From the NCBI GenBank assembly GCA_003576845.1, contig QEVJ01000045.1, positions 1-45,904 on the forward strand: a stretch of DNA of 45,904 nt. The letters run 5' to 3'. Made by a program: the position numbers and the translations under genes. Shown here piece after piece: positions 1 to 45,904 of the stretch (position 1 is its first letter; each line of letters starts with the position of its first letter). Source of the DNA: Planctomycetota bacterium (GTDB lineage Bacteria > Planctomycetota > Planctomycetia > Pirellulales > PLA5). The notes under the pieces are model-generated. The model saw nothing but the letters and a program-made list of their open reading frames with translations. It searched no databases and was not told the DNA's origin.

Positions 1-140
1 GCGCGTTCGGGGGTGTTTCCGCCCTCGGCGGCGTCTCGGGCGCGGGCGCGCGAGGGGCGCTGAAGGGGTTTCTCGGCCACTCCGTCGCATGCGCCCACCG
101 CCGGGGATAGGATCGCAGACCGCTCTTGCGGGGTGTACAT
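1..140 (-). CDS. Possible partial ORF running off the left edge
   Basis: Reading the minus strand from an ATG at 138-140, the frame stays open to base 1 (about 46 codons) and leaves the window. It begins 18 bases after the helicase stop, so it could be the next gene of the same operon. The peptide starts MYTPQERSAIL and is then rich in Arg, Ala and Pro. I recognise no domain. In DNA this GC-rich an open frame of this length can arise by chance, so this is a weak call. There is no clear ribosome binding site before the ATG. Confidence 0.25.
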   Translation of the reverse strand, partial: MYTPQERSAILSPAVGACDGVAEKPLQRPSRARARDAAEGGNTPER

Positions 141-158
141 TGTCGAAGGTGAGCTGAA

Positions 159-2978
159 TCAGACGAATTCTGTCCAGCTCAGGCCGACGAATTCGACTTC
201 GTCGTCCCACCACAGCTCCGCCTTCGCTTCGAGGTGTCGGCGGGCTGTTTCTAAGGCCTGGGCCGGAGAGCGGCTGGCCGCACTTGGGGATTCGCCGCTT
301 GCTTCGCCGACGACCGCTGCATGCGCAGCGACGGCATCGATCTGACCACTAGAATCGACGAAGACGGACTCGAAGCGGAACAGGCATTCGTCGCCATCCT
401 CGCGAGTGATCCGCTGGCGGACGACGAAGACGAACAGGTAGCCGCTCTTGCCTTTGAGCTGTGGCGATGGGATGGCCCGGCTGGCGGTCAGGCCGCCGAA
501 GTCGTACGAGCCGATGTATTGCAGCATCGCATCGACGAAGGGATGCCCCAAGGCGAGAAATTCGGCGTCCGATCGGGCAATCGCCAATTCGCGGCTGAAT
601 GTGCCGAGATTCAGCCGCTCGCCCACGTCGTAGGGCTTCAGCACCTCCGGCACGAGAAACTCGACAAACTCCCCTTTCCGCTGCACCTGGCGGCGATGCA
701 TGGCGAGGAACCGCTCGGTGAAGCGGGCCAGATCATTCAGCGTCAGGTCGGTGGCCAGCTCGCGCTGGTAGTTGTCGAACGAATAGCTCGATACGTCGCG
801 GAACAGGCTCCGCGTGGCGATTTCATAGGCCTGCTTGGCGCGCTGTACTGCCGCGTCAATGTCTGCCTGCGACTGCTTGTTGAGGTTCCCTTCAACCATC
901 GCCCGTTTATAGACGCTGGCCGGGTCGATCTCCGTTTCGAGCTGCCCGTGCAGCGTGGCCTCGATCTCCTCGGGATTCTCGCCCGTGACCTTTGCGATCG
1001 CCCCCGCTGCCTTGCGGATGCGGTTGGCGAAGTAAGCATGGACCTTGTCCTCGATCGTCCCTTCGTTGAAGAAGTGATAGACCTGCACCACTTGCTTCTG
1101 CCCGAAGCGATAGACGCGGCCGACGCGCTGCTCGACCCGCATCGGGTTCCAGGGCAGGTCGTAATTGATGCAGATGTGGCAGAACTGCAGATTGATGCCC
1201 TCGCCGCCGGCCTCGGTCGAAACAAGGAACCGCACCTTCTCGTGGTCGCGGAAGAGTCGCTGGCTGGTGCGTTTCGTCGTGGGAGCGACGAGCGCCCCAT
1301 CCTTGCCGAACGGAGCCCATACGGCATCGATGGTTTCCTGCGATTCGTACTGCCGCTCCAGCTTCATTCCGCCGTGAATGACCGCGGCGCAGCCCTTGCC
1401 GTAGCGCTTCTCCAATTCCTCAACCAGGTGCTCCTGCGTCTTGCGATACTCCGTGAAAATCAACACTTTCTCGCGCTCGCCGCGCGGGCTCTCCTCCGCG
1501 ATATGGTCGATCAGCTTGACCAGCTCGTCCAACTTCCGGTCGCGCTTGACCGGCAGCTTCAGCAGTTCTTCGAGCGTCGCCAGTTCGTCCTCGACGATCT
1601 CGGCATCCGTTCGCCAGCCTTCGCGCTCGGCGAATTCCCCTTCATATCGCTCGTCGGCAAATTCCCGTTCGTCGTCGTCCTCCTTCTGCGATTCGGCGAG
1701 CTGCCCTTTGAGTTTCGATCGCCGGCTGCGAAGGGCGGCGGAAATCGCGGCGGTGGAGCTGGCGTTGAGCTTCTGAAATGTAGTGAGCAAAAAGCCGGCG
1801 GCCCGCTTTTGCATGGAGTCGTTCAGGCGGTCGAGCGACTTGTAACCCTGCTGGATGTACTGTTCGACGGCCTTATAGAACCTGGCTTCATCGGCATACA
1901 TCTTGAAGGGCATCCGGTGCGTCTGCCGTCCGACGAAGACGGTGCGCCCCTTGGCATCGGTGACTGCCTTCTTGGGCGTGCGGATCACGAGGTCCGTGAA
2001 CTTTCTTCCCTGCCCGGCGAATAACGGCACTTCATCGAGGCTGCTAAAGTCGATGTTGTCGTCCAAGAGCCGCAGCAGGTGGATAAATCGCTGGTGGTTT
2101 TCGTCTCCTTGGTGGGGCGTGGCGGTGAGGAGCAGCAGCGCGTCGCAATACTGACGGTCGCGGACCTCCTCGGCCAGGCGATAGTTCTGCGTCCGCTCGA
2201 CCTTGCCGGCGCCGCCATAGTCGGTCGCGCCCAGTTTGTGCGCTTCGTCAAAAATGATCAGGTCCCAGCGGCGGTTTTCGAGCAGGATCCGCTTGTGCTC
2301 CGGCCGTTTGAGCGTGTCGATCGAGGCGATGGCCTGGGCCTTGAGGTCCCAGATGCGCGGGTTCACCGCACGGAAGTCGCGGCCGAAAATCTCAAAATTG
2401 GCCCGGAACTTGTCCTGCATTTCCTCCTGCCATTGGGCTGTGAGCCCGGCCGGCGTGATGATGAGCGTCCGCCGGGCCTGGCCGCGCTGCGTGAGGGCCT
2501 GCCAGATCATGCCCGCTTCGATCGTCTTGCCCAGGCCGACTTCGTCGGCCAGGAGGAATCGCCGCCGCTCGGCGCTGACGACCCGGTGGGCGGCGAAAAT
2601 CTGGTGGGGCAGAATTTCCGTTCGGGCGTTGGAAAGCTGCCCGCCGACGTTGCCGGTCAGGAACCGCGCCGCCAGCATCCGCAATTCGAACCGCCGTGCT
2701 TCATCCCACTGCCCGCGGGCCGCCCGCTCCAAGGGCGTTTCGACCCGCTCGCACTCGCCGAGCTGGAGAATCTTGTTCTCCGACCGGTACGGCGGGCTCA
2801 TGAAGACCGACGGGTTGAACTCCACCTTTGCCTGCGGACCCTTCACCTTCTGAATCCGGCCGATGCCGAACGGTACGTACAGCGCATTCGTGCTCCGCAC
2901 GAGGTCGCCTTCGGTGAACGCTACCGTCGAAATAGTGCTAGTCACTGCAATGAACCGCCGCGAGAGCGAGCCGCACAC
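159..2978 (-). CDS. SNF2/RapA-type DNA helicase-translocase (DrmD-like)
   Basis: A superfamily 2 ATPase of 939 residues that probably tracks along DNA for the methyltransferase-nuclease encoded just upstream. Visible motifs: Walker A DEVGLGKT at 145-152, DEAH at 244-247, TATPHQGD at 285-292, and in the second lobe GGEGINLQF near 590-600 and QRVGRVYRFGQ near 615-628. A charged insertion (about 420-480) separates the lobes, and the last 300 residues are unassigned. The GTG start at 2978 lies 24 bases after the methyltransferase stop; a second GTG at 2945 is equally possible and neither has a strong Shine-Dalgarno sequence. SNF2 helicases paired with adenine methylases occur in DISARM class 1 (DrmD with DrmMI) and in restriction-like systems; drmA, drmB and drmC are not seen here. 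Helicase identity is firm; the defence role is inferred from its partner. Confidence 0.88.
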   Translation of the reverse strand: MCGSLSRRFIAVTSTISTVAFTEGDLVRSTNALYVPFGIGRIQKVKGPQAKVEFNPSVFMSPPYRSENKILQLGECERVETPLERAARGQWDEARRFELRMLAARFLTGNVGGQLSNARTEILPHQIFAAHRVVSAERRRFLLADEVGLGKTIEAGMIWQALTQRGQARRTLIITPAGLTAQWQEEMQDKFRANFEIFGRDFRAVNPRIWDLKAQAIASIDTLKRPEHKRILLENRRWDLIIFDEAHKLGATDYGGAGKVERTQNYRLAEEVRDRQYCDALLLLTATPHQGDENHQRFIHLLRLLDDNIDFSSLDEVPLFAGQGRKFTDLVIRTPKKAVTDAKGRTVFVGRQTHRMPFKMYADEARFYKAVEQYIQQGYKSLDRLNDSMQKRAAGFLLTTFQKLNASSTAAISAALRSRRSKLKGQLAESQKEDDDEREFADERYEGEFAEREGWRTDAEIVEDELATLEELLKLPVKRDRKLDELVKLIDHIAEESPRGEREKVLIFTEYRKTQEHLVEELEKRYGKGCAAVIHGGMKLERQYESQETIDAVWAPFGKDGALVAPTTKRTSQRLFRDHEKVRFLVSTEAGGEGINLQFCHICINYDLPWNPMRVEQRVGRVYRFGQKQVVQVYHFFNEGTIEDKVHAYFANRIRKAAGAIAKVTGENPEEIEATLHGQLETEIDPASVYKRAMVEGNLNKQSQADIDAAVQRAKQAYEIATRSLFRDVSSYSFDNYQRELATDLTLNDLARFTERFLAMHRRQVQRKGEFVEFLVPEVLKPYDVGERLNLGTFSRELAIARSDAEFLALGHPFVDAMLQYIGSYDFGGLTASRAIPSPQLKGKSGYLFVFVVRQRITREDGDECLFRFESVFVDSSGQIDAVAAHAAVVGEASGESPSAASRSPAQALETARRHLEAKAELWWDDEVEFVGLSWTEFV

Positions 2979-3002
2979 TTGGCCGAAGTTTATGGTTTAA
3001 CA

Positions 3003-6000
3003 CTATTCGTCATCTTCTTCAAATTCTGACGCGCCAGAATAGAATCCGAACTTATCGAGAGCAGAAGTAATCGCCCAGATTTCCGAGTCACTGATCTGCC
3101 AAAGTTCGCAGGCTGCTTCATTAAGCTGCTCCTCGAGTGGCGTTAGCTTGGGGGAGTCGTCCGCTGCGGCTCGGTGGCATTCGCGGGATAGCTTTGCAAT
3201 CGCTCGATGAAGGCGATTTGACGCGACGTACCTGGGAAGCGCCACCCGAGCAATGTCACTCGCTTGGTAGTCGGCGGTTTGGACCCATGTCGCTGTCGCG
3301 TACAGGAAGAGAATGGCTGGCGCCGAATTCAGTAGTCCGCACAGCAGGTGCGCCTCTTCGCTTGACGCGCACTCGATGAACCGAAGCTTTGTGTCCGCGA
3401 TTGCTGGCTTCTCGGATTCCTCGACGACCGCGCACTGAAAGAAGTCCGTCAATTCCTTGAACACAATTCGATGCGGAGCAAGCGAGTATTCCCCTACGTT
3501 GTAAATCGTCCAGAACGGGTCCTTTGTCGGATCAAAGTATTTCTTGTAACCGGGACGCTTTCGCAGCAGAGTTTCAAATTGGCGCAAATACTCGTGAGTT
3601 CGAGGGAAATTCTTCTTCATCTTGCTGGCTGAAATCCCAACGCGCGTTTCGGGATCCTGCGTCAGCAGAATGTGGGTGGATGGATTGCTCGTCCAGCGGT
3701 GGACATCGCGACCGCGCAGCAGGGGAAAGACGAGGTCACTTTCAATCACGGCATCGACCGCCTCCACCTTTATCTTGCCCACGTCGTTCCAGTTCGAAAT
3801 CTGAACTCGATTGTGTGGGGCGGATGTCACGGACTTCAGCCAAAATACTCCATTCATCCATGTGCATACTCCTGCGTGCGCCTTGATTTGACTCGTGCCC
3901 ATTACTTTCGTGAGGCCTGGAATTGCAGCCCTGGGCGCAGTGAGCCACGCCGAACTTGCCGCGCCCGGCAACATTGGAATTGCACCCATCTTGATTCGTG
4001 AGACGGAGCCAACGACGGTTTCTAAGTCGGAGCTTTCGGTTATCTTTTCTTCGCCAGTTGGCGACCAGTTTTCGTAGCTAACAGGCCAATTGGTCGGTTT
4101 GGAGGAACGTCGGCACACGAAGGATGCCGTTCGATTGGTTGCTCCTTCAAACGGATGTAATTCTGTCATGTCGATGACGTTGATCGGCGTTAGGAAGACC
4201 GTCTTGCCATTGGTCGAGTACGAAAAGCTACGAAATCCACTGCCTGCTTCGCGCGTCTTGAAAACGGTCTGCGTGATGACGAAGCCGAGCAGTCCCGTTT
4301 CCGCCAAATAGTTGTCGATGCAAAGGTATACGAACAACATCGCGAGATCTTTCTTTCCACCACCAAGTCGCGCGGCGTGCCCCTTGAGCGTAAACAGTCC
4401 GTATCTCGTCCACAGGGGCTTTGTGTCGTCGCGATACCCAGAAGGCAAGCTCTCCCAATTCACCCAAGGTGGATTTCCTGCGACGTAGTCGAATCTGCCC
4501 ACGAACAATGGGGCAAAAGCATTCTTAATAATGCGAGCCCAGACACCGTTCTTGTTTGCCTTGTCCAGACGGACCAACTCCGCGTAGAGTCCGGTGTGAA
4601 TCTTTGCATTGGTGACTTCGAGTCCGTCATCCCGGCAGCGGTCAAGGAATTCAGATTCGGAGTATCCGTTCCGCACGCAGAATTCCAGTTGTTGTGCGTA
4701 GGTCGTAACATCCTCACGGTTGGTCGCAATCTCCGCGGGAACGAGAAATGTTGCCGCTGCTGTTTTCAACTCCCGGGCGCTGCCCAGTTTCCCTGCCCAA
4801 AGACCTCCATAGGTTGAGGGAGTAATCAGTGAATCGCACAGGTAGATCGGAATCTCGACCTTATCGACGTGGCCGATCAGGTCGCGGATGGCGATGAGGT
4901 AGTTCGTCCGGGCGGCCATGACCGCCAGCGGGTTCAGGTCGAAACCGACGACGTTCGCGAGAATCTTGCGGCAGAGGTCGTCTTCGCCGAAGGAGCACTT
5001 TTCGCGGTGCTCGTCGTACCAGCGGCGGATGCGGACGATGGCCATCACCAGGAACGTGCCGGAGCCGCAGGCGGGGTCGAGAATCCGCTTGTCGGGGTCG
5101 CCCACATACTCCAGTTCGTTCAGCACGTGCTCGGCCAGCCAGTCGGGCGTGTAGTATTCGCCCAGGTCGTGGCGCACGCTCTTGGGAAAGAGCTGCTGGT
5201 AGAGCTTCTTGAGCAAGTCGCGGCTGCCGGCGGGGTCTTCCGACATCGTGCCGGGGTTGTAGTCGTCGAGCTTCGCGACCATCTTGCGCACCAAGTCGTC
5301 GATTTCATCCGACCAGACGGGCAAGTACCAGGCGAACAGGTCCCCTTCGAGGAAATTGGTGATGTTCAGGTGGCGGAAGATCGAGCCGGCTTCCAGTTCC
5401 TCCATTTCCCGCTTGAGCTTAGCGCTGGTTGGGGCCTGGATCATCTTTTGCAGGGGCGTCGGCAGCTTGTGGAAGAAGGCCACGATCTCCGAGGCCAGCA
5501 GCTTCATGAAGACGGCGTAGTAGGTGTGGACGGCGAACAGCATTTCCGCTGGGGCGAGCCCCTGTTCGCGGATGCCGTAATAGGCGGCCAGCTTCTTGAT
5601 CTTGTCGGACGGGCTATCGACGTCGTAGCCGCAGACCTCGCCGAAGAGGATTTTCCATTGGTTGAAGAAGGTCTGTGCCTTGGGGTGGTCGGCCCCTTTG
5701 ATCGCTTCGTAGAGCGCCCGGATACCGTCCTGGGCCAGCTTCGCCTCGGAGCCGAAGTCGCCCGCCAAGTATTCGGCGGTGAAGGGCTTCCCCTTCTGGC
5801 CGAGGTTGTAGAGCGCCCAGAGGAACCGCTCGGCGGAGTAGCGGTTGACCTCGACCGGCTCCTGCACCTGCCACTTGTCGTCGCGGAAGCGGACGAAGAC
5901 GAAGTAGCGGCCATCGGCGCCGACGCCGAAGAGCGTGTTCAGCTTGTGCCCCTGGCCGGCGCGGAGGTCGTAAAACCGCTTCTTGATCTGCTCGACGACC

Positions 6001-6212
6001 TTCTTGGTGCCGGGCGAATCGGCTTTGGGGCCGAGTTTGTCGCCGCTGGCCGGGTTCTTGTATTCGATGATGACGCGGTCATAGACCGAGTCGATCCGGC
6101 CGCTGACGACGGTGACCTCGTGCTTGCCTTGCCACTCGATCCCCGCTTCCTTCTTGATGAAGGCGAGCTGGGTTTCGATCGCGATCTTGATTTCTTCCTC
6201 GTTGTCGGCCAT
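3003..6212 (-). CDS. PD-(D/E)xK nuclease / N6-adenine DNA methyltransferase fusion (type IIG-like or DrmMI-like)
   Basis: A 1069-residue Eco57I-type protein. Near the N-terminus D41, E50 and K52 (IEYK) form a PD-(D/E)xK nuclease pattern. The methyltransferase core follows: SAM-binding DPACGSGTF from D379 and catalytic NPPW at 580-583, the signature of N6-adenine methylation. The C-terminal 450 residues should hold target recognition. The protein would both mark and cut DNA, or mark it for a cutting partner, with the SNF2 gene 24 bases downstream supplying translocation. The ATG at 6212 is preceded by GGAA, too close for a normal ribosome binding site. The gene is a compositional mosaic: hand counts of single 60-base lines gave 47-53% GC in the 3' part (below about 4850) and 57-70% in the 5' part, as if the recognition half had been exchanged. 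The methyltransferase call is strong; nuclease activity rests on motif spacing. Confidence 0.88.
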   Translation of the reverse strand: MADNEEEIKIAIETQLAFIKKEAGIEWQGKHEVTVVSGRIDSVYDRVIIEYKNPASGDKLGPKADSPGTKKVVEQIKKRFYDLRAGQGHKLNTLFGVGADGRYFVFVRFRDDKWQVQEPVEVNRYSAERFLWALYNLGQKGKPFTAEYLAGDFGSEAKLAQDGIRALYEAIKGADHPKAQTFFNQWKILFGEVCGYDVDSPSDKIKKLAAYYGIREQGLAPAEMLFAVHTYYAVFMKLLASEIVAFFHKLPTPLQKMIQAPTSAKLKREMEELEAGSIFRHLNITNFLEGDLFAWYLPVWSDEIDDLVRKMVAKLDDYNPGTMSEDPAGSRDLLKKLYQQLFPKSVRHDLGEYYTPDWLAEHVLNELEYVGDPDKRILDPACGSGTFLVMAIVRIRRWYDEHREKCSFGEDDLCRKILANVVGFDLNPLAVMAARTNYLIAIRDLIGHVDKVEIPIYLCDSLITPSTYGGLWAGKLGSARELKTAAATFLVPAEIATNREDVTTYAQQLEFCVRNGYSESEFLDRCRDDGLEVTNAKIHTGLYAELVRLDKANKNGVWARIIKNAFAPLFVGRFDYVAGNPPWVNWESLPSGYRDDTKPLWTRYGLFTLKGHAARLGGGKKDLAMLFVYLCIDNYLAETGLLGFVITQTVFKTREAGSGFRSFSYSTNGKTVFLTPINVIDMTELHPFEGATNRTASFVCRRSSKPTNWPVSYENWSPTGEEKITESSDLETVVGSVSRIKMGAIPMLPGAASSAWLTAPRAAIPGLTKVMGTSQIKAHAGVCTWMNGVFWLKSVTSAPHNRVQISNWNDVGKIKVEAVDAVIESDLVFPLLRGRDVHRWTSNPSTHILLTQDPETRVGISASKMKKNFPRTHEYLRQFETLLRKRPGYKKYFDPTKDPFWTIYNVGEYSLAPHRIVFKELTDFFQCAVVEESEKPAIADTKLRFIECASSEEAHLLCGLLNSAPAILFLYATATWVQTADYQASDIARVALPRYVASNRLHRAIAKLSRECHRAAADDSPKLTPLEEQLNEAACELWQISDSEIWAITSALDKFGFYSGASEFEEDDE

Positions 6213-6327
6213 TTCCGCGGCTAGGCGGCATGCGGAATCCCTCCGTGCCGCGGGAATCGCGGAGAGTCAGTGCAAGTTACCGGGGAACTGGGGGGTTTAC
6301 CAGTGCCAACCCATCTCCGGTTCATAA

Positions 6328-7167
6328 TTCGCCTCCAAGCACGCCACAACGATTCCGCCTAGCGGCCGCGCCAAACAGTTCTTTCACGCGGCGCTGCGGT
6401 TGCGGCTCGTCGAAGTGAACCCGTTCGCCGACTTGAAATCGACCGTGCGGCCGAACCCGAGCCGCTTCTACTTCATCCGCCGGGACGAAGCCCAAAAGGT
6501 GTTGGACGCCTGCCCGGACGCGCAATGGCGGTTGATTTTCGCGCTGGCGCGGTTCGGCGGGCTGCGGGTGCCATCGGAGATTGTCGAATTGAGGTAGGGC
6601 GACGTGGATTGGGAACGCGGCCGAATGCGCGTGCGAAGCCCCAAGACCGAGCATCACACGGGCCACGGCGAGCGGTTCGTGCCGATCTATCCCGAGTTGC
6701 GGCCGCACTTGGAAGCGGCGTTCGACTTGGCCGACTCGGGGACCGAGCACGTCATCACGATTCGCCGCAACAGCAACGCGAACCTACGGACGCGGATGGA
6801 GAAGATTATCCGCCGGGCCGGGCTGCGCGGGTGGGAGAAGATTTTCCAGAATCTTCGCAGCAGTCGGCAGACCGAATTGGAAGAGCGCTTCCCGTCGCAC
6901 GTTGTCTGCGCGTGGATGGGCAACAGCAAGTCGGTCGCGGCGAAGCACTACCTGCAAGTGACCGACGAACACTTCGACCGGGCGGCGAATGAGGCGCTGC
7001 AAAATCCGGTGCAGTCAGCGCCGGCGGAGGGCCGAATCGGCTCGCACGCGGTCGCAGCCGATTTTGATAATCCTCGGGAAAACCGCGTTTTCTCGGGCAT
7101 TCTTGACTGTGTACAAGGGTACATAGTAGCGGCGGAGGGACTCGAACCCCCGACACGCGGATTATGA
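6328..7167 (+). pseudogene. Tyrosine recombinase/integrase pseudogene, 5' truncated with an internal TAG
   Basis: One reading frame from 6328 to the stop at 7165-7167 encodes the catalytic part of a planctomycete-type phage integrase: a GRAKQFF segment, FALARFGGLRVPSE (box A, with its Arg), SPKTEHH, NLRSSRQTEL, WMGNSKSVAAKHYLQV with the nucleophile Tyr, then a tail reading EGLEPPTRGL. The frame is broken by TAG at 6595-6597. Here relatives, as I recall them, read LRWGDVDWERG, so one TGG-to-TAG change explains the stop. A TAA at 6325-6327 closes the frame upstream, and the N-terminal arm and core-binding domain are missing. The last codons are read from the 3' half of the tRNA-Met gene on the opposite strand, the usual place for an integrase that targets a tRNA. 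The enzyme is therefore almost certainly inactive and the island fixed. Confidence 0.85.
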
Positions 7168-7200
7168 TTCCGCTGCTCTAACCAGCTGAGCTACGCCGCC
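7127..7200 (-). tRNA. tRNA-Met (anticodon CAT)
   Basis: The minus strand folds as a cloverleaf of 74 bases. The acceptor 5' strand is GGCGGCG, the D stem GCTC/GAGC, and the anticodon stem GCGGA/TCCGC with loop ATCATAA, giving anticodon CAT. The variable loop is GTGTC, and the T arm has a TTCGAGT loop. The 3' acceptor strand CGCCGCT pairs with one G-U at the end, then the discriminator A. CCA is not encoded. The shape matches an elongator Met tRNA; a lysidine-modified Ile tRNA cannot be excluded from sequence alone. Its 3' half is covered by the end of the integrase remnant. Confidence 0.95.
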
Positions 7201-7506
7201 GTTTTTTCCTCCGTCCGGCCTGCCGACACGGGCAGGGTCGGCCGTCGCGAAACCGCGTGGCCGACGTCGGATTGGGATTGGGTGCTTAGAGGATATCATC
7301 CTGGAACTTGCCCGGGAAGGCGTCTGGCGGATGTGCCCGATTGGCCGCAATCCTGCCGCGTTGTCGCGACGCGAATCGTGGTGGGCGCAACTCGCAAAAC
7401 GGCTTCGCGGCCGCTGCGACTTCGCGCACCGTCGCGTGCCTTCGTGGTAGACACCCGGTTCGGAGTTTGCGTTCGCGTGGCCGCAGCGCCGCGGCACTGC
7501 GCAGGT
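7201..7506. other. Intergenic stretch between tRNA-Met and the histidine kinase gene
   Basis: This 306-base stretch must hold the tRNA promoter and the end of the kinase transcript. GC-rich self-complementary segments (GCCGAC/GTCGGC around 7219-7243) could fold, but there is no convincing stem followed by a T run in the kinase direction. Short open frames here look like chance products of GC-rich sequence. I see no gene. Confidence 0.5.
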
Positions 7507-8676
7507 TTACTTCGGCGACGCTGGGCTGCCGGCCGGTACGGATAGTGTAACCGTCGCGCCTCGGTTCGGTTCGCTCGCGATCGCGATTTGACCGCCGTGG
7601 TCGGTGACAATGCGCCACGCCAGACAGAGGCCAAAGCCCAGGCCGCGTCCCGCTTCGCGTCCCGAGAAGAACGGATCGAACAAGTGTGCCCTCTCGCGCT
7701 CCGAAAAGCCCGGGCCGTCGTCGCGGACGGTGAATTCGAGCAGCCTTGGCGGCTCGGAACTCGCCAGTGGGCATTCGGCGACTTGCCGGTTTGCGTTTTC
7801 GGTGGCGTCGCGGTCATGCAACACGTCGCGCTCGGCGGAAACGTCGGCCATTCGCGCCGTCACCTCGACGTTGCCGCCGGCCGCGACCGCTTCGAGCGCG
7901 TTGCGGACGACGGCTTTGATTGCCACCGCGAGTTGCGTGCCGTCGACCGCCGCCACGAGCGGCTCGTCCGGCGTGCGCGTGAAAAGCTGCGTCGCTTGCG
8001 CTTCGGCAAGCGGCTGGAGTTCATCGACCACGCGCCGCGTCAGTTCGGCGGCATCGACCTGACTGACATCCAGACGCGGCGGACGGGCAAAGAGCATCAA
8101 ATCCGCGATCATCTCGTGCGCCCGCATCGCCTGGCGATTGATCGTCGCCAGCGCCCTCCGCCGCTCGCCGTGCAACTCGTCGCGGAGCAGCGTTTGCGCG
8201 CGGGCGGAGATGTTGGCCAGAGGATTGTTGATCTCGTGGCCGGCGCCGTAGGCGAACTCCTTGAGAGCGGCGATCTTTGCCGCGGCGAGTTCATCCGCGA
8301 ATCGCTGCGATAGCGCCTCGTTCTCCGCAAGACGCGCACCGATCGAAGCGAACCGGGCACGCCACGCTTCGTCGAACGGCGGCGAACCCGATGCTCGATT
8401 CCGCCGTTCGGCAAGCGCACTAGGAGTCAGCGATGTCAGAAACGAATACAAATCCGCGGCAACGGCGTCGACGACGTCGCGGCCGCGGCCGCCCTCTCGC
8501 TCGCGGCGCCATTGCTCCGCGAACGCTTTAAGTCGCGTGTCGCAGGCAATCGCATCGCCGACCAGACGCCTCCGCTCGAAAGCGGAAATGGAAAACGTCG
8601 CGTCGAGCAATGTCAACGCGGCGCGGTCGCCTTGCGAGGCTTTCGCGCCCGTCGATTTGCGAGCCGCGTCGGCCAT
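7507..8676 (-). CDS. Soluble sensor histidine kinase
   Basis: A 389-residue two-component kinase of the NtrB/HAMP-less type. The dimerisation helix carries the phosphorylated His147 in GAGHEINNPLANI, then N259 in VRNALEA (N box), DDGPG at 319-323 (G1), FDPFFSG at 333-339 (F box) and GRGLGFGL at 343-350 (G2). All ATP-binding boxes are intact. There is no membrane segment or signal peptide, so it senses something in the cytoplasm. The first 120 residues match no sensor domain I recognise. The stretch between the N box and G1 (about 270-312) is long and polar. The ATG at 8676 lies 38 bases after the stop of the response regulator gene, so the two form an operon and probably a phosphorelay pair. 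Signal and target genes are unknown. Confidence 0.9.
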   Translation of the reverse strand: MADAARKSTGAKASQGDRAALTLLDATFSISAFERRRLVGDAIACDTRLKAFAEQWRREREGGRGRDVVDAVAADLYSFLTSLTPSALAERRNRASGSPPFDEAWRARFASIGARLAENEALSQRFADELAAAKIAALKEFAYGAGHEINNPLANISARAQTLLRDELHGERRRALATINRQAMRAHEMIADLMLFARPPRLDVSQVDAAELTRRVVDELQPLAEAQATQLFTRTPDEPLVAAVDGTQLAVAIKAVVRNALEAVAAGGNVEVTARMADVSAERDVLHDRDATENANRQVAECPLASSEPPRLLEFTVRDDGPGFSERERAHLFDPFFSGREAGRGLGFGLCLAWRIVTDHGGQIAIASEPNRGATVTLSVPAGSPASPK

Positions 8677-8714
8677 AATGCGTTCGCTACCGATTGTGCG
8701 TCAGCCGGCCGCAA

Positions 8715-9296
8715 TCAGGCGGTCACCGGCTTTTCGATATCGAGCAACGCGCAGACGCGTTCGAGCAAGGCATCGACTTCGAACGGCTTGCGCATGAAGT
8801 CGTCGGCGCCGGCGGCTTGCAGGTCTTTGATCTTCTCGTCTTCGACCATGCCGGAAATGCAGATGATCTTCACGTCGTCGGTCGTCTTGTCGCTGCGGAC
8901 GCGCTGGCACACTTCCTTGCCGTTGATGTCCGGGAGCATCACGTCGAGGATGATCGTGTCGGGGCGATATTCCTTGACCAACATTCCGGCGTCGAAGCCG
9001 TTGTTCGCCGTCTTGATTTCGAATCGGCCGTCGCGCTCGAAGACGTCGCTGATGAGTTCGACGAGTTCTTGGTCGTCGTCGACGATCAGCACTTTCCGCT
9101 TGCCGCTTTCCAAGGCGTCGGTCGGGATGCCGTTGTCCCGCATGAAGTGCATCAATTCCGCGCGGGGAATGCGACGAAAGCGGCTCCCCGGCACGCGAAA
9201 TCCTTTGAGTTGCCCGGAATCGAAGCAGCGGATAATGGTCTGTTGGCTGACCTTGCAGATTTTGGCCGCTTCGCCCGTGGTAAAGACCGTTTTCAT
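8715..9296 (-). CDS. Response regulator: HTH_17 (excisionase-like) domain plus receiver domain
   Basis: A 193-residue regulator with reversed architecture: DNA-binding domain first, receiver second. Residues 1-55 are a MerR/excisionase-type helix-turn-helix (TTGEAAKICKVSQQTI, then GFRVPGSRFRRIPRAEL). Residues 67-190 are a CheY-like receiver with D73-D75, phosphoacceptor D118 (IILDVMLPD), S148 and K170. The ATG at 9296 has a good ribosome binding site (GGGAG, about 9 bases upstream). It is first in an operon with the histidine kinase. Receivers joined to an excisionase-like domain are common in planctomycetes but rare elsewhere. The targets are not known; the DNA upstream with two small hairpins at 9467-9511 is a candidate for self-regulation. 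Confidence 0.9.
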   Translation of the reverse strand: MKTVFTTGEAAKICKVSQQTIIRCFDSGQLKGFRVPGSRFRRIPRAELMHFMRDNGIPTDALESGKRKVLIVDDDQELVELISDVFERDGRFEIKTANNGFDAGMLVKEYRPDTIILDVMLPDINGKEVCQRVRSDKTTDDVKIICISGMVEDEKIKDLQAAGADDFMRKPFEVDALLERVCALLDIEKPVTA

Positions 9297-9466
9297 GCGA
9301 TTGCTCTCCCTAGCCGTTGGAAATGCCCAATATGGGCGGGTAGCACGCCTCCGGTGATCGCAGAGTTCGTCCGGCGGCGGCGCTTGCTCCTTGAAACACG
9401 ACAGTCAGCACATCCATTCCGCTGGGGACCCAAGGCCCCGCGTGTTTTCTTGGGGTGCGTTTCCGA

Positions 9467-9511
9467 CGAGGCCGTAAAGGCCCGCCCTGAGTACCCCGAG
9501 GCCGCAAAGGC
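9467..9511. repeat. 30-base direct repeat forming two small hairpins
   Basis: CGAGGCCGTAAAGGC at 9467-9481 recurs as CGAGGCCGCAAAGGC at 9497-9511, one base different. Each copy can fold as GGCC or GCC, a GTAAA or GCAAA loop, and GGCC or GGC. They lie 185-230 bases upstream of the response regulator start, in its likely leader or promoter. They could be a protein-binding pair or an RNA structure; function unknown. Confidence 0.5.
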
Positions 9512-9888
9512 ATCATCCTGCGGCGCTCACATAATTGGCAATCCCGACCGCTTCTACCAAGCTTGCCGGATTTGCCATACACGCGAATTATAGCCATCTT
9601 CCGAAACGAGTCAACATCGGTCTATTTTTCCTAAACCGTTTCGCGTGAATGCTTTACGAAAACTTCGCAAACGGCGTGAAACGCCGCTTCGCGGGAGGAC
9701 CCTGCCTTGAGCCGAACCTGGATGGCCCTCGCGATCGACCATCTAGCCTGCCGAGCTAGCCCGGTATTCGCCGCGGCCCGGAAGCCTGCATAGTAACGGT
9801 TACGGCCAAATCGGCATTAAGGTTTGCCACCCGCTGGGCGGCACGACGCGGTTTGCCGCCAATAATTCCCACACACCGCGCTTTTTGT

Positions 9889-9917
9889 TTGACCGGTTTT
9901 GATAACACAACTAAAAT
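9889..9917 (+). promoter_or_regulatory. Sigma70-type promoter for the giant surface-protein gene
   Basis: The -35 element TTGACC (9889-9894), a 17-base spacer and the -10 element TAAAAT (9912-9917) are close to consensus. Transcription would start near 9925 and leave a leader of about 310 bases before the ATG at 10234. No other match of this quality was noticed in the intergenic region. Confidence 0.55.
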
Positions 9918-10233
9918 GATCGCTACCGGCTGGTGGGGCCGCATCTATCTCCTGGCAAACGCTTTGCGCATTTTCGCGGTCCCGCGTGCGCTGGCGCGAG
10001 ACCGGCAATGGGCCGGTTTTCCGATCAGGACGGTCGCGCCGCCCATTGGACACGCCTGAATCGCTATCCCGTCGCCGCCGACCGACGGAAGCGCCCTTCT
10101 CCTAGCTCGGACCGATTGCCTGACCTGCGGCGCGGCCGTCGCGCGTCGTCATATTTTTGTCGCCATTTTTTGGACCCGTCGCGGAGCGTTGCACTCGCGC
10201 CGGGACCGAGTTTTTCGCAGGATTTCCGCCCCT

Positions 10234-13200
10234 ATGAGTCGTTCGATTCGCCGCGCCTTGTCGCAAATTGGGCATTTCTCCCCGTCAACAAGGGCCAAGG
10301 CGCGACCTCGCCAATCCGCCCGCTGTCGATTCGAACCGTTGGAACAGCGGCAATTACTCGCGGTCACGGCAAATCCGGACATCTACTCGACTCCGCAGAA
10401 CACGACGCTCGCGGCCGGGGAAGCGCTCGCCGTGCCGCAGCGGTCGACGTGGTCCAGGTTCGAGGGCATCACCCGCACTGGCCCCACGGCCGCGTATCCC
10501 GACGCGAATCAGCTTCCCACGGACTGGAACGACGTCGGCTACAACGCGGCCAATCCGTCGTTCGGCTCGTGGGCGGCGCCCGCCGTCGCGCCGTTCACCG
10601 CGCCGCTCAATAGCGTCGACGGATTGACCGGCACGCAAACGCTCCTCAACAACAACTACACGTCCGGCGGCAATGCTTCGCTGGTAACCGCGCTGTTCCG
10701 CACCAACTTTACCGCCGCCGCCGGCGCGAACTCCGGCAGCGGTCGCGTCCTCTGCGACGACGGCTGCGGGGTTTACGTGAACGGCGTCGAAGTCTTCCGC
10801 TCGAATTTGCCCGCCGGAACGCTCGCCGCCGGCGCGGAAGCCCTCAATGGGAATACCAACGAAACCCAGTTCCTAACATTCACCTTCTCCGGCATTCCGC
10901 TCGCCGCGGACAACTCGAACGTGTTCGCCGTCGAATTGCACCAGTCCAATCCGGGCAGCAGCGACATCGGTTTCGACGCGGAGTTATACGTCGGCGACGG
11001 GTCGCCCGGACTCTTGGCCAACGACAGCCTCGGTTCGCAAAGCGGCGCGCTCGGCGTGTTCTATTGGGACGGCGTCGCCAATCAAAACACCGTCACGACG
11101 ACCTCGGGGCCCGCGGTCGACTCGATAAGCGGACAACCGGCAGGCAGCGTAACCATCGGCGCCAACGGTAGCTTCTCCTTCACGCCCAATGCCGGTTACT
11201 CGGGCACGGCCCAGTTCCGCTACGTCATCCGCGACAACACGGGTCCGAGCAACGCGCTCGTTGCGATCGACGTTACGGGATCGGACATTCCGCCGACCGC
11301 TGTCGATGACGCCTACAGTGTGGCGGAAGACGGACAACTCGCCGTCGCCGTGCCGTCGGGCGGAACCGTCCTCGTCCCGCGGCGGTCGGCGTGGAGCTAC
11401 CTCGACCAAATCCAAAACGGCACGCAGCAGAATCCTGCCGTCGCCGCGGAAAGCTATCCCACCGACGCCGAAGGCGATCCGTGGTATGCCGACAACTTCA
11501 ATACGGCCACCAGCACCGCCTCGATCGGCGCGTGGCAAACGGGCAACGGCATTTTCGCCGGACCGCTCAGCGGACTCGCGATCGGCACGGGCGAGACATT
11601 GCTGGACGGCATCGACGACGCGGCCAACGGAACCGACAACGCCGTAACGACCTATCTATTCCGCCGGACGTTCAACCTTAGCGGCGCAGCGGGCGTCAAT
11701 TACCTCGGCGTCAATCTGCTGTCCGACGATGGCGGGCGGCTGTACATCAACGGCACGGAAGTGCTGCGCCACCTGTTGCCGGCGGGCGCGATCGGCACCA
11801 CAACCTTCGCCACGGCGGCGGGCGACGAAGCCAATTACCTGCGATTCCTCGTCAACGTCGCCGGCCTGCTACGCGAAGGCTCGAACACGATCGCCTACGA
11901 AGTGCACCAAAGCGCCCCGGACAGTTCCGACGCCGGTTTCGATCTCGAATTGACGACCGCAAGTCTGCTCGCCAACGACTTCGACGCCGACGGCGATCCC
12001 ATCGCCAGCCTCTCGCTCGTCGCCGGGCAAGGGCCGACCAACGGTTCGCTGTCGATCAATCCTACGACCGGCGCGTTCACCTACACGCCCCACGCTAACT
12101 TCAGCGGCACGGATCGCTTTCAATACGCGATCTCCGCGGGTGGGCAATCGTCCGCGCCCGCGACCGTGACGATCGACGTCGCTCCGTCGGCCGATAATCC
12201 GACCGTCGTCGACGAAACGTATTCGGTCGACCAGTCCGCCGTGCTTGCGGCGAATCTCGCAAGCTTTGGCGCGAATCTCGGCGTCGGCCAGTCGCTCGTG
12301 CCGCTCGGGTCAAGTTGGTTCTACAGCGACAACGGCTCGAACCAAACCGCGATCAACCCGACTTGGAAAAACCTGGGCTTCAACCCGGCCGGCGCTTCCG
12401 GTTGGAGTGCAGCGGCCGCTCCGGCTCAGTTTGGTTTCGGCGAGGCGGATCAGGCCACGACGCTCGCGACCGGCGCGACGACGTATTACTTCCAGCGCAC
12501 GTTCAACGTCGCCGACGCTTCGGCAATTGCCCGGCTGACGCTTCATGCGATCCGCGACGACGGCATCGCGGTGTATCTCAACGGCGCCGAGATCGTTCGC
12601 GACAACTTGCTGCCGAGCGCGGCGTTCAACCAGATCGCAGACGCCCAGCCCGACCCCGAGAACACGCTGTTCTCGTACCTCGTCGACCTGGCGTCGCTCC
12701 CCGGCGGCAATCCGCTCGTCACGGGCACGAACACGCTGGCCGTCGAAGTGCATCAGCGTCCGGATGCCGCGAACGACCTGAGCTTCGATCTCGCGCTCGC
12801 CGCAGCCAACGGCACGTTCGGCGTGCTCGCGAACGATCGCGACTCGGACGGCACGGCGCTAACGGCGACGCACAACCTCGTTTCCGGTCCCGCCCACGCG
12901 CAAAGCTTCACGTTCAACGCCAACGGCACGTTCACCTACGACCCCGTGAACAGCTACGGCGGGCCGGATGCGTTCACCTATACCGTGTCGGACGGTAACG
13001 GCGGCACGGCCGTCGGCACGGTCACAATCAACGTCGTCGCCCCGAGCTTCAGCGTCACGTCGACCACGCCGTCGAGCGGCGCGATGCTCACGTCGCCGCC
13101 CTCGCAACTCGTCGTCAATTTCAGCACCGCCGTGCAGTCGTCGTCCGTCGCGGCCTCCGATTTGACGATCAACGGCATCTCGGCCACGAGCGTGACGATC

Positions 13201-16200
13201 AACGACGCCGACACGGTGACGTTTACCCTTCCTGGCGGACTTTCCGCCGGTATGCAGGAAGTCTCGATTCCCGCCGGCGCGGTCACTTCGACGGGGAGCG
13301 CCACGAACAGCGAGTTCACTGGTAGTTTCACGTTGATCGCCCCGCCCGCGACGAACAACGTCAGCCCGACGAACGTCACGCCGTCGTCCGCGACGCTTCG
13401 TGCCGCGATCACCGACACGGGCTTTCAGAACCCGAACTTGAAGCTTTACTGGGGCAACAACGACGCCGGAACAAGCGCGGCCGCTTGGGACAACGTCATC
13501 GACCTGGGCACTCGCGACATCGGGACGTATTCCGCGCCCATTTCCGGACTTTCGTCCAACACGACCTACTTCTATCGGGCGCTTGCCACGAACGCCGCCG
13601 GAGCGACCTGGGCGTCGCCGACCGCGTCGTTCAACACGACCACCGGCGTTTCGGTGTTGCCGCGGATCAACGAATTGCTCGCCCAAAACTCGAACTCGAT
13701 CACCGACGAGGACGGCAGCCACGAAGATTGGATCGAGATCCACAATCCCGGCACGGTCGCGCGCGACTTGACCGGTTGGTATCTGACCGACGATTCGCTG
13801 AATCTTGCGAAGTGGCAATTCCCCGCTACGTCGATCCCGCCCGACGGTTATTTGATCGTCTGGGCATCGAACAAGAACCGCGCGACGCCGGGTTTGCCGC
13901 TGCACACGAACTTCCGCCTGTCGAACGGCGGCGAGTACCTCGCCCTCGTGCAGCCCGACGGAACGACCGTGGTGAGCAGCTTCGATCCGTTCGCCGCGCT
14001 CTCCGCCGATCAGTCGTACGGCTTGACGGTCGACGAATTGTCGCCGACGACGTTCTTCCCGGCGACGCCCGGAGCCGCCAATCTGTCGTCGGCGCTCGTG
14101 ATCAACGAGATCATGTATCACCCCACGTCCGAGAACGTGCTCGAAGAGTGGATCGAAGTCAAGAACATCGGCAGCCAAACGGTAAACACGGCGGGATGGC
14201 GATTCACGGCGGGCGTCGATTTCACACTCCCGTCGGTAAACGTACCGGCCGGCGGTTTCCTTATCGTGGCGGCCGATGTCGCGGCGTTTCAAGCGGCGAA
14301 TCCAGGCTTCTCCGGCCAGGTCGTCGGCGGCTGGACCGGACAACTCAGCAACAGCGGCGAAAACGTCGACCTTTCCGACAACTTCGGACAGGTCGTCGAT
14401 ACCGTCGACTACGCCGACGACGGCGAATGGGCCCTCCGACGCTCTCTGCCCGACGAAGCCGTGCCGTCGACCTCGGGCTGGGAGTGGGTCGCGTTCCACG
14501 ACGGCGGCGCGCTATACGACCACGACAACGATCCTGGCACCGCGCTCGAATTCCGCTCGGCGACGCTGGAACTCGTCAATCCACTCTTGTCCAACAACCG
14601 CGGCCAGAACTGGTCGTCGAGCGCGACGGCAACCGGCACTCCGGGGGCGGAAAACTCCGTCGCCAGCGCGAATATCGCACCACTCATTTTAGACGTGTCC
14701 CAGTCGCCGCAGATTCCGCGCTCTACGGACGTCGTCCATATCACCGCCGACTTGCGCGACGAGCTAACCGCTGGCGTGACCGCTTCGGTGTTCTATCGCG
14801 ACGCGTCGACGCAAACGCCCGGCGCGTGGATCGAAGTTCCGATGTTCGACGACGGGCTGCACGGCGACGGCGCAGCGGGCGACCGCGAATTCGGCGCAAT
14901 GCTCCCCGCGCTCGCCGGCGGAACGATCGTCGAGTATTACGTCCGGGCCCGCGACTCCGGCAATCGTGCGCGAACCTGGCCGGCGCCGACCGACGACTTC
15001 GAGACGCAAGGCGCCAACGCGCTCTACCAGGTCGACGACACGGTTTCGCTCGTCGATCAGCAATACTTCCGCCTCATCATGACCGAGGCGGAGCGCGACC
15101 GGTTCGAGAATCAGAGCCGCCAGAGCGACGCCCAGGCGAACGTAACGTTCGTCGCCGCGTTCGGCGGCGAGGTCGATACGCGGCACAATGCCGGCCTCCG
15201 CTATCGCGGAGCCAGCAGCCGCACGCGCAATCCGCCCACTATGCGGCTCAACCTGACGGCCGACGATCCGTGGAACGGACAGAGCCAGATCAACCTCAAT
15301 TCACAATACACCCATTCGCAGGTCGCCGGCAGCGCGATCTTTCGCACGGCCGGGCAGGAGGCCGCCGAAGCGACCGCCGTGCAGTTGCGCGTCAACGGCG
15401 CCAACCCGGCCAACGCCGGCTCGCCGCAGTGGGGCTCCTACGTGGCGATGCAGGTCATCAACAGCGACTTCGCCGACAGCCAGTTTCCCGACGACCCGAA
15501 CGGAAACGCCTACCGCGGTCTGAATCACCAGGCGCCGCTCGACTATCTCGGCCCGAACCCGGGACCCTACGTTGGTCCTTACGACAAGCTGACCAACGCG
15601 AGCGAAGCCGACTATAACGACATCATTCAACTCACATGCGAGCTGTCGCGACCGAACGCGCCGGCGACCACGACGTGTGACTCGCTCGACCCGACGGAGC
15701 CGGCCAGCTTCAGCATCGACCGCGTAGCCCAGGTGCTGAACATCGACCAATGGGTCGAGCACATCGCGATTCACACGCTGCTGGCGAACAACGAGACGAC
15801 GCTGGCCAACGGCTTCGGCGACGACTACGCCATGTACCGCGGCGTCATCGACCCGCGGTTCGTGCTGTTGCCTCACGACCTCGACACGATCCTCGGCCAG
15901 GGCGACCAGCCCGGCGGCACGAACGACAGCATCTTCCGGTTTGCGAACACGCCGAACATTCCCAACGTGGCGCGGTTGATGCTGCATCCCGAGGTGTTGC
16001 CGCGATACTACACCGCGCTTACGCGGCTCATCGAGACGACGTTCTCGCCCGCGGTGCTCAATCCGTTGCTGGACAACACGCTCGTGAACTTCGTGCCGCA
16101 GGCGCGGATCGACGCGATGAAGTCGTTCGCCGCCGCCCGCAATGCGTATGTCCTGTCGCAGATTCCGACGAGCGTCTCGGTGAACACGACGCTGCCGGTG

Positions 16201-19200
16201 GTGAGCGGCTTCCCGCAGTCGACCACGCCGGCGACGGGTTTGCTGACCGGCACGACCAACATGCTCGAAACGAGCCGCGTCGTCGTCGGCGGAATCGAGG
16301 CGGTGCTCAATCCGCAGACCGGCACGTGGGGCCTTTCGGGCGGAATGACGACGACGATTCTCCCCGCCGGCTCCGAATGGTCGTATCTCGACGACGGCAG
16401 CGACCAGGATGGAGAGGAAGACGCGGGAAGCGGCGTGCCGCTCCGCGATCCGATGGATCCGACCTGGTTCGGCAGCCCGCTCTACGACGATTCCGCGTGG
16501 GCGTCCGGCCTCGCGCAGCTCGGCTACGGCGAAGGCGACGAGGCGACGACGATCAACTGCGGGCCGAGCGCGCCGCAGTGCAACGCCGGCAATCTGACGA
16601 CGAGTTATTTCCGCCACACGCTCAACGTTGCCGACCCGTCGCAGTATACGGGCCTGACGCTCCGGCTCAAACGCGACGACGGCGCGGCCGTCTACTTGAA
16701 TGGCGTCGAAGTCGCCCGCGATCTGCTGGCGGCCGACGCGGAGTTCGACACGCCGGCGTCGGGAACGGTCGGTGGGGCGGACGAGAACACGTTCTTCGAG
16801 TTTCCCGTCAATCCAGGGCTGCTGGTCGCGGGCGACAATCTGATTGCCGTCGAAGTGCACCAACAGGGTCCGACCAGTTCCGACATCAGCTTCGACCTCG
16901 AACTCGTCGCCACCGTGCCGGAAAGCACCGTCGGCGTTCCCCTCAAGCCGGGCATCAATCGCGTGCTCGTCCAAGCATTCAACGCCGATGACGCAGAAGT
17001 CGACCACCGCACCATCGACGTCTGGTACGAAGACGGTTCCGTGCAAAACGTTTCGGGCACGATCAACGCGAACACGACCTGGACCGCGGCCGGTGGCCCC
17101 TATCGGCTGACGGGCAACGTCACGGTCGCCGCCGCCGCGACGCTCACGATCGAACCCGGCACGACGATCTACGCCGACCCCGGTTTCGGCATTACGGTGG
17201 GCGGCCGTCTCGTCGCCGAGGGCATGGACGGCATGCACATTCGCATGCGCCCCAATCCCGGCAGCACGTCGGCCTGGGGTGGCATCCGCTTCACCAACAC
17301 GACGCAAGACAACCGCCTCGCCTACGTCGACATGGAACACGCCGATTCGCTCGGCGAGTCGATTCGGGCCACCAACAGCACGATTTCGCTCGACCATATC
17401 ACGTGGTCCGGGACGAACAGCACCGCGTTGGAGCTGGCCAACTCCTCGTTCCGCGTGACGAATAGCGTGTTTCCCACGATGACCGGCACGGCCAACGACG
17501 CTGCGGTTAACGGCAACGGCATCGCCGCCGGCGGCGTGGCGATTCTCCAGGGCAACACGTTCGTCGCGCTCACGGGCTACAACGACGCGATCAAGTTCAC
17601 CGGCGGACAGCGGCCGGGGCCGATCCTACAAGTGCTGGACAACGAGTTCCTCGGCGGGCCGGACGACGCGATCGACCTCTTCGGCGCCGATGCCCACGTC
17701 GAAGGCAACACGTTCCGCGGGTTCCACGACACGACCGCCGATGCTTCCAGCAACGCAATTTCGGCCGGCGCCAACGGTGGCGTCGCTTCGGAGGCGACGA
17801 TTGCCCGAAACTTCTTCCACGACAACGATCATGCCGTTCTGGTCAAGGACGGATCGTTCGCCACGATTCAGAACAACACGATCGTGGGCAGCACCGTCGC
17901 CGCCGTCAATTTCGACGAGCCGAGCCCCGTAAACCCCGGCTTGGGCGCGCTGGTCGAAGGCACGATTTTCTCGGGTAATGCCGCCGATTTCGAGAATGTA
18001 GGTTCGGTTCAGCTCGCGATCAACCAATCGCTCGTGAGCGCGGCGTACTTGAACCGCGGCGTAGGGAATCTCAATTCGGCGACGAATGCGGCCCGCATCG
18101 CCGATCCCGCCAACGATGATTTTACGCTCGCACCTGGCTCGGCGGCCAAGGGCACGGGTCCCGCAGGACTCGACATGGGCGGAGATGTCGCGCCCTGGGC
18201 ACAAATCGCCGGCGAACCGATCGGCACCACGTCGAGCACCACGGCGACGCTGTCGGTCTACGGCCCGGGCATTACCCACTATCGCTTCAGCCTCGACGGC
18301 GGCGCATTCGGCGCGGAAACGCCCGTCGCGACACCGATCAACCTCAGCAGCCTCGCCAACGGCACGCACAGCGTCCGCGTCATCGGCAAGAACTCGGCCG
18401 GCGTTTATCAGGTGATTCCCGACGCCACGGTCTCGCGTACCTGGACCGTCAACACATCGCTGCCGAGCATTCTCATCACGGAAGTGCTGGCCTCGAACGT
18501 CAGCGCGTTCAATCACGAAGGAACGTTCCCGGATGCGATCGAACTGCGCAATGTGGGCCCATCGACGGTCGATCTTGCCGGCATGATGCTCTCCGATGAC
18601 CCGGCCGAGCCGTTCAAGTTCGTGTTCCCGCCCAATACGCTGCTCGCCTCTGGCGCGCGGCTCGTCGTGTTTGCCAACGACCCGGACCTGACGAGCGGTT
18701 TGCACACGGGCTTCAATCTCTCCGCCGACGGCGAAACGCTCTCGCTTTACCACACGTTCGCCAATGGCGGCGGCGTGGCGGATTCCGTGACGTTCGGCAT
18801 TCAGTTGCCGAATCTGTCGGTCGGCCGCGACGCGGACGGTAATTGGCGGCTCAATGCGCCCACGCTCGGCGCAGCGAACGTGGCCGTCACGACCGGCGAT
18901 CCCGCGCTCCTGAAGATCAACGAATGGGTGGCCGCGCAAGACTTCCTGCTCAACGACGACTTTATCGAGCTGTACAACGCCGATACCTTGCCCGTCGATC
19001 TCGGCGGGTTGCATCTGACTGACGATCCGGTCGCTCGGCCCGGCAAGCATGCGATCACGCCGCTGTCGTTCGTCGCTCCCGGCGGGTGGACGCTGTTCCG
19101 CGCCGACGACAACGCGCAGGCCGGCGCGAATCACACGAACTTCAATCTCGACCGCGACGGCGGCATGATCGGCCTGTTCGCCGCCGATTTGTCGTTGATC

Positions 19201-22200
19201 GACCAGGTGCTCTACATCCCGCAAAAAGACGACGTTTCGCAAGGCCGCAACGGCGACGGCAATCCGCTCTTCGCGTTCTACTCGCCGCCGAACCTGGGCC
19301 AGTCCAATCCGTCGGCCGGCGGACAGCAGGTCGCCGTCGTTTCCACTTACACCGATTCTTGGAAATACGAACAATCGGGCACGGACCTTGGCACGGCCTG
19401 GCGGGCGACGGGTTACAACGATACCGCCTGGCCGAGCGGCGGGGGCTTGCTCTATTTCGAAAACTCCGATTTGCCCGAGCCGAAAACGACGCAACTTACC
19501 CTTACGGGCGACAATTCGACATACTACTTCCGCCGCCACTTCAACCTCGCGGCGAATCCGGCGGATATCGACGAATTGCGCATCACCACCGTGCTCGACG
19601 ACGGCGCCGTGATCTACCTGAACGGCTCGGAAATCCTGCGGATTCGCATGAACGCGGGCGACCCGGCGTACGGCGACTTCGCCAACGGCACGATCGGCAA
19701 TGCCGACTACGAAGGCCCGTTCGTCATTCCGCGGAGCGTCTTCGCGCCGCTACTCGTAGCCGGCGACAACGTACTAGCCGTCGAAGTGCATCAAGGCGAC
19801 GCTGGCAGCAGCGACGTCGTGTTCGGGATGCGGCTCGAAACAGTCATCACGGCCGAACCACCGACGAGTTCCATCGGCGACCTGCTCGATCATCTGCGGA
19901 TTACGGAAGTCAACTACAACCCGACCGCCGGCCTGCAAACGGAGTTCATCGAACTCGTGAACACGGGCCCGGCCCCGTTGCCGCTTTCGGGCGTTCGTCT
20001 CTCGAACGCGGTGAGCTTCACGTTCGGCGACGTCGTGCTCGCTCCGGGAGCGCGGACGCTCGTGGTCGAAGACCTGGCGGCGTTCACGGCGCACTACGGC
20101 GCCGGCTTGCCCGTCGCCGGCGATTACGACGGCAGCCTGAGCAACGGCGACGAGAACATCGAACTCTTGCTGCCCGAACCCTACGCCGCCGCGATCCAGG
20201 ATTTCACCTATAGCGAAGTCTGGTATCCGTCGACCGACGGCGACGGCGCCACGCTGGTCATCAACGACCCGGCGGGCTTGCCCGGCAATTGGGATGTCGC
20301 GTCGAGCTGGCATGCCAGCTTCGCCAGCGGCGGCACGCCCGGCACGGCCGAGCAGATCCTCTCGCCGGTCGTAACGCTCGGCCCGCTCACGACGCCCGAC
20401 ATGTCGCCGCCGCTTTCGGGCACAATCAACACGGTGGTCGATTCGATCACTGTGACGATCGACGGCACGCGCACGTTCCCGGCGTTCATTAACGGACTCG
20501 GGGCCTGGTCGCTGTTCGATGACGCGATCCAGCCGCCGCTTTCGACCGGTGATCACACGATGTTCGCGACGGCGGTGAACTCGCAGGGTTCGATGAGTTC
20601 GACGCCCGTGCTGCTCCGCATCGGTTCGATTACGCCCACCGTAACCGTCAATACGCTCGTCACGAACGACGCGACACCGCCGCTCTCGGGCACGGTTAGC
20701 GATCCCGCGGCGGTGATCCAAGTCACTGTGAGCGGCAACACCTATCCGGCCACGAACAACGGCAACGGCACCTGGACGCTGGCGAACAACGTCATTTCGC
20801 CGGCGCTGGCCCAAGGCACGTACAACGTCGCCGTCACGGCGAACGTCGGCGGCAACATCGGCACGGACGCGACGACCAACGAATTGACCATCGACACGAC
20901 CGCGCCGACGGTGACGATCAATGCGCGGACGACCAACGACACGACGCCGCAGCTTACCGGCACGGTCAGCGATAACAGTGCCGTCGGCAGTCTCGTCGTG
21001 CGCGTCACGGTGAACGGCAACACGTACACGGCCACCAACAACGGCAACGGCACGTGGACGCTCGCGGACAATACGATTTCTCCGGCGCTCGCGCAGGGGA
21101 CGTACAGCGTCACCGTCACGGCGACGGACCTGGCCGGCAACGTCGGCACGGACGCGACGAGCAACGAACTGGTAATCGACACGCTCCCGCCGGCCGTCGC
21201 CATCTTGCCGCGAACCACAAACGATACGACGCCGCAGTTGACGGGCACATACTCCGACAATAGCTCGCAAGCCGGCATCGTGATTCGCGTCACGGTGAGC
21301 GGCAACACCTATACGGCCACCAACAACGGCAATGGCACGTGGACGCTCGCCGACAACACGATCGCGCCGGCCCTTGCTCAGGGGACGTACAGCGTGGCGG
21401 TTACTGCGACCGATCCCGCCGGCAACGTGGGCACGGACATCACAAGCAATGAACTGGTCATCGACACGACCGCGCCCTCCGTGACCGTCAACGCCCGCAC
21501 GACGAACGACACGACGCCGCAACTTACCGGTACGCTGAGCGACAACAACGGCACGGCGGGAGTGACGATCCTGGTCAACGTCAACGGCAGCAACTACCCG
21601 GTGACGAACAACGGCAACGGAACCTGGACGCTTGCCGACAACACGATCGTTACGCCGCTGGCCCAGGGCACGTATAACGTGACGGTCACCGCGACCGATC
21701 CCGCGGGAAACGTAGGAACCGACGCCACGAATAACGAACTAACCATCGACACCGCATCGCCAACGGTCGCGATCAACGCGCGAACGACCAACGACACCAC
21801 GCCGCAGCTTACCGGCACGGTCGCCGATAACAGCGCGGTCGCGACAGTCGTGGTTCGCGTCACGGTAAACGGGAACACCTACACGGCCACCAACAACGGC
21901 AACGGAACCTGGACGCTTCCCGACAACACGATCTCGCCGCCGCTCGCGCAAGGCACGTACAGCGTGACGATCACGGGCACGGACGTCGCGGGGAACGTCG
22001 GCACGGACGGCACGGCGAATGAACTCGTCATCGACACGACCGCGCCCACGATCACCGTCAATTCGCTGTCGACGAGCGACACGACGCCGCCGCTTTCCGG
22101 AACGATCAACGACAACGCGGCGACGATTCAAGTCACCGTGAACGGCAATACCTATCCGGCGACGAACAACGGCAACGGCACGTGGTCGCTGGCCAACAAC

Positions 22201-23283
22201 GTGATCTCGCCGCCGCTCGCCGTGGGCGTGTACAACGTCTCGGCGACGGCGACCGACGCGGCGGGAAACGTCGGTTCGGACGCCACGAACAACGAACTGA
22301 CGATTCAGAGCACGGGCGCGACCGCCGTGTCGTCGCTCCGCGTCACCGAGATCATGTACAACGCCGCCGCCCCCAGCGCGGCCGAAATCGCCGCGGGTTT
22401 CGCGACGGCCGGCGAGTTCGACTTCATCGAGCTGCTCAATTTGCACGCCACGCTGCCGATCGACTTGACCGGCGTTCGCTTTACCGTCGGAGTTACGTTC
22501 GACTTCACCGGCAGCGCGGTCACGTCGCTTGCCGCTGGCCAGCGGGTCGTGGTCGCGAAGAACCCGGCGGCGTTTGCGGTCCGCTATCGCAGCGGGGAGG
22601 CCCAAGTCGTCGGTCCGTACACCGGCAACCTCAACGACGACGGCGAATCGATTACGCTCGTCGATGCCGCCAGCGCGACGGTCCAGAACTTCACCTACGA
22701 CGACACGGGCGCCGGATGGCACCCGACGACCGACGGCGGCGGCAAGTCGCTCGTCATCCTCAACCCGAGCGGCGCGCTGGCCAACTGGAGCAGCGGCGCC
22801 GGTTATCGGCCCAGTCACGAGACGCACGGTTCGCCGGGCCGGGCGGACTACATGCACGGCGATTTGAACCTCGACAACGTCGTGGGCGTCGCCGACATCG
22901 GCCTGCTCAATGCACGCTTCGGCGCGGCGACGAACGGCGGACCGGCGGCGGGCGACTTCAATCGCGATGGCATTGTGAACCGCGCCGACGCGAGCATGTT
23001 GGCGGCACGGCTCGGCCGCAGCTTCACGCCGCCGCCCGGAAACCCGCCGCCGTCCCCGGAGGCGCCCAGTGCCGTGCTCGCGGCAGCCAGTCGCACGGCA
23101 CGCGACGCGGCCCTCGTCGACGAAACGGGCGCGCGGACCGTCTCGCGGCAGAATGCGATCCCCGTCCGCGCGATTCGGCGAGCGGCAACGGCGTCGGCGA
23201 TCGACGCCGCGATTTCCGCAACCACTAAAGACGGCGAGGCACTTACGACGTTGAGAGCGACACGCTCAATACGCCGCGCGTAA
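10234..23283 (+). CDS. Giant multidomain surface/secreted protein (LEPR-XLL, CotH-like, lamin-tail, Ig-like repeats, dockerin)
   Basis: About 4349 residues starting MSRSIRRALSQ; the frame is open further upstream, but this ATG places FEPLEQRQLLA, a planctomycete LEPR-XLL-type N-terminal motif, at 33-43. Rough order: five modules with a VYLNG-type motif and an AVEVHQ/SSD ending (149-254, 470-575, 749-856, 2123-2226, 3093-3200), some followed by cadherin-like segments; an SbsA-like Ig and an FnIII-like domain (940-1140); six lamin-tail domains (1141-1280, 1288-1430, 2746-2860, 2891-3010, 3219-3380, 4034-4205); a CotH kinase-like domain (1608-1986, with LRYRGASS and LLPHDLDTILG); a beta-helix (2269-2633); seven Ig-like repeats (3379-4026); and a dockerin-like calcium pair (4208-4260, GDLNLDNVVG and GDFNRDGIVN). 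It is probably exported and cell-surface bound. The dockerin suggests a cohesin partner not seen here. A role in adhesion or in building an outer layer is inference. Confidence 0.9.
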   Translation: MSRSIRRALSQIGHFSPSTRAKARPRQSARCRFEPLEQRQLLAVTANPDIYSTPQNTTLAAGEALAVPQRSTWSRFEGITRTGPTAAYPDANQLPTDWNDVGYNAANPSFGSWAAPAVAPFTAPLNSVDGLTGTQTLLNNNYTSGGNASLVTALFRTNFTAAAGANSGSGRVLCDDGCGVYVNGVEVFRSNLPAGTLAAGAEALNGNTNETQFLTFTFSGIPLAADNSNVFAVELHQSNPGSSDIGFDAELYVGDGSPGLLANDSLGSQSGALGVFYWDGVANQNTVTTTSGPAVDSISGQPAGSVTIGANGSFSFTPNAGYSGTAQFRYVIRDNTGPSNALVAIDVTGSDIPPTAVDDAYSVAEDGQLAVAVPSGGTVLVPRRSAWSYLDQIQNGTQQNPAVAAESYPTDAEGDPWYADNFNTATSTASIGAWQTGNGIFAGPLSGLAIGTGETLLDGIDDAANGTDNAVTTYLFRRTFNLSGAAGVNYLGVNLLSDDGGRLYINGTEVLRHLLPAGAIGTTTFATAAGDEANYLRFLVNVAGLLREGSNTIAYEVHQSAPDSSDAGFDLELTTASLLANDFDADGDPIASLSLVAGQGPTNGSLSINPTTGAFTYTPHANFSGTDRFQYAISAGGQSSAPATVTIDVAPSADNPTVVDETYSVDQSAVLAANLASFGANLGVGQSLVPLGSSWFYSDNGSNQTAINPTWKNLGFNPAGASGWSAAAAPAQFGFGEADQATTLATGATTYYFQRTFNVADASAIARLTLHAIRDDGIAVYLNGAEIVRDNLLPSAAFNQIADAQPDPENTLFSYLVDLASLPGGNPLVTGTNTLAVEVHQRPDAANDLSFDLALAAANGTFGVLANDRDSDGTALTATHNLVSGPAHAQSFTFNANGTFTYDPVNSYGGPDAFTYTVSDGNGGTAVGTVTINVVAPSFSVTSTTPSSGAMLTSPPSQLVVNFSTAVQSSSVAASDLTINGISATSVTINDADTVTFTLPGGLSAGMQEVSIPAGAVTSTGSATNSEFTGSFTLIAPPATNNVSPTNVTPSSATLRAAITDTGFQNPNLKLYWGNNDAGTSAAAWDNVIDLGTRDIGTYSAPISGLSSNTTYFYRALATNAAGATWASPTASFNTTTGVSVLPRINELLAQNSNSITDEDGSHEDWIEIHNPGTVARDLTGWYLTDDSLNLAKWQFPATSIPPDGYLIVWASNKNRATPGLPLHTNFRLSNGGEYLALVQPDGTTVVSSFDPFAALSADQSYGLTVDELSPTTFFPATPGAANLSSALVINEIMYHPTSENVLEEWIEVKNIGSQTVNTAGWRFTAGVDFTLPSVNVPAGGFLIVAADVAAFQAANPGFSGQVVGGWTGQLSNSGENVDLSDNFGQVVDTVDYADDGEWALRRSLPDEAVPSTSGWEWVAFHDGGALYDHDNDPGTALEFRSATLELVNPLLSNNRGQNWSSSATATGTPGAENSVASANIAPLILDVSQSPQIPRSTDVVHITADLRDELTAGVTASVFYRDASTQTPGAWIEVPMFDDGLHGDGAAGDREFGAMLPALAGGTIVEYYVRARDSGNRARTWPAPTDDFETQGANALYQVDDTVSLVDQQYFRLIMTEAERDRFENQSRQSDAQANVTFVAAFGGEVDTRHNAGLRYRGASSRTRNPPTMRLNLTADDPWNGQSQINLNSQYTHSQVAGSAIFRTAGQEAAEATAVQLRVNGANPANAGSPQWGSYVAMQVINSDFADSQFPDDPNGNAYRGLNHQAPLDYLGPNPGPYVGPYDKLTNASEADYNDIIQLTCELSRPNAPATTTCDSLDPTEPASFSIDRVAQVLNIDQWVEHIAIHTLLANNETTLANGFGDDYAMYRGVIDPRFVLLPHDLDTILGQGDQPGGTNDSIFRFANTPNIPNVARLMLHPEVLPRYYTALTRLIETTFSPAVLNPLLDNTLVNFVPQARIDAMKSFAAARNAYVLSQIPTSVSVNTTLPVVSGFPQSTTPATGLLTGTTNMLETSRVVVGGIEAVLNPQTGTWGLSGGMTTTILPAGSEWSYLDDGSDQDGEEDAGSGVPLRDPMDPTWFGSPLYDDSAWASGLAQLGYGEGDEATTINCGPSAPQCNAGNLTTSYFRHTLNVADPSQYTGLTLRLKRDDGAAVYLNGVEVARDLLAADAEFDTPASGTVGGADENTFFEFPVNPGLLVAGDNLIAVEVHQQGPTSSDISFDLELVATVPESTVGVPLKPGINRVLVQAFNADDAEVDHRTIDVWYEDGSVQNVSGTINANTTWTAAGGPYRLTGNVTVAAAATLTIEPGTTIYADPGFGITVGGRLVAEGMDGMHIRMRPNPGSTSAWGGIRFTNTTQDNRLAYVDMEHADSLGESIRATNSTISLDHITWSGTNSTALELANSSFRVTNSVFPTMTGTANDAAVNGNGIAAGGVAILQGNTFVALTGYNDAIKFTGGQRPGPILQVLDNEFLGGPDDAIDLFGADAHVEGNTFRGFHDTTADASSNAISAGANGGVASEATIARNFFHDNDHAVLVKDGSFATIQNNTIVGSTVAAVNFDEPSPVNPGLGALVEGTIFSGNAADFENVGSVQLAINQSLVSAAYLNRGVGNLNSATNAARIADPANDDFTLAPGSAAKGTGPAGLDMGGDVAPWAQIAGEPIGTTSSTTATLSVYGPGITHYRFSLDGGAFGAETPVATPINLSSLANGTHSVRVIGKNSAGVYQVIPDATVSRTWTVNTSLPSILITEVLASNVSAFNHEGTFPDAIELRNVGPSTVDLAGMMLSDDPAEPFKFVFPPNTLLASGARLVVFANDPDLTSGLHTGFNLSADGETLSLYHTFANGGGVADSVTFGIQLPNLSVGRDADGNWRLNAPTLGAANVAVTTGDPALLKINEWVAAQDFLLNDDFIELYNADTLPVDLGGLHLTDDPVARPGKHAITPLSFVAPGGWTLFRADDNAQAGANHTNFNLDRDGGMIGLFAADLSLIDQVLYIPQKDDVSQGRNGDGNPLFAFYSPPNLGQSNPSAGGQQVAVVSTYTDSWKYEQSGTDLGTAWRATGYNDTAWPSGGGLLYFENSDLPEPKTTQLTLTGDNSTYYFRRHFNLAANPADIDELRITTVLDDGAVIYLNGSEILRIRMNAGDPAYGDFANGTIGNADYEGPFVIPRSVFAPLLVAGDNVLAVEVHQGDAGSSDVVFGMRLETVITAEPPTSSIGDLLDHLRITEVNYNPTAGLQTEFIELVNTGPAPLPLSGVRLSNAVSFTFGDVVLAPGARTLVVEDLAAFTAHYGAGLPVAGDYDGSLSNGDENIELLLPEPYAAAIQDFTYSEVWYPSTDGDGATLVINDPAGLPGNWDVASSWHASFASGGTPGTAEQILSPVVTLGPLTTPDMSPPLSGTINTVVDSITVTIDGTRTFPAFINGLGAWSLFDDAIQPPLSTGDHTMFATAVNSQGSMSSTPVLLRIGSITPTVTVNTLVTNDATPPLSGTVSDPAAVIQVTVSGNTYPATNNGNGTWTLANNVISPALAQGTYNVAVTANVGGNIGTDATTNELTIDTTAPTVTINARTTNDTTPQLTGTVSDNSAVGSLVVRVTVNGNTYTATNNGNGTWTLADNTISPALAQGTYSVTVTATDLAGNVGTDATSNELVIDTLPPAVAILPRTTNDTTPQLTGTYSDNSSQAGIVIRVTVSGNTYTATNNGNGTWTLADNTIAPALAQGTYSVAVTATDPAGNVGTDITSNELVIDTTAPSVTVNARTTNDTTPQLTGTLSDNNGTAGVTILVNVNGSNYPVTNNGNGTWTLADNTIVTPLAQGTYNVTVTATDPAGNVGTDATNNELTIDTASPTVAINARTTNDTTPQLTGTVADNSAVATVVVRVTVNGNTYTATNNGNGTWTLPDNTISPPLAQGTYSVTITGTDVAGNVGTDGTANELVIDTTAPTITVNSLSTSDTTPPLSGTINDNAATIQVTVNGNTYPATNNGNGTWSLANNVISPPLAVGVYNVSATATDAAGNVGSDATNNELTIQSTGATAVSSLRVTEIMYNAAAPSAAEIAAGFATAGEFDFIELLNLHATLPIDLTGVRFTVGVTFDFTGSAVTSLAAGQRVVVAKNPAAFAVRYRSGEAQVVGPYTGNLNDDGESITLVDAASATVQNFTYDDTGAGWHPTTDGGGKSLVILNPSGALANWSSGAGYRPSHETHGSPGRADYMHGDLNLDNVVGVADIGLLNARFGAATNGGPAAGDFNRDGIVNRADASMLAARLGRSFTPPPGNPPPSPEAPSAVLAAASRTARDAALVDETGARTVSRQNAIPVRAIRRAATASAIDAAISATTKDGEALTTLRATRSIRRA
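20641..22310 (+). repeat. Six tandem ~280-base repeats encoding Ig-like domains
   Basis: Repeats start near 20641, 20909, 21199, 21481, 21769 and 22051. Each encodes a domain of about 89-96 residues sharing TNDTTPQLTGT, ATNNGNGTWTLADN, ALAQGTY and AGNVGTD. A diverged seventh copy precedes them (20371-20640). Long stretches are nearly identical at the DNA level, so copy number may change by recombination and assembly here can be unreliable. Confidence 0.9.
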
Positions 23284-24471
23284 TATCGACAGCAGGTCGT
23301 CGCGCGTCACCGGCCGCGGATTGACGCGGAGAATGCGTTTGACCGTGAATGCCTTTTCGGCAAACCCCGCAAGTTGCAATTCGGTCGCGCCGAGCACGCG
23401 CAACCGGCCGGGTACGCCGATATCGTCGCGCAATCGCGCGACGGCTTGAACCGCGACGGCCGCCGCTTCGGCATCGGACAGCCCGGCGACGTCTTCGCCC
23501 AAGAGCCGCGCGATGCGAGCCGTGCGTTCCAGGCACGCCGACTTATTGAAGTCCATTACATACGGCAGCAAGAGCCCGTTGCCCGCGCCGTGCGAGCAAT
23601 GCGTGGCGCCGCCGATCGGATACTCGAGCGCGTGAACGACGGCGACGCCGACGTTCGAGAAGGCCATGCCGGCGAGCGTCGCGGCCAGGGCCATGCCGTC
23701 GCGGGCTTCGAGGTCGCCGCCATCGGCGACCGCGCGCCGCAAAAACTTGCCGACCAGCTCGATCGCTCGTTCGGCGACGAGATCGCCCATCGGATGATGG
23801 CCCTGATAGACGGTGCGCTCGCCCTCCGGTAGCGGAAAGTCTTCGTTGGCGACCGCCGTCAAGGCTTCGACGGCGTGCGTCAGCGCGTCGATCCCGCTGT
23901 CGGCCGTAACCTCCGGCGGGCAGCTTACCGTAAGCAGCGGATCGACGAGGGCTACTCGCGGCCGCAGGAAGTTGCTCAAAATGCCGAACTTGGTGGCTTG
24001 CTCGGGATCGGAAAGGACCGACGCGGCGGAGACTTCCGAACCCGTGCCGGCGGTGGTCGGCACGCAGACGAGCGGCAACACCGGAGCGGGCACGACGCCG
24101 TCGCCCGCATAGTCGCGACACGTTCCGCCGTGGGCCAAGACCGTGGCCGTGATCTTGGCCAAGTCCATGTTGCTCCCGCCGCCGAGACCGAGGACGACGT
24201 CGGGCTTGAAGGCACGCCCGACGGCGACGCACTCTTCGGCGACGGAAACGCGCGGCTCCGGTTCGCCGCCAGCAAACAGCTCCACTTCGACGCCCGCCGC
24301 TGCGAGTGGCTGCGTAACGCGCTCGGCAATTCCAGCGCCGACGAGAATCTTGTCGGTCACGACCAAACAGCGCCGTCCGCCGAGCGAGCGCACGACCTCG
24401 CCAGTATGCGCGACAGCATCGCGGCCGAAGAGAAGTTGCCCAGCGGTGTGAAATGTCCAGGTGCTGCGCAT
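23266..24471 (-). CDS. Iron-containing (type III) alcohol dehydrogenase
   Basis: A NAD(P)-dependent, metal-requiring dehydrogenase. The start chosen is the ATG at 24471 (MRSTWTFHTAGQLLFG), which matches family N-termini and gives 401 residues; the open frame extends upstream only through a 7-bp repeat array. Visible features: the nucleotide-binding GLGGGSNMDLAK near 100, PTTAGTGSEVS near 140, and the metal-binding region with DALTHAVEA and HALEYPIGG...HCSHGAGN supplying Asp and His ligands. The family oxidises alcohols or reduces aldehydes; the substrate cannot be read from sequence. Its stop lies inside the 3' end of the giant surface-protein gene, an 18-base convergent overlap. It follows glgC on the same strand by about 60 bases. 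Confidence 0.9.
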   Translation of the reverse strand: MRSTWTFHTAGQLLFGRDAVAHTGEVVRSLGGRRCLVVTDKILVGAGIAERVTQPLAAAGVEVELFAGGEPEPRVSVAEECVAVGRAFKPDVVLGLGGGSNMDLAKITATVLAHGGTCRDYAGDGVVPAPVLPLVCVPTTAGTGSEVSAASVLSDPEQATKFGILSNFLRPRVALVDPLLTVSCPPEVTADSGIDALTHAVEALTAVANEDFPLPEGERTVYQGHHPMGDLVAERAIELVGKFLRRAVADGGDLEARDGMALAATLAGMAFSNVGVAVVHALEYPIGGATHCSHGAGNGLLLPYVMDFNKSACLERTARIARLLGEDVAGLSDAEAAAVAVQAVARLRDDIGVPGRLRVLGATELQLAGFAEKAFTVKRILRVNPRPVTRDDLLSILRAAY

Positions 24472-24493
24472 CGCGTATCCTAAATCCTCGAGT

Positions 24494-24545
24494 CTCGCGT
24501 CCCGAGCCCCGCGCCCCGAGCCCCGCGCCCCTAGCCCCGCGCCCC
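24494..24545. repeat. 7-bp tandem repeat array, unit CCCGNGC
   Basis: Units alternate CCCGAGC and CCCGCGC, seven bases apart, from about 24501 to 24542, with degenerate units before them. The variant unit CCCTAGC (24529-24535) provides the glgC stop codon on the minus strand. The array occupies the glgC-alcohol dehydrogenase gap. Confidence 0.85.
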
Positions 24546-25823
24546 TTCGAACCGCCACCCGTCCGAAAGCACCGCATCCTTCGGCACGCAGACGATGCCG
24601 TCGACGACCATCGCCTCGTTCGAGTCGGGCGTTTCGATGGCTTTGAGGTCGTTCGCCACGCGGCAGCTTGCGCCGATGCGGCAGTTCTTGTCGACGATCG
24701 CGCCTTCGACGAGCGTCCCCTTGCCGATGCCGATGGGCGGGCGATCGGCGGAATGCCCGTCGCCGGATTCGTAGAAATCGGCCCCGCAGACGACCGAATT
24801 GCGAATCTGCGCCCCGCGGCCGATGCGGCAGCGGACGCCGATCACGCTGTTCTCGATCATCACGTCCGGCTCGATGACGCAGCCGTCGGAGATCAGGCTG
24901 TTCTTGACGGTCACGCCGTCGAGCCGCGACGGCGGCAGGAACCGGGCGCGGGTGTAAATCGGCGATTCCGCTTCGGCCAGGTGAAACGGCGGGTTCGATC
25001 CGGCCAGGGCCAGGTTCGCTTCGTAAAACGACTTGATCGTGCCGATGTCTTCCCAGTAACCGTCGAACAGGTGCATCTGCACGCGGCGGCTGCGGATCGC
25101 GGCGGGAAAGACCTCCTTGCCGAAGTCCTGATAGTTCGTCTTATCGAGCACGTCGACGAGCGTTTTGCGGTTGAACAAGTAGATGCCCATGTTCGCGATG
25201 CAGTCGCGGCCGCGGCTTTCGATGCCGCGGGAATTGATCCACTCGGGATCGGTGCGAACCAGGTCGGCTTCTGCTTTGGTTTGCGGCTTTTCGAGAAAGC
25301 CGGTGACGCGGCCCGTGTCGTCCGACCGCATGATGCCGAGGGCGTGAACCTGGCTGCGGTCGACGGGCAATCCGGCGATCGTCACGTCGGCGTTGTTCGC
25401 TTCGTGCGTGGCGATCATCTGGCGATAGTCCATCCGGTAGAGCTGATCGCCGGAGAGAATCAGCACGTAATCGTGCGTCGACTCGTGAACGTAGCGGATG
25501 TTCTTGCGAACGGCGTCGGCCGTCCCTTCGTACCAGTTCGAGCCGGGGTCGTAGGTTTGCTGCGCGGCGAGAATCTCGACGTAACCGCCGTCGAAGGCAT
25601 CGAACTTGTACGTCCGCGAAATGTGGCGGTGCAGGCTGACCGAGAGGAACTGCGTCAGGACGTGAATCTGGTTCAGCCCGCTGTTGATGCAGTTCGACAG
25701 CGGAATGTCGATGAGCCGATACTTGCCGGCCAACGGCACGGCGGGCTTCGAGCGGAACTTGGTCAGCGGATAAAGCCGCGTGCCACGACCGCCGCCGAGA
25801 ACGAGGGTGAGAACGTTGGACAT
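24531..25823 (-). CDS. glgC: Glucose-1-phosphate adenylyltransferase (ADP-glucose pyrophosphorylase)
   Basis: Makes ADP-glucose from glucose-1-phosphate and ATP, the committed step of bacterial glycogen synthesis. The start is the ATG at 25823, giving MSNVLTLVLGGGRGTRLYPLT, the nucleotide-binding signature right at the N-terminus, and 430 residues, the usual length. Other family motifs: FRSKPAVPLAGKYRLIDIPLSN, NWYEGTADAVRKN, SGDQLYRMDY, ANMGIYLF, and a C-terminal left-handed beta-helix with hexapeptide-like turns (VIENSVIGVRCRIG). The open frame extends upstream but through a 7-bp repeat array, so those residues are not counted. The last residues and the stop come from another such array. No other glycogen gene is in the window. 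Confidence 0.95.
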   Translation of the reverse strand: MSNVLTLVLGGGRGTRLYPLTKFRSKPAVPLAGKYRLIDIPLSNCINSGLNQIHVLTQFLSVSLHRHISRTYKFDAFDGGYVEILAAQQTYDPGSNWYEGTADAVRKNIRYVHESTHDYVLILSGDQLYRMDYRQMIATHEANNADVTIAGLPVDRSQVHALGIMRSDDTGRVTGFLEKPQTKAEADLVRTDPEWINSRGIESRGRDCIANMGIYLFNRKTLVDVLDKTNYQDFGKEVFPAAIRSRRVQMHLFDGYWEDIGTIKSFYEANLALAGSNPPFHLAEAESPIYTRARFLPPSRLDGVTVKNSLISDGCVIEPDVMIENSVIGVRCRIGRGAQIRNSVVCGADFYESGDGHSADRPPIGIGKGTLVEGAIVDKNCRIGASCRVANDLKAIETPDSNEAMVVDGIVCVPKDAVLSDGWRFEGARG

Positions 25824-26159
25824 GACTGCGACGGGGAACGCTCGGTGATGGTGGCGAATGGAGCCGGCCTGCTCGGCAATGCCACAGAGGCCGCGCCGAC
25901 GGGTCCGCCATTGTACGGTCTTGGCGGTCGGGTGGGGAGCGTGGCTGAAAGGGACTGGGGACTGGGGACTGGGGACTGGGGACTGGGGGCGGGAGAATGC
26001 AGACGCGAAGCCGTGGCGTACGGTCACGTGGAACGCTCGGGAGGGCGGCGGCTGGCGGCAGGGCGCGAATGCCGGATGGGGCGCGCGTTCCCCCGCCGTG
26101 TATTCACGGCGGGATCAATGAGGCGGCGGGATCAATGATGCGGCGGGCGAAATCGCGCG
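25824..26159. other. Intergenic region upstream of glgC
   Basis: This 336-base gap holds a 7-bp repeat array (25953-25987) and a perfect 9-bp-stem hairpin (CCCGCCGTG, TATT loop, CACGGCGGG; 26092-26113). Next to the hairpin a short unit, GGCGGGATCAATGA, is repeated. The hairpin has no T run after it in the direction of the cytochrome-like gene, so it is not a clear terminator. No gene is seen. Confidence 0.6.
25953..25987. repeat. 7-bp tandem repeat array, five exact GACTGGG units
   Basis: Five perfect copies of GACTGGG run head to tail, followed by a degenerate G-rich stretch. The array sits 130 bases upstream of the glgC start. The same unit type is known among the short tandemly repeated (STRR) sequences of heterocystous cyanobacteria. 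Confidence 0.95.
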
Positions 26160-28628
26160 CTAGTGGTTGAACAGGAACTCCTTGCCACTGAGGACAGCCC
26201 AGTAGACATCTTCCAACACCTTGCGCTTTTCGTTCTGAGGCGTTTCGCCGAGGACGAGGAGGAGCTTGATTTGCTCGGCCTGCGTCGGCCGGCGCGACAG
26301 AGCCGCCAGATACACGTTCTCGATGATCTGCAGGTCGGACGCATTCGCCGCGAGCTGTTTTTCGAGCCGGTTTCCCGCCGCGGCGAGCTTTTGATTCAGC
26401 GTGTCGCCGTTCGACAAGTGCAGCACCTGGACCATCGTCGGCTCGCTCGACCGCTCGCATTCGCAGGTGATGATCCGCTCGGGCCGGCCGAACGACTTGA
26501 GGAAGTAGGAGTTCACGTTCGCGTCGGGAAGTTCCAGCGCCCGCGTACCTTTGGGATAGCCCGCGAACTCGGTTGGCACGTCGGTCACGCGCGAAATCGC
26601 GTCGAGCAAGACTTCGGCCGAGAGCCGTTTGGAGTAATAACGGCTGTAGTAGCGCGTTTCGCTCTGGTTCGCCGGCAACGGGCGACTGTCGCGCTGATAG
26701 GCGGCCGATTGCAGAATCGTGCGCATCAGCGCCTTGAGATCGTAGCGGTTGTCGACGAGGTGCTTGGAGAGCGCCGCGAGGAGCTCTTCGTTGCTGGCCG
26801 GATTCGTGAGCCGCAAGTCGTCGACCTTTTCGACGAGCGCGACGCCGAAGTAGTTCACCCAGACGCGATTGACGACGGCGCGGGTGAAGTACGGATTGTC
26901 CGGCGACGTGAGCCAACGGGCCAGATGCTCGCGGCGATCCATAGTCGCATCAGGATCGATCGGTTCCGCGTCGAGCGGCCGCGGCGTCTGGATCGCGCCG
27001 GTCGTCGGTTGGATCAACTCCCCGTCGCCGGCATGGAAGACGACGAAGTTTCCGTCCCCGTCGATGTTCTTCGACCGCACGCGGGCAAACAGGTTCGCCA
27101 TGCCGTAATATTGGTCGTTCGTCCATTTCTCGAGCGGATGGTTGTGGCACTTCGCGCAATTGATCGACATGCCGAGAAACGCCATCGACACGGTTTCGGA
27201 CATGGCGGCGGGGTCTTGATGGAGCACGTAGAAGTTGGCCGCGCCGTTTTCGAGCGTGCTGCCTTGCGCGGTGACGACATCGTGCACAAGCTCGTCCCAC
27301 GGCGCGTTGTCGGCCACGCGGCGGCGAATCCACTCGTAATACGCCTTCATCGCCGGCGGCCGCAGCTTGCCGCTGTTGACCAGCAGCAGGTCCGACCACT
27401 TGTACGCCCAATAGTCGACGAACTCTTCGCGATTGAGCAGGCGTTCGATAAGGCGATCGCGTTTGTCGGGGGCGGTGTCGGCGGCGAACGCGGCGGCTTC
27501 TTCGGCCGTGGGGAGCACGCCGATCGTGTCGAGGTACGCGCGGCGGATGAACGTGGCGTCGTCGCAGGGCGGCGAGGGCGGCAAGTTCAGCGCGGCGAGC
27601 TTCGCGAGAACATGCTCGTCGATGAAATTGCGCCGCGGCGATCGTGTGAACACGTCGGGCGCAACTTCGTTCGGATACGGCACGGTAATCGTGGCCATGA
27701 CGATCTGATTCAGATACCAGGCGCTGATGGCCCCTTCGCCGTGGCCCATGACTTTGACGTTGCCTGTCGGGTCGACGGCGGCGACGGATTCGTTGGCCGA
27801 GGTGTACTTGACCCAGCGCGTGACGTCCTCGGTGTGGCCGCCGCTGAAGTGCGCGAGGACGATGAGTTGCTGCGTCGCGGCAGGGGCAAGTCGCGCCGAC
27901 TTGGGCAACACTTCGAGGCGATTGAGCTTCGGGTCGCTCGCCGTCGGCGGCTTTGCTCCGGTGGCGATCCAATCGGCGATCACGCGATACTCGGGCGAAC
28001 CGACGTCGAACCGCACGCCGCCCTTGTGCGCGATCGCGCCGGTGGGCTTGGTGAGCAGCAAGCTCCGCGCAGGATCGCTGGCAACGATGCGGCGGCCGAT
28101 GGCTTGCCGCGCGACGGCTTGATAATCGGCCGCGGGGTCGTAGCCGAACAGCGTCAGCTTGAAGCCGTTCTTGCCCGCCTGCGCGCCGTGACACGCCCCG
28201 CCGTTGCACCCGGCCTTCGAGAAAATCGACACGACGTGGTTCGAGAAGTTCCACTCCCACGGCTCGTCCATGCCGGAGACGGTGACTTGGGCAGTGGCGG
28301 TTCGCGGGCTGACGGGTTTTCCGTTGGTTGCGGGCGTCGATACCGTGGCGGTGATCGTTGCCGTGCCATTGCCGACTGGGACCGCGACGCCGTTGTCGAT
28401 CGTTACGACTCGCTCGTCGCTGGTCGCGAACAACACTTCAGTAGTGGCCTGCCCTGCCGCCTGGCCATCGTGTATCGCTTCGACGATCAAATGTTGCCGA
28501 GCCTCGCGGCCCTTTAACGGAACAACCGAAGGTAGAATCGCGATTCGTTCGTCCGCACTCGCATTGCGCTTGAGCGGTGCAAAGAACGCAATCACAACCA
28601 CAAACAGCGCGAGCAATAGACGAGACAT
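26160..28628 (-). CDS. DUF1549/DUF1553 cytochrome-like exported protein
   Basis: An 822-residue planctomycete-type protein. The ATG at 28628 begins MSRLLLALFVVVIAFFA, a signal peptide. An Ig-like (Big_2-type) segment lies at about 30-118. Then comes a cytochrome-like segment with C141NGGAC146H147, where four residues separate the cysteines instead of two; a second Ig-like segment (about 235-318); DUF1549 (about 335-540) with a standard C491AKC494H haem motif; and DUF1553 (about 580-800). Such proteins are found in large numbers in planctomycetes, usually next to a DUF1501 gene, and are thought to act in the periplasm; the reaction is unknown. Here the DUF1501 partner is 1.5 kb upstream, separated by four small genes. 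Covalent haem at C141 is uncertain because of the spacing. Confidence 0.9.
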   Translation of the reverse strand: MSRLLLALFVVVIAFFAPLKRNASADERIAILPSVVPLKGREARQHLIVEAIHDGQAAGQATTEVLFATSDERVVTIDNGVAVPVGNGTATITATVSTPATNGKPVSPRTATAQVTVSGMDEPWEWNFSNHVVSIFSKAGCNGGACHGAQAGKNGFKLTLFGYDPAADYQAVARQAIGRRIVASDPARSLLLTKPTGAIAHKGGVRFDVGSPEYRVIADWIATGAKPPTASDPKLNRLEVLPKSARLAPAATQQLIVLAHFSGGHTEDVTRWVKYTSANESVAAVDPTGNVKVMGHGEGAISAWYLNQIVMATITVPYPNEVAPDVFTRSPRRNFIDEHVLAKLAALNLPPSPPCDDATFIRRAYLDTIGVLPTAEEAAAFAADTAPDKRDRLIERLLNREEFVDYWAYKWSDLLLVNSGKLRPPAMKAYYEWIRRRVADNAPWDELVHDVVTAQGSTLENGAANFYVLHQDPAAMSETVSMAFLGMSINCAKCHNHPLEKWTNDQYYGMANLFARVRSKNIDGDGNFVVFHAGDGELIQPTTGAIQTPRPLDAEPIDPDATMDRREHLARWLTSPDNPYFTRAVVNRVWVNYFGVALVEKVDDLRLTNPASNEELLAALSKHLVDNRYDLKALMRTILQSAAYQRDSRPLPANQSETRYYSRYYSKRLSAEVLLDAISRVTDVPTEFAGYPKGTRALELPDANVNSYFLKSFGRPERIITCECERSSEPTMVQVLHLSNGDTLNQKLAAAGNRLEKQLAANASDLQIIENVYLAALSRRPTQAEQIKLLLVLGETPQNEKRKVLEDVYWAVLSGKEFLFNH

Positions 28629-28662
28629 GATGTAGAACCGCAGCACTGAGTAAACGGATGAC

Positions 28663-29214
28663 TTATTTCGCTTGTTCGAACACTTTGCGTTCAGAACCCG
28701 GCGATAGCGGCACATCCGCGTCCGTCAACAGTTGATTGAGCAAGTCACAAACTTCACTGGTAGTCTTATGGCGCGCGATGCTTTCGCCGTCGACGAATAC
28801 GTGGCTCCACGCACATTCGAAGCAAAGCAGAATGTCGACTCGTGCGTCTCGATATGTCGCGCGAATGGCGTGACGCGGAAGAAAACAAGCGGCAGAGTCT
28901 CTCATCTCGTTTCCCCGAGCCATCCCGAGGTAAAGCTGTTGGATAATCGTTGCCCGCAACGATTTGTCGCTGACAGTTACGGTTCCATAAACCGGGTACT
29001 CGTGCAGCTTTTCGCTTGTGGCTTGCGGCAGCTTGTCGCCTTTCTTGATCGCGAAATTAATCGGCGGCTCAACGGCGTAGATCACAAGCGTATCAGCATT
29101 CTCTAGCACGTTGCGAACGCTTCGCGGGAGTCCGGCGTCGTCGCCGCAACCTGCGATCGCTGGCCAGAGCGCGAGCAATACGAGGAGTGTCAGTGCGTTA
29201 GTGCAAGTCCGCAT
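28663..29214 (-). CDS. Putative lipoprotein of unknown function
   Basis: 183 residues beginning MRTCTNALTLLVLLALWPAIAGC, a lipoprotein signal with lipobox AIAGC, so it is probably anchored by the Cys at 23. The mature part has four further cysteines, including a CFEC motif, and a segment LVIYAVEPP near 43. I recognise no family. Its start overlaps the end of the preceding small gene by 17 bases, and it ends 34 bases before the DUF1549 gene, so it is cotranscribed with both. A hand count of one line gave about 52% GC, below the neighbouring DUF1549 gene (70% in one counted line), as expected for imported DNA. Confidence 0.7.
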   Translation of the reverse strand: MRTCTNALTLLVLLALWPAIAGCGDDAGLPRSVRNVLENADTLVIYAVEPPINFAIKKGDKLPQATSEKLHEYPVYGTVTVSDKSLRATIIQQLYLGMARGNEMRDSAACFLPRHAIRATYRDARVDILLCFECAWSHVFVDGESIARHKTTSEVCDLLNQLLTDADVPLSPGSERKVFEQAK

Positions 29215-29413
29215 TGCCTTGCGCTCTGTGCTTAGTGAGTCGGAGGGAACGCTCCCCTGCCTCTTGGATGCTGCGCAAGACCTCTTCCCAGCTAATTATT
29301 TCGGCGGTTCCGGATTCCACCTCCTGAATGCGGCGGGCCATTTCGGCCGCCCATTCTTCGTCGGTGTAGCCATCGTCCGTTGGATGAAGATTCATAAGAG
29401 GATCGTGTGGCAT
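29198..29413 (-). CDS. Small protein resembling an addiction-module component
   Basis: 71 residues from the ATG at 29413 (a GAGAAG sequence lies upstream); the ATG at 29395 is an alternative. The sequence DEEWAAEMARRIQEVESGTAEIISWEEV resembles the helical C-terminal part of the putative addiction-module component family (PF09720-like), often found with toxins. It lies 23 bases after the VapC gene and overlaps the lipoprotein gene by 17 bases. It could be a second antitoxin or an accessory protein; the assignment rests on a short stretch. Confidence 0.6.
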   Translation of the reverse strand: MPHDPLMNLHPTDDGYTDEEWAAEMARRIQEVESGTAEIISWEEVLRSIQEAGERSLRLTKHRAQGNADLH

Positions 29414-29436
29414 GCATCTTCTCGCCGAAGGTTGGA

Positions 29437-29835
29437 TTAGCCTGCCAGCCAATCTTCGATTCGTAAATCTGGAATCTGCTCGAAATGCCGCGTGTTGTGC
29501 GTGACGAGTATCAGGTCATGCACCAGCGCTGTCGCCGCAATCATGACGTCGGCCGGTGGCGCCGGAAGTCCGTGGTCGAGCAACCAGCCACGCACCTTTC
29601 CATAGCGTCGCGCACAGTCGACGTCGTAGTCGAGTTTGTCAAACCCATCAATGATTTCGACCAATCCCGTTTGAAATGAAGCGGTGCGGGGCGTTTTCTT
29701 CGTTACCACCAGTAGTTCACCGACCACAACCGTGGACAAAGCGATTTGCCCTGCATATTGCAACGACTTTTGGAAGACGCGAGGATCGTCGCGCAAAAGT
29801 CCCGCGCAGATGTCGGTGTCAAGAGTAAACCTCAT
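29437..29835 (-). CDS. vapC: VapC-type PIN-domain toxin (ribonuclease)
   Basis: A PIN-fold endoribonuclease of 132 residues, the usual VapC length. The start is the ATG at 29835 (MRFTLDTDICAGLL). Acidic metal-binding residues are visible: D6 in LDTD, E40 in VVGELL and D96 in ADVMIAA, followed by N114-T115 in THNTRHFEQ. VapC toxins cut tRNA or rRNA and are held inactive by a cognate antitoxin. The candidate antitoxin gene ends 11 bases upstream. GC in one counted line was about 50%, lower than the surrounding genes. Confidence 0.9.
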   Translation of the reverse strand: MRFTLDTDICAGLLRDDPRVFQKSLQYAGQIALSTVVVGELLVVTKKTPRTASFQTGLVEIIDGFDKLDYDVDCARRYGKVRGWLLDHGLPAPPADVMIAATALVHDLILVTHNTRHFEQIPDLRIEDWLAG

Positions 29836-29846
29836 GCCAACATGCC

Positions 29847-30083
29847 CTAACGCGGATCGGACAATCGAGCTGCGTATGTCTCTGCTAGCCACTCATCGAT
29901 GCCAGGAACGTCCTTCCATGCTCCGGCGGCTCGTCGAATCGCTGCGCGTTGGGCTTCGATTCGATCTTGCGACGGAGCCCGAATTTCCAGTGTTACCTTC
30001 TCCCCATCCGGAAGTTGCGGATCGGAGTCGAGTTCGATAATTCGTCCGTGGACGACGCCGTGAAATAGGTTGTCGGTGCTCAT
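29847..30083 (-). CDS. Antitoxin of the AF2212/DUF104-like type
   Basis: 78 residues. The N-terminal half, FHGVVHGRIIELDSDPQLP followed by DGEKVTLEI, follows the short beta-strand pattern of AF2212-like antitoxins (PF01954). The C-terminal half is helical and charged (RIEAQRAAIRRAAG, then WLAETYAARLS) and would wrap around the PIN toxin. It lies directly upstream of vapC with an 11-base gap and 33 bases downstream of the DUF1501 gene. Repression of its own operon is normal for such pairs but cannot be seen in the sequence. Confidence 0.8.
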   Translation of the reverse strand: MSTDNLFHGVVHGRIIELDSDPQLPDGEKVTLEIRAPSQDRIEAQRAAIRRAAGAWKDVPGIDEWLAETYAARLSDPR

Positions 30084-30116
30084 GACTCAATTCTACTCCG
30101 AGCCGCGAAAGCTCGA

Positions 30117-31493
30117 TCAAAACAACTCTTTGATCTCGTGCGTCCCAAAGTCGACCAGCGGGAACGGCCTTCCTGCCGGGCCGGGCAATTTCGTTTCTAG
30201 ATCGAATCCCAGGCTGTGGAAGATCGTGGCCACGACTTCCGCGGGTGCGACGGGGCGCTCGGCGGGGACTGCGGCGATCGGGTCGCTGCGGCCAACAACT
30301 CGGCCGCCCTTGACGCCGCCGCCGGCGAAGTAGCTGGTCCAGCATTGCGGCCAGTGATCGCGGCCGCCGGCCGGGTTGACTCTTGGCGTGCGGCCAAATT
30401 CTTGGAGATTGCAGACGAGCGTGTTGTCGAGCATCCCGCGCTCGGCCAAATCTTCAATCAGGGCCGAATACGCCTGGTCGTACATCGGGGCCACGATGTT
30501 CTTCATGCCCTCGATCGACGTGAAGGGCTTGGTACCGTGGATGTCCCAGGTGATTTCGTCGAAGACCGTGAGGAACGTGTTGACCGTCACGAACCGCACG
30601 CCGGCCTCGATCAAACGGCGGGCGAGCAAGCAGCATTGCCCAAAGCGGTTCATGCCGTAGCGCTCGCGGACCTTGGACGGCTCTTTGGAGAGATCGAACG
30701 CCGCCCGGGCTTGCGGACTGGTCATGATCCGAAACGCCGCCTCGAAATTGCTGTCTAGCAGCTTCGCGCTTTCACTGGCGGCGAAGCTGTCGGACGTTTC
30801 CTCGACAATCGCGCGCAACCGACGGCGGCGGTCGACGCGGGCTTCGCCGATTTGCGGCGGCGGTAAAAGGTCCGGCACTTTGAAGTCCGGCTTCGATGGA
30901 TCGGCCATGAGCGCGAACGGGTCGTGCGCTTTGCCGAGAAAGCCCGCGTCTTGACCGTGGGGCATGTTCCCGCCGGTGTTGCCCATCGGCTCGGGCAGGA
31001 TGACGTGCGGCGGCAAGTCGGTTTTGCGGCCGCGAAGGTAGGCGGTGACGCAGCCGGCATGGGGCGTGTTGATCCCGCCGGAAAAGAGGCGGCCGGTTTG
31101 CAGCATCTGGTGGCCCGTGTCGTGAACCGCGGCGGCCGTGTGGAAGCAGCTTCGCACGAGCGAGAACTTGTCGGCCAGCTTCGCGTGGAGCGGCAGGATT
31201 TCGCAGATTTCCATGCCCGCGGCGGCGGTCTTGATCGGCTTGAACGGCCCGCGAATTTCGACGGGGGCGTCGGGCTTCATGTCGAACGTGTCGAGCTGGC
31301 TCGGCGCGCCCAAGTTGAAGATCATGATGACCGAGCGGTCGTCGTGTCTCTCGTCGATCGCTCCGACTTCCTTGGCGGCCAAGAGCTGCGGCAGCGACAG
31401 GCCGATCGCGCCGAGCGTGCCGGCTTGGAGAAAGTCGCGGCGGGTCACGCCGTCGCACGTCGTCACGGAACCGGGTCCGGTGAGCTTGAACAT
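30117..31493 (-). CDS. DUF1501 Tat-exported protein (sulfatase-like fold)
   Basis: 458 residues from the ATG at 31493 (MFKLTGPG). A twin-arginine signal, TRRDFLQAG with R18-R19 and a following hydrophobic stretch, sends it folded through the Tat pathway. The mature protein has the DUF1501 pattern: IMIFNLGAPSQLDTFDMKPD near 55, HDTGHQMLQTGR near 120, GNTGGNMPHGQDAGFLG near 165, NLQEFGRTPRVN and GRDHWPQCW near the end. The fold is related to alkaline phosphatases and sulfatases. DUF1501 and DUF1549 proteins are normally encoded side by side in planctomycetes and are thought to cooperate in the periplasm. Here the pair is split by a toxin-antitoxin and lipoprotein cassette. The tatC gene starts 290 bases away on the other strand. 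Confidence 0.92.
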   Translation of the reverse strand: MFKLTGPGSVTTCDGVTRRDFLQAGTLGAIGLSLPQLLAAKEVGAIDERHDDRSVIMIFNLGAPSQLDTFDMKPDAPVEIRGPFKPIKTAAAGMEICEILPLHAKLADKFSLVRSCFHTAAAVHDTGHQMLQTGRLFSGGINTPHAGCVTAYLRGRKTDLPPHVILPEPMGNTGGNMPHGQDAGFLGKAHDPFALMADPSKPDFKVPDLLPPPQIGEARVDRRRRLRAIVEETSDSFAASESAKLLDSNFEAAFRIMTSPQARAAFDLSKEPSKVRERYGMNRFGQCCLLARRLIEAGVRFVTVNTFLTVFDEITWDIHGTKPFTSIEGMKNIVAPMYDQAYSALIEDLAERGMLDNTLVCNLQEFGRTPRVNPAGGRDHWPQCWTSYFAGGGVKGGRVVGRSDPIAAVPAERPVAPAEVVATIFHSLGFDLETKLPGPAGRPFPLVDFGTHEIKELF

Positions 31494-31503
31494 GGCGGGA
31501 ACA

Positions 31504-31531
31504 GGCCAGAGGCCTGAGGCTGGAGGCCGGA
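31504..31531. repeat. 7-bp tandem repeat array, unit GGCCDGA
   Basis: Four degenerate units, GGCCAGA, GGCCTGA, GGCTGGA and GGCCGGA, lie ten bases upstream of the DUF1501 start on the opposite strand, where a ribosome binding site and promoter should be. Confidence 0.8.
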
Positions 31532-31670
31532 GGGGGCAACTACCGTGCCCCTTCAAGCTAGCACGGCGGCAGCGTAAGATCAATGTTAGCCATAAGTTAC
31601 CGCCGAAATGCGGCAGCGTGCCTTGTGCCCGCCACAGGAATGGGCGACAACCGGTAGCTTCGCCGAACCG

Positions 31671-31743
31671 CAAAGAAGCAAAGGCGCAAAGCCATGATTT
31701 GCGCAAGACGATTGCTTGAATCCTCCGCTTCGTTGCGCCTTTG
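31671..31743. repeat. Inverted-repeat element with CAAAGGCGCAA arms
   Basis: CAAAGGCGCAA at 31679-31689 faces its exact complement at 31733-31743 across a 43-base loop. The left side contains degenerate 7- to 9-base units (GCAAAGA, GCAAAGG). It lies in the divergent DUF1501-tatC gap and overlaps a small palindrome, TGGTTG-T-CAACCA (31742-31754), just upstream of tatC. Confidence 0.7.
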
Positions 31744-31780
31744 GTTGTCAACCATCCGAAAACGCTGAACCCATTGCAGT

Positions 31781-32905
31781 ATGGCCAAGCGCAAATACGA
31801 CGAAGACCTGTTCGAAAGCACGAAGATGACCTTCGGGGAGCACCTCGAAGAGTTGCGGAAGTGCTTTTTCAAGGGCGGGATTGGTTTGGCGCTCGGCATG
31901 GTGATCGGTTTGATTTTCGCCACGGACGTCGTGCGGTTCATCCAGACCCCGCTCACGGGCGCATTGGAAACGCACTACCGCGAGAGGTCCAAGGCGAAGC
32001 TCAAGGAATATGCCAAAGTGCATCTCGGCGGCGAGCAGTACGCACCGCCCGATGTGCTCGCCCGACTCGACGAGGGCGAGTATCTGTTTGATATGGTGTT
32101 GTGCGACGTGGACGACATGCGGCGGCGACTGGACCTCTCGGCTCCGGCCGCTCCGACGCTGCCGGACGTGGAAGTCGACCCTCAGCGAGACGACGAGGCC
32201 GACGAGGCGTTTGCCGAAAGGAAACGGCAACGGCAATACGAAGCGATTCAGGAGAGCTTGCCGGAACTCAAGCCGGTGTTCCTGTGGCGGCGCGTCGCCG
32301 ACGACTCGCGGATCACGCTCAAAAGCCTTTCGTCCGAAGAAACTTTCATGATCTGGCTCAAGGCCGGATTCGTCGTCGGAGCGATGATTTCCAGTCCCTG
32401 GGTTTTTTATCAAGTCTGGGTATTCGTCGCCGCGGGACTCTACCCGCACGAAAGACACTACGTTTACGTCTTCCTGCCATTCAGCTTGGCGCTGTTCTTT
32501 TCCGGCGCCGCGCTGGCTTTCTTCGTCGTGTTTCGTTTCGTGCTGAAGTTCCTCCTGGGTTTCAACGCCTCGATGGGCATCGACCCCGATCCGCGGATCA
32601 GCGAATGGCTCTCGTTCGTGATCTTGTTGCCGCTCGGCTTCGGGATCGCGTTTCAACTTCCGCTCGTGATGCTGTTTCTGCAACGCATCGGCATCATGTC
32701 GATCGAGTTGTACTTGAGCAAATGGCGGATCGCCGTCTTGGTGATGGCGTGCCTTTCCGCCGTGCTCTCGCCCGGCGGCGACCCGTATAGCATGCTCTTC
32801 ATGTTCATTCCGCTCGTCGGCCTGTACTTTCTCGGAATCGGGCTGTGTCGCTACATGCCGCGGAACACGGACACCGATGAAGAATTGATGCAGAGCATGG
32901 CGTAG
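31781..32905 (+). CDS. tatC: Sec-independent protein translocase subunit TatC
   Basis: The membrane core of the twin-arginine translocase, which binds RR signal peptides. Conserved features: HLEELRKC before the first membrane helix, the GLYPHER loop after the second, and six hydrophobic segments (about 31-52, 192-214, 229-254, 277-301, 315-331 and 338-355). At 374 residues it is about 120 longer than the E. coli protein. The extra residues (about 62-175) are charged and sit between helix 1 and helix 2, the first periplasmic loop. No tatA or tatB gene is adjacent. Two predicted Tat substrates (DUF1501 and the Gfo/Idh/MocA protein) are within 4.5 kb. The start at 31781 gives MAKRKYDEDLFES. Confidence 0.95.
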   Translation: MAKRKYDEDLFESTKMTFGEHLEELRKCFFKGGIGLALGMVIGLIFATDVVRFIQTPLTGALETHYRERSKAKLKEYAKVHLGGEQYAPPDVLARLDEGEYLFDMVLCDVDDMRRRLDLSAPAAPTLPDVEVDPQRDDEADEAFAERKRQRQYEAIQESLPELKPVFLWRRVADDSRITLKSLSSEETFMIWLKAGFVVGAMISSPWVFYQVWVFVAAGLYPHERHYVYVFLPFSLALFFSGAALAFFVVFRFVLKFLLGFNASMGIDPDPRISEWLSFVILLPLGFGIAFQLPLVMLFLQRIGIMSIELYLSKWRIAVLVMACLSAVLSPGGDPYSMLFMFIPLVGLYFLGIGLCRYMPRNTDTDEELMQSMA

Positions 32906-32908
32906 GAA

Positions 32909-32972
32909 GTGATGAATGATGGTTGATGAGCGATGAACGGCACCCCCGAACCCTGAATCCCGAACCCTCCCC
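32909..32972. repeat. 7-bp tandem repeat array across the queA start
   Basis: Four NNGATGA-type units (32909-32936) are followed by four CCCGAAC/CCTGAAT-type units (32945-32972). The first group puts ATG at 32912, 32919, 32926 and 32933, seven bases apart, so all three reading frames contain a start codon. Confidence 0.9.
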
Positions 32973-34011
32973 AGCCCCCGTGTACGATTACGACCTGCCG
33001 CCGAGTCTGATCGCCCAGCAGCCGCTGGAGCGGCGATCCGATGCGCGGTTGCTCGTCGTCGATCGCGCGGCGCAGAGTTTCGTACATCGCCACGTTCGGG
33101 ATTTGCCCGAGTTGCTCCGGCCGGGCGATTGTCTGGTCGTCAACGACACGCGGGTGATCGCGGCCACGCTCATCGGTCGTCGGGCGAGCACGGGCGGTCG
33201 CTGGCAGGGGCTGTTTCTCGACGCCGACGCCCAAGGGTGCTGGCGAATTCTATGCAAAACCCGCGGGAAGCTGGCCCCCGGCGACGTGGTGATGCTGCAA
33301 GACCGCGAGCTGCGCGATCGCGTGGCATTGCGGCTTATCGAGAAGCAGGACGAAGGGGTCTGGATCGCCAAATGCGACTCGCGCGACGCGGCCCTCGATC
33401 TGTTGGAAATGCTCGGCCGCGTGCCGTTGCCGCATTACATCCGCGACGGCATGATGACCGACGCCGATCGGCAAACCTATCAAACCGTATTCGCCAAAGA
33501 ACCCGGCGCGATTGCGGCCCCGACCGCGGGCTTGCACTTCACGGTCGATTTGCTCAAGCGGCTCAAGGATATGGGCGTGGTCCTCGCCCGGCTCACGCTG
33601 CACGTCGGCGTCGGCACGTTCCGCCCGATCAAGACCGAAGCGGTCGAAGAACACACGATGCACGCCGAATGGGGCCGGCTTGACGAGGCCGAAGCCGCCA
33701 AGATCAACGCCGCCCGCGAAGCCGGCGGTCGGGTCGTCGCCGTCGGCACGACGACGACGCGGCTGCTCGAGTCGGCCGGCGCTTCGGGCAAGGTCGAACC
33801 GTGGAACGGCTCGACGGACCTGTTCATCCGCCCGCCGTACGAGTTTCGCAGCGTCGACCAGTTAATGACGAACTTTCACCTGCCACGGTCGACGCTGCTG
33901 GTTCTCGTCCGCACATTCGGCGGCGACGCGCTCATTCGCCGGGCTTATGAAGAGGCCATCCGCGAGGAGTACCGCTTCTACAGCTACGGCGACGCAATGT
34001 TGATCGTCTGA
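32926..34011 (+). CDS. queA: S-adenosylmethionine:tRNA ribosyltransferase-isomerase QueA
   Basis: Transfers the ribosyl part of SAM to preQ1-modified tRNA to form epoxyqueuosine, the penultimate step of queuosine synthesis. Conserved stretches: DYDLPPSLIAQQPL, VVNDTRVIAATLIGRR, QTVFAKEPGAIAAPTAGLHF, LHVGVGTFRPI, GTTTTRLLESAG, TDLFIRPPYEF and NFHLPRSTLLVLV. Length is 361 residues. The start is uncertain. From the ATG at 32926 the first 18 residues come from a 7-bp repeat array; the family homology begins at the GTG at 32980 (VYDYDLPP), which has no Shine-Dalgarno sequence. An AGGAAG sequence at 32904-32909 is too far from either. It follows tatC by about 20 bases and is probably cotranscribed. 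Confidence 0.95.
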   Translation: MSDERHPRTLNPEPSPAPVYDYDLPPSLIAQQPLERRSDARLLVVDRAAQSFVHRHVRDLPELLRPGDCLVVNDTRVIAATLIGRRASTGGRWQGLFLDADAQGCWRILCKTRGKLAPGDVVMLQDRELRDRVALRLIEKQDEGVWIAKCDSRDAALDLLEMLGRVPLPHYIRDGMMTDADRQTYQTVFAKEPGAIAAPTAGLHFTVDLLKRLKDMGVVLARLTLHVGVGTFRPIKTEAVEEHTMHAEWGRLDEAEAAKINAAREAGGRVVAVGTTTTRLLESAGASGKVEPWNGSTDLFIRPPYEFRSVDQLMTNFHLPRSTLLVLVRTFGGDALIRRAYEEAIREEYRFYSYGDAMLIV

Positions 34012-34074
34012 GACGCTCGCCAAGCTAGCGGCAAGAGCGTATATTGTGCCGCGTCGTCGTTAAAATTGTGATGG

Positions 34075-34156
34075 AATGCAAAATGAAGAATGAAGAATGA
34101 AAAATGAGCCTTGAGTAGTCCAGGCTCGATTGCGGTCATTTTGCCATTTGCATTTC
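34075..34156. repeat. 7-bp tandem repeat array with facing arms, unit AATGAAG
   Basis: Five units (AATGCAA, AATGAAG twice, AATGAAA, AATGAGC) at 34075-34109 face three roughly complementary units (TCATTTT, GCCATTT, GCATTTC) at 34136-34156. The transcript could fold as a hairpin 14 bases before the NUDIX gene start. Confidence 0.9.
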
Positions 34157-34169
34157 GAAAGGACGCGCC

Positions 34170-34793
34170 ATGACGCTTGTCGAAACGGAACAAGTTCTCG
34201 TCGTTCCAACGTCGCTGTTTCACGAGATCGGCCATTTCCAGGGCTTCTGTTCGGACGTGGATAAGTATTTCGAGCACCTGGTGAATCCGGAGCACGCCAG
34301 CTATCGCCCGCGCGGCGAGATGGAGCGCGATCCGAGCTTCAAGCAGTTGATTCCCTACGTCATCTTTCGCCATACGGACGCCGCCGGGCGCACGCACGTG
34401 TTCCAGTACACCCGCGGCAAAGGCCAGGGCGAGGGGCGGCTCCATAGCAAACGGAGCATCGGCATCGGCGGGCATATTTCGAGCGTCGACGCCGAGAGCG
34501 ACGGCGCGTTCGATCCCTATGCCGAAGGCATGCGCCGCGAACTCGAAGAAGAAGTCGCGATCGACACGCCGTATCGCGAACGATGCGTGGGCCTGATCAA
34601 CGACGACGAGACCGAAGTCGGCCGCGTCCACCTGGGCGTCGTTCACGTGTTCGACGTCGACGAACCGGCGGTGAGTCCCCGCGAGGACGACATTGCGGAG
34701 GCAGGTTTCGTGCCGGTCGAGGAGTTGCTGGCCGAGCTGTCGCGGTTCGAGACGTGGTCGCAGATCTGCCTGCGAGCGCTCTTCGCGGATTGA
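34170..34793 (+). CDS. NUDIX-type phosphohydrolase-like protein
   Basis: 207 residues. The central part has the layout of a Nudix box: GIGGHISSVDAES near 100 and GMRRELEEEV near 122-131, giving the REL.EE metal-binding helix, although the spacing from the first glycine is longer than in the classic motif. Nudix enzymes cleave nucleoside diphosphates linked to another group; the substrate here is not known. The N-terminal 90 residues (LFHEIGHFQGFC, FKQLIPYVIF) resemble a family annotated as predicted phosphoesterases. The ATG at 34170 is preceded by AGGA at a suitable distance, and just before that by a 7-bp repeat array that could fold in the leader. Confidence 0.75.
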   Translation: MTLVETEQVLVVPTSLFHEIGHFQGFCSDVDKYFEHLVNPEHASYRPRGEMERDPSFKQLIPYVIFRHTDAAGRTHVFQYTRGKGQGEGRLHSKRSIGIGGHISSVDAESDGAFDPYAEGMRRELEEEVAIDTPYRERCVGLINDDETEVGRVHLGVVHVFDVDEPAVSPREDDIAEAGFVPVEELLAELSRFETWSQICLRALFAD

Positions 34794-34912
34794 CCGTTTG
34801 CAACGACTGAGGCGCACGGCGAATCGCCTCGACGTAGACTTCTCTTGGAGGGCGTGCCAGCGTCACATTTGTCTTGCGACTTGACGCCAACGCGGAAGCG
34901 CAAACATTCCCC

Positions 34913-34933
34913 GACCCCTGACCCCCGACCTCT
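34913..34933. repeat. 7-bp tandem repeat array, unit GACCCCT
   Basis: Three units, GACCCCT, GACCCCC and GACCTCT, end four bases before the start codon of the alpha/beta hydrolase gene and take the place of a ribosome binding site. Confidence 0.8.
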
Positions 34934-34937
34934 GTTC

Positions 34938-35816
34938 ATGCTGCCCGAGTATCCATTCCGCAGCAACTTCTTCGACGTCGGCGGCGTTCGGATGCACTAC
35001 CTCGACGAAGGGCGCGAGGACGGGCCGCCGGTCGTCATGCTGCACGGCAATCCGACGTGGTCGTATTATTATCGCCACCTGGTCGCGGCGCTGGGCGACC
35101 GGTATCGCTGCATCGTGCCGGATCACGTCGGCATGGGCCTGTCGGACAAGCCGGACGACGATGCCTACGAGTACAACCTCGCCCGCCGCGTGACGGACAT
35201 CGAAGCGCTGCTCGAGCACCTGGGCGTTCGCTCGGACGCGGCGCTCGTCGTGCACGACTGGGGCGGCATGATCGGAATGGGCGTGGCCGTGCGCCAGCTT
35301 CGGCGGTTCTCGCGGTTTGTCGTGCTCAATACGGCGGCGTTTCGGCTACCGGAGGGAAAGCCGCTGCCCTGGCAACTGACGCTGTGCCGCCGGAAGCTGC
35401 TCGGACCGCTGTTGGTGCGGGGGCTGAACCTGTTTGCGCGCGGCACGGTTCGCGGGTGCGTGGCCAAACCGCTGCGGCGCGAAATCGCCCAGGCGTATCT
35501 CTCGCCGTACGACTCGTGGACGAATCGGCTCGCCGTGCTGCGGTTCGTGCAGGACATTCCCTTGTCGCCGGATCACGTAAGCTACGGGTTCTTGACGCAC
35601 GTCGAGGCCCGGTTGCACGAATTGGCTCGCACGCCGATGCTGATCGCCTGGGGAATGCGCGATTTCGTGTTCGACGAAGCGTTTTTAGCCGAATGGCAGG
35701 ACCGGTTTCCGGACGCCGAGGTGCACCGCTTCGACGATGCGGCCCATTTGGTGCTCGAAGACGCCCGGGCGGAGATCGTGCCGCTGGTCCGGGAATTTCT
35801 GGAACGCACGGCGTGA
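34938..35816 (+). CDS. Alpha/beta hydrolase of the haloalkane dehalogenase family, OleB-like
   Basis: 292 residues from the ATG at 34938 (MLPEYPFRSNFFDVGGVRMHY). HGNPTWS near 40 forms the oxyanion hole, and VHDWGG near 105 carries an Asp nucleophile instead of Ser, as in haloalkane dehalogenases and in OleB, the beta-lactone decarboxylase of long-chain olefin synthesis. Middle motifs such as VVLNTAAF, YDSWTNRLAVLRFVQDIPL and LIAWGMRDFVF agree better with OleB as I remember it than with true dehalogenases. The catalytic His is in DDAAHLVLED. No oleA, oleC or oleD gene is in the window, so the substrate stays open. The ATG follows directly on a short 7-bp repeat array with no ribosome binding site. 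Confidence 0.85.
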   Translation: MLPEYPFRSNFFDVGGVRMHYLDEGREDGPPVVMLHGNPTWSYYYRHLVAALGDRYRCIVPDHVGMGLSDKPDDDAYEYNLARRVTDIEALLEHLGVRSDAALVVHDWGGMIGMGVAVRQLRRFSRFVVLNTAAFRLPEGKPLPWQLTLCRRKLLGPLLVRGLNLFARGTVRGCVAKPLRREIAQAYLSPYDSWTNRLAVLRFVQDIPLSPDHVSYGFLTHVEARLHELARTPMLIAWGMRDFVFDEAFLAEWQDRFPDAEVHRFDDAAHLVLEDARAEIVPLVREFLERTA

Positions 35817-35831
35817 ATCGCGTAGACTGCG

Positions 35832-35923
35832 GAGAAATGCAAAAGGAAGAATGCAGAATGCCAAATGAAGGATGAAGCCTGAAGCGGCGTAACAGGTCTT
35901 ACGATTCTGCATTCTTCATTTGT
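35832..35923. repeat. 7-bp tandem repeat array with facing arms, unit GAAGAAT
   Basis: Eight units (35832-35887; GAGAAAT, GCAAAAG, GAAGAAT, GCAGAAT, GCCAAAT, GAAGGAT, GAAGCCT, GAAGCGG) face three units (GATTCTG, CATTCTT, CATTTGT; 35903-35923) that are complementary to the middle of the left arm. Together they fill most of the gap before the oxidoreductase gene. Confidence 0.9.
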
Positions 35924-35952
35924 TTGACCTCACGTCGACGGGAGACTCGGCC

Positions 35953-37398
35953 ATGATTACGCGACGGCGGTTTTTGGAAGATTCGCTTCTGGCTACTGCG
36001 GCGGCGGCCTCGCTTGGAGCGCGAACCGTCGCGGCCGACGAGACGCGGCCGGTGGCGGCCAATGAGGCGATCACGGCCGCGATCATCGGTTGCGGCACTC
36101 GCGGGCGGCAACAGGTCGAAGCCTTGTCGCGGCTGGCCGATTGCCGCGTCGTTTGCGTCTGCGATCCCGATACGGAACGGGTGGGAAAGCTCGCGGCCGA
36201 CGCCAGAAAGCGTCAAGGCAAGAACGCGGCCGAAGTGAAGGCGATTGCCGACATGCGGCGCGCGTTCGACGACAAGTCGATCGACGCCGTATTTGTCGCC
36301 ACGTGCAACCATTGGCACGCGCTTGCGGCGATTTGGGCCATGCAAGCCGGCAAGCACGTCTACGTCGAAAAACCGGTCAGCCACAACATCAGCGAAGGCC
36401 GGCGGATCGTCGAAGTCGCCCGCAAGACCAACCGGATATGCCAAACCGGCACGCAGCGTCGCAGCAGCAAGGCGATCGCCGCGGCAGTCGAGTACATGCG
36501 GGCCGGAAAGCTCGGCGAGGTCAAGCTCGCGCGAAGCGTGATCTACGGCCGGCGGGATTCCATCGGCGGCCCCGGGACCTTCGCCCCGCCGCCCACCGTC
36601 GATTACGACCTGTGGTGTGGACCCGCGCCGAAGTCGCCGATCACGCGGCCGAGCTTTCATTACGACTGGCACTGGTTCTGGGAAACGGGCAACGGCGAAC
36701 TCGGCAACAACAATATCCACATGGTCGACATCTGCCGTTGGGGGCTGGGCGTGACGGGCCTGGGACGGAGCGTGCTGAGCTACGGCGGTCGCTTGGGCTA
36801 CAAGGACGCGGCCGAAACGCCGAATACGCAGGTCGTGATTCACGACTTCGGCGACAAGACGATCGTCCAGGAAACGCGGGGCCTGAAGTCCGATGCGTTC
36901 GGCCCCAAGGTCGACGGAGGGTTCATCTTCTACGGCACGGAGGGCATCATTGCCGAAACGTCGCTGTTCGATCTCGACGGCAAGTTCGTCCGCAAGTTCG
37001 AGGGCGGCGACGGCGATCACTTCGCCAACTTCCTGGACGCCGTCCGCAGCGGCAAACGCGAAGACCTGCACGCCGACATTCTCGAAGGGCACCAGTCGAC
37101 GGCCCTGTGCCACGCAGGAAACACTTCCTATCGCCTCGGGCGAGCCGCGAATGTCGACGAGATTCGCACGGCACTGGCCGACGTCAAAGCGCACGACGAC
37201 GTTCGCGAGACGTTCGACCGGACGGTGAAGCACCTTTCGGCCAACGGCGTCGATCTCGAAAAGACGCCGCTCGCGCTCGGTGCGGCGCTGCGGATCGACG
37301 CGGACGCCGAGACGTTCGTCGACAACGCGGCGGCCAATTCCCTGCTCACCCGCGAGTATCGCAAGCCGTTCGTCGTGCCGGCGGCGGGCGAGAGCTAG
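35953..37398 (+). CDS. Gfo/Idh/MocA family oxidoreductase with Tat signal
   Basis: 481 residues from the ATG at 35953 (MITRRRFLEDS), giving a twin-arginine signal followed by an Ala-rich hydrophobic stretch. The NAD(P)-binding Rossmann fold follows: AAIIGCGTRGRQQVEAL near 42-58, DAVFVATCNHWHA and the family signature EKPVSHN near 140. The C-terminal half has WHWFWETGNGELGNNNIHMVD, the substrate-binding sheet with a likely catalytic His. Such exported sugar oxidoreductases are abundant in planctomycetes and are thought to act on sugars or sugar acids from polysaccharide breakdown. The substrate cannot be read from the sequence. Confidence 0.93.
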   Translation: MITRRRFLEDSLLATAAAASLGARTVAADETRPVAANEAITAAIIGCGTRGRQQVEALSRLADCRVVCVCDPDTERVGKLAADARKRQGKNAAEVKAIADMRRAFDDKSIDAVFVATCNHWHALAAIWAMQAGKHVYVEKPVSHNISEGRRIVEVARKTNRICQTGTQRRSSKAIAAAVEYMRAGKLGEVKLARSVIYGRRDSIGGPGTFAPPPTVDYDLWCGPAPKSPITRPSFHYDWHWFWETGNGELGNNNIHMVDICRWGLGVTGLGRSVLSYGGRLGYKDAAETPNTQVVIHDFGDKTIVQETRGLKSDAFGPKVDGGFIFYGTEGIIAETSLFDLDGKFVRKFEGGDGDHFANFLDAVRSGKREDLHADILEGHQSTALCHAGNTSYRLGRAANVDEIRTALADVKAHDDVRETFDRTVKHLSANGVDLEKTPLALGAALRIDADAETFVDNAAANSLLTREYRKPFVVPAAGES

Positions 37399-37495
37399 TC
37401 GCGAGCGTGCGGTCCCATTGCGCTCCCGTGTCGGGGGCGAATGGGCCTTTCTTGCGCGAATGCCGTGTGTATTGCTTGAAAACCGTGCCGACTGC

Positions 37496-37597
37496 TTGCG
37501 GCCGCGCCGGGCGGTGATTATACGGGAATAAGAGGGCAATTGTGGTCGTTGCGTCGATTGCCCCCGGTGTGTTCGCCGGGGGCTAAATGTGGTCGTT
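37496..37597 (+). promoter_or_regulatory. Candidate promoter, hairpin and repeats upstream of the PEP-CTERM gene
   Basis: TTGCGG (37496-37501), a 17-base spacer and TATACG (37519-37524) make a fair promoter. TGTGGTCGTT occurs at 37541-37550 and again at 37588-37597. Between them is a hairpin with an 8-bp stem, GCCCCCGG/CCGGGGGC (37560-37567 and 37576-37583), and no T run. It may be a leader structure or an end point for transcripts from upstream. Confidence 0.4.
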
Positions 37598-37633
37598 TGC
37601 CGGATTCCCGTCCTTTGCTTGGAGTTGCCGCTA

Positions 37634-38758
37634 ATGAAGTCTTTTTTCGCGTGGGCGGCCGGTTTGGCCGTCGTCTTTGCATCGACCGCTGCTCGGGCCG
37701 ATTGGTCCGAGGAGTTTACCGGCGGATTCGCCAACCCTTGGGCGTTCTTCGACGACTTGGGGAATTCTCCGCCAGACGCGACCGCGGTCGTCATTCATCC
37801 GAACAACTTCCTCGAGATGCAGACCATCGCCGCGCCGCCGGACTTGTTCGTGGTGGGCTTCGTGCCGACGCAAGTGTTCGATAACGTCGCCGCGACGGCG
37901 ACCGTTTCGCCGGCCCGCGGATTGTTGTCGAACAACGACATCTTCCTGACGGTCCGCAGCAATGGGTCGAGCGGATACCTGCTCAATCTGGATTACGCCA
38001 CCGGCGCGGTCGACATGATCCGCGTCGACAACGGCGCGCTCGTCGGTCTCGGACCCGGTTCGACCGGCACGGTGAGCAGTTTCAGCCAACAGGGCACGTA
38101 TACGCTGCAAGTGTCCGCCCTGGGAAGCATGCTCTTCGGCCAGGTCCGCGATGGCTCCGGCGCGGTCAAGGCGATCGTTCAGGCGACCGACGGCACCTAT
38201 GCCGGCGGCATGACGGGCATCGGCGCGGCGCTCAACAGCAGCGTGCCACCGGCCCTGGTAACGCCGATTCTGGCCGGGTTCGACAACGTCGCTTCGGTGA
38301 CGGTCGCGGCCGGTTCGAACCCGACGAATCCCGTGTTGCCGTCGAACGGCAGTGCTCCTTGGAACTTTCAGAACGTGCCGGGGGACGGTCGCTGGTTCGA
38401 CCCGACTCCGGCGACGGGCTACATCTACGCGACGGACGGTTCGAGCAACTTTACGGCCGTGATGCTGCCCGTGGGCTACGACCTGGACAACGTGTTCACG
38501 ATCGACGACGGCAGCGGGCCGGTTTCCGTGAACGGCGGCTCGCTGTACATCTTCCCGTCGCCGGTGCCGAGCTTTACCGTGACCGACATTTACCTGCCGG
38601 TCGACGGCGACGATCCGCTGGCGTTCCCGACGTTTCTGTCGTTCGACCAATTGCAGGTCAGCTTCACGCAGACGCCGATTCCGGAACCGTCGACGGTCGT
38701 TCTCGTGGCGATGGGCGCGGTCGGATTGGTTGTGGCCTGCCGGCGTCGTCGTCGTTAG
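37634..38758 (+). CDS. PEP-CTERM sorting-domain protein
   Basis: 374 residues. The ATG at 37634 (MKSFFAWAAGLAVVF) gives a signal peptide ending near TAARA. The mature part is a beta-rich secreted protein without a domain I can name; its first half (DWSEEFTGGFANPWAFFDDL onward) resembles a concanavalin-like binding fold. The C-terminus is a textbook PEP-CTERM signal: IPEPST, one hydrophobic helix (VVLVAMGAVGLVVAC), then RRRRR. The protein is held in the membrane and cleaved by an exosortase encoded elsewhere, then released or attached to the cell envelope. A strong two-way terminator follows 33 bases after the stop. Confidence 0.9.
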   Translation: MKSFFAWAAGLAVVFASTAARADWSEEFTGGFANPWAFFDDLGNSPPDATAVVIHPNNFLEMQTIAAPPDLFVVGFVPTQVFDNVAATATVSPARGLLSNNDIFLTVRSNGSSGYLLNLDYATGAVDMIRVDNGALVGLGPGSTGTVSSFSQQGTYTLQVSALGSMLFGQVRDGSGAVKAIVQATDGTYAGGMTGIGAALNSSVPPALVTPILAGFDNVASVTVAAGSNPTNPVLPSNGSAPWNFQNVPGDGRWFDPTPATGYIYATDGSSNFTAVMLPVGYDLDNVFTIDDGSGPVSVNGGSLYIFPSPVPSFTVTDIYLPVDGDDPLAFPTFLSFDQLQVSFTQTPIPEPSTVVLVAMGAVGLVVACRRRRR

Positions 38759-38790
38759 CGCGGATCGCGAACGCTATCGCATCAAAACAT

Positions 38791-38828
38791 AAACGGCCGC
38801 CGCGGCTGGCATGTCGCGGCGGCCGTTT
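38791..38828. terminator. Bidirectional rho-independent terminator
   Basis: A perfect 14-bp stem (38791-38804 with 38815-38828; GGCCGCCGCG core) closes a 10-base loop. It is followed by TTTTT on the plus strand and by a T-rich stretch on the minus strand. It serves the converging PEP-CTERM and TPR genes. Confidence 0.92.
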
Positions 38829-38851
38829 TTCGTTCGTTTAGGTGTAACGGC

Positions 38852-40804
38852 TTATTGCCGCGAGCCGTCTTTGAGCCGCGAGGCCATGTCGGCGTATTTT
38901 CGCGAGTTCGTTGCGTCGCCGAGCTCGCGGTGCATGTTGGCGAGATTGGCGTACGGGATTTCGAGCTGCGCCGTCTCCGCGAGGCCATCCTTGACGGCCT
39001 GTTCGACGAGGTGGACGCCCTCGCCCGTCAACTCCAGGGCCTTGCGCTGTTCGCCCTGTTGCCAATACGACACGCCCATGCTGATGAACGCTTCGCCGTG
39101 CTTCGAAGTATCGGCGACGCACGAGACGGGCAGCGGTTTTTCGAGGAGCGGAATTGCCTTGGCGTAAAACTTCACCGCGGTCGCGTGGTCGTTGCGGAAG
39201 ACGGCGTTCTCCGCTCCTAGGCGGTAATAGATTTGGCCGAGGAGATAGTCGTGCTCCGTGCGGCGGGGCGCGACCTTCGCGAGGTGCTCGATTGCCGATT
39301 CGCCGAGCACGGTCACAATGCCGGCCTGGCCGCGGGCGTGGGCTTCTTGCATTCCTTCGTACAAGCCCTGGGCCAACTCCCACTCGAGACGGGCCTTGGC
39401 GAGCGGGTCGCCGGCGGCGGCGAGCTCGCGATTGCCGAGCGACTGAAAATCCTGCGTCACGCGGCTGCCGTCGACCGTGCCTTGCGATGCGGCGATGGCC
39501 ACGAGCGCCCGGCGGGCAACCTCGAATTTGAGCCGCGACTCGGCCCCTTCGTTCTTCACCAGATCGGTCGCTGCTTCGCCGGCTTTGATCAGCCACTTGG
39601 GCACGACGGTTTCCTTCTTGTTCCACTGGCCGAGGGCGATCGCGTGCGCCGCGCCGAGATGCGCGTCGACGAGCACGCGCTTGGCTTCGCGGCGAACCGA
39701 CGCTTTCGAGTCGGTCGCGGCGCCGTCGGCGACTTCGATCGCTTGCATGTGGTGCTTGAGCGCGTCTTTGACGTTGCGATTCGCGCCGTGCGTGGCCAAC
39801 TCGCCCTGTAAGCAAAGCGCGCGGGCTTTGAGGTGCGGCTCCGGCTGATGGGTCGCAATCGTGTCGCGCACCACCCGCTCCGCCTCGTCGAATCGGCCGA
39901 GCTTCATCAGCACGTCGGCTTGAGCGAGCCGGTATTGGGCATTGCCGGGCTGGGCGTGGATGGCTTGCTCGATCGCGGCGAGCGCCTCGGTCGGTTGGCC
40001 GTGGGTTGCGAGGATTCGCGAGCGCAGATAGTGCCCGCGATGGTGCTTGGCGTCGCGGGCGAGCGCTTCCTCCAGGTCGGCGAGCGCCGCCTGCGGCCGC
40101 GCGGCCATGCGACTCTCGGCCCGCGCGACGAACTGCTCGGCGTTGATACCTTCGAGCAGCAGTTGATCGACGGCCGCGGTCGGGCTCTTGGCGTCAAAGC
40201 TGAACACGACGCCCCGCTCGGGAAACGCCTGACCCATCGGTTTGCCCGCGTCGTCGTAGATCACGACCGGTTCGAGCCCATCGAACTTGAGTTGCTTGGC
40301 GACGACGTCGGGCGGAAACGGTTGCGCGAACTTAACGACGATGTAGGAAACGATGTTGTTTTCGGCGTAAACTTCGACGCGCTCAAAGCCGGCGATCTCG
40401 AACGTGAACTCGACGACGCCATCGCCGCCGCGGGTTTGCTTCGGCTCGCCCCAGGCGGTCTTCAGTTGATCAACGGTCGACTTTCCGGGCGTGATGCCCT
40501 TGAGTCCGGCCGCGTCGATGCCCGTCTTGGGCTGCTGCGCGGCGGTCGAGTCTGCGGCAGTCTGACCGGCGGCGTCGTGCGGACTTGCAGTACGATTTGT
40601 GGGGCTGGCCGTCGGATTGCCGCGCAGCGGCGTTCCGCGGCGTTCGGCGAGGGGGCGATTGCGCGTCGGCGATTCTTGGGCCGGCGCCGCCGGGACAAGC
40701 CATGTACCGCAGAGCGCGAGACCCGCCGTCGCCGCGCGGAAGCGGGCGGAAGTGAAGACACACCAGGGCCAGTCCTGCCTCGCTCGCCGTGCGATCCGTC
40801 GCAT
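38852..40804 (-). CDS. Exported tetratricopeptide-repeat protein
   Basis: 650 residues from the ATG at 40804 (MRRIARRARQDW). A basic start and the segment TAGLALCGTWLVPAAPA form a signal peptide. About 50 Pro- and Thr-rich residues follow, then a globular part (about 75-175, with GITPGKSTVDQLKTAWGEPKQT, which resembles the beta-lactamase-inhibitor/SmpA-type fold). From about 190 to the end there are repeated helical pairs of TPR type (ALADLEEALARDAKHH, ALAAIEQAIHAQPGNAQYRLAQADVLMKLGR and others). TPR arrays hold partner proteins, here probably in the periplasm. The partner is not known. The gene ends at the shared terminator. Confidence 0.85.
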   Translation of the reverse strand: MRRIARRARQDWPWCVFTSARFRAATAGLALCGTWLVPAAPAQESPTRNRPLAERRGTPLRGNPTASPTNRTASPHDAAGQTAADSTAAQQPKTGIDAAGLKGITPGKSTVDQLKTAWGEPKQTRGGDGVVEFTFEIAGFERVEVYAENNIVSYIVVKFAQPFPPDVVAKQLKFDGLEPVVIYDDAGKPMGQAFPERGVVFSFDAKSPTAAVDQLLLEGINAEQFVARAESRMAARPQAALADLEEALARDAKHHRGHYLRSRILATHGQPTEALAAIEQAIHAQPGNAQYRLAQADVLMKLGRFDEAERVVRDTIATHQPEPHLKARALCLQGELATHGANRNVKDALKHHMQAIEVADGAATDSKASVRREAKRVLVDAHLGAAHAIALGQWNKKETVVPKWLIKAGEAATDLVKNEGAESRLKFEVARRALVAIAASQGTVDGSRVTQDFQSLGNRELAAAGDPLAKARLEWELAQGLYEGMQEAHARGQAGIVTVLGESAIEHLAKVAPRRTEHDYLLGQIYYRLGAENAVFRNDHATAVKFYAKAIPLLEKPLPVSCVADTSKHGEAFISMGVSYWQQGEQRKALELTGEGVHLVEQAVKDGLAETAQLEIPYANLANMHRELGDATNSRKYADMASRLKDGSRQ

Positions 40805-41163
40805 CGTAAAACCTCCACATACGCCGAACAGGTGAGAGGGCCGCGAAGTATAGCCGGGCGTCATGGCCAGTCTAGAGCGATTTGCCGCGATCCGCGTATT
40901 TCGTATTTGGGACCACGCCAACTTTCGCGCGCGAAGCGAATCTCGTCCAATGTCAGGATTGGAACCCCAGGAATTCGCCAGTCGCGTGCGTTGCGGAGCC
41001 AGCCATAGTCCCGCAGGCTCTCAGTCCGCGCCACGTGCCAGCATTGCTTGCGAAGGGATTCCGTCTCGTGTTGCAGCGCCGAAGGTCTACCGAAACTTCG
41101 CATACCTCCTGGATTCGACTGAAAACGCACAAAACAAGCCCACGGCACTGTCCAATGCCCCCG
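40805..41163. other. Intergenic region between the TPR and ThuA-like genes
   Basis: A 359-base gap. An open frame on the minus strand (40861-41148, 95 codons) reads RDYGWLRNARDWRIPGVPIL in its middle. This looks less like random sequence than most, but I cannot match it to a family and it has no good ribosome binding site. It may be the remnant of a gene. I find no repeats or terminator. Confidence 0.4.
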
Positions 41164-41946
41164 TCACTTCGCCCGGTGCAGACTTTCGTCCACGACGTGC
41201 TCGCCCGCGATTGGACTGAGCGGTTCGGGGATGTTCCGGCCCTCGCCGAAGTACCGGCACCCGGTCGGCGCGGCCCAGGCGACGCCGTTGGCGATGACGC
41301 GACGGACGTTGGCGTCGTGGTAGATGGGAAACGTCTCGTGCCCGGGCCGGAAGTAGAAGATCTTGCCCTTGCCGCGGCGAAACGTGCATCCGCTGCGAAA
41401 GACCTCGCCTCCCTCGAACCACGAGATGAACACGATCTCGTCCGGCGGCGGAATGTCGAAGAACTCGCCGTACATTTCGGTATGTTCGAGCTCAAAACAT
41501 TCGTCCTCGAGTCCGGCGACGATGGGATGCGACGGGTCGACGATCCACAGCCGCTCGCGTTCGCCCGCTTCCCGCCACCGGAGCATGCAGCTCGTGCCCA
41601 TCAGGCGGCGAAAGATCTTCGAATTGTGGGCCGAGTGCAACACGACCAGCCCCATTCCCGCCCAGACCCGCCGTTGCACGCGCTCAACGACGGCGTCCTC
41701 GACCCGCTCGTGCGCGGCATGGCCCCACCACGTAAGGACGTCGGTCGCGGCGAGCACTTCTTCGGTCAGGCCGTGGTCCGGCTCGTCGAGCGTGGCGGTT
41801 CGCACCGAGACGCCGCTGCCCAGGTGCTGGCGAATCGCGTCCGCCACGGCCGAGTGAATGCCCTGGGGGTAAATCTTGGCGACCGCGTCGCTGGTCCGCT
41901 CGTGGACGTATTCGTTCCAAACGGTCACCCGTAACGGCGTCGACAT
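41164..41946 (-). CDS. ThuA-like protein (trehalose-utilisation family)
   Basis: 260 residues. AAGGAG followed by CAA precedes two ATGs; the second, at 41946 ([13 protein letters not shown]), has the better spacing. The fold is that of class I glutamine amidotransferases: [14 protein letters not shown] near 70, [19 protein letters not shown] near 100, HPIVAGL near 140, [12 protein letters not shown] near 155, and [22 protein letters not shown] near 200. ThuA proteins take part in use of trehalose or related disaccharides; the exact reaction is not settled. There is no signal peptide. It is divergent from the pseudouridine synthase gene, with a 157-base gap. Confidence 0.9.
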
Positions 41947-42103
41947 CATTTGCTCCTTACCCACGACCGGCCTGGGCATGTCGGCTCAAACCGGCCGCGT
42001 GCCCCTGGGGGATGCTTCGACGGGGTAGTATGATGAATCCTTCGCCCTATTCGCAAGCTCTCGCCGCGCGTGCCGGCTGATCTTTCGCCATCGAGCCGAC
42101 GCC

Positions 42104-43561
42104 ATGAAATCAACCCCCAAGAAACGCAAACCGCTCCGCCACGGCGCCACGAGCTTTACCGGCGACCGCCGCCGAAGCCGCGACCGCTCGCGAGGCGCGA
42201 GCCGCAACGCTTCCGAAGCATCGCCCGGTTCCGGTGACTCGCCGCAGTCCGATTCCGCAAAGGCGCGTACCGAACAACCGCGGTCGGACGACGCCCGCGA
42301 CGACCAGCGTCTGCAAAAAGTCCTCGCCGCCGCCGGCATCGGAAGCCGCCGCGAGTGCGAAGAGCTGATTCTGTCGGGCCGCGTCGAAGTCGACGGCGAG
42401 CCGGTTACGCAGCTCGGCGTCCGCGTCGACTCGCGCAGTCAGAAAATCACCGTGGACGGCGAGCCGATCAAGTTCCAACGCCGCACCTATTTCGCGGTCA
42501 ACAAGCCGACCGGCGTCCTTTCGACCAACCGCGATCCCGCCGGGCGGATTCGCGTTGTCGACCTCATCGGCGGCGAGCAGCGGCTATTTACGGTCGGCCG
42601 TCTCGACCAGCACAGCGACGGGCTAATCATCGTCACCAACGACGGCGAATTGACCCAACGCCTCACGCACCCGCGCTACGGCGTCCCGAAGACCTATTCC
42701 GTCCAGGTCGCCGGGGCGGCCACGGGCGAAGTCGTCGCCAAGCTCCTCGCCGGCGTGCACCTTGAAGAGGGCGTCGCCAAAGCCGCTCGGGCGTTCATCC
42801 GCAAACGCCACAAGAACCATACCGTGCTCGAAATGGTTCTCACCGAAGGCCGCAACCGCGAAATCCGCCGGATGCTCGCCCAGATCGGCCACAAGGTGCA
42901 GCGTCTCACGCGGATCGCGGTCGGTCCGGTCCGCCTCGGCAAGCTCAAGCCGGGCCAGTACCGCCCGCTCGAATCGTGGGAGATCAAAGCGCTCAAAGGA
43001 TTGGCGTTTCACCCCGGCGGCGCGGACGCGAAGTTCGCGCCCCGCGGCAAGCAATTCGGTCGCGACACGTTCAAGCCGCGCCGCGACAAACCGCCTCACG
43101 CCGCGCCGCCTTCGCCAGCGCCGCCTTCGCCCGAGCAACCGGCATCCGCCGAAGGGCCGCGTCCGCAGCGACCCGCGAAGGTTCGGCCCATCAAGCCGGG
43201 GCGGCGAGAGTTCGGCGCACGCCCTGCCGGCGAAAAGCGCTTCGGCGAAAAACGATTCGGGGAGAAGAAGTTTGGGGAGAAAAAGTTTGGCAAGCGAAGA
43301 TTCCCCGACAAGCCGGTGGACGAAAAGCGATTCGGCAAGCCTCCCGGCAAGCGGCCGCCGTGGTCGAAGGGGGCAAATCAAGGCGTCGCGCAACCCGCAA
43401 CGGGCGAACCGCATCCGCTGCCGTTCCTCAAACAGGGCCTGATCGTCGAAGACGACGCGCTTCCCGCAACTCGCCCGCCCGCAACCCGTCCGCCGCAGCC
43501 CTTCGAGCGCAAGCACAAGCGCAAAAAACCGCTACGGCGACTCAACGTAAGGCGGAAGTGA
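42104..43561 (+). CDS. rluB: Pseudouridine synthase of the RsuA/RluB/RluE/RluF family
   Basis: 485 residues. The first 66 are disordered and basic. Next comes an S4 RNA-binding domain (about 68-115, QRLQKVLAAAGIGSRRECEE) and the catalytic domain with VNKPTGVLST, the active-site Asp168 in GRLDQHSDGLIIVTNDG, and RNREIRRMLAQIGHKVQRL. The enzyme converts uridine to pseudouridine in ribosomal RNA; RluB (23S) is the nearest guess, but RsuA-type (16S) is possible. Residues from about 300 to the end form a long tail rich in Lys, Arg and Pro, with repeated KRFGE/KKFGE units near 375-410. Bacterial relatives of about 250-300 residues lack such a tail. Its stop codon is directly followed by a 7-bp repeat array. 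Confidence 0.9.
   Translation: MKSTPKKRKPLRHGATSFTGDRRRSRDRSRGASRNASEASPGSGDSPQSDSAKARTEQPRSDDARDDQRLQKVLAAAGIGSRRECEELILSGRVEVDGEPVTQLGVRVDSRSQKITVDGEPIKFQRRTYFAVNKPTGVLSTNRDPAGRIRVVDLIGGEQRLFTVGRLDQHSDGLIIVTNDGELTQRLTHPRYGVPKTYSVQVAGAATGEVVAKLLAGVHLEEGVAKAARAFIRKRHKNHTVLEMVLTEGRNREIRRMLAQIGHKVQRLTRIAVGPVRLGKLKPGQYRPLESWEIKALKGLAFHPGGADAKFAPRGKQFGRDTFKPRRDKPPHAAPPSPAPPSPEQPASAEGPRPQRPAKVRPIKPGRREFGARPAGEKRFGEKRFGEKKFGEKKFGKRRFPDKPVDEKRFGKPPGKRPPWSKGANQGVAQPATGEPHPLPFLKQGLIVEDDALPATRPPATRPPQPFERKHKRKKPLRRLNVRRK
43225..43340 (+). repeat. Coding repeat of KRFGE-type units in the RluB tail
   Basis: A 15-base unit encoding GEKRF or GEKKF is repeated about five times and continues degenerately (KRRFPDKP, DEKRFGK). 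The third-position changes between copies suggest either an old duplication or selection for the peptide pattern. The tail would bind RNA by charge. Confidence 0.75.
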
Positions 43562-43689
43562 AGGTTCATGTTTCAAGTATCAAGGTTCAAATAAGTCCTA
43601 AGGTTCAAGGCCCAAGGCTCGAACCCTCGCTCCTTGAACCTTCCGCCTGACGCCTTATTCGAACCTTGAAACTTAAACCTTGAAACTTC
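43561..43689. repeat. 7-bp tandem repeat array filling the rluB-pyrK gap, unit AAGGTTC
   Basis: Nine units (43561-43623; AAGGTTC, ATGTTTC, AAGTATC, AAGGTTC and so on) are followed by eight units (43634-43689; TTGAACC, AACCTTG, AAACTTA and so on) that are partly the complement of the first group. The array begins at the last base of the rluB stop and ends 11 bases before the pyrK ATG, leaving no ordinary intergenic sequence. Confidence 0.92.
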
Positions 43690-43700
43690 TCATCCCCACC

Positions 43701-44726
43701 ATGTCTTGCCCTGGACCGACCGCGCCAGCCGCCCACGCGCTCTCCGCGTCCTACTACGCCGATCGCGCCACGTGGTGCTCGGCCGAGATCACTGGCCACG
43801 CGCAAATCGCCCGCGACACGTACCGGCTTCGCTTTCGCGCGCCCCAGATCGCCGAACGAATTGCGCCGGGCCAATTCGTGATGCTTCGGCTCGCGGGATT
43901 CGACGATCCGCTCCTCGGCCGGGCTCTCGCGCTGTTCGACATCGCCACGAACGCCGCCGGCGAACCGACCGACGTCGAGGTCGTGTACATGGTCGTCGGC
44001 AAGATGACTCGCCGGCTCACCGCCTTTCGCCCGGGCCAGAAACTCGAAGCCTGGGGCCCGCTCGGCAACGGCTTCCCGGAGGTCGAGACGGACCATCTCA
44101 TCATGGTGGCCGGCGGCGTGGGCATTACGCCGTTTCTGGCGGTGGCGAAGCAGTATCGAGAGGTTGGAGGTTCGAGGTTAGAGGTTAGGAATACCAGTCC
44201 GGGCGTGGAGAGCGAATCCCCAACTTCTAACCTCCAAGCGCCAACCTCCAGCTCCCGCTTGACCCTCTGTTACGGCGCCCGCAGTGCCGACTACTTCGCC
44301 GCCCTCGATGAATTCGCCAAGGTGGGCGTCGACCTCCAACTCTCGACCGACGACGGCTCGCGCGGACACCACGGCCGCGTCACCGAAGTCCTCGCCAAGG
44401 TACTAAGCGAAGCCGGCGCCGAGGGCGTTCCCTCGAATCCCGAATCCCGAATCCCGACCCTAGCCCGCATCAGCGAACCTCTAACCTCCAACCTCCAACC
44501 TCTCGTCTTCTGCTGCGGTCCGGAGCCCATGATGGAAGCCGCCGCGAAAGTCTGCGCAGACGCGGGCGTGCCGTGTTTCGTGTCGCTCGAAACGCCGATG
44601 GCCTGCGGCGTCGGCATCTGCTTCACGTGCGTCGCGAAAGTCCGCCAGAGCGACGGCGAGTGGGACTACAAACGCACCTGCGTCGAAGGACCCGTGTTCG
44701 ACGCGCGGCGGATCGTGTGGCACTAA
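43701..44726 (+). CDS. pyrK: Dihydroorotate dehydrogenase electron-transfer subunit (PyrK-like), with repeat-derived insertions
   Basis: 341 residues from the ATG at 43701 (MSCPGPTAP); the TTG further upstream lies in a repeat array. An FAD-binding domain comes first (RLRFRAPQIAERIAPGQFVMLR, LLGRALALFDI), then the NAD-binding domain with VAGGVGITPFLAVAK, LCYGARSADYFAALDEF and FCCGPEPMM. A [2Fe-2S] site follows in MACGVGICFTCVAK plus a Cys in YKRTCVEGP. PyrK passes electrons from dihydroorotate oxidation (PyrD) to NAD+. No pyrD is nearby. Two segments, about 154-184 and 244-268, are encoded by 7-bp repeat arrays and are absent from the family pattern as I know it; they keep the frame and fall between conserved motifs, probably in surface loops. 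Other members of the ferredoxin-reductase family are possible but less likely. Confidence 0.88.
   Translation: MSCPGPTAPAAHALSASYYADRATWCSAEITGHAQIARDTYRLRFRAPQIAERIAPGQFVMLRLAGFDDPLLGRALALFDIATNAAGEPTDVEVVYMVVGKMTRRLTAFRPGQKLEAWGPLGNGFPEVETDHLIMVAGGVGITPFLAVAKQYREVGGSRLEVRNTSPGVESESPTSNLQAPTSSSRLTLCYGARSADYFAALDEFAKVGVDLQLSTDDGSRGHHGRVTEVLAKVLSEAGAEGVPSNPESRIPTLARISEPLTSNLQPLVFCCGPEPMMEAAAKVCADAGVPCFVSLETPMACGVGICFTCVAKVRQSDGEWDYKRTCVEGPVFDARRIVWH
44161..44254. repeat. 7-bp tandem repeat array with facing arms inside pyrK, unit AGGTTAG
   Basis: Four units (AGGTTGG, AGGTTCG, AGGTTAG twice; 44161-44188) face four complementary-type units (CTAACCT, CCAAGCG, CCAACCT, CCAGCTC; 44227-44254). The whole lies in the coding frame and encodes about 31 residues between FLAVAKQY and LTLCYGARS. 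Confidence 0.93.
44431..44503. repeat. Second 7-bp tandem repeat array inside pyrK
   Basis: Units CCTCGAA, TCCCGAA (twice), TCCCGAC and CCTAGCC (44431-44465) are followed after ten bases by AACCTCT, AACCTCC (twice) and AACCTCT (44476-44503). It encodes about 25 residues just before LVFCCGPEPMM and keeps the frame. Confidence 0.93.
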
Positions 44727-44735
44727 CGCAGGCGG

Positions 44736-45257
44736 CTATTCCGCCGCAGCTTCTAGACCATCGGCTCCAGGCACGCGCGCGCCCAACTCGCGATCCAAGT
44801 CCAAGAGCGCCGGCGGATCGTCCTGCACCATCCGAAACTTTGCCAGCACGTCCCGCGCGGTCCGTTCTTCTTCGACCTGCTCGGTAATGAACCACTGCAA
44901 CTGCACGAGTTCCGCGAACGCCCGCTCCTTGAACGCCAGCTCGTACAACTCTTCGATTCGCCGCGTGACGGAGGTTTCCTGTTCGAGGGCCTTCTCGAAC
45001 ACGCCGACCACGGAGCCGTAATCGGTCGGCTGCGCGTCGATCTCGCGAAGGTGCACCTGGCAATTTCGCGCCAGCATGAAGTTGTAGATCTTCATGCCGT
45101 GCTTGTACTCTTCTTCGCTCTGAATCCGCAGCCACCTGGCACAACCGAGAAAGTTGTGCAGCTCGCAATACGCCGACATCGCCAGATAGGAATACGACGA
45201 CGTCAGCTCGTAGTTGATCTGATCGTTGAGCGCGTTTTGAACGACCTGGCTAAGCAT
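44736..45257 (-). CDS. ftnA: Bacterial ferritin (FtnA-like)
   Basis: An iron-storage protein of 173 residues from the ATG at 45257 (MLSQVVQNALNDQ); 24 subunits form a hollow shell that oxidises Fe2+ and stores it. Every ferroxidase residue falls at the position it has in E. coli FtnA: E17, E50, H53, E94, Q127 and E130. SSYSYLAMSAYCE and EEEYKHGMK are typical. The C-terminal 25 residues (DLDRELGARVPGADG) extend a little past the usual end. The gene converges on pyrK with only nine bases between the stops and no visible terminator. No Fur box was recognised upstream. Confidence 0.93.
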   Translation of the reverse strand: MLSQVVQNALNDQINYELTSSYSYLAMSAYCELHNFLGCARWLRIQSEEEYKHGMKIYNFMLARNCQVHLREIDAQPTDYGSVVGVFEKALEQETSVTRRIEELYELAFKERAFAELVQLQWFITEQVEEERTARDVLAKFRMVQDDPPALLDLDRELGARVPGADGLEAAAE

Positions 45258-45425
45258 GGCGAAGTTCTCCTCGGGCCGAACTCGGGTAATGTCGAAGCAG
45301 CCGTGCCGGCGAGCGTCAATCGCTTCCCGACACGCCACGCGGCATTGTACGCGCCGTTCGGCGACGCGACCACGCCAACCGCCGGGTTCCCGATGGCGAC
45401 CCGGTCGGACACGGGGTTGCCTGAC

Positions 45426-45521
45426 AGCCTGTTGAAAATGGGGACAGACCCTTTGGAAAGTGCGTTTTTAGCCGCAGATTGCGACGTGCCTGAGAGGGTC
45501 AGTCCCCTTTTTCAACAGGCT
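45426..45521. repeat. 27-base inverted repeat, 25 of 27 positions matching
   Basis: The arms at 45426-45452 and 45495-45521 are complementary except at two positions, with a 42-base centre. Each arm contains AGCCTGTTGAAAA and a GGGGAC core. It may be a small mobile element of the REP or MITE type, or a stem in a transcript. No transposase gene is nearby, and no target-site duplication was recognised. Confidence 0.8.
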
Positions 45522-45541
45522 GCTGACCGACTCGGCCCAGT

Positions 45542-45620
45542 CCCATCCATGCCCATCCGTCCCATCCGTGCCCATCCGTGGTGAGACCGAACCACGGATG
45601 ACACGGATGGGCACGGATGC
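45542..45620. repeat. Inverted array of CCCATCCGTG units
   Basis: Four units (CCCATCCATG, CCCATCCGT, CCCATCCGTG twice; 45542-45580) face the complementary ACGGATG units at 45591-45620. The period is 9-10 bases, not 7, but the facing-arm layout is the same as in the 7-bp arrays of this window. Confidence 0.8.
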
Positions 45621-45753
45621 GGGAGGCGCGGAGCGTGGCGCGGTGCGGCGGCTGCGCGCGTATGGCGGGCGAGGTTGCCGCGCTGCACTCGCCGAGCCGC
45701 GCCACCCCGCGGATTTAGCGCGGCGCCGCCGCAAATGCAAATCGTTTGCAAAC

Positions 45754-45767
45754 GTTTCACGTGAAAC
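45754..45767. promoter_or_regulatory. parS site (ParB-binding centromere)
   Basis: GTTTCACGTGAAAC is a perfect 14-base palindrome and equals the core of the bacterial parS consensus TGTTTCACGTGAAACA; only the outermost bases differ (C and G instead of T and A). ParB loads here and spreads, and ParA-ParB then separates the new origins. Such sites cluster near the origin and often beside parAB, which would lie past the right edge. Confidence 0.85.
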
Positions 45768-45904
45768 GCACAACAAGGGTGGGAAAATCTGGGCTTGACA
45801 ACGCCCCAAATTATCATGCCCAACGCGCGCGTGCCGCGATGCGGCCGACGGCGGCGAAAATGCGGACAAGTTTCGGGCAGGTGTAAAATTCTTCGTAGAC
45901 ATTC

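Follow-up and report, generated by a model that had tools for sequence, protein, structure and literature searches.

Introduction

In Xanthomonas and Nostoc, heptamers with the words GGGAATC and GGGGA(C/T)T, respectively, are found genome-wide, lie mainly in intergenic DNA, and comprise essentially one word per genome (PMC4692102). In Beggiatoaceae, heptanucleotide repeats likewise have one word, TAACTGA, which encodes stops in the forward orientation and which, when present in ORFs, lies mostly at protein ends (PMC4679880). A polymerase-footprint hypothesis for a unit of seven is cited in both works (PMC4692102; PMC4679880). Rickettsia palindromic elements are families of ~150-bp elements that encode a conserved peptide (PMC10969869).

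Here we describe 7-bp repeats inside pyrK in a bacterium whose nearest relatives are Pirellulales, phylum Planctomycetota. The window, that is, the whole 45,904-nt stretch of DNA analysed, is one entire contig (C263) of a 7.05 Mb draft genome in 289 contigs. The repeats share with the TAACTGA repeats of Beggiatoaceae a 7-bp direct-repeat unit and a mainly intergenic location, with some copies in ORFs; the TAACTGA repeats, unlike those described here, show no G-rich/C-rich convergent pairing (PMC4679880). The repeats share with Rickettsia palindromic elements the presence of palindromic DNA in frame in unrelated metabolic genes, where it is translated (PMC10969869) and where, in the present case, translation is predicted from the open frame; unlike the copies of Rickettsia elements, the present copies have only the 7-bp period and the polarity in common. 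A search of the open-licence literature returned no account of such heptamer repeats in Planctomycetes.

Results

pyrK contains heptamer clusters in two length-variable loops

The pyrK gene lies near the right end of the window, between an upstream pseudouridine synthase gene and a convergent downstream ferritin-like gene. Its product scores above the Pfam cut-offs for PF10418, PF00970, and PF00175, its top PDB matches, in sequence and in fold, are PyrK and NfnI-type homologues, and NCBIfam equivalog profiles score it below their own cut-offs (top score 149 vs. 219). The gene and its repeats comprise the following features:

43701..44726, + strand: pyrK, dihydroorotate dehydrogenase electron-transfer subunit with FAD- and NAD-binding and [2Fe-2S] domains (Pfam and PDB matches; gene call with ATG start)
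~44160..44189, + strand: loop-1 G-rich arm, GAGGTTN x4 (GAGGTTG GAGGTTC GAGGTTA GAGGTTA G; period-7 score 16)
44190..44221, + strand: spacer of the loop-1 convergent pair, ~33 nt (sequence; inverted repeat I2)
~44222..44252, + strand: loop-1 C-rich arm, degenerate AACCTCC (AACTTCT AACCTCC AAGCGCC AACCTCC; inverted repeat I2)
44434..44457, + strand: loop-2 array a, GAATCCC x3 (period-7 score 17)
44476..44502, + strand: loop-2 array b, AACCTCT AACCTCC AACCTCC AACCTC, x4 (inverted repeat I3)
44589..44714, + strand: [2Fe-2S]-binding domain, 3' of both repeat clusters (PF10418, residues 304–345 of P0001)

The initial annotation had reported two heptamer arrays inserted in frame between conserved motifs. 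The reading frame is indeed uninterrupted across both clusters (44160–44252 and 44434–44502), and conserved motifs lie on either side. Both clusters are real; they are, however, one convergent (inverted) pair, in which the C-rich arm is the reverse complement in type of the G-rich arm (inverted repeat I2, 76% over 45 nt), plus two same-strand arrays of different words. Each array has 3–4 imperfect units, and the clusters occupy approximately codons 154–184 and 245–268 of 341. The period-7 scores of the three pyrK arrays are 16, 17, and 17, and the best period-7 score over 1000 codon shuffles of pyrK is 13. Arrays scoring at least 12 number 7 in the real window vs. 1 in total across 40 Markov-1 copies of the window.

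The loop peptides encoded within pyrK include SEPLTSNLQPLVFCCGPEPMM, and the words encode stop-free 7-residue cycles (NLQPPTS, ESRIPNP, QPPAPSP, and GGWRLEV). Because a 7-bp unit runs through one set of seven codons in any frame, AACCTCC, GAATCCC, CAGCCCC, and unmutated GGAGGTT are stop-free in every frame; certain variants, for example AGAGGTT, do include a stop. Loop-2 array b (44476–44505) is complementary at 29 of 30 positions to the loop-1 G-rich arm (44157–44186). We rejected co-evolution of the two as an account of this match: arrays of this word elsewhere in the genome reach up to 28 of 30 positions, and the complementarity is therefore weak evidence for co-evolution.

In alignment with PDB PyrK, gaps fall exactly at both repeat clusters, and the insertions are absent from most Pirellulales PyrK as well, as would be anticipated from the earlier view that they are foreign to the protein. 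The loop-1 stretch comprises 58 residues here vs. a median of 42, which is also the length in almost all of ~30 Pirellulales PyrK; the loop-2 stretch comprises 62 residues here vs. a median of 42 in the same set, with a range of 36–66. The sizes first given for the insertions, about 31 and 25 residues, hold for the repeat-derived stretches but not for the net excess over relatives, which is only ~16 and ~20 residues, because native loop residues are partly replaced. In an AlphaFold model of PyrK (mean pLDDT 80.9), pLDDT is below 50 at residues 157–179 and ~51–58 around residues 241–260, values that are consistent with disordered loops. We conclude that both clusters sit in flexible, exposed, length-variable surface loops of PyrK.

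The same two loops contain a different heptamer word in a congener

We compared the locus with that of one genome of the same genus, G001, which matches public MAG OFTM264 at the pyrK locus and whose PyrK is 64–70% identical to PyrK here. In the congener, the same two loops also contain heptamers, but the word is different: loop 1 has CCAGCCC units, and loop 2 has CAGCCCC units with one CAACCTC unit among them. The loop residues differ completely (NLQPPTS-type here vs. QPPAPSP-type in the congener), which argues against a residue-specific role and runs counter to the expectation, under which the insertions would be ordinary PyrK sequence, that the same residues would be conserved in proteins lacking heptamers. 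In 197 kb of unselected contigs of the congener, no array has a comparable score, so that it would be a striking coincidence for independent arrays to have reached both of these loops. We infer that the repeat sites in pyrK are old and shared by ancestry in both species and that the word has drifted since; repeated insertion at both loops, independently in each species, is a possible alternative, one congener having been compared. Comparison of the two sequences thus points to persistence of period and sites in the pyrK loops while sequence turns over.

The pyrK arrays belong to a genome-wide class with convergent polarity

We analysed 797 kb of the source genome, with genes called by a simple home-made codon-usage script. 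Most of the contigs were picked for holding the AACCTCC repeat, a choice that inflates array density; for other words, the contrasts in period and polarity are unaffected by it. Among periods of 4–24, period 7 accounts for 106 arrays in this sample, and no period other than multiples of 7 has more than 13. Coding sequence makes up 82% of the DNA, yet 84 arrays are intergenic, 22 overlap gene ends, and only 12 of 118 were called within coding sequence, some of which in fact lie outside true genes. Coding DNA is thus strongly purged of arrays. Arrays that at first seemed intragenic in the genes for LeuRS (L129) and PurH (L176) turned out to lie just beyond the true coding frame and were discarded. 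The LeuRS gene itself has an apparent frameshifting deletion near the C-terminus (L129 ~3684–4000, − strand; G000:C192 ~183.7–184.0 kb), where VQVNG is followed by the expected tail in another frame, and a heptamer array starts at the stop codon of that tail.

The arrays have a marked polarity. Within 40 nt after stop codons, the G-rich strand is the sense strand in 38 cases vs. 4; within 40 nt before starts, the G-rich strand is the antisense strand in 31 cases vs. 5. Neighbouring array pairs in the source-genome sample, including pairs inside genes, are convergent in 38 cases and divergent in none. Many intergenic spacers consist almost wholly of degenerate heptamers that form a hairpin, the arms of which usually have the same word, and arrays adjoin genes of all kinds. 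A hairpin of this type lies directly 5' of pyrK (inverted repeat I1, with 69-nt arms that are 74% complementary and 4 nt between them; z −7.4 for the fold of 43550–43697), and further arrays lie elsewhere in the window:

43554..43695, no strand assigned: intergenic convergent heptamer hairpin with an AAGGTTC-type word, directly 5' of pyrK (inverted repeat I1)
24487..24545, no strand assigned: CCCGAGC/CCCGCGC array at a gene edge
25951..25988, no strand assigned: GGGACTG x5.4 array, intergenic
34075..34107, no strand assigned: AATGAAG-type array, intergenic

Three further repeat structures were observed in the window. An inverted repeat seen by eye at 45420–45530 has CAGCCTGTTGAAAA...GGGGACAG with its complement; a decamer array of CCCATCCGTG, also seen by eye, faces its own complement at 45540–45620; and within an ORF of more than 4,300 aa at 10339–23283, a 285-bp unit is repeated 5.6 times in tandem at 20722–22299.

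This class shares with the Xanthomonas and Nostoc repeats a dispersed, mainly intergenic 7-bp unit, convergent pairs in close proximity, and a G-rich strand that is sense just after stops and antisense just before starts (PMC4692102). Unlike that class, it comprises ~48 canonical words among 140 arrays, many without GGG runs (for example AACCTCC, AATGAAG, and ATTCACA), it is documented inside loops of core enzymes, and its host belongs to Pirellulales (Planctomycetota). The form GGGANTN, which covers GGGAATC, fits loop-2 array a when that array is read on its opposite strand (GGGATTC); neither it nor GGGGA(C/T)T fits the AACCTCC arrays or many of the other words, and of the G-quadruplex, a feature of the Xanthomonas/Nostoc type, only the G-run spacing can be read from the sequences here. 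Because most arrays fail the defining word, we class them as a variant of the Xanthomonas/Nostoc kind and not as members. A single consensus for all words was tried and rejected: NRRGRYT fits 77 of 140 arrays vs. 5% of random heptamers, which is suggestive but far from universal.

In-frame insertions occur in loops of other proteins

The coding insertions examined sit in loops. In the PSD1/DUF1553 cytochrome-type protein (L122) of the source genome, GGGGCGC repeats are inserted where the congener is shorter; the two sites, a single pair, are too diverged for a target-site duplication to be read. The MFS transporter (L137) of the source genome has a full convergent pair at residues 222–284 of 491, and its best congener match is 39%, with no close orthologue. 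In G093, a genome of another Pirellulales family, NuoM (TIGR01972, 533 vs. a cut-off of 264) has an in-frame convergent group before its last conserved segment, with GGGGATC, CCCAAAT, and CCCGAAT arrays in convergent order that account for ~45 residues (L205 9773–9906), and a FecR-like protein, which scores below the FecR Pfam cut-off, has another.

Heptamers were also observed at the starts of two genes. In L168, the N-terminus of a DUF7133/cytochrome-type protein (9645–12626, − strand), AFFILHFSFCILHSS, is encoded by CTTCATT/CATTCTG heptamers (array 12544–12583); it resembles a signal peptide, and the true start may be further in. In L180, an ORF extension at ~1430–1490, just 5' of the likely pyrD start, reads PPPAPSPQSPA, which suggests that CAGCCCC-type heptamers sit directly before the likely pyrD start codon.

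The in-frame insertions in loops of PyrK, PSD1, MFS, NuoM, and FecR-like proteins, together with the convergent arms, spacer, and stable RNA hairpin at pyrK, might be taken to indicate that a transposable hairpin, MITE-like or Rickettsia-palindromic-element-like, inserted in pyrK, and Rickettsia elements likewise insert in frame (PMC10969869). We consider an origin of this kind unlikely: the copies have no common sequence or conserved ends, words differ between elements and at times between the two arms of one element, an Rfam search of 40000–45904, which includes the pyrK region, returned no family match, and numbers of Y1-type (REP-associated) transposases do not track array abundance. Y1 transposases were accordingly rejected as an engine, inasmuch as the congener has none yet has arrays, and the array-poor genome G015 has 11.

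RNA structure and reading-frame arithmetic at pyrK

According to the hypothesis that the inserted RNA or DNA structure is itself functional, the repeats would act through translation pausing or through control of pyrK by an RNA hairpin or G-quadruplex. The RNA hairpin of loop 1 has a z score of −3.7 and the whole 381-nt region one of −3.8, and two species keep repeats in both loops. Loop 2 alone, however, folds no better than shuffled sequences, the congener, which has sense-strand C-rich arrays only, has no equivalent hairpin, and neither word nor structure is conserved. A function of the structure itself is therefore quite doubtful.

In simple-sequence contingency loci, the arrays are long and almost perfect and typically lie close to the 5' end of genes for surface structures. 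The SSRs of Haemophilus influenzae are treated as an example of such loci (PMC2651432). The pyrK arrays share with contingency loci an in-frame repeat unit that is not a multiple of three. The initial annotation raised the hypothesis of an on-off (phase-variable) switch, in which gaining or losing one or two units would move the gene out of frame, delete the [2Fe-2S] domain, and toggle pyrimidine synthesis. The arithmetic is sound: a unit of 7 is not divisible by 3, and at either end of array 1 the shifted frame runs into a stop within 3–19 codons. The switch, however, is very improbable. Unlike those of contingency loci, the pyrK arrays are short, imperfect, and mid-gene, in a housekeeping gene, and they are one instance of a class present throughout the genome. 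The source genome has one copy of pyrK; its sole cut-off-passing PyrD (372.7 vs. 269) is of class 1, the type that works with PyrK, and no class 2 PyrD in the genome is above the family cut-off, a second family member passing no NCBIfam cut-off. The authors of the Xanthomonas/Nostoc work likewise take a negative view for that repeat class, considering phase variation unlikely given how many of the repeats lie beside genes of general metabolism (PMC4692102).

An assembly artefact or misjoined repeat is scarcely credible, even though repeats tend to assemble poorly and the draft comprises 289 contigs, because the frame is open through both clusters, each cluster is shorter than 100 bp, and heptamers also occupy both sites in a second, independent genome of the genus.

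The heptamer trait is patchy within Pirellulales

The dimer GGGATTCGGGATTC is present in 18 of 196 genomes of order Pirellulales. Copies number 159 in the source genome and 28 in the congener, and two genomes from another family have 18 apiece; most genomes have none or few, and a mirrored control is nearly always zero. In stretches of G063, G093, and G101 (one family) and of G023 (another), period-7 arrays are again in excess and have many words; the excess in G023 is slight (6 arrays at period 7 and 6 at period 15). In two genomes without the word, the stretches show no excess of period-7 arrays. The uneven presence over genomes indicates that the heptamer trait is patchy within Pirellulales.

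Discussion

We conclude that the pyrK clusters are probably tolerated intragenic members of a genome-wide class of 7-bp repeats, located in loops of core enzymes and filtered to keep the frame. The second possibility offered at the outset, multi-unit insertions filtered by selection, fits all findings. The arrays, the open frame, the loop location, the genome-wide class, its polarity, and the different word in the congener are observed directly; a slippage origin, neutrality, and common descent of the two species' sites are what we infer from them.

In the proposed mechanism, arrays would arise and turn over by a process that preserves the 7-bp period and not the sequence, most likely replication slippage with point mutation and within-array homogenisation. 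Selection would eliminate arrays from coding DNA almost always, and only net lengths divisible by three would be retained, in tolerant loops. Three circumstances would allow arrays to survive in pyrK: both loops are exposed, vary in length, and accept extra Pro/Ser/Asn-rich residues; the C-rich words and the unmutated G-rich word encode stop-free cycles in every frame; and net lengths not divisible by three are lost. PyrK would remain a working electron-transfer subunit, and the pattern would be explained without switching.

Plain slippage does not explain the period of seven or the 38:0 convergence. The convergent-only pairs might stem from snap-back copying of the G-rich strand or from selection at gene ends; the convergent pairs inside genes mildly favour a mechanism over gene-end selection. 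A broader and more tentative possibility is that some bacteria have a dedicated, sequence-independent mechanism that builds convergent 7-bp-repeat hairpins, always with the G/purine-rich arm first, and places them in spacers and protein loops, the word drifting while period and orientation persist. Such a mechanism would thereby supply new in-frame peptides to core enzymes across several Pirellulales families.

Bacterial heptamer repeats have long been known, but no explanation of the number seven is settled, and this genus offers a clean handle on the question. Period and convergent polarity are conserved here, and sequence is variable by locus and, at the same codons, between sister species, a combination that separates sequence-based accounts (a binding site or a specific G-quadruplex) from accounts based on length (a polymerase footprint) or on a hairpin. 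PyrK, NuoM, MFS, and cytochrome-type proteins all contain in-frame copies, which indicates that the repeat process also feeds new peptide segments into housekeeping proteins.
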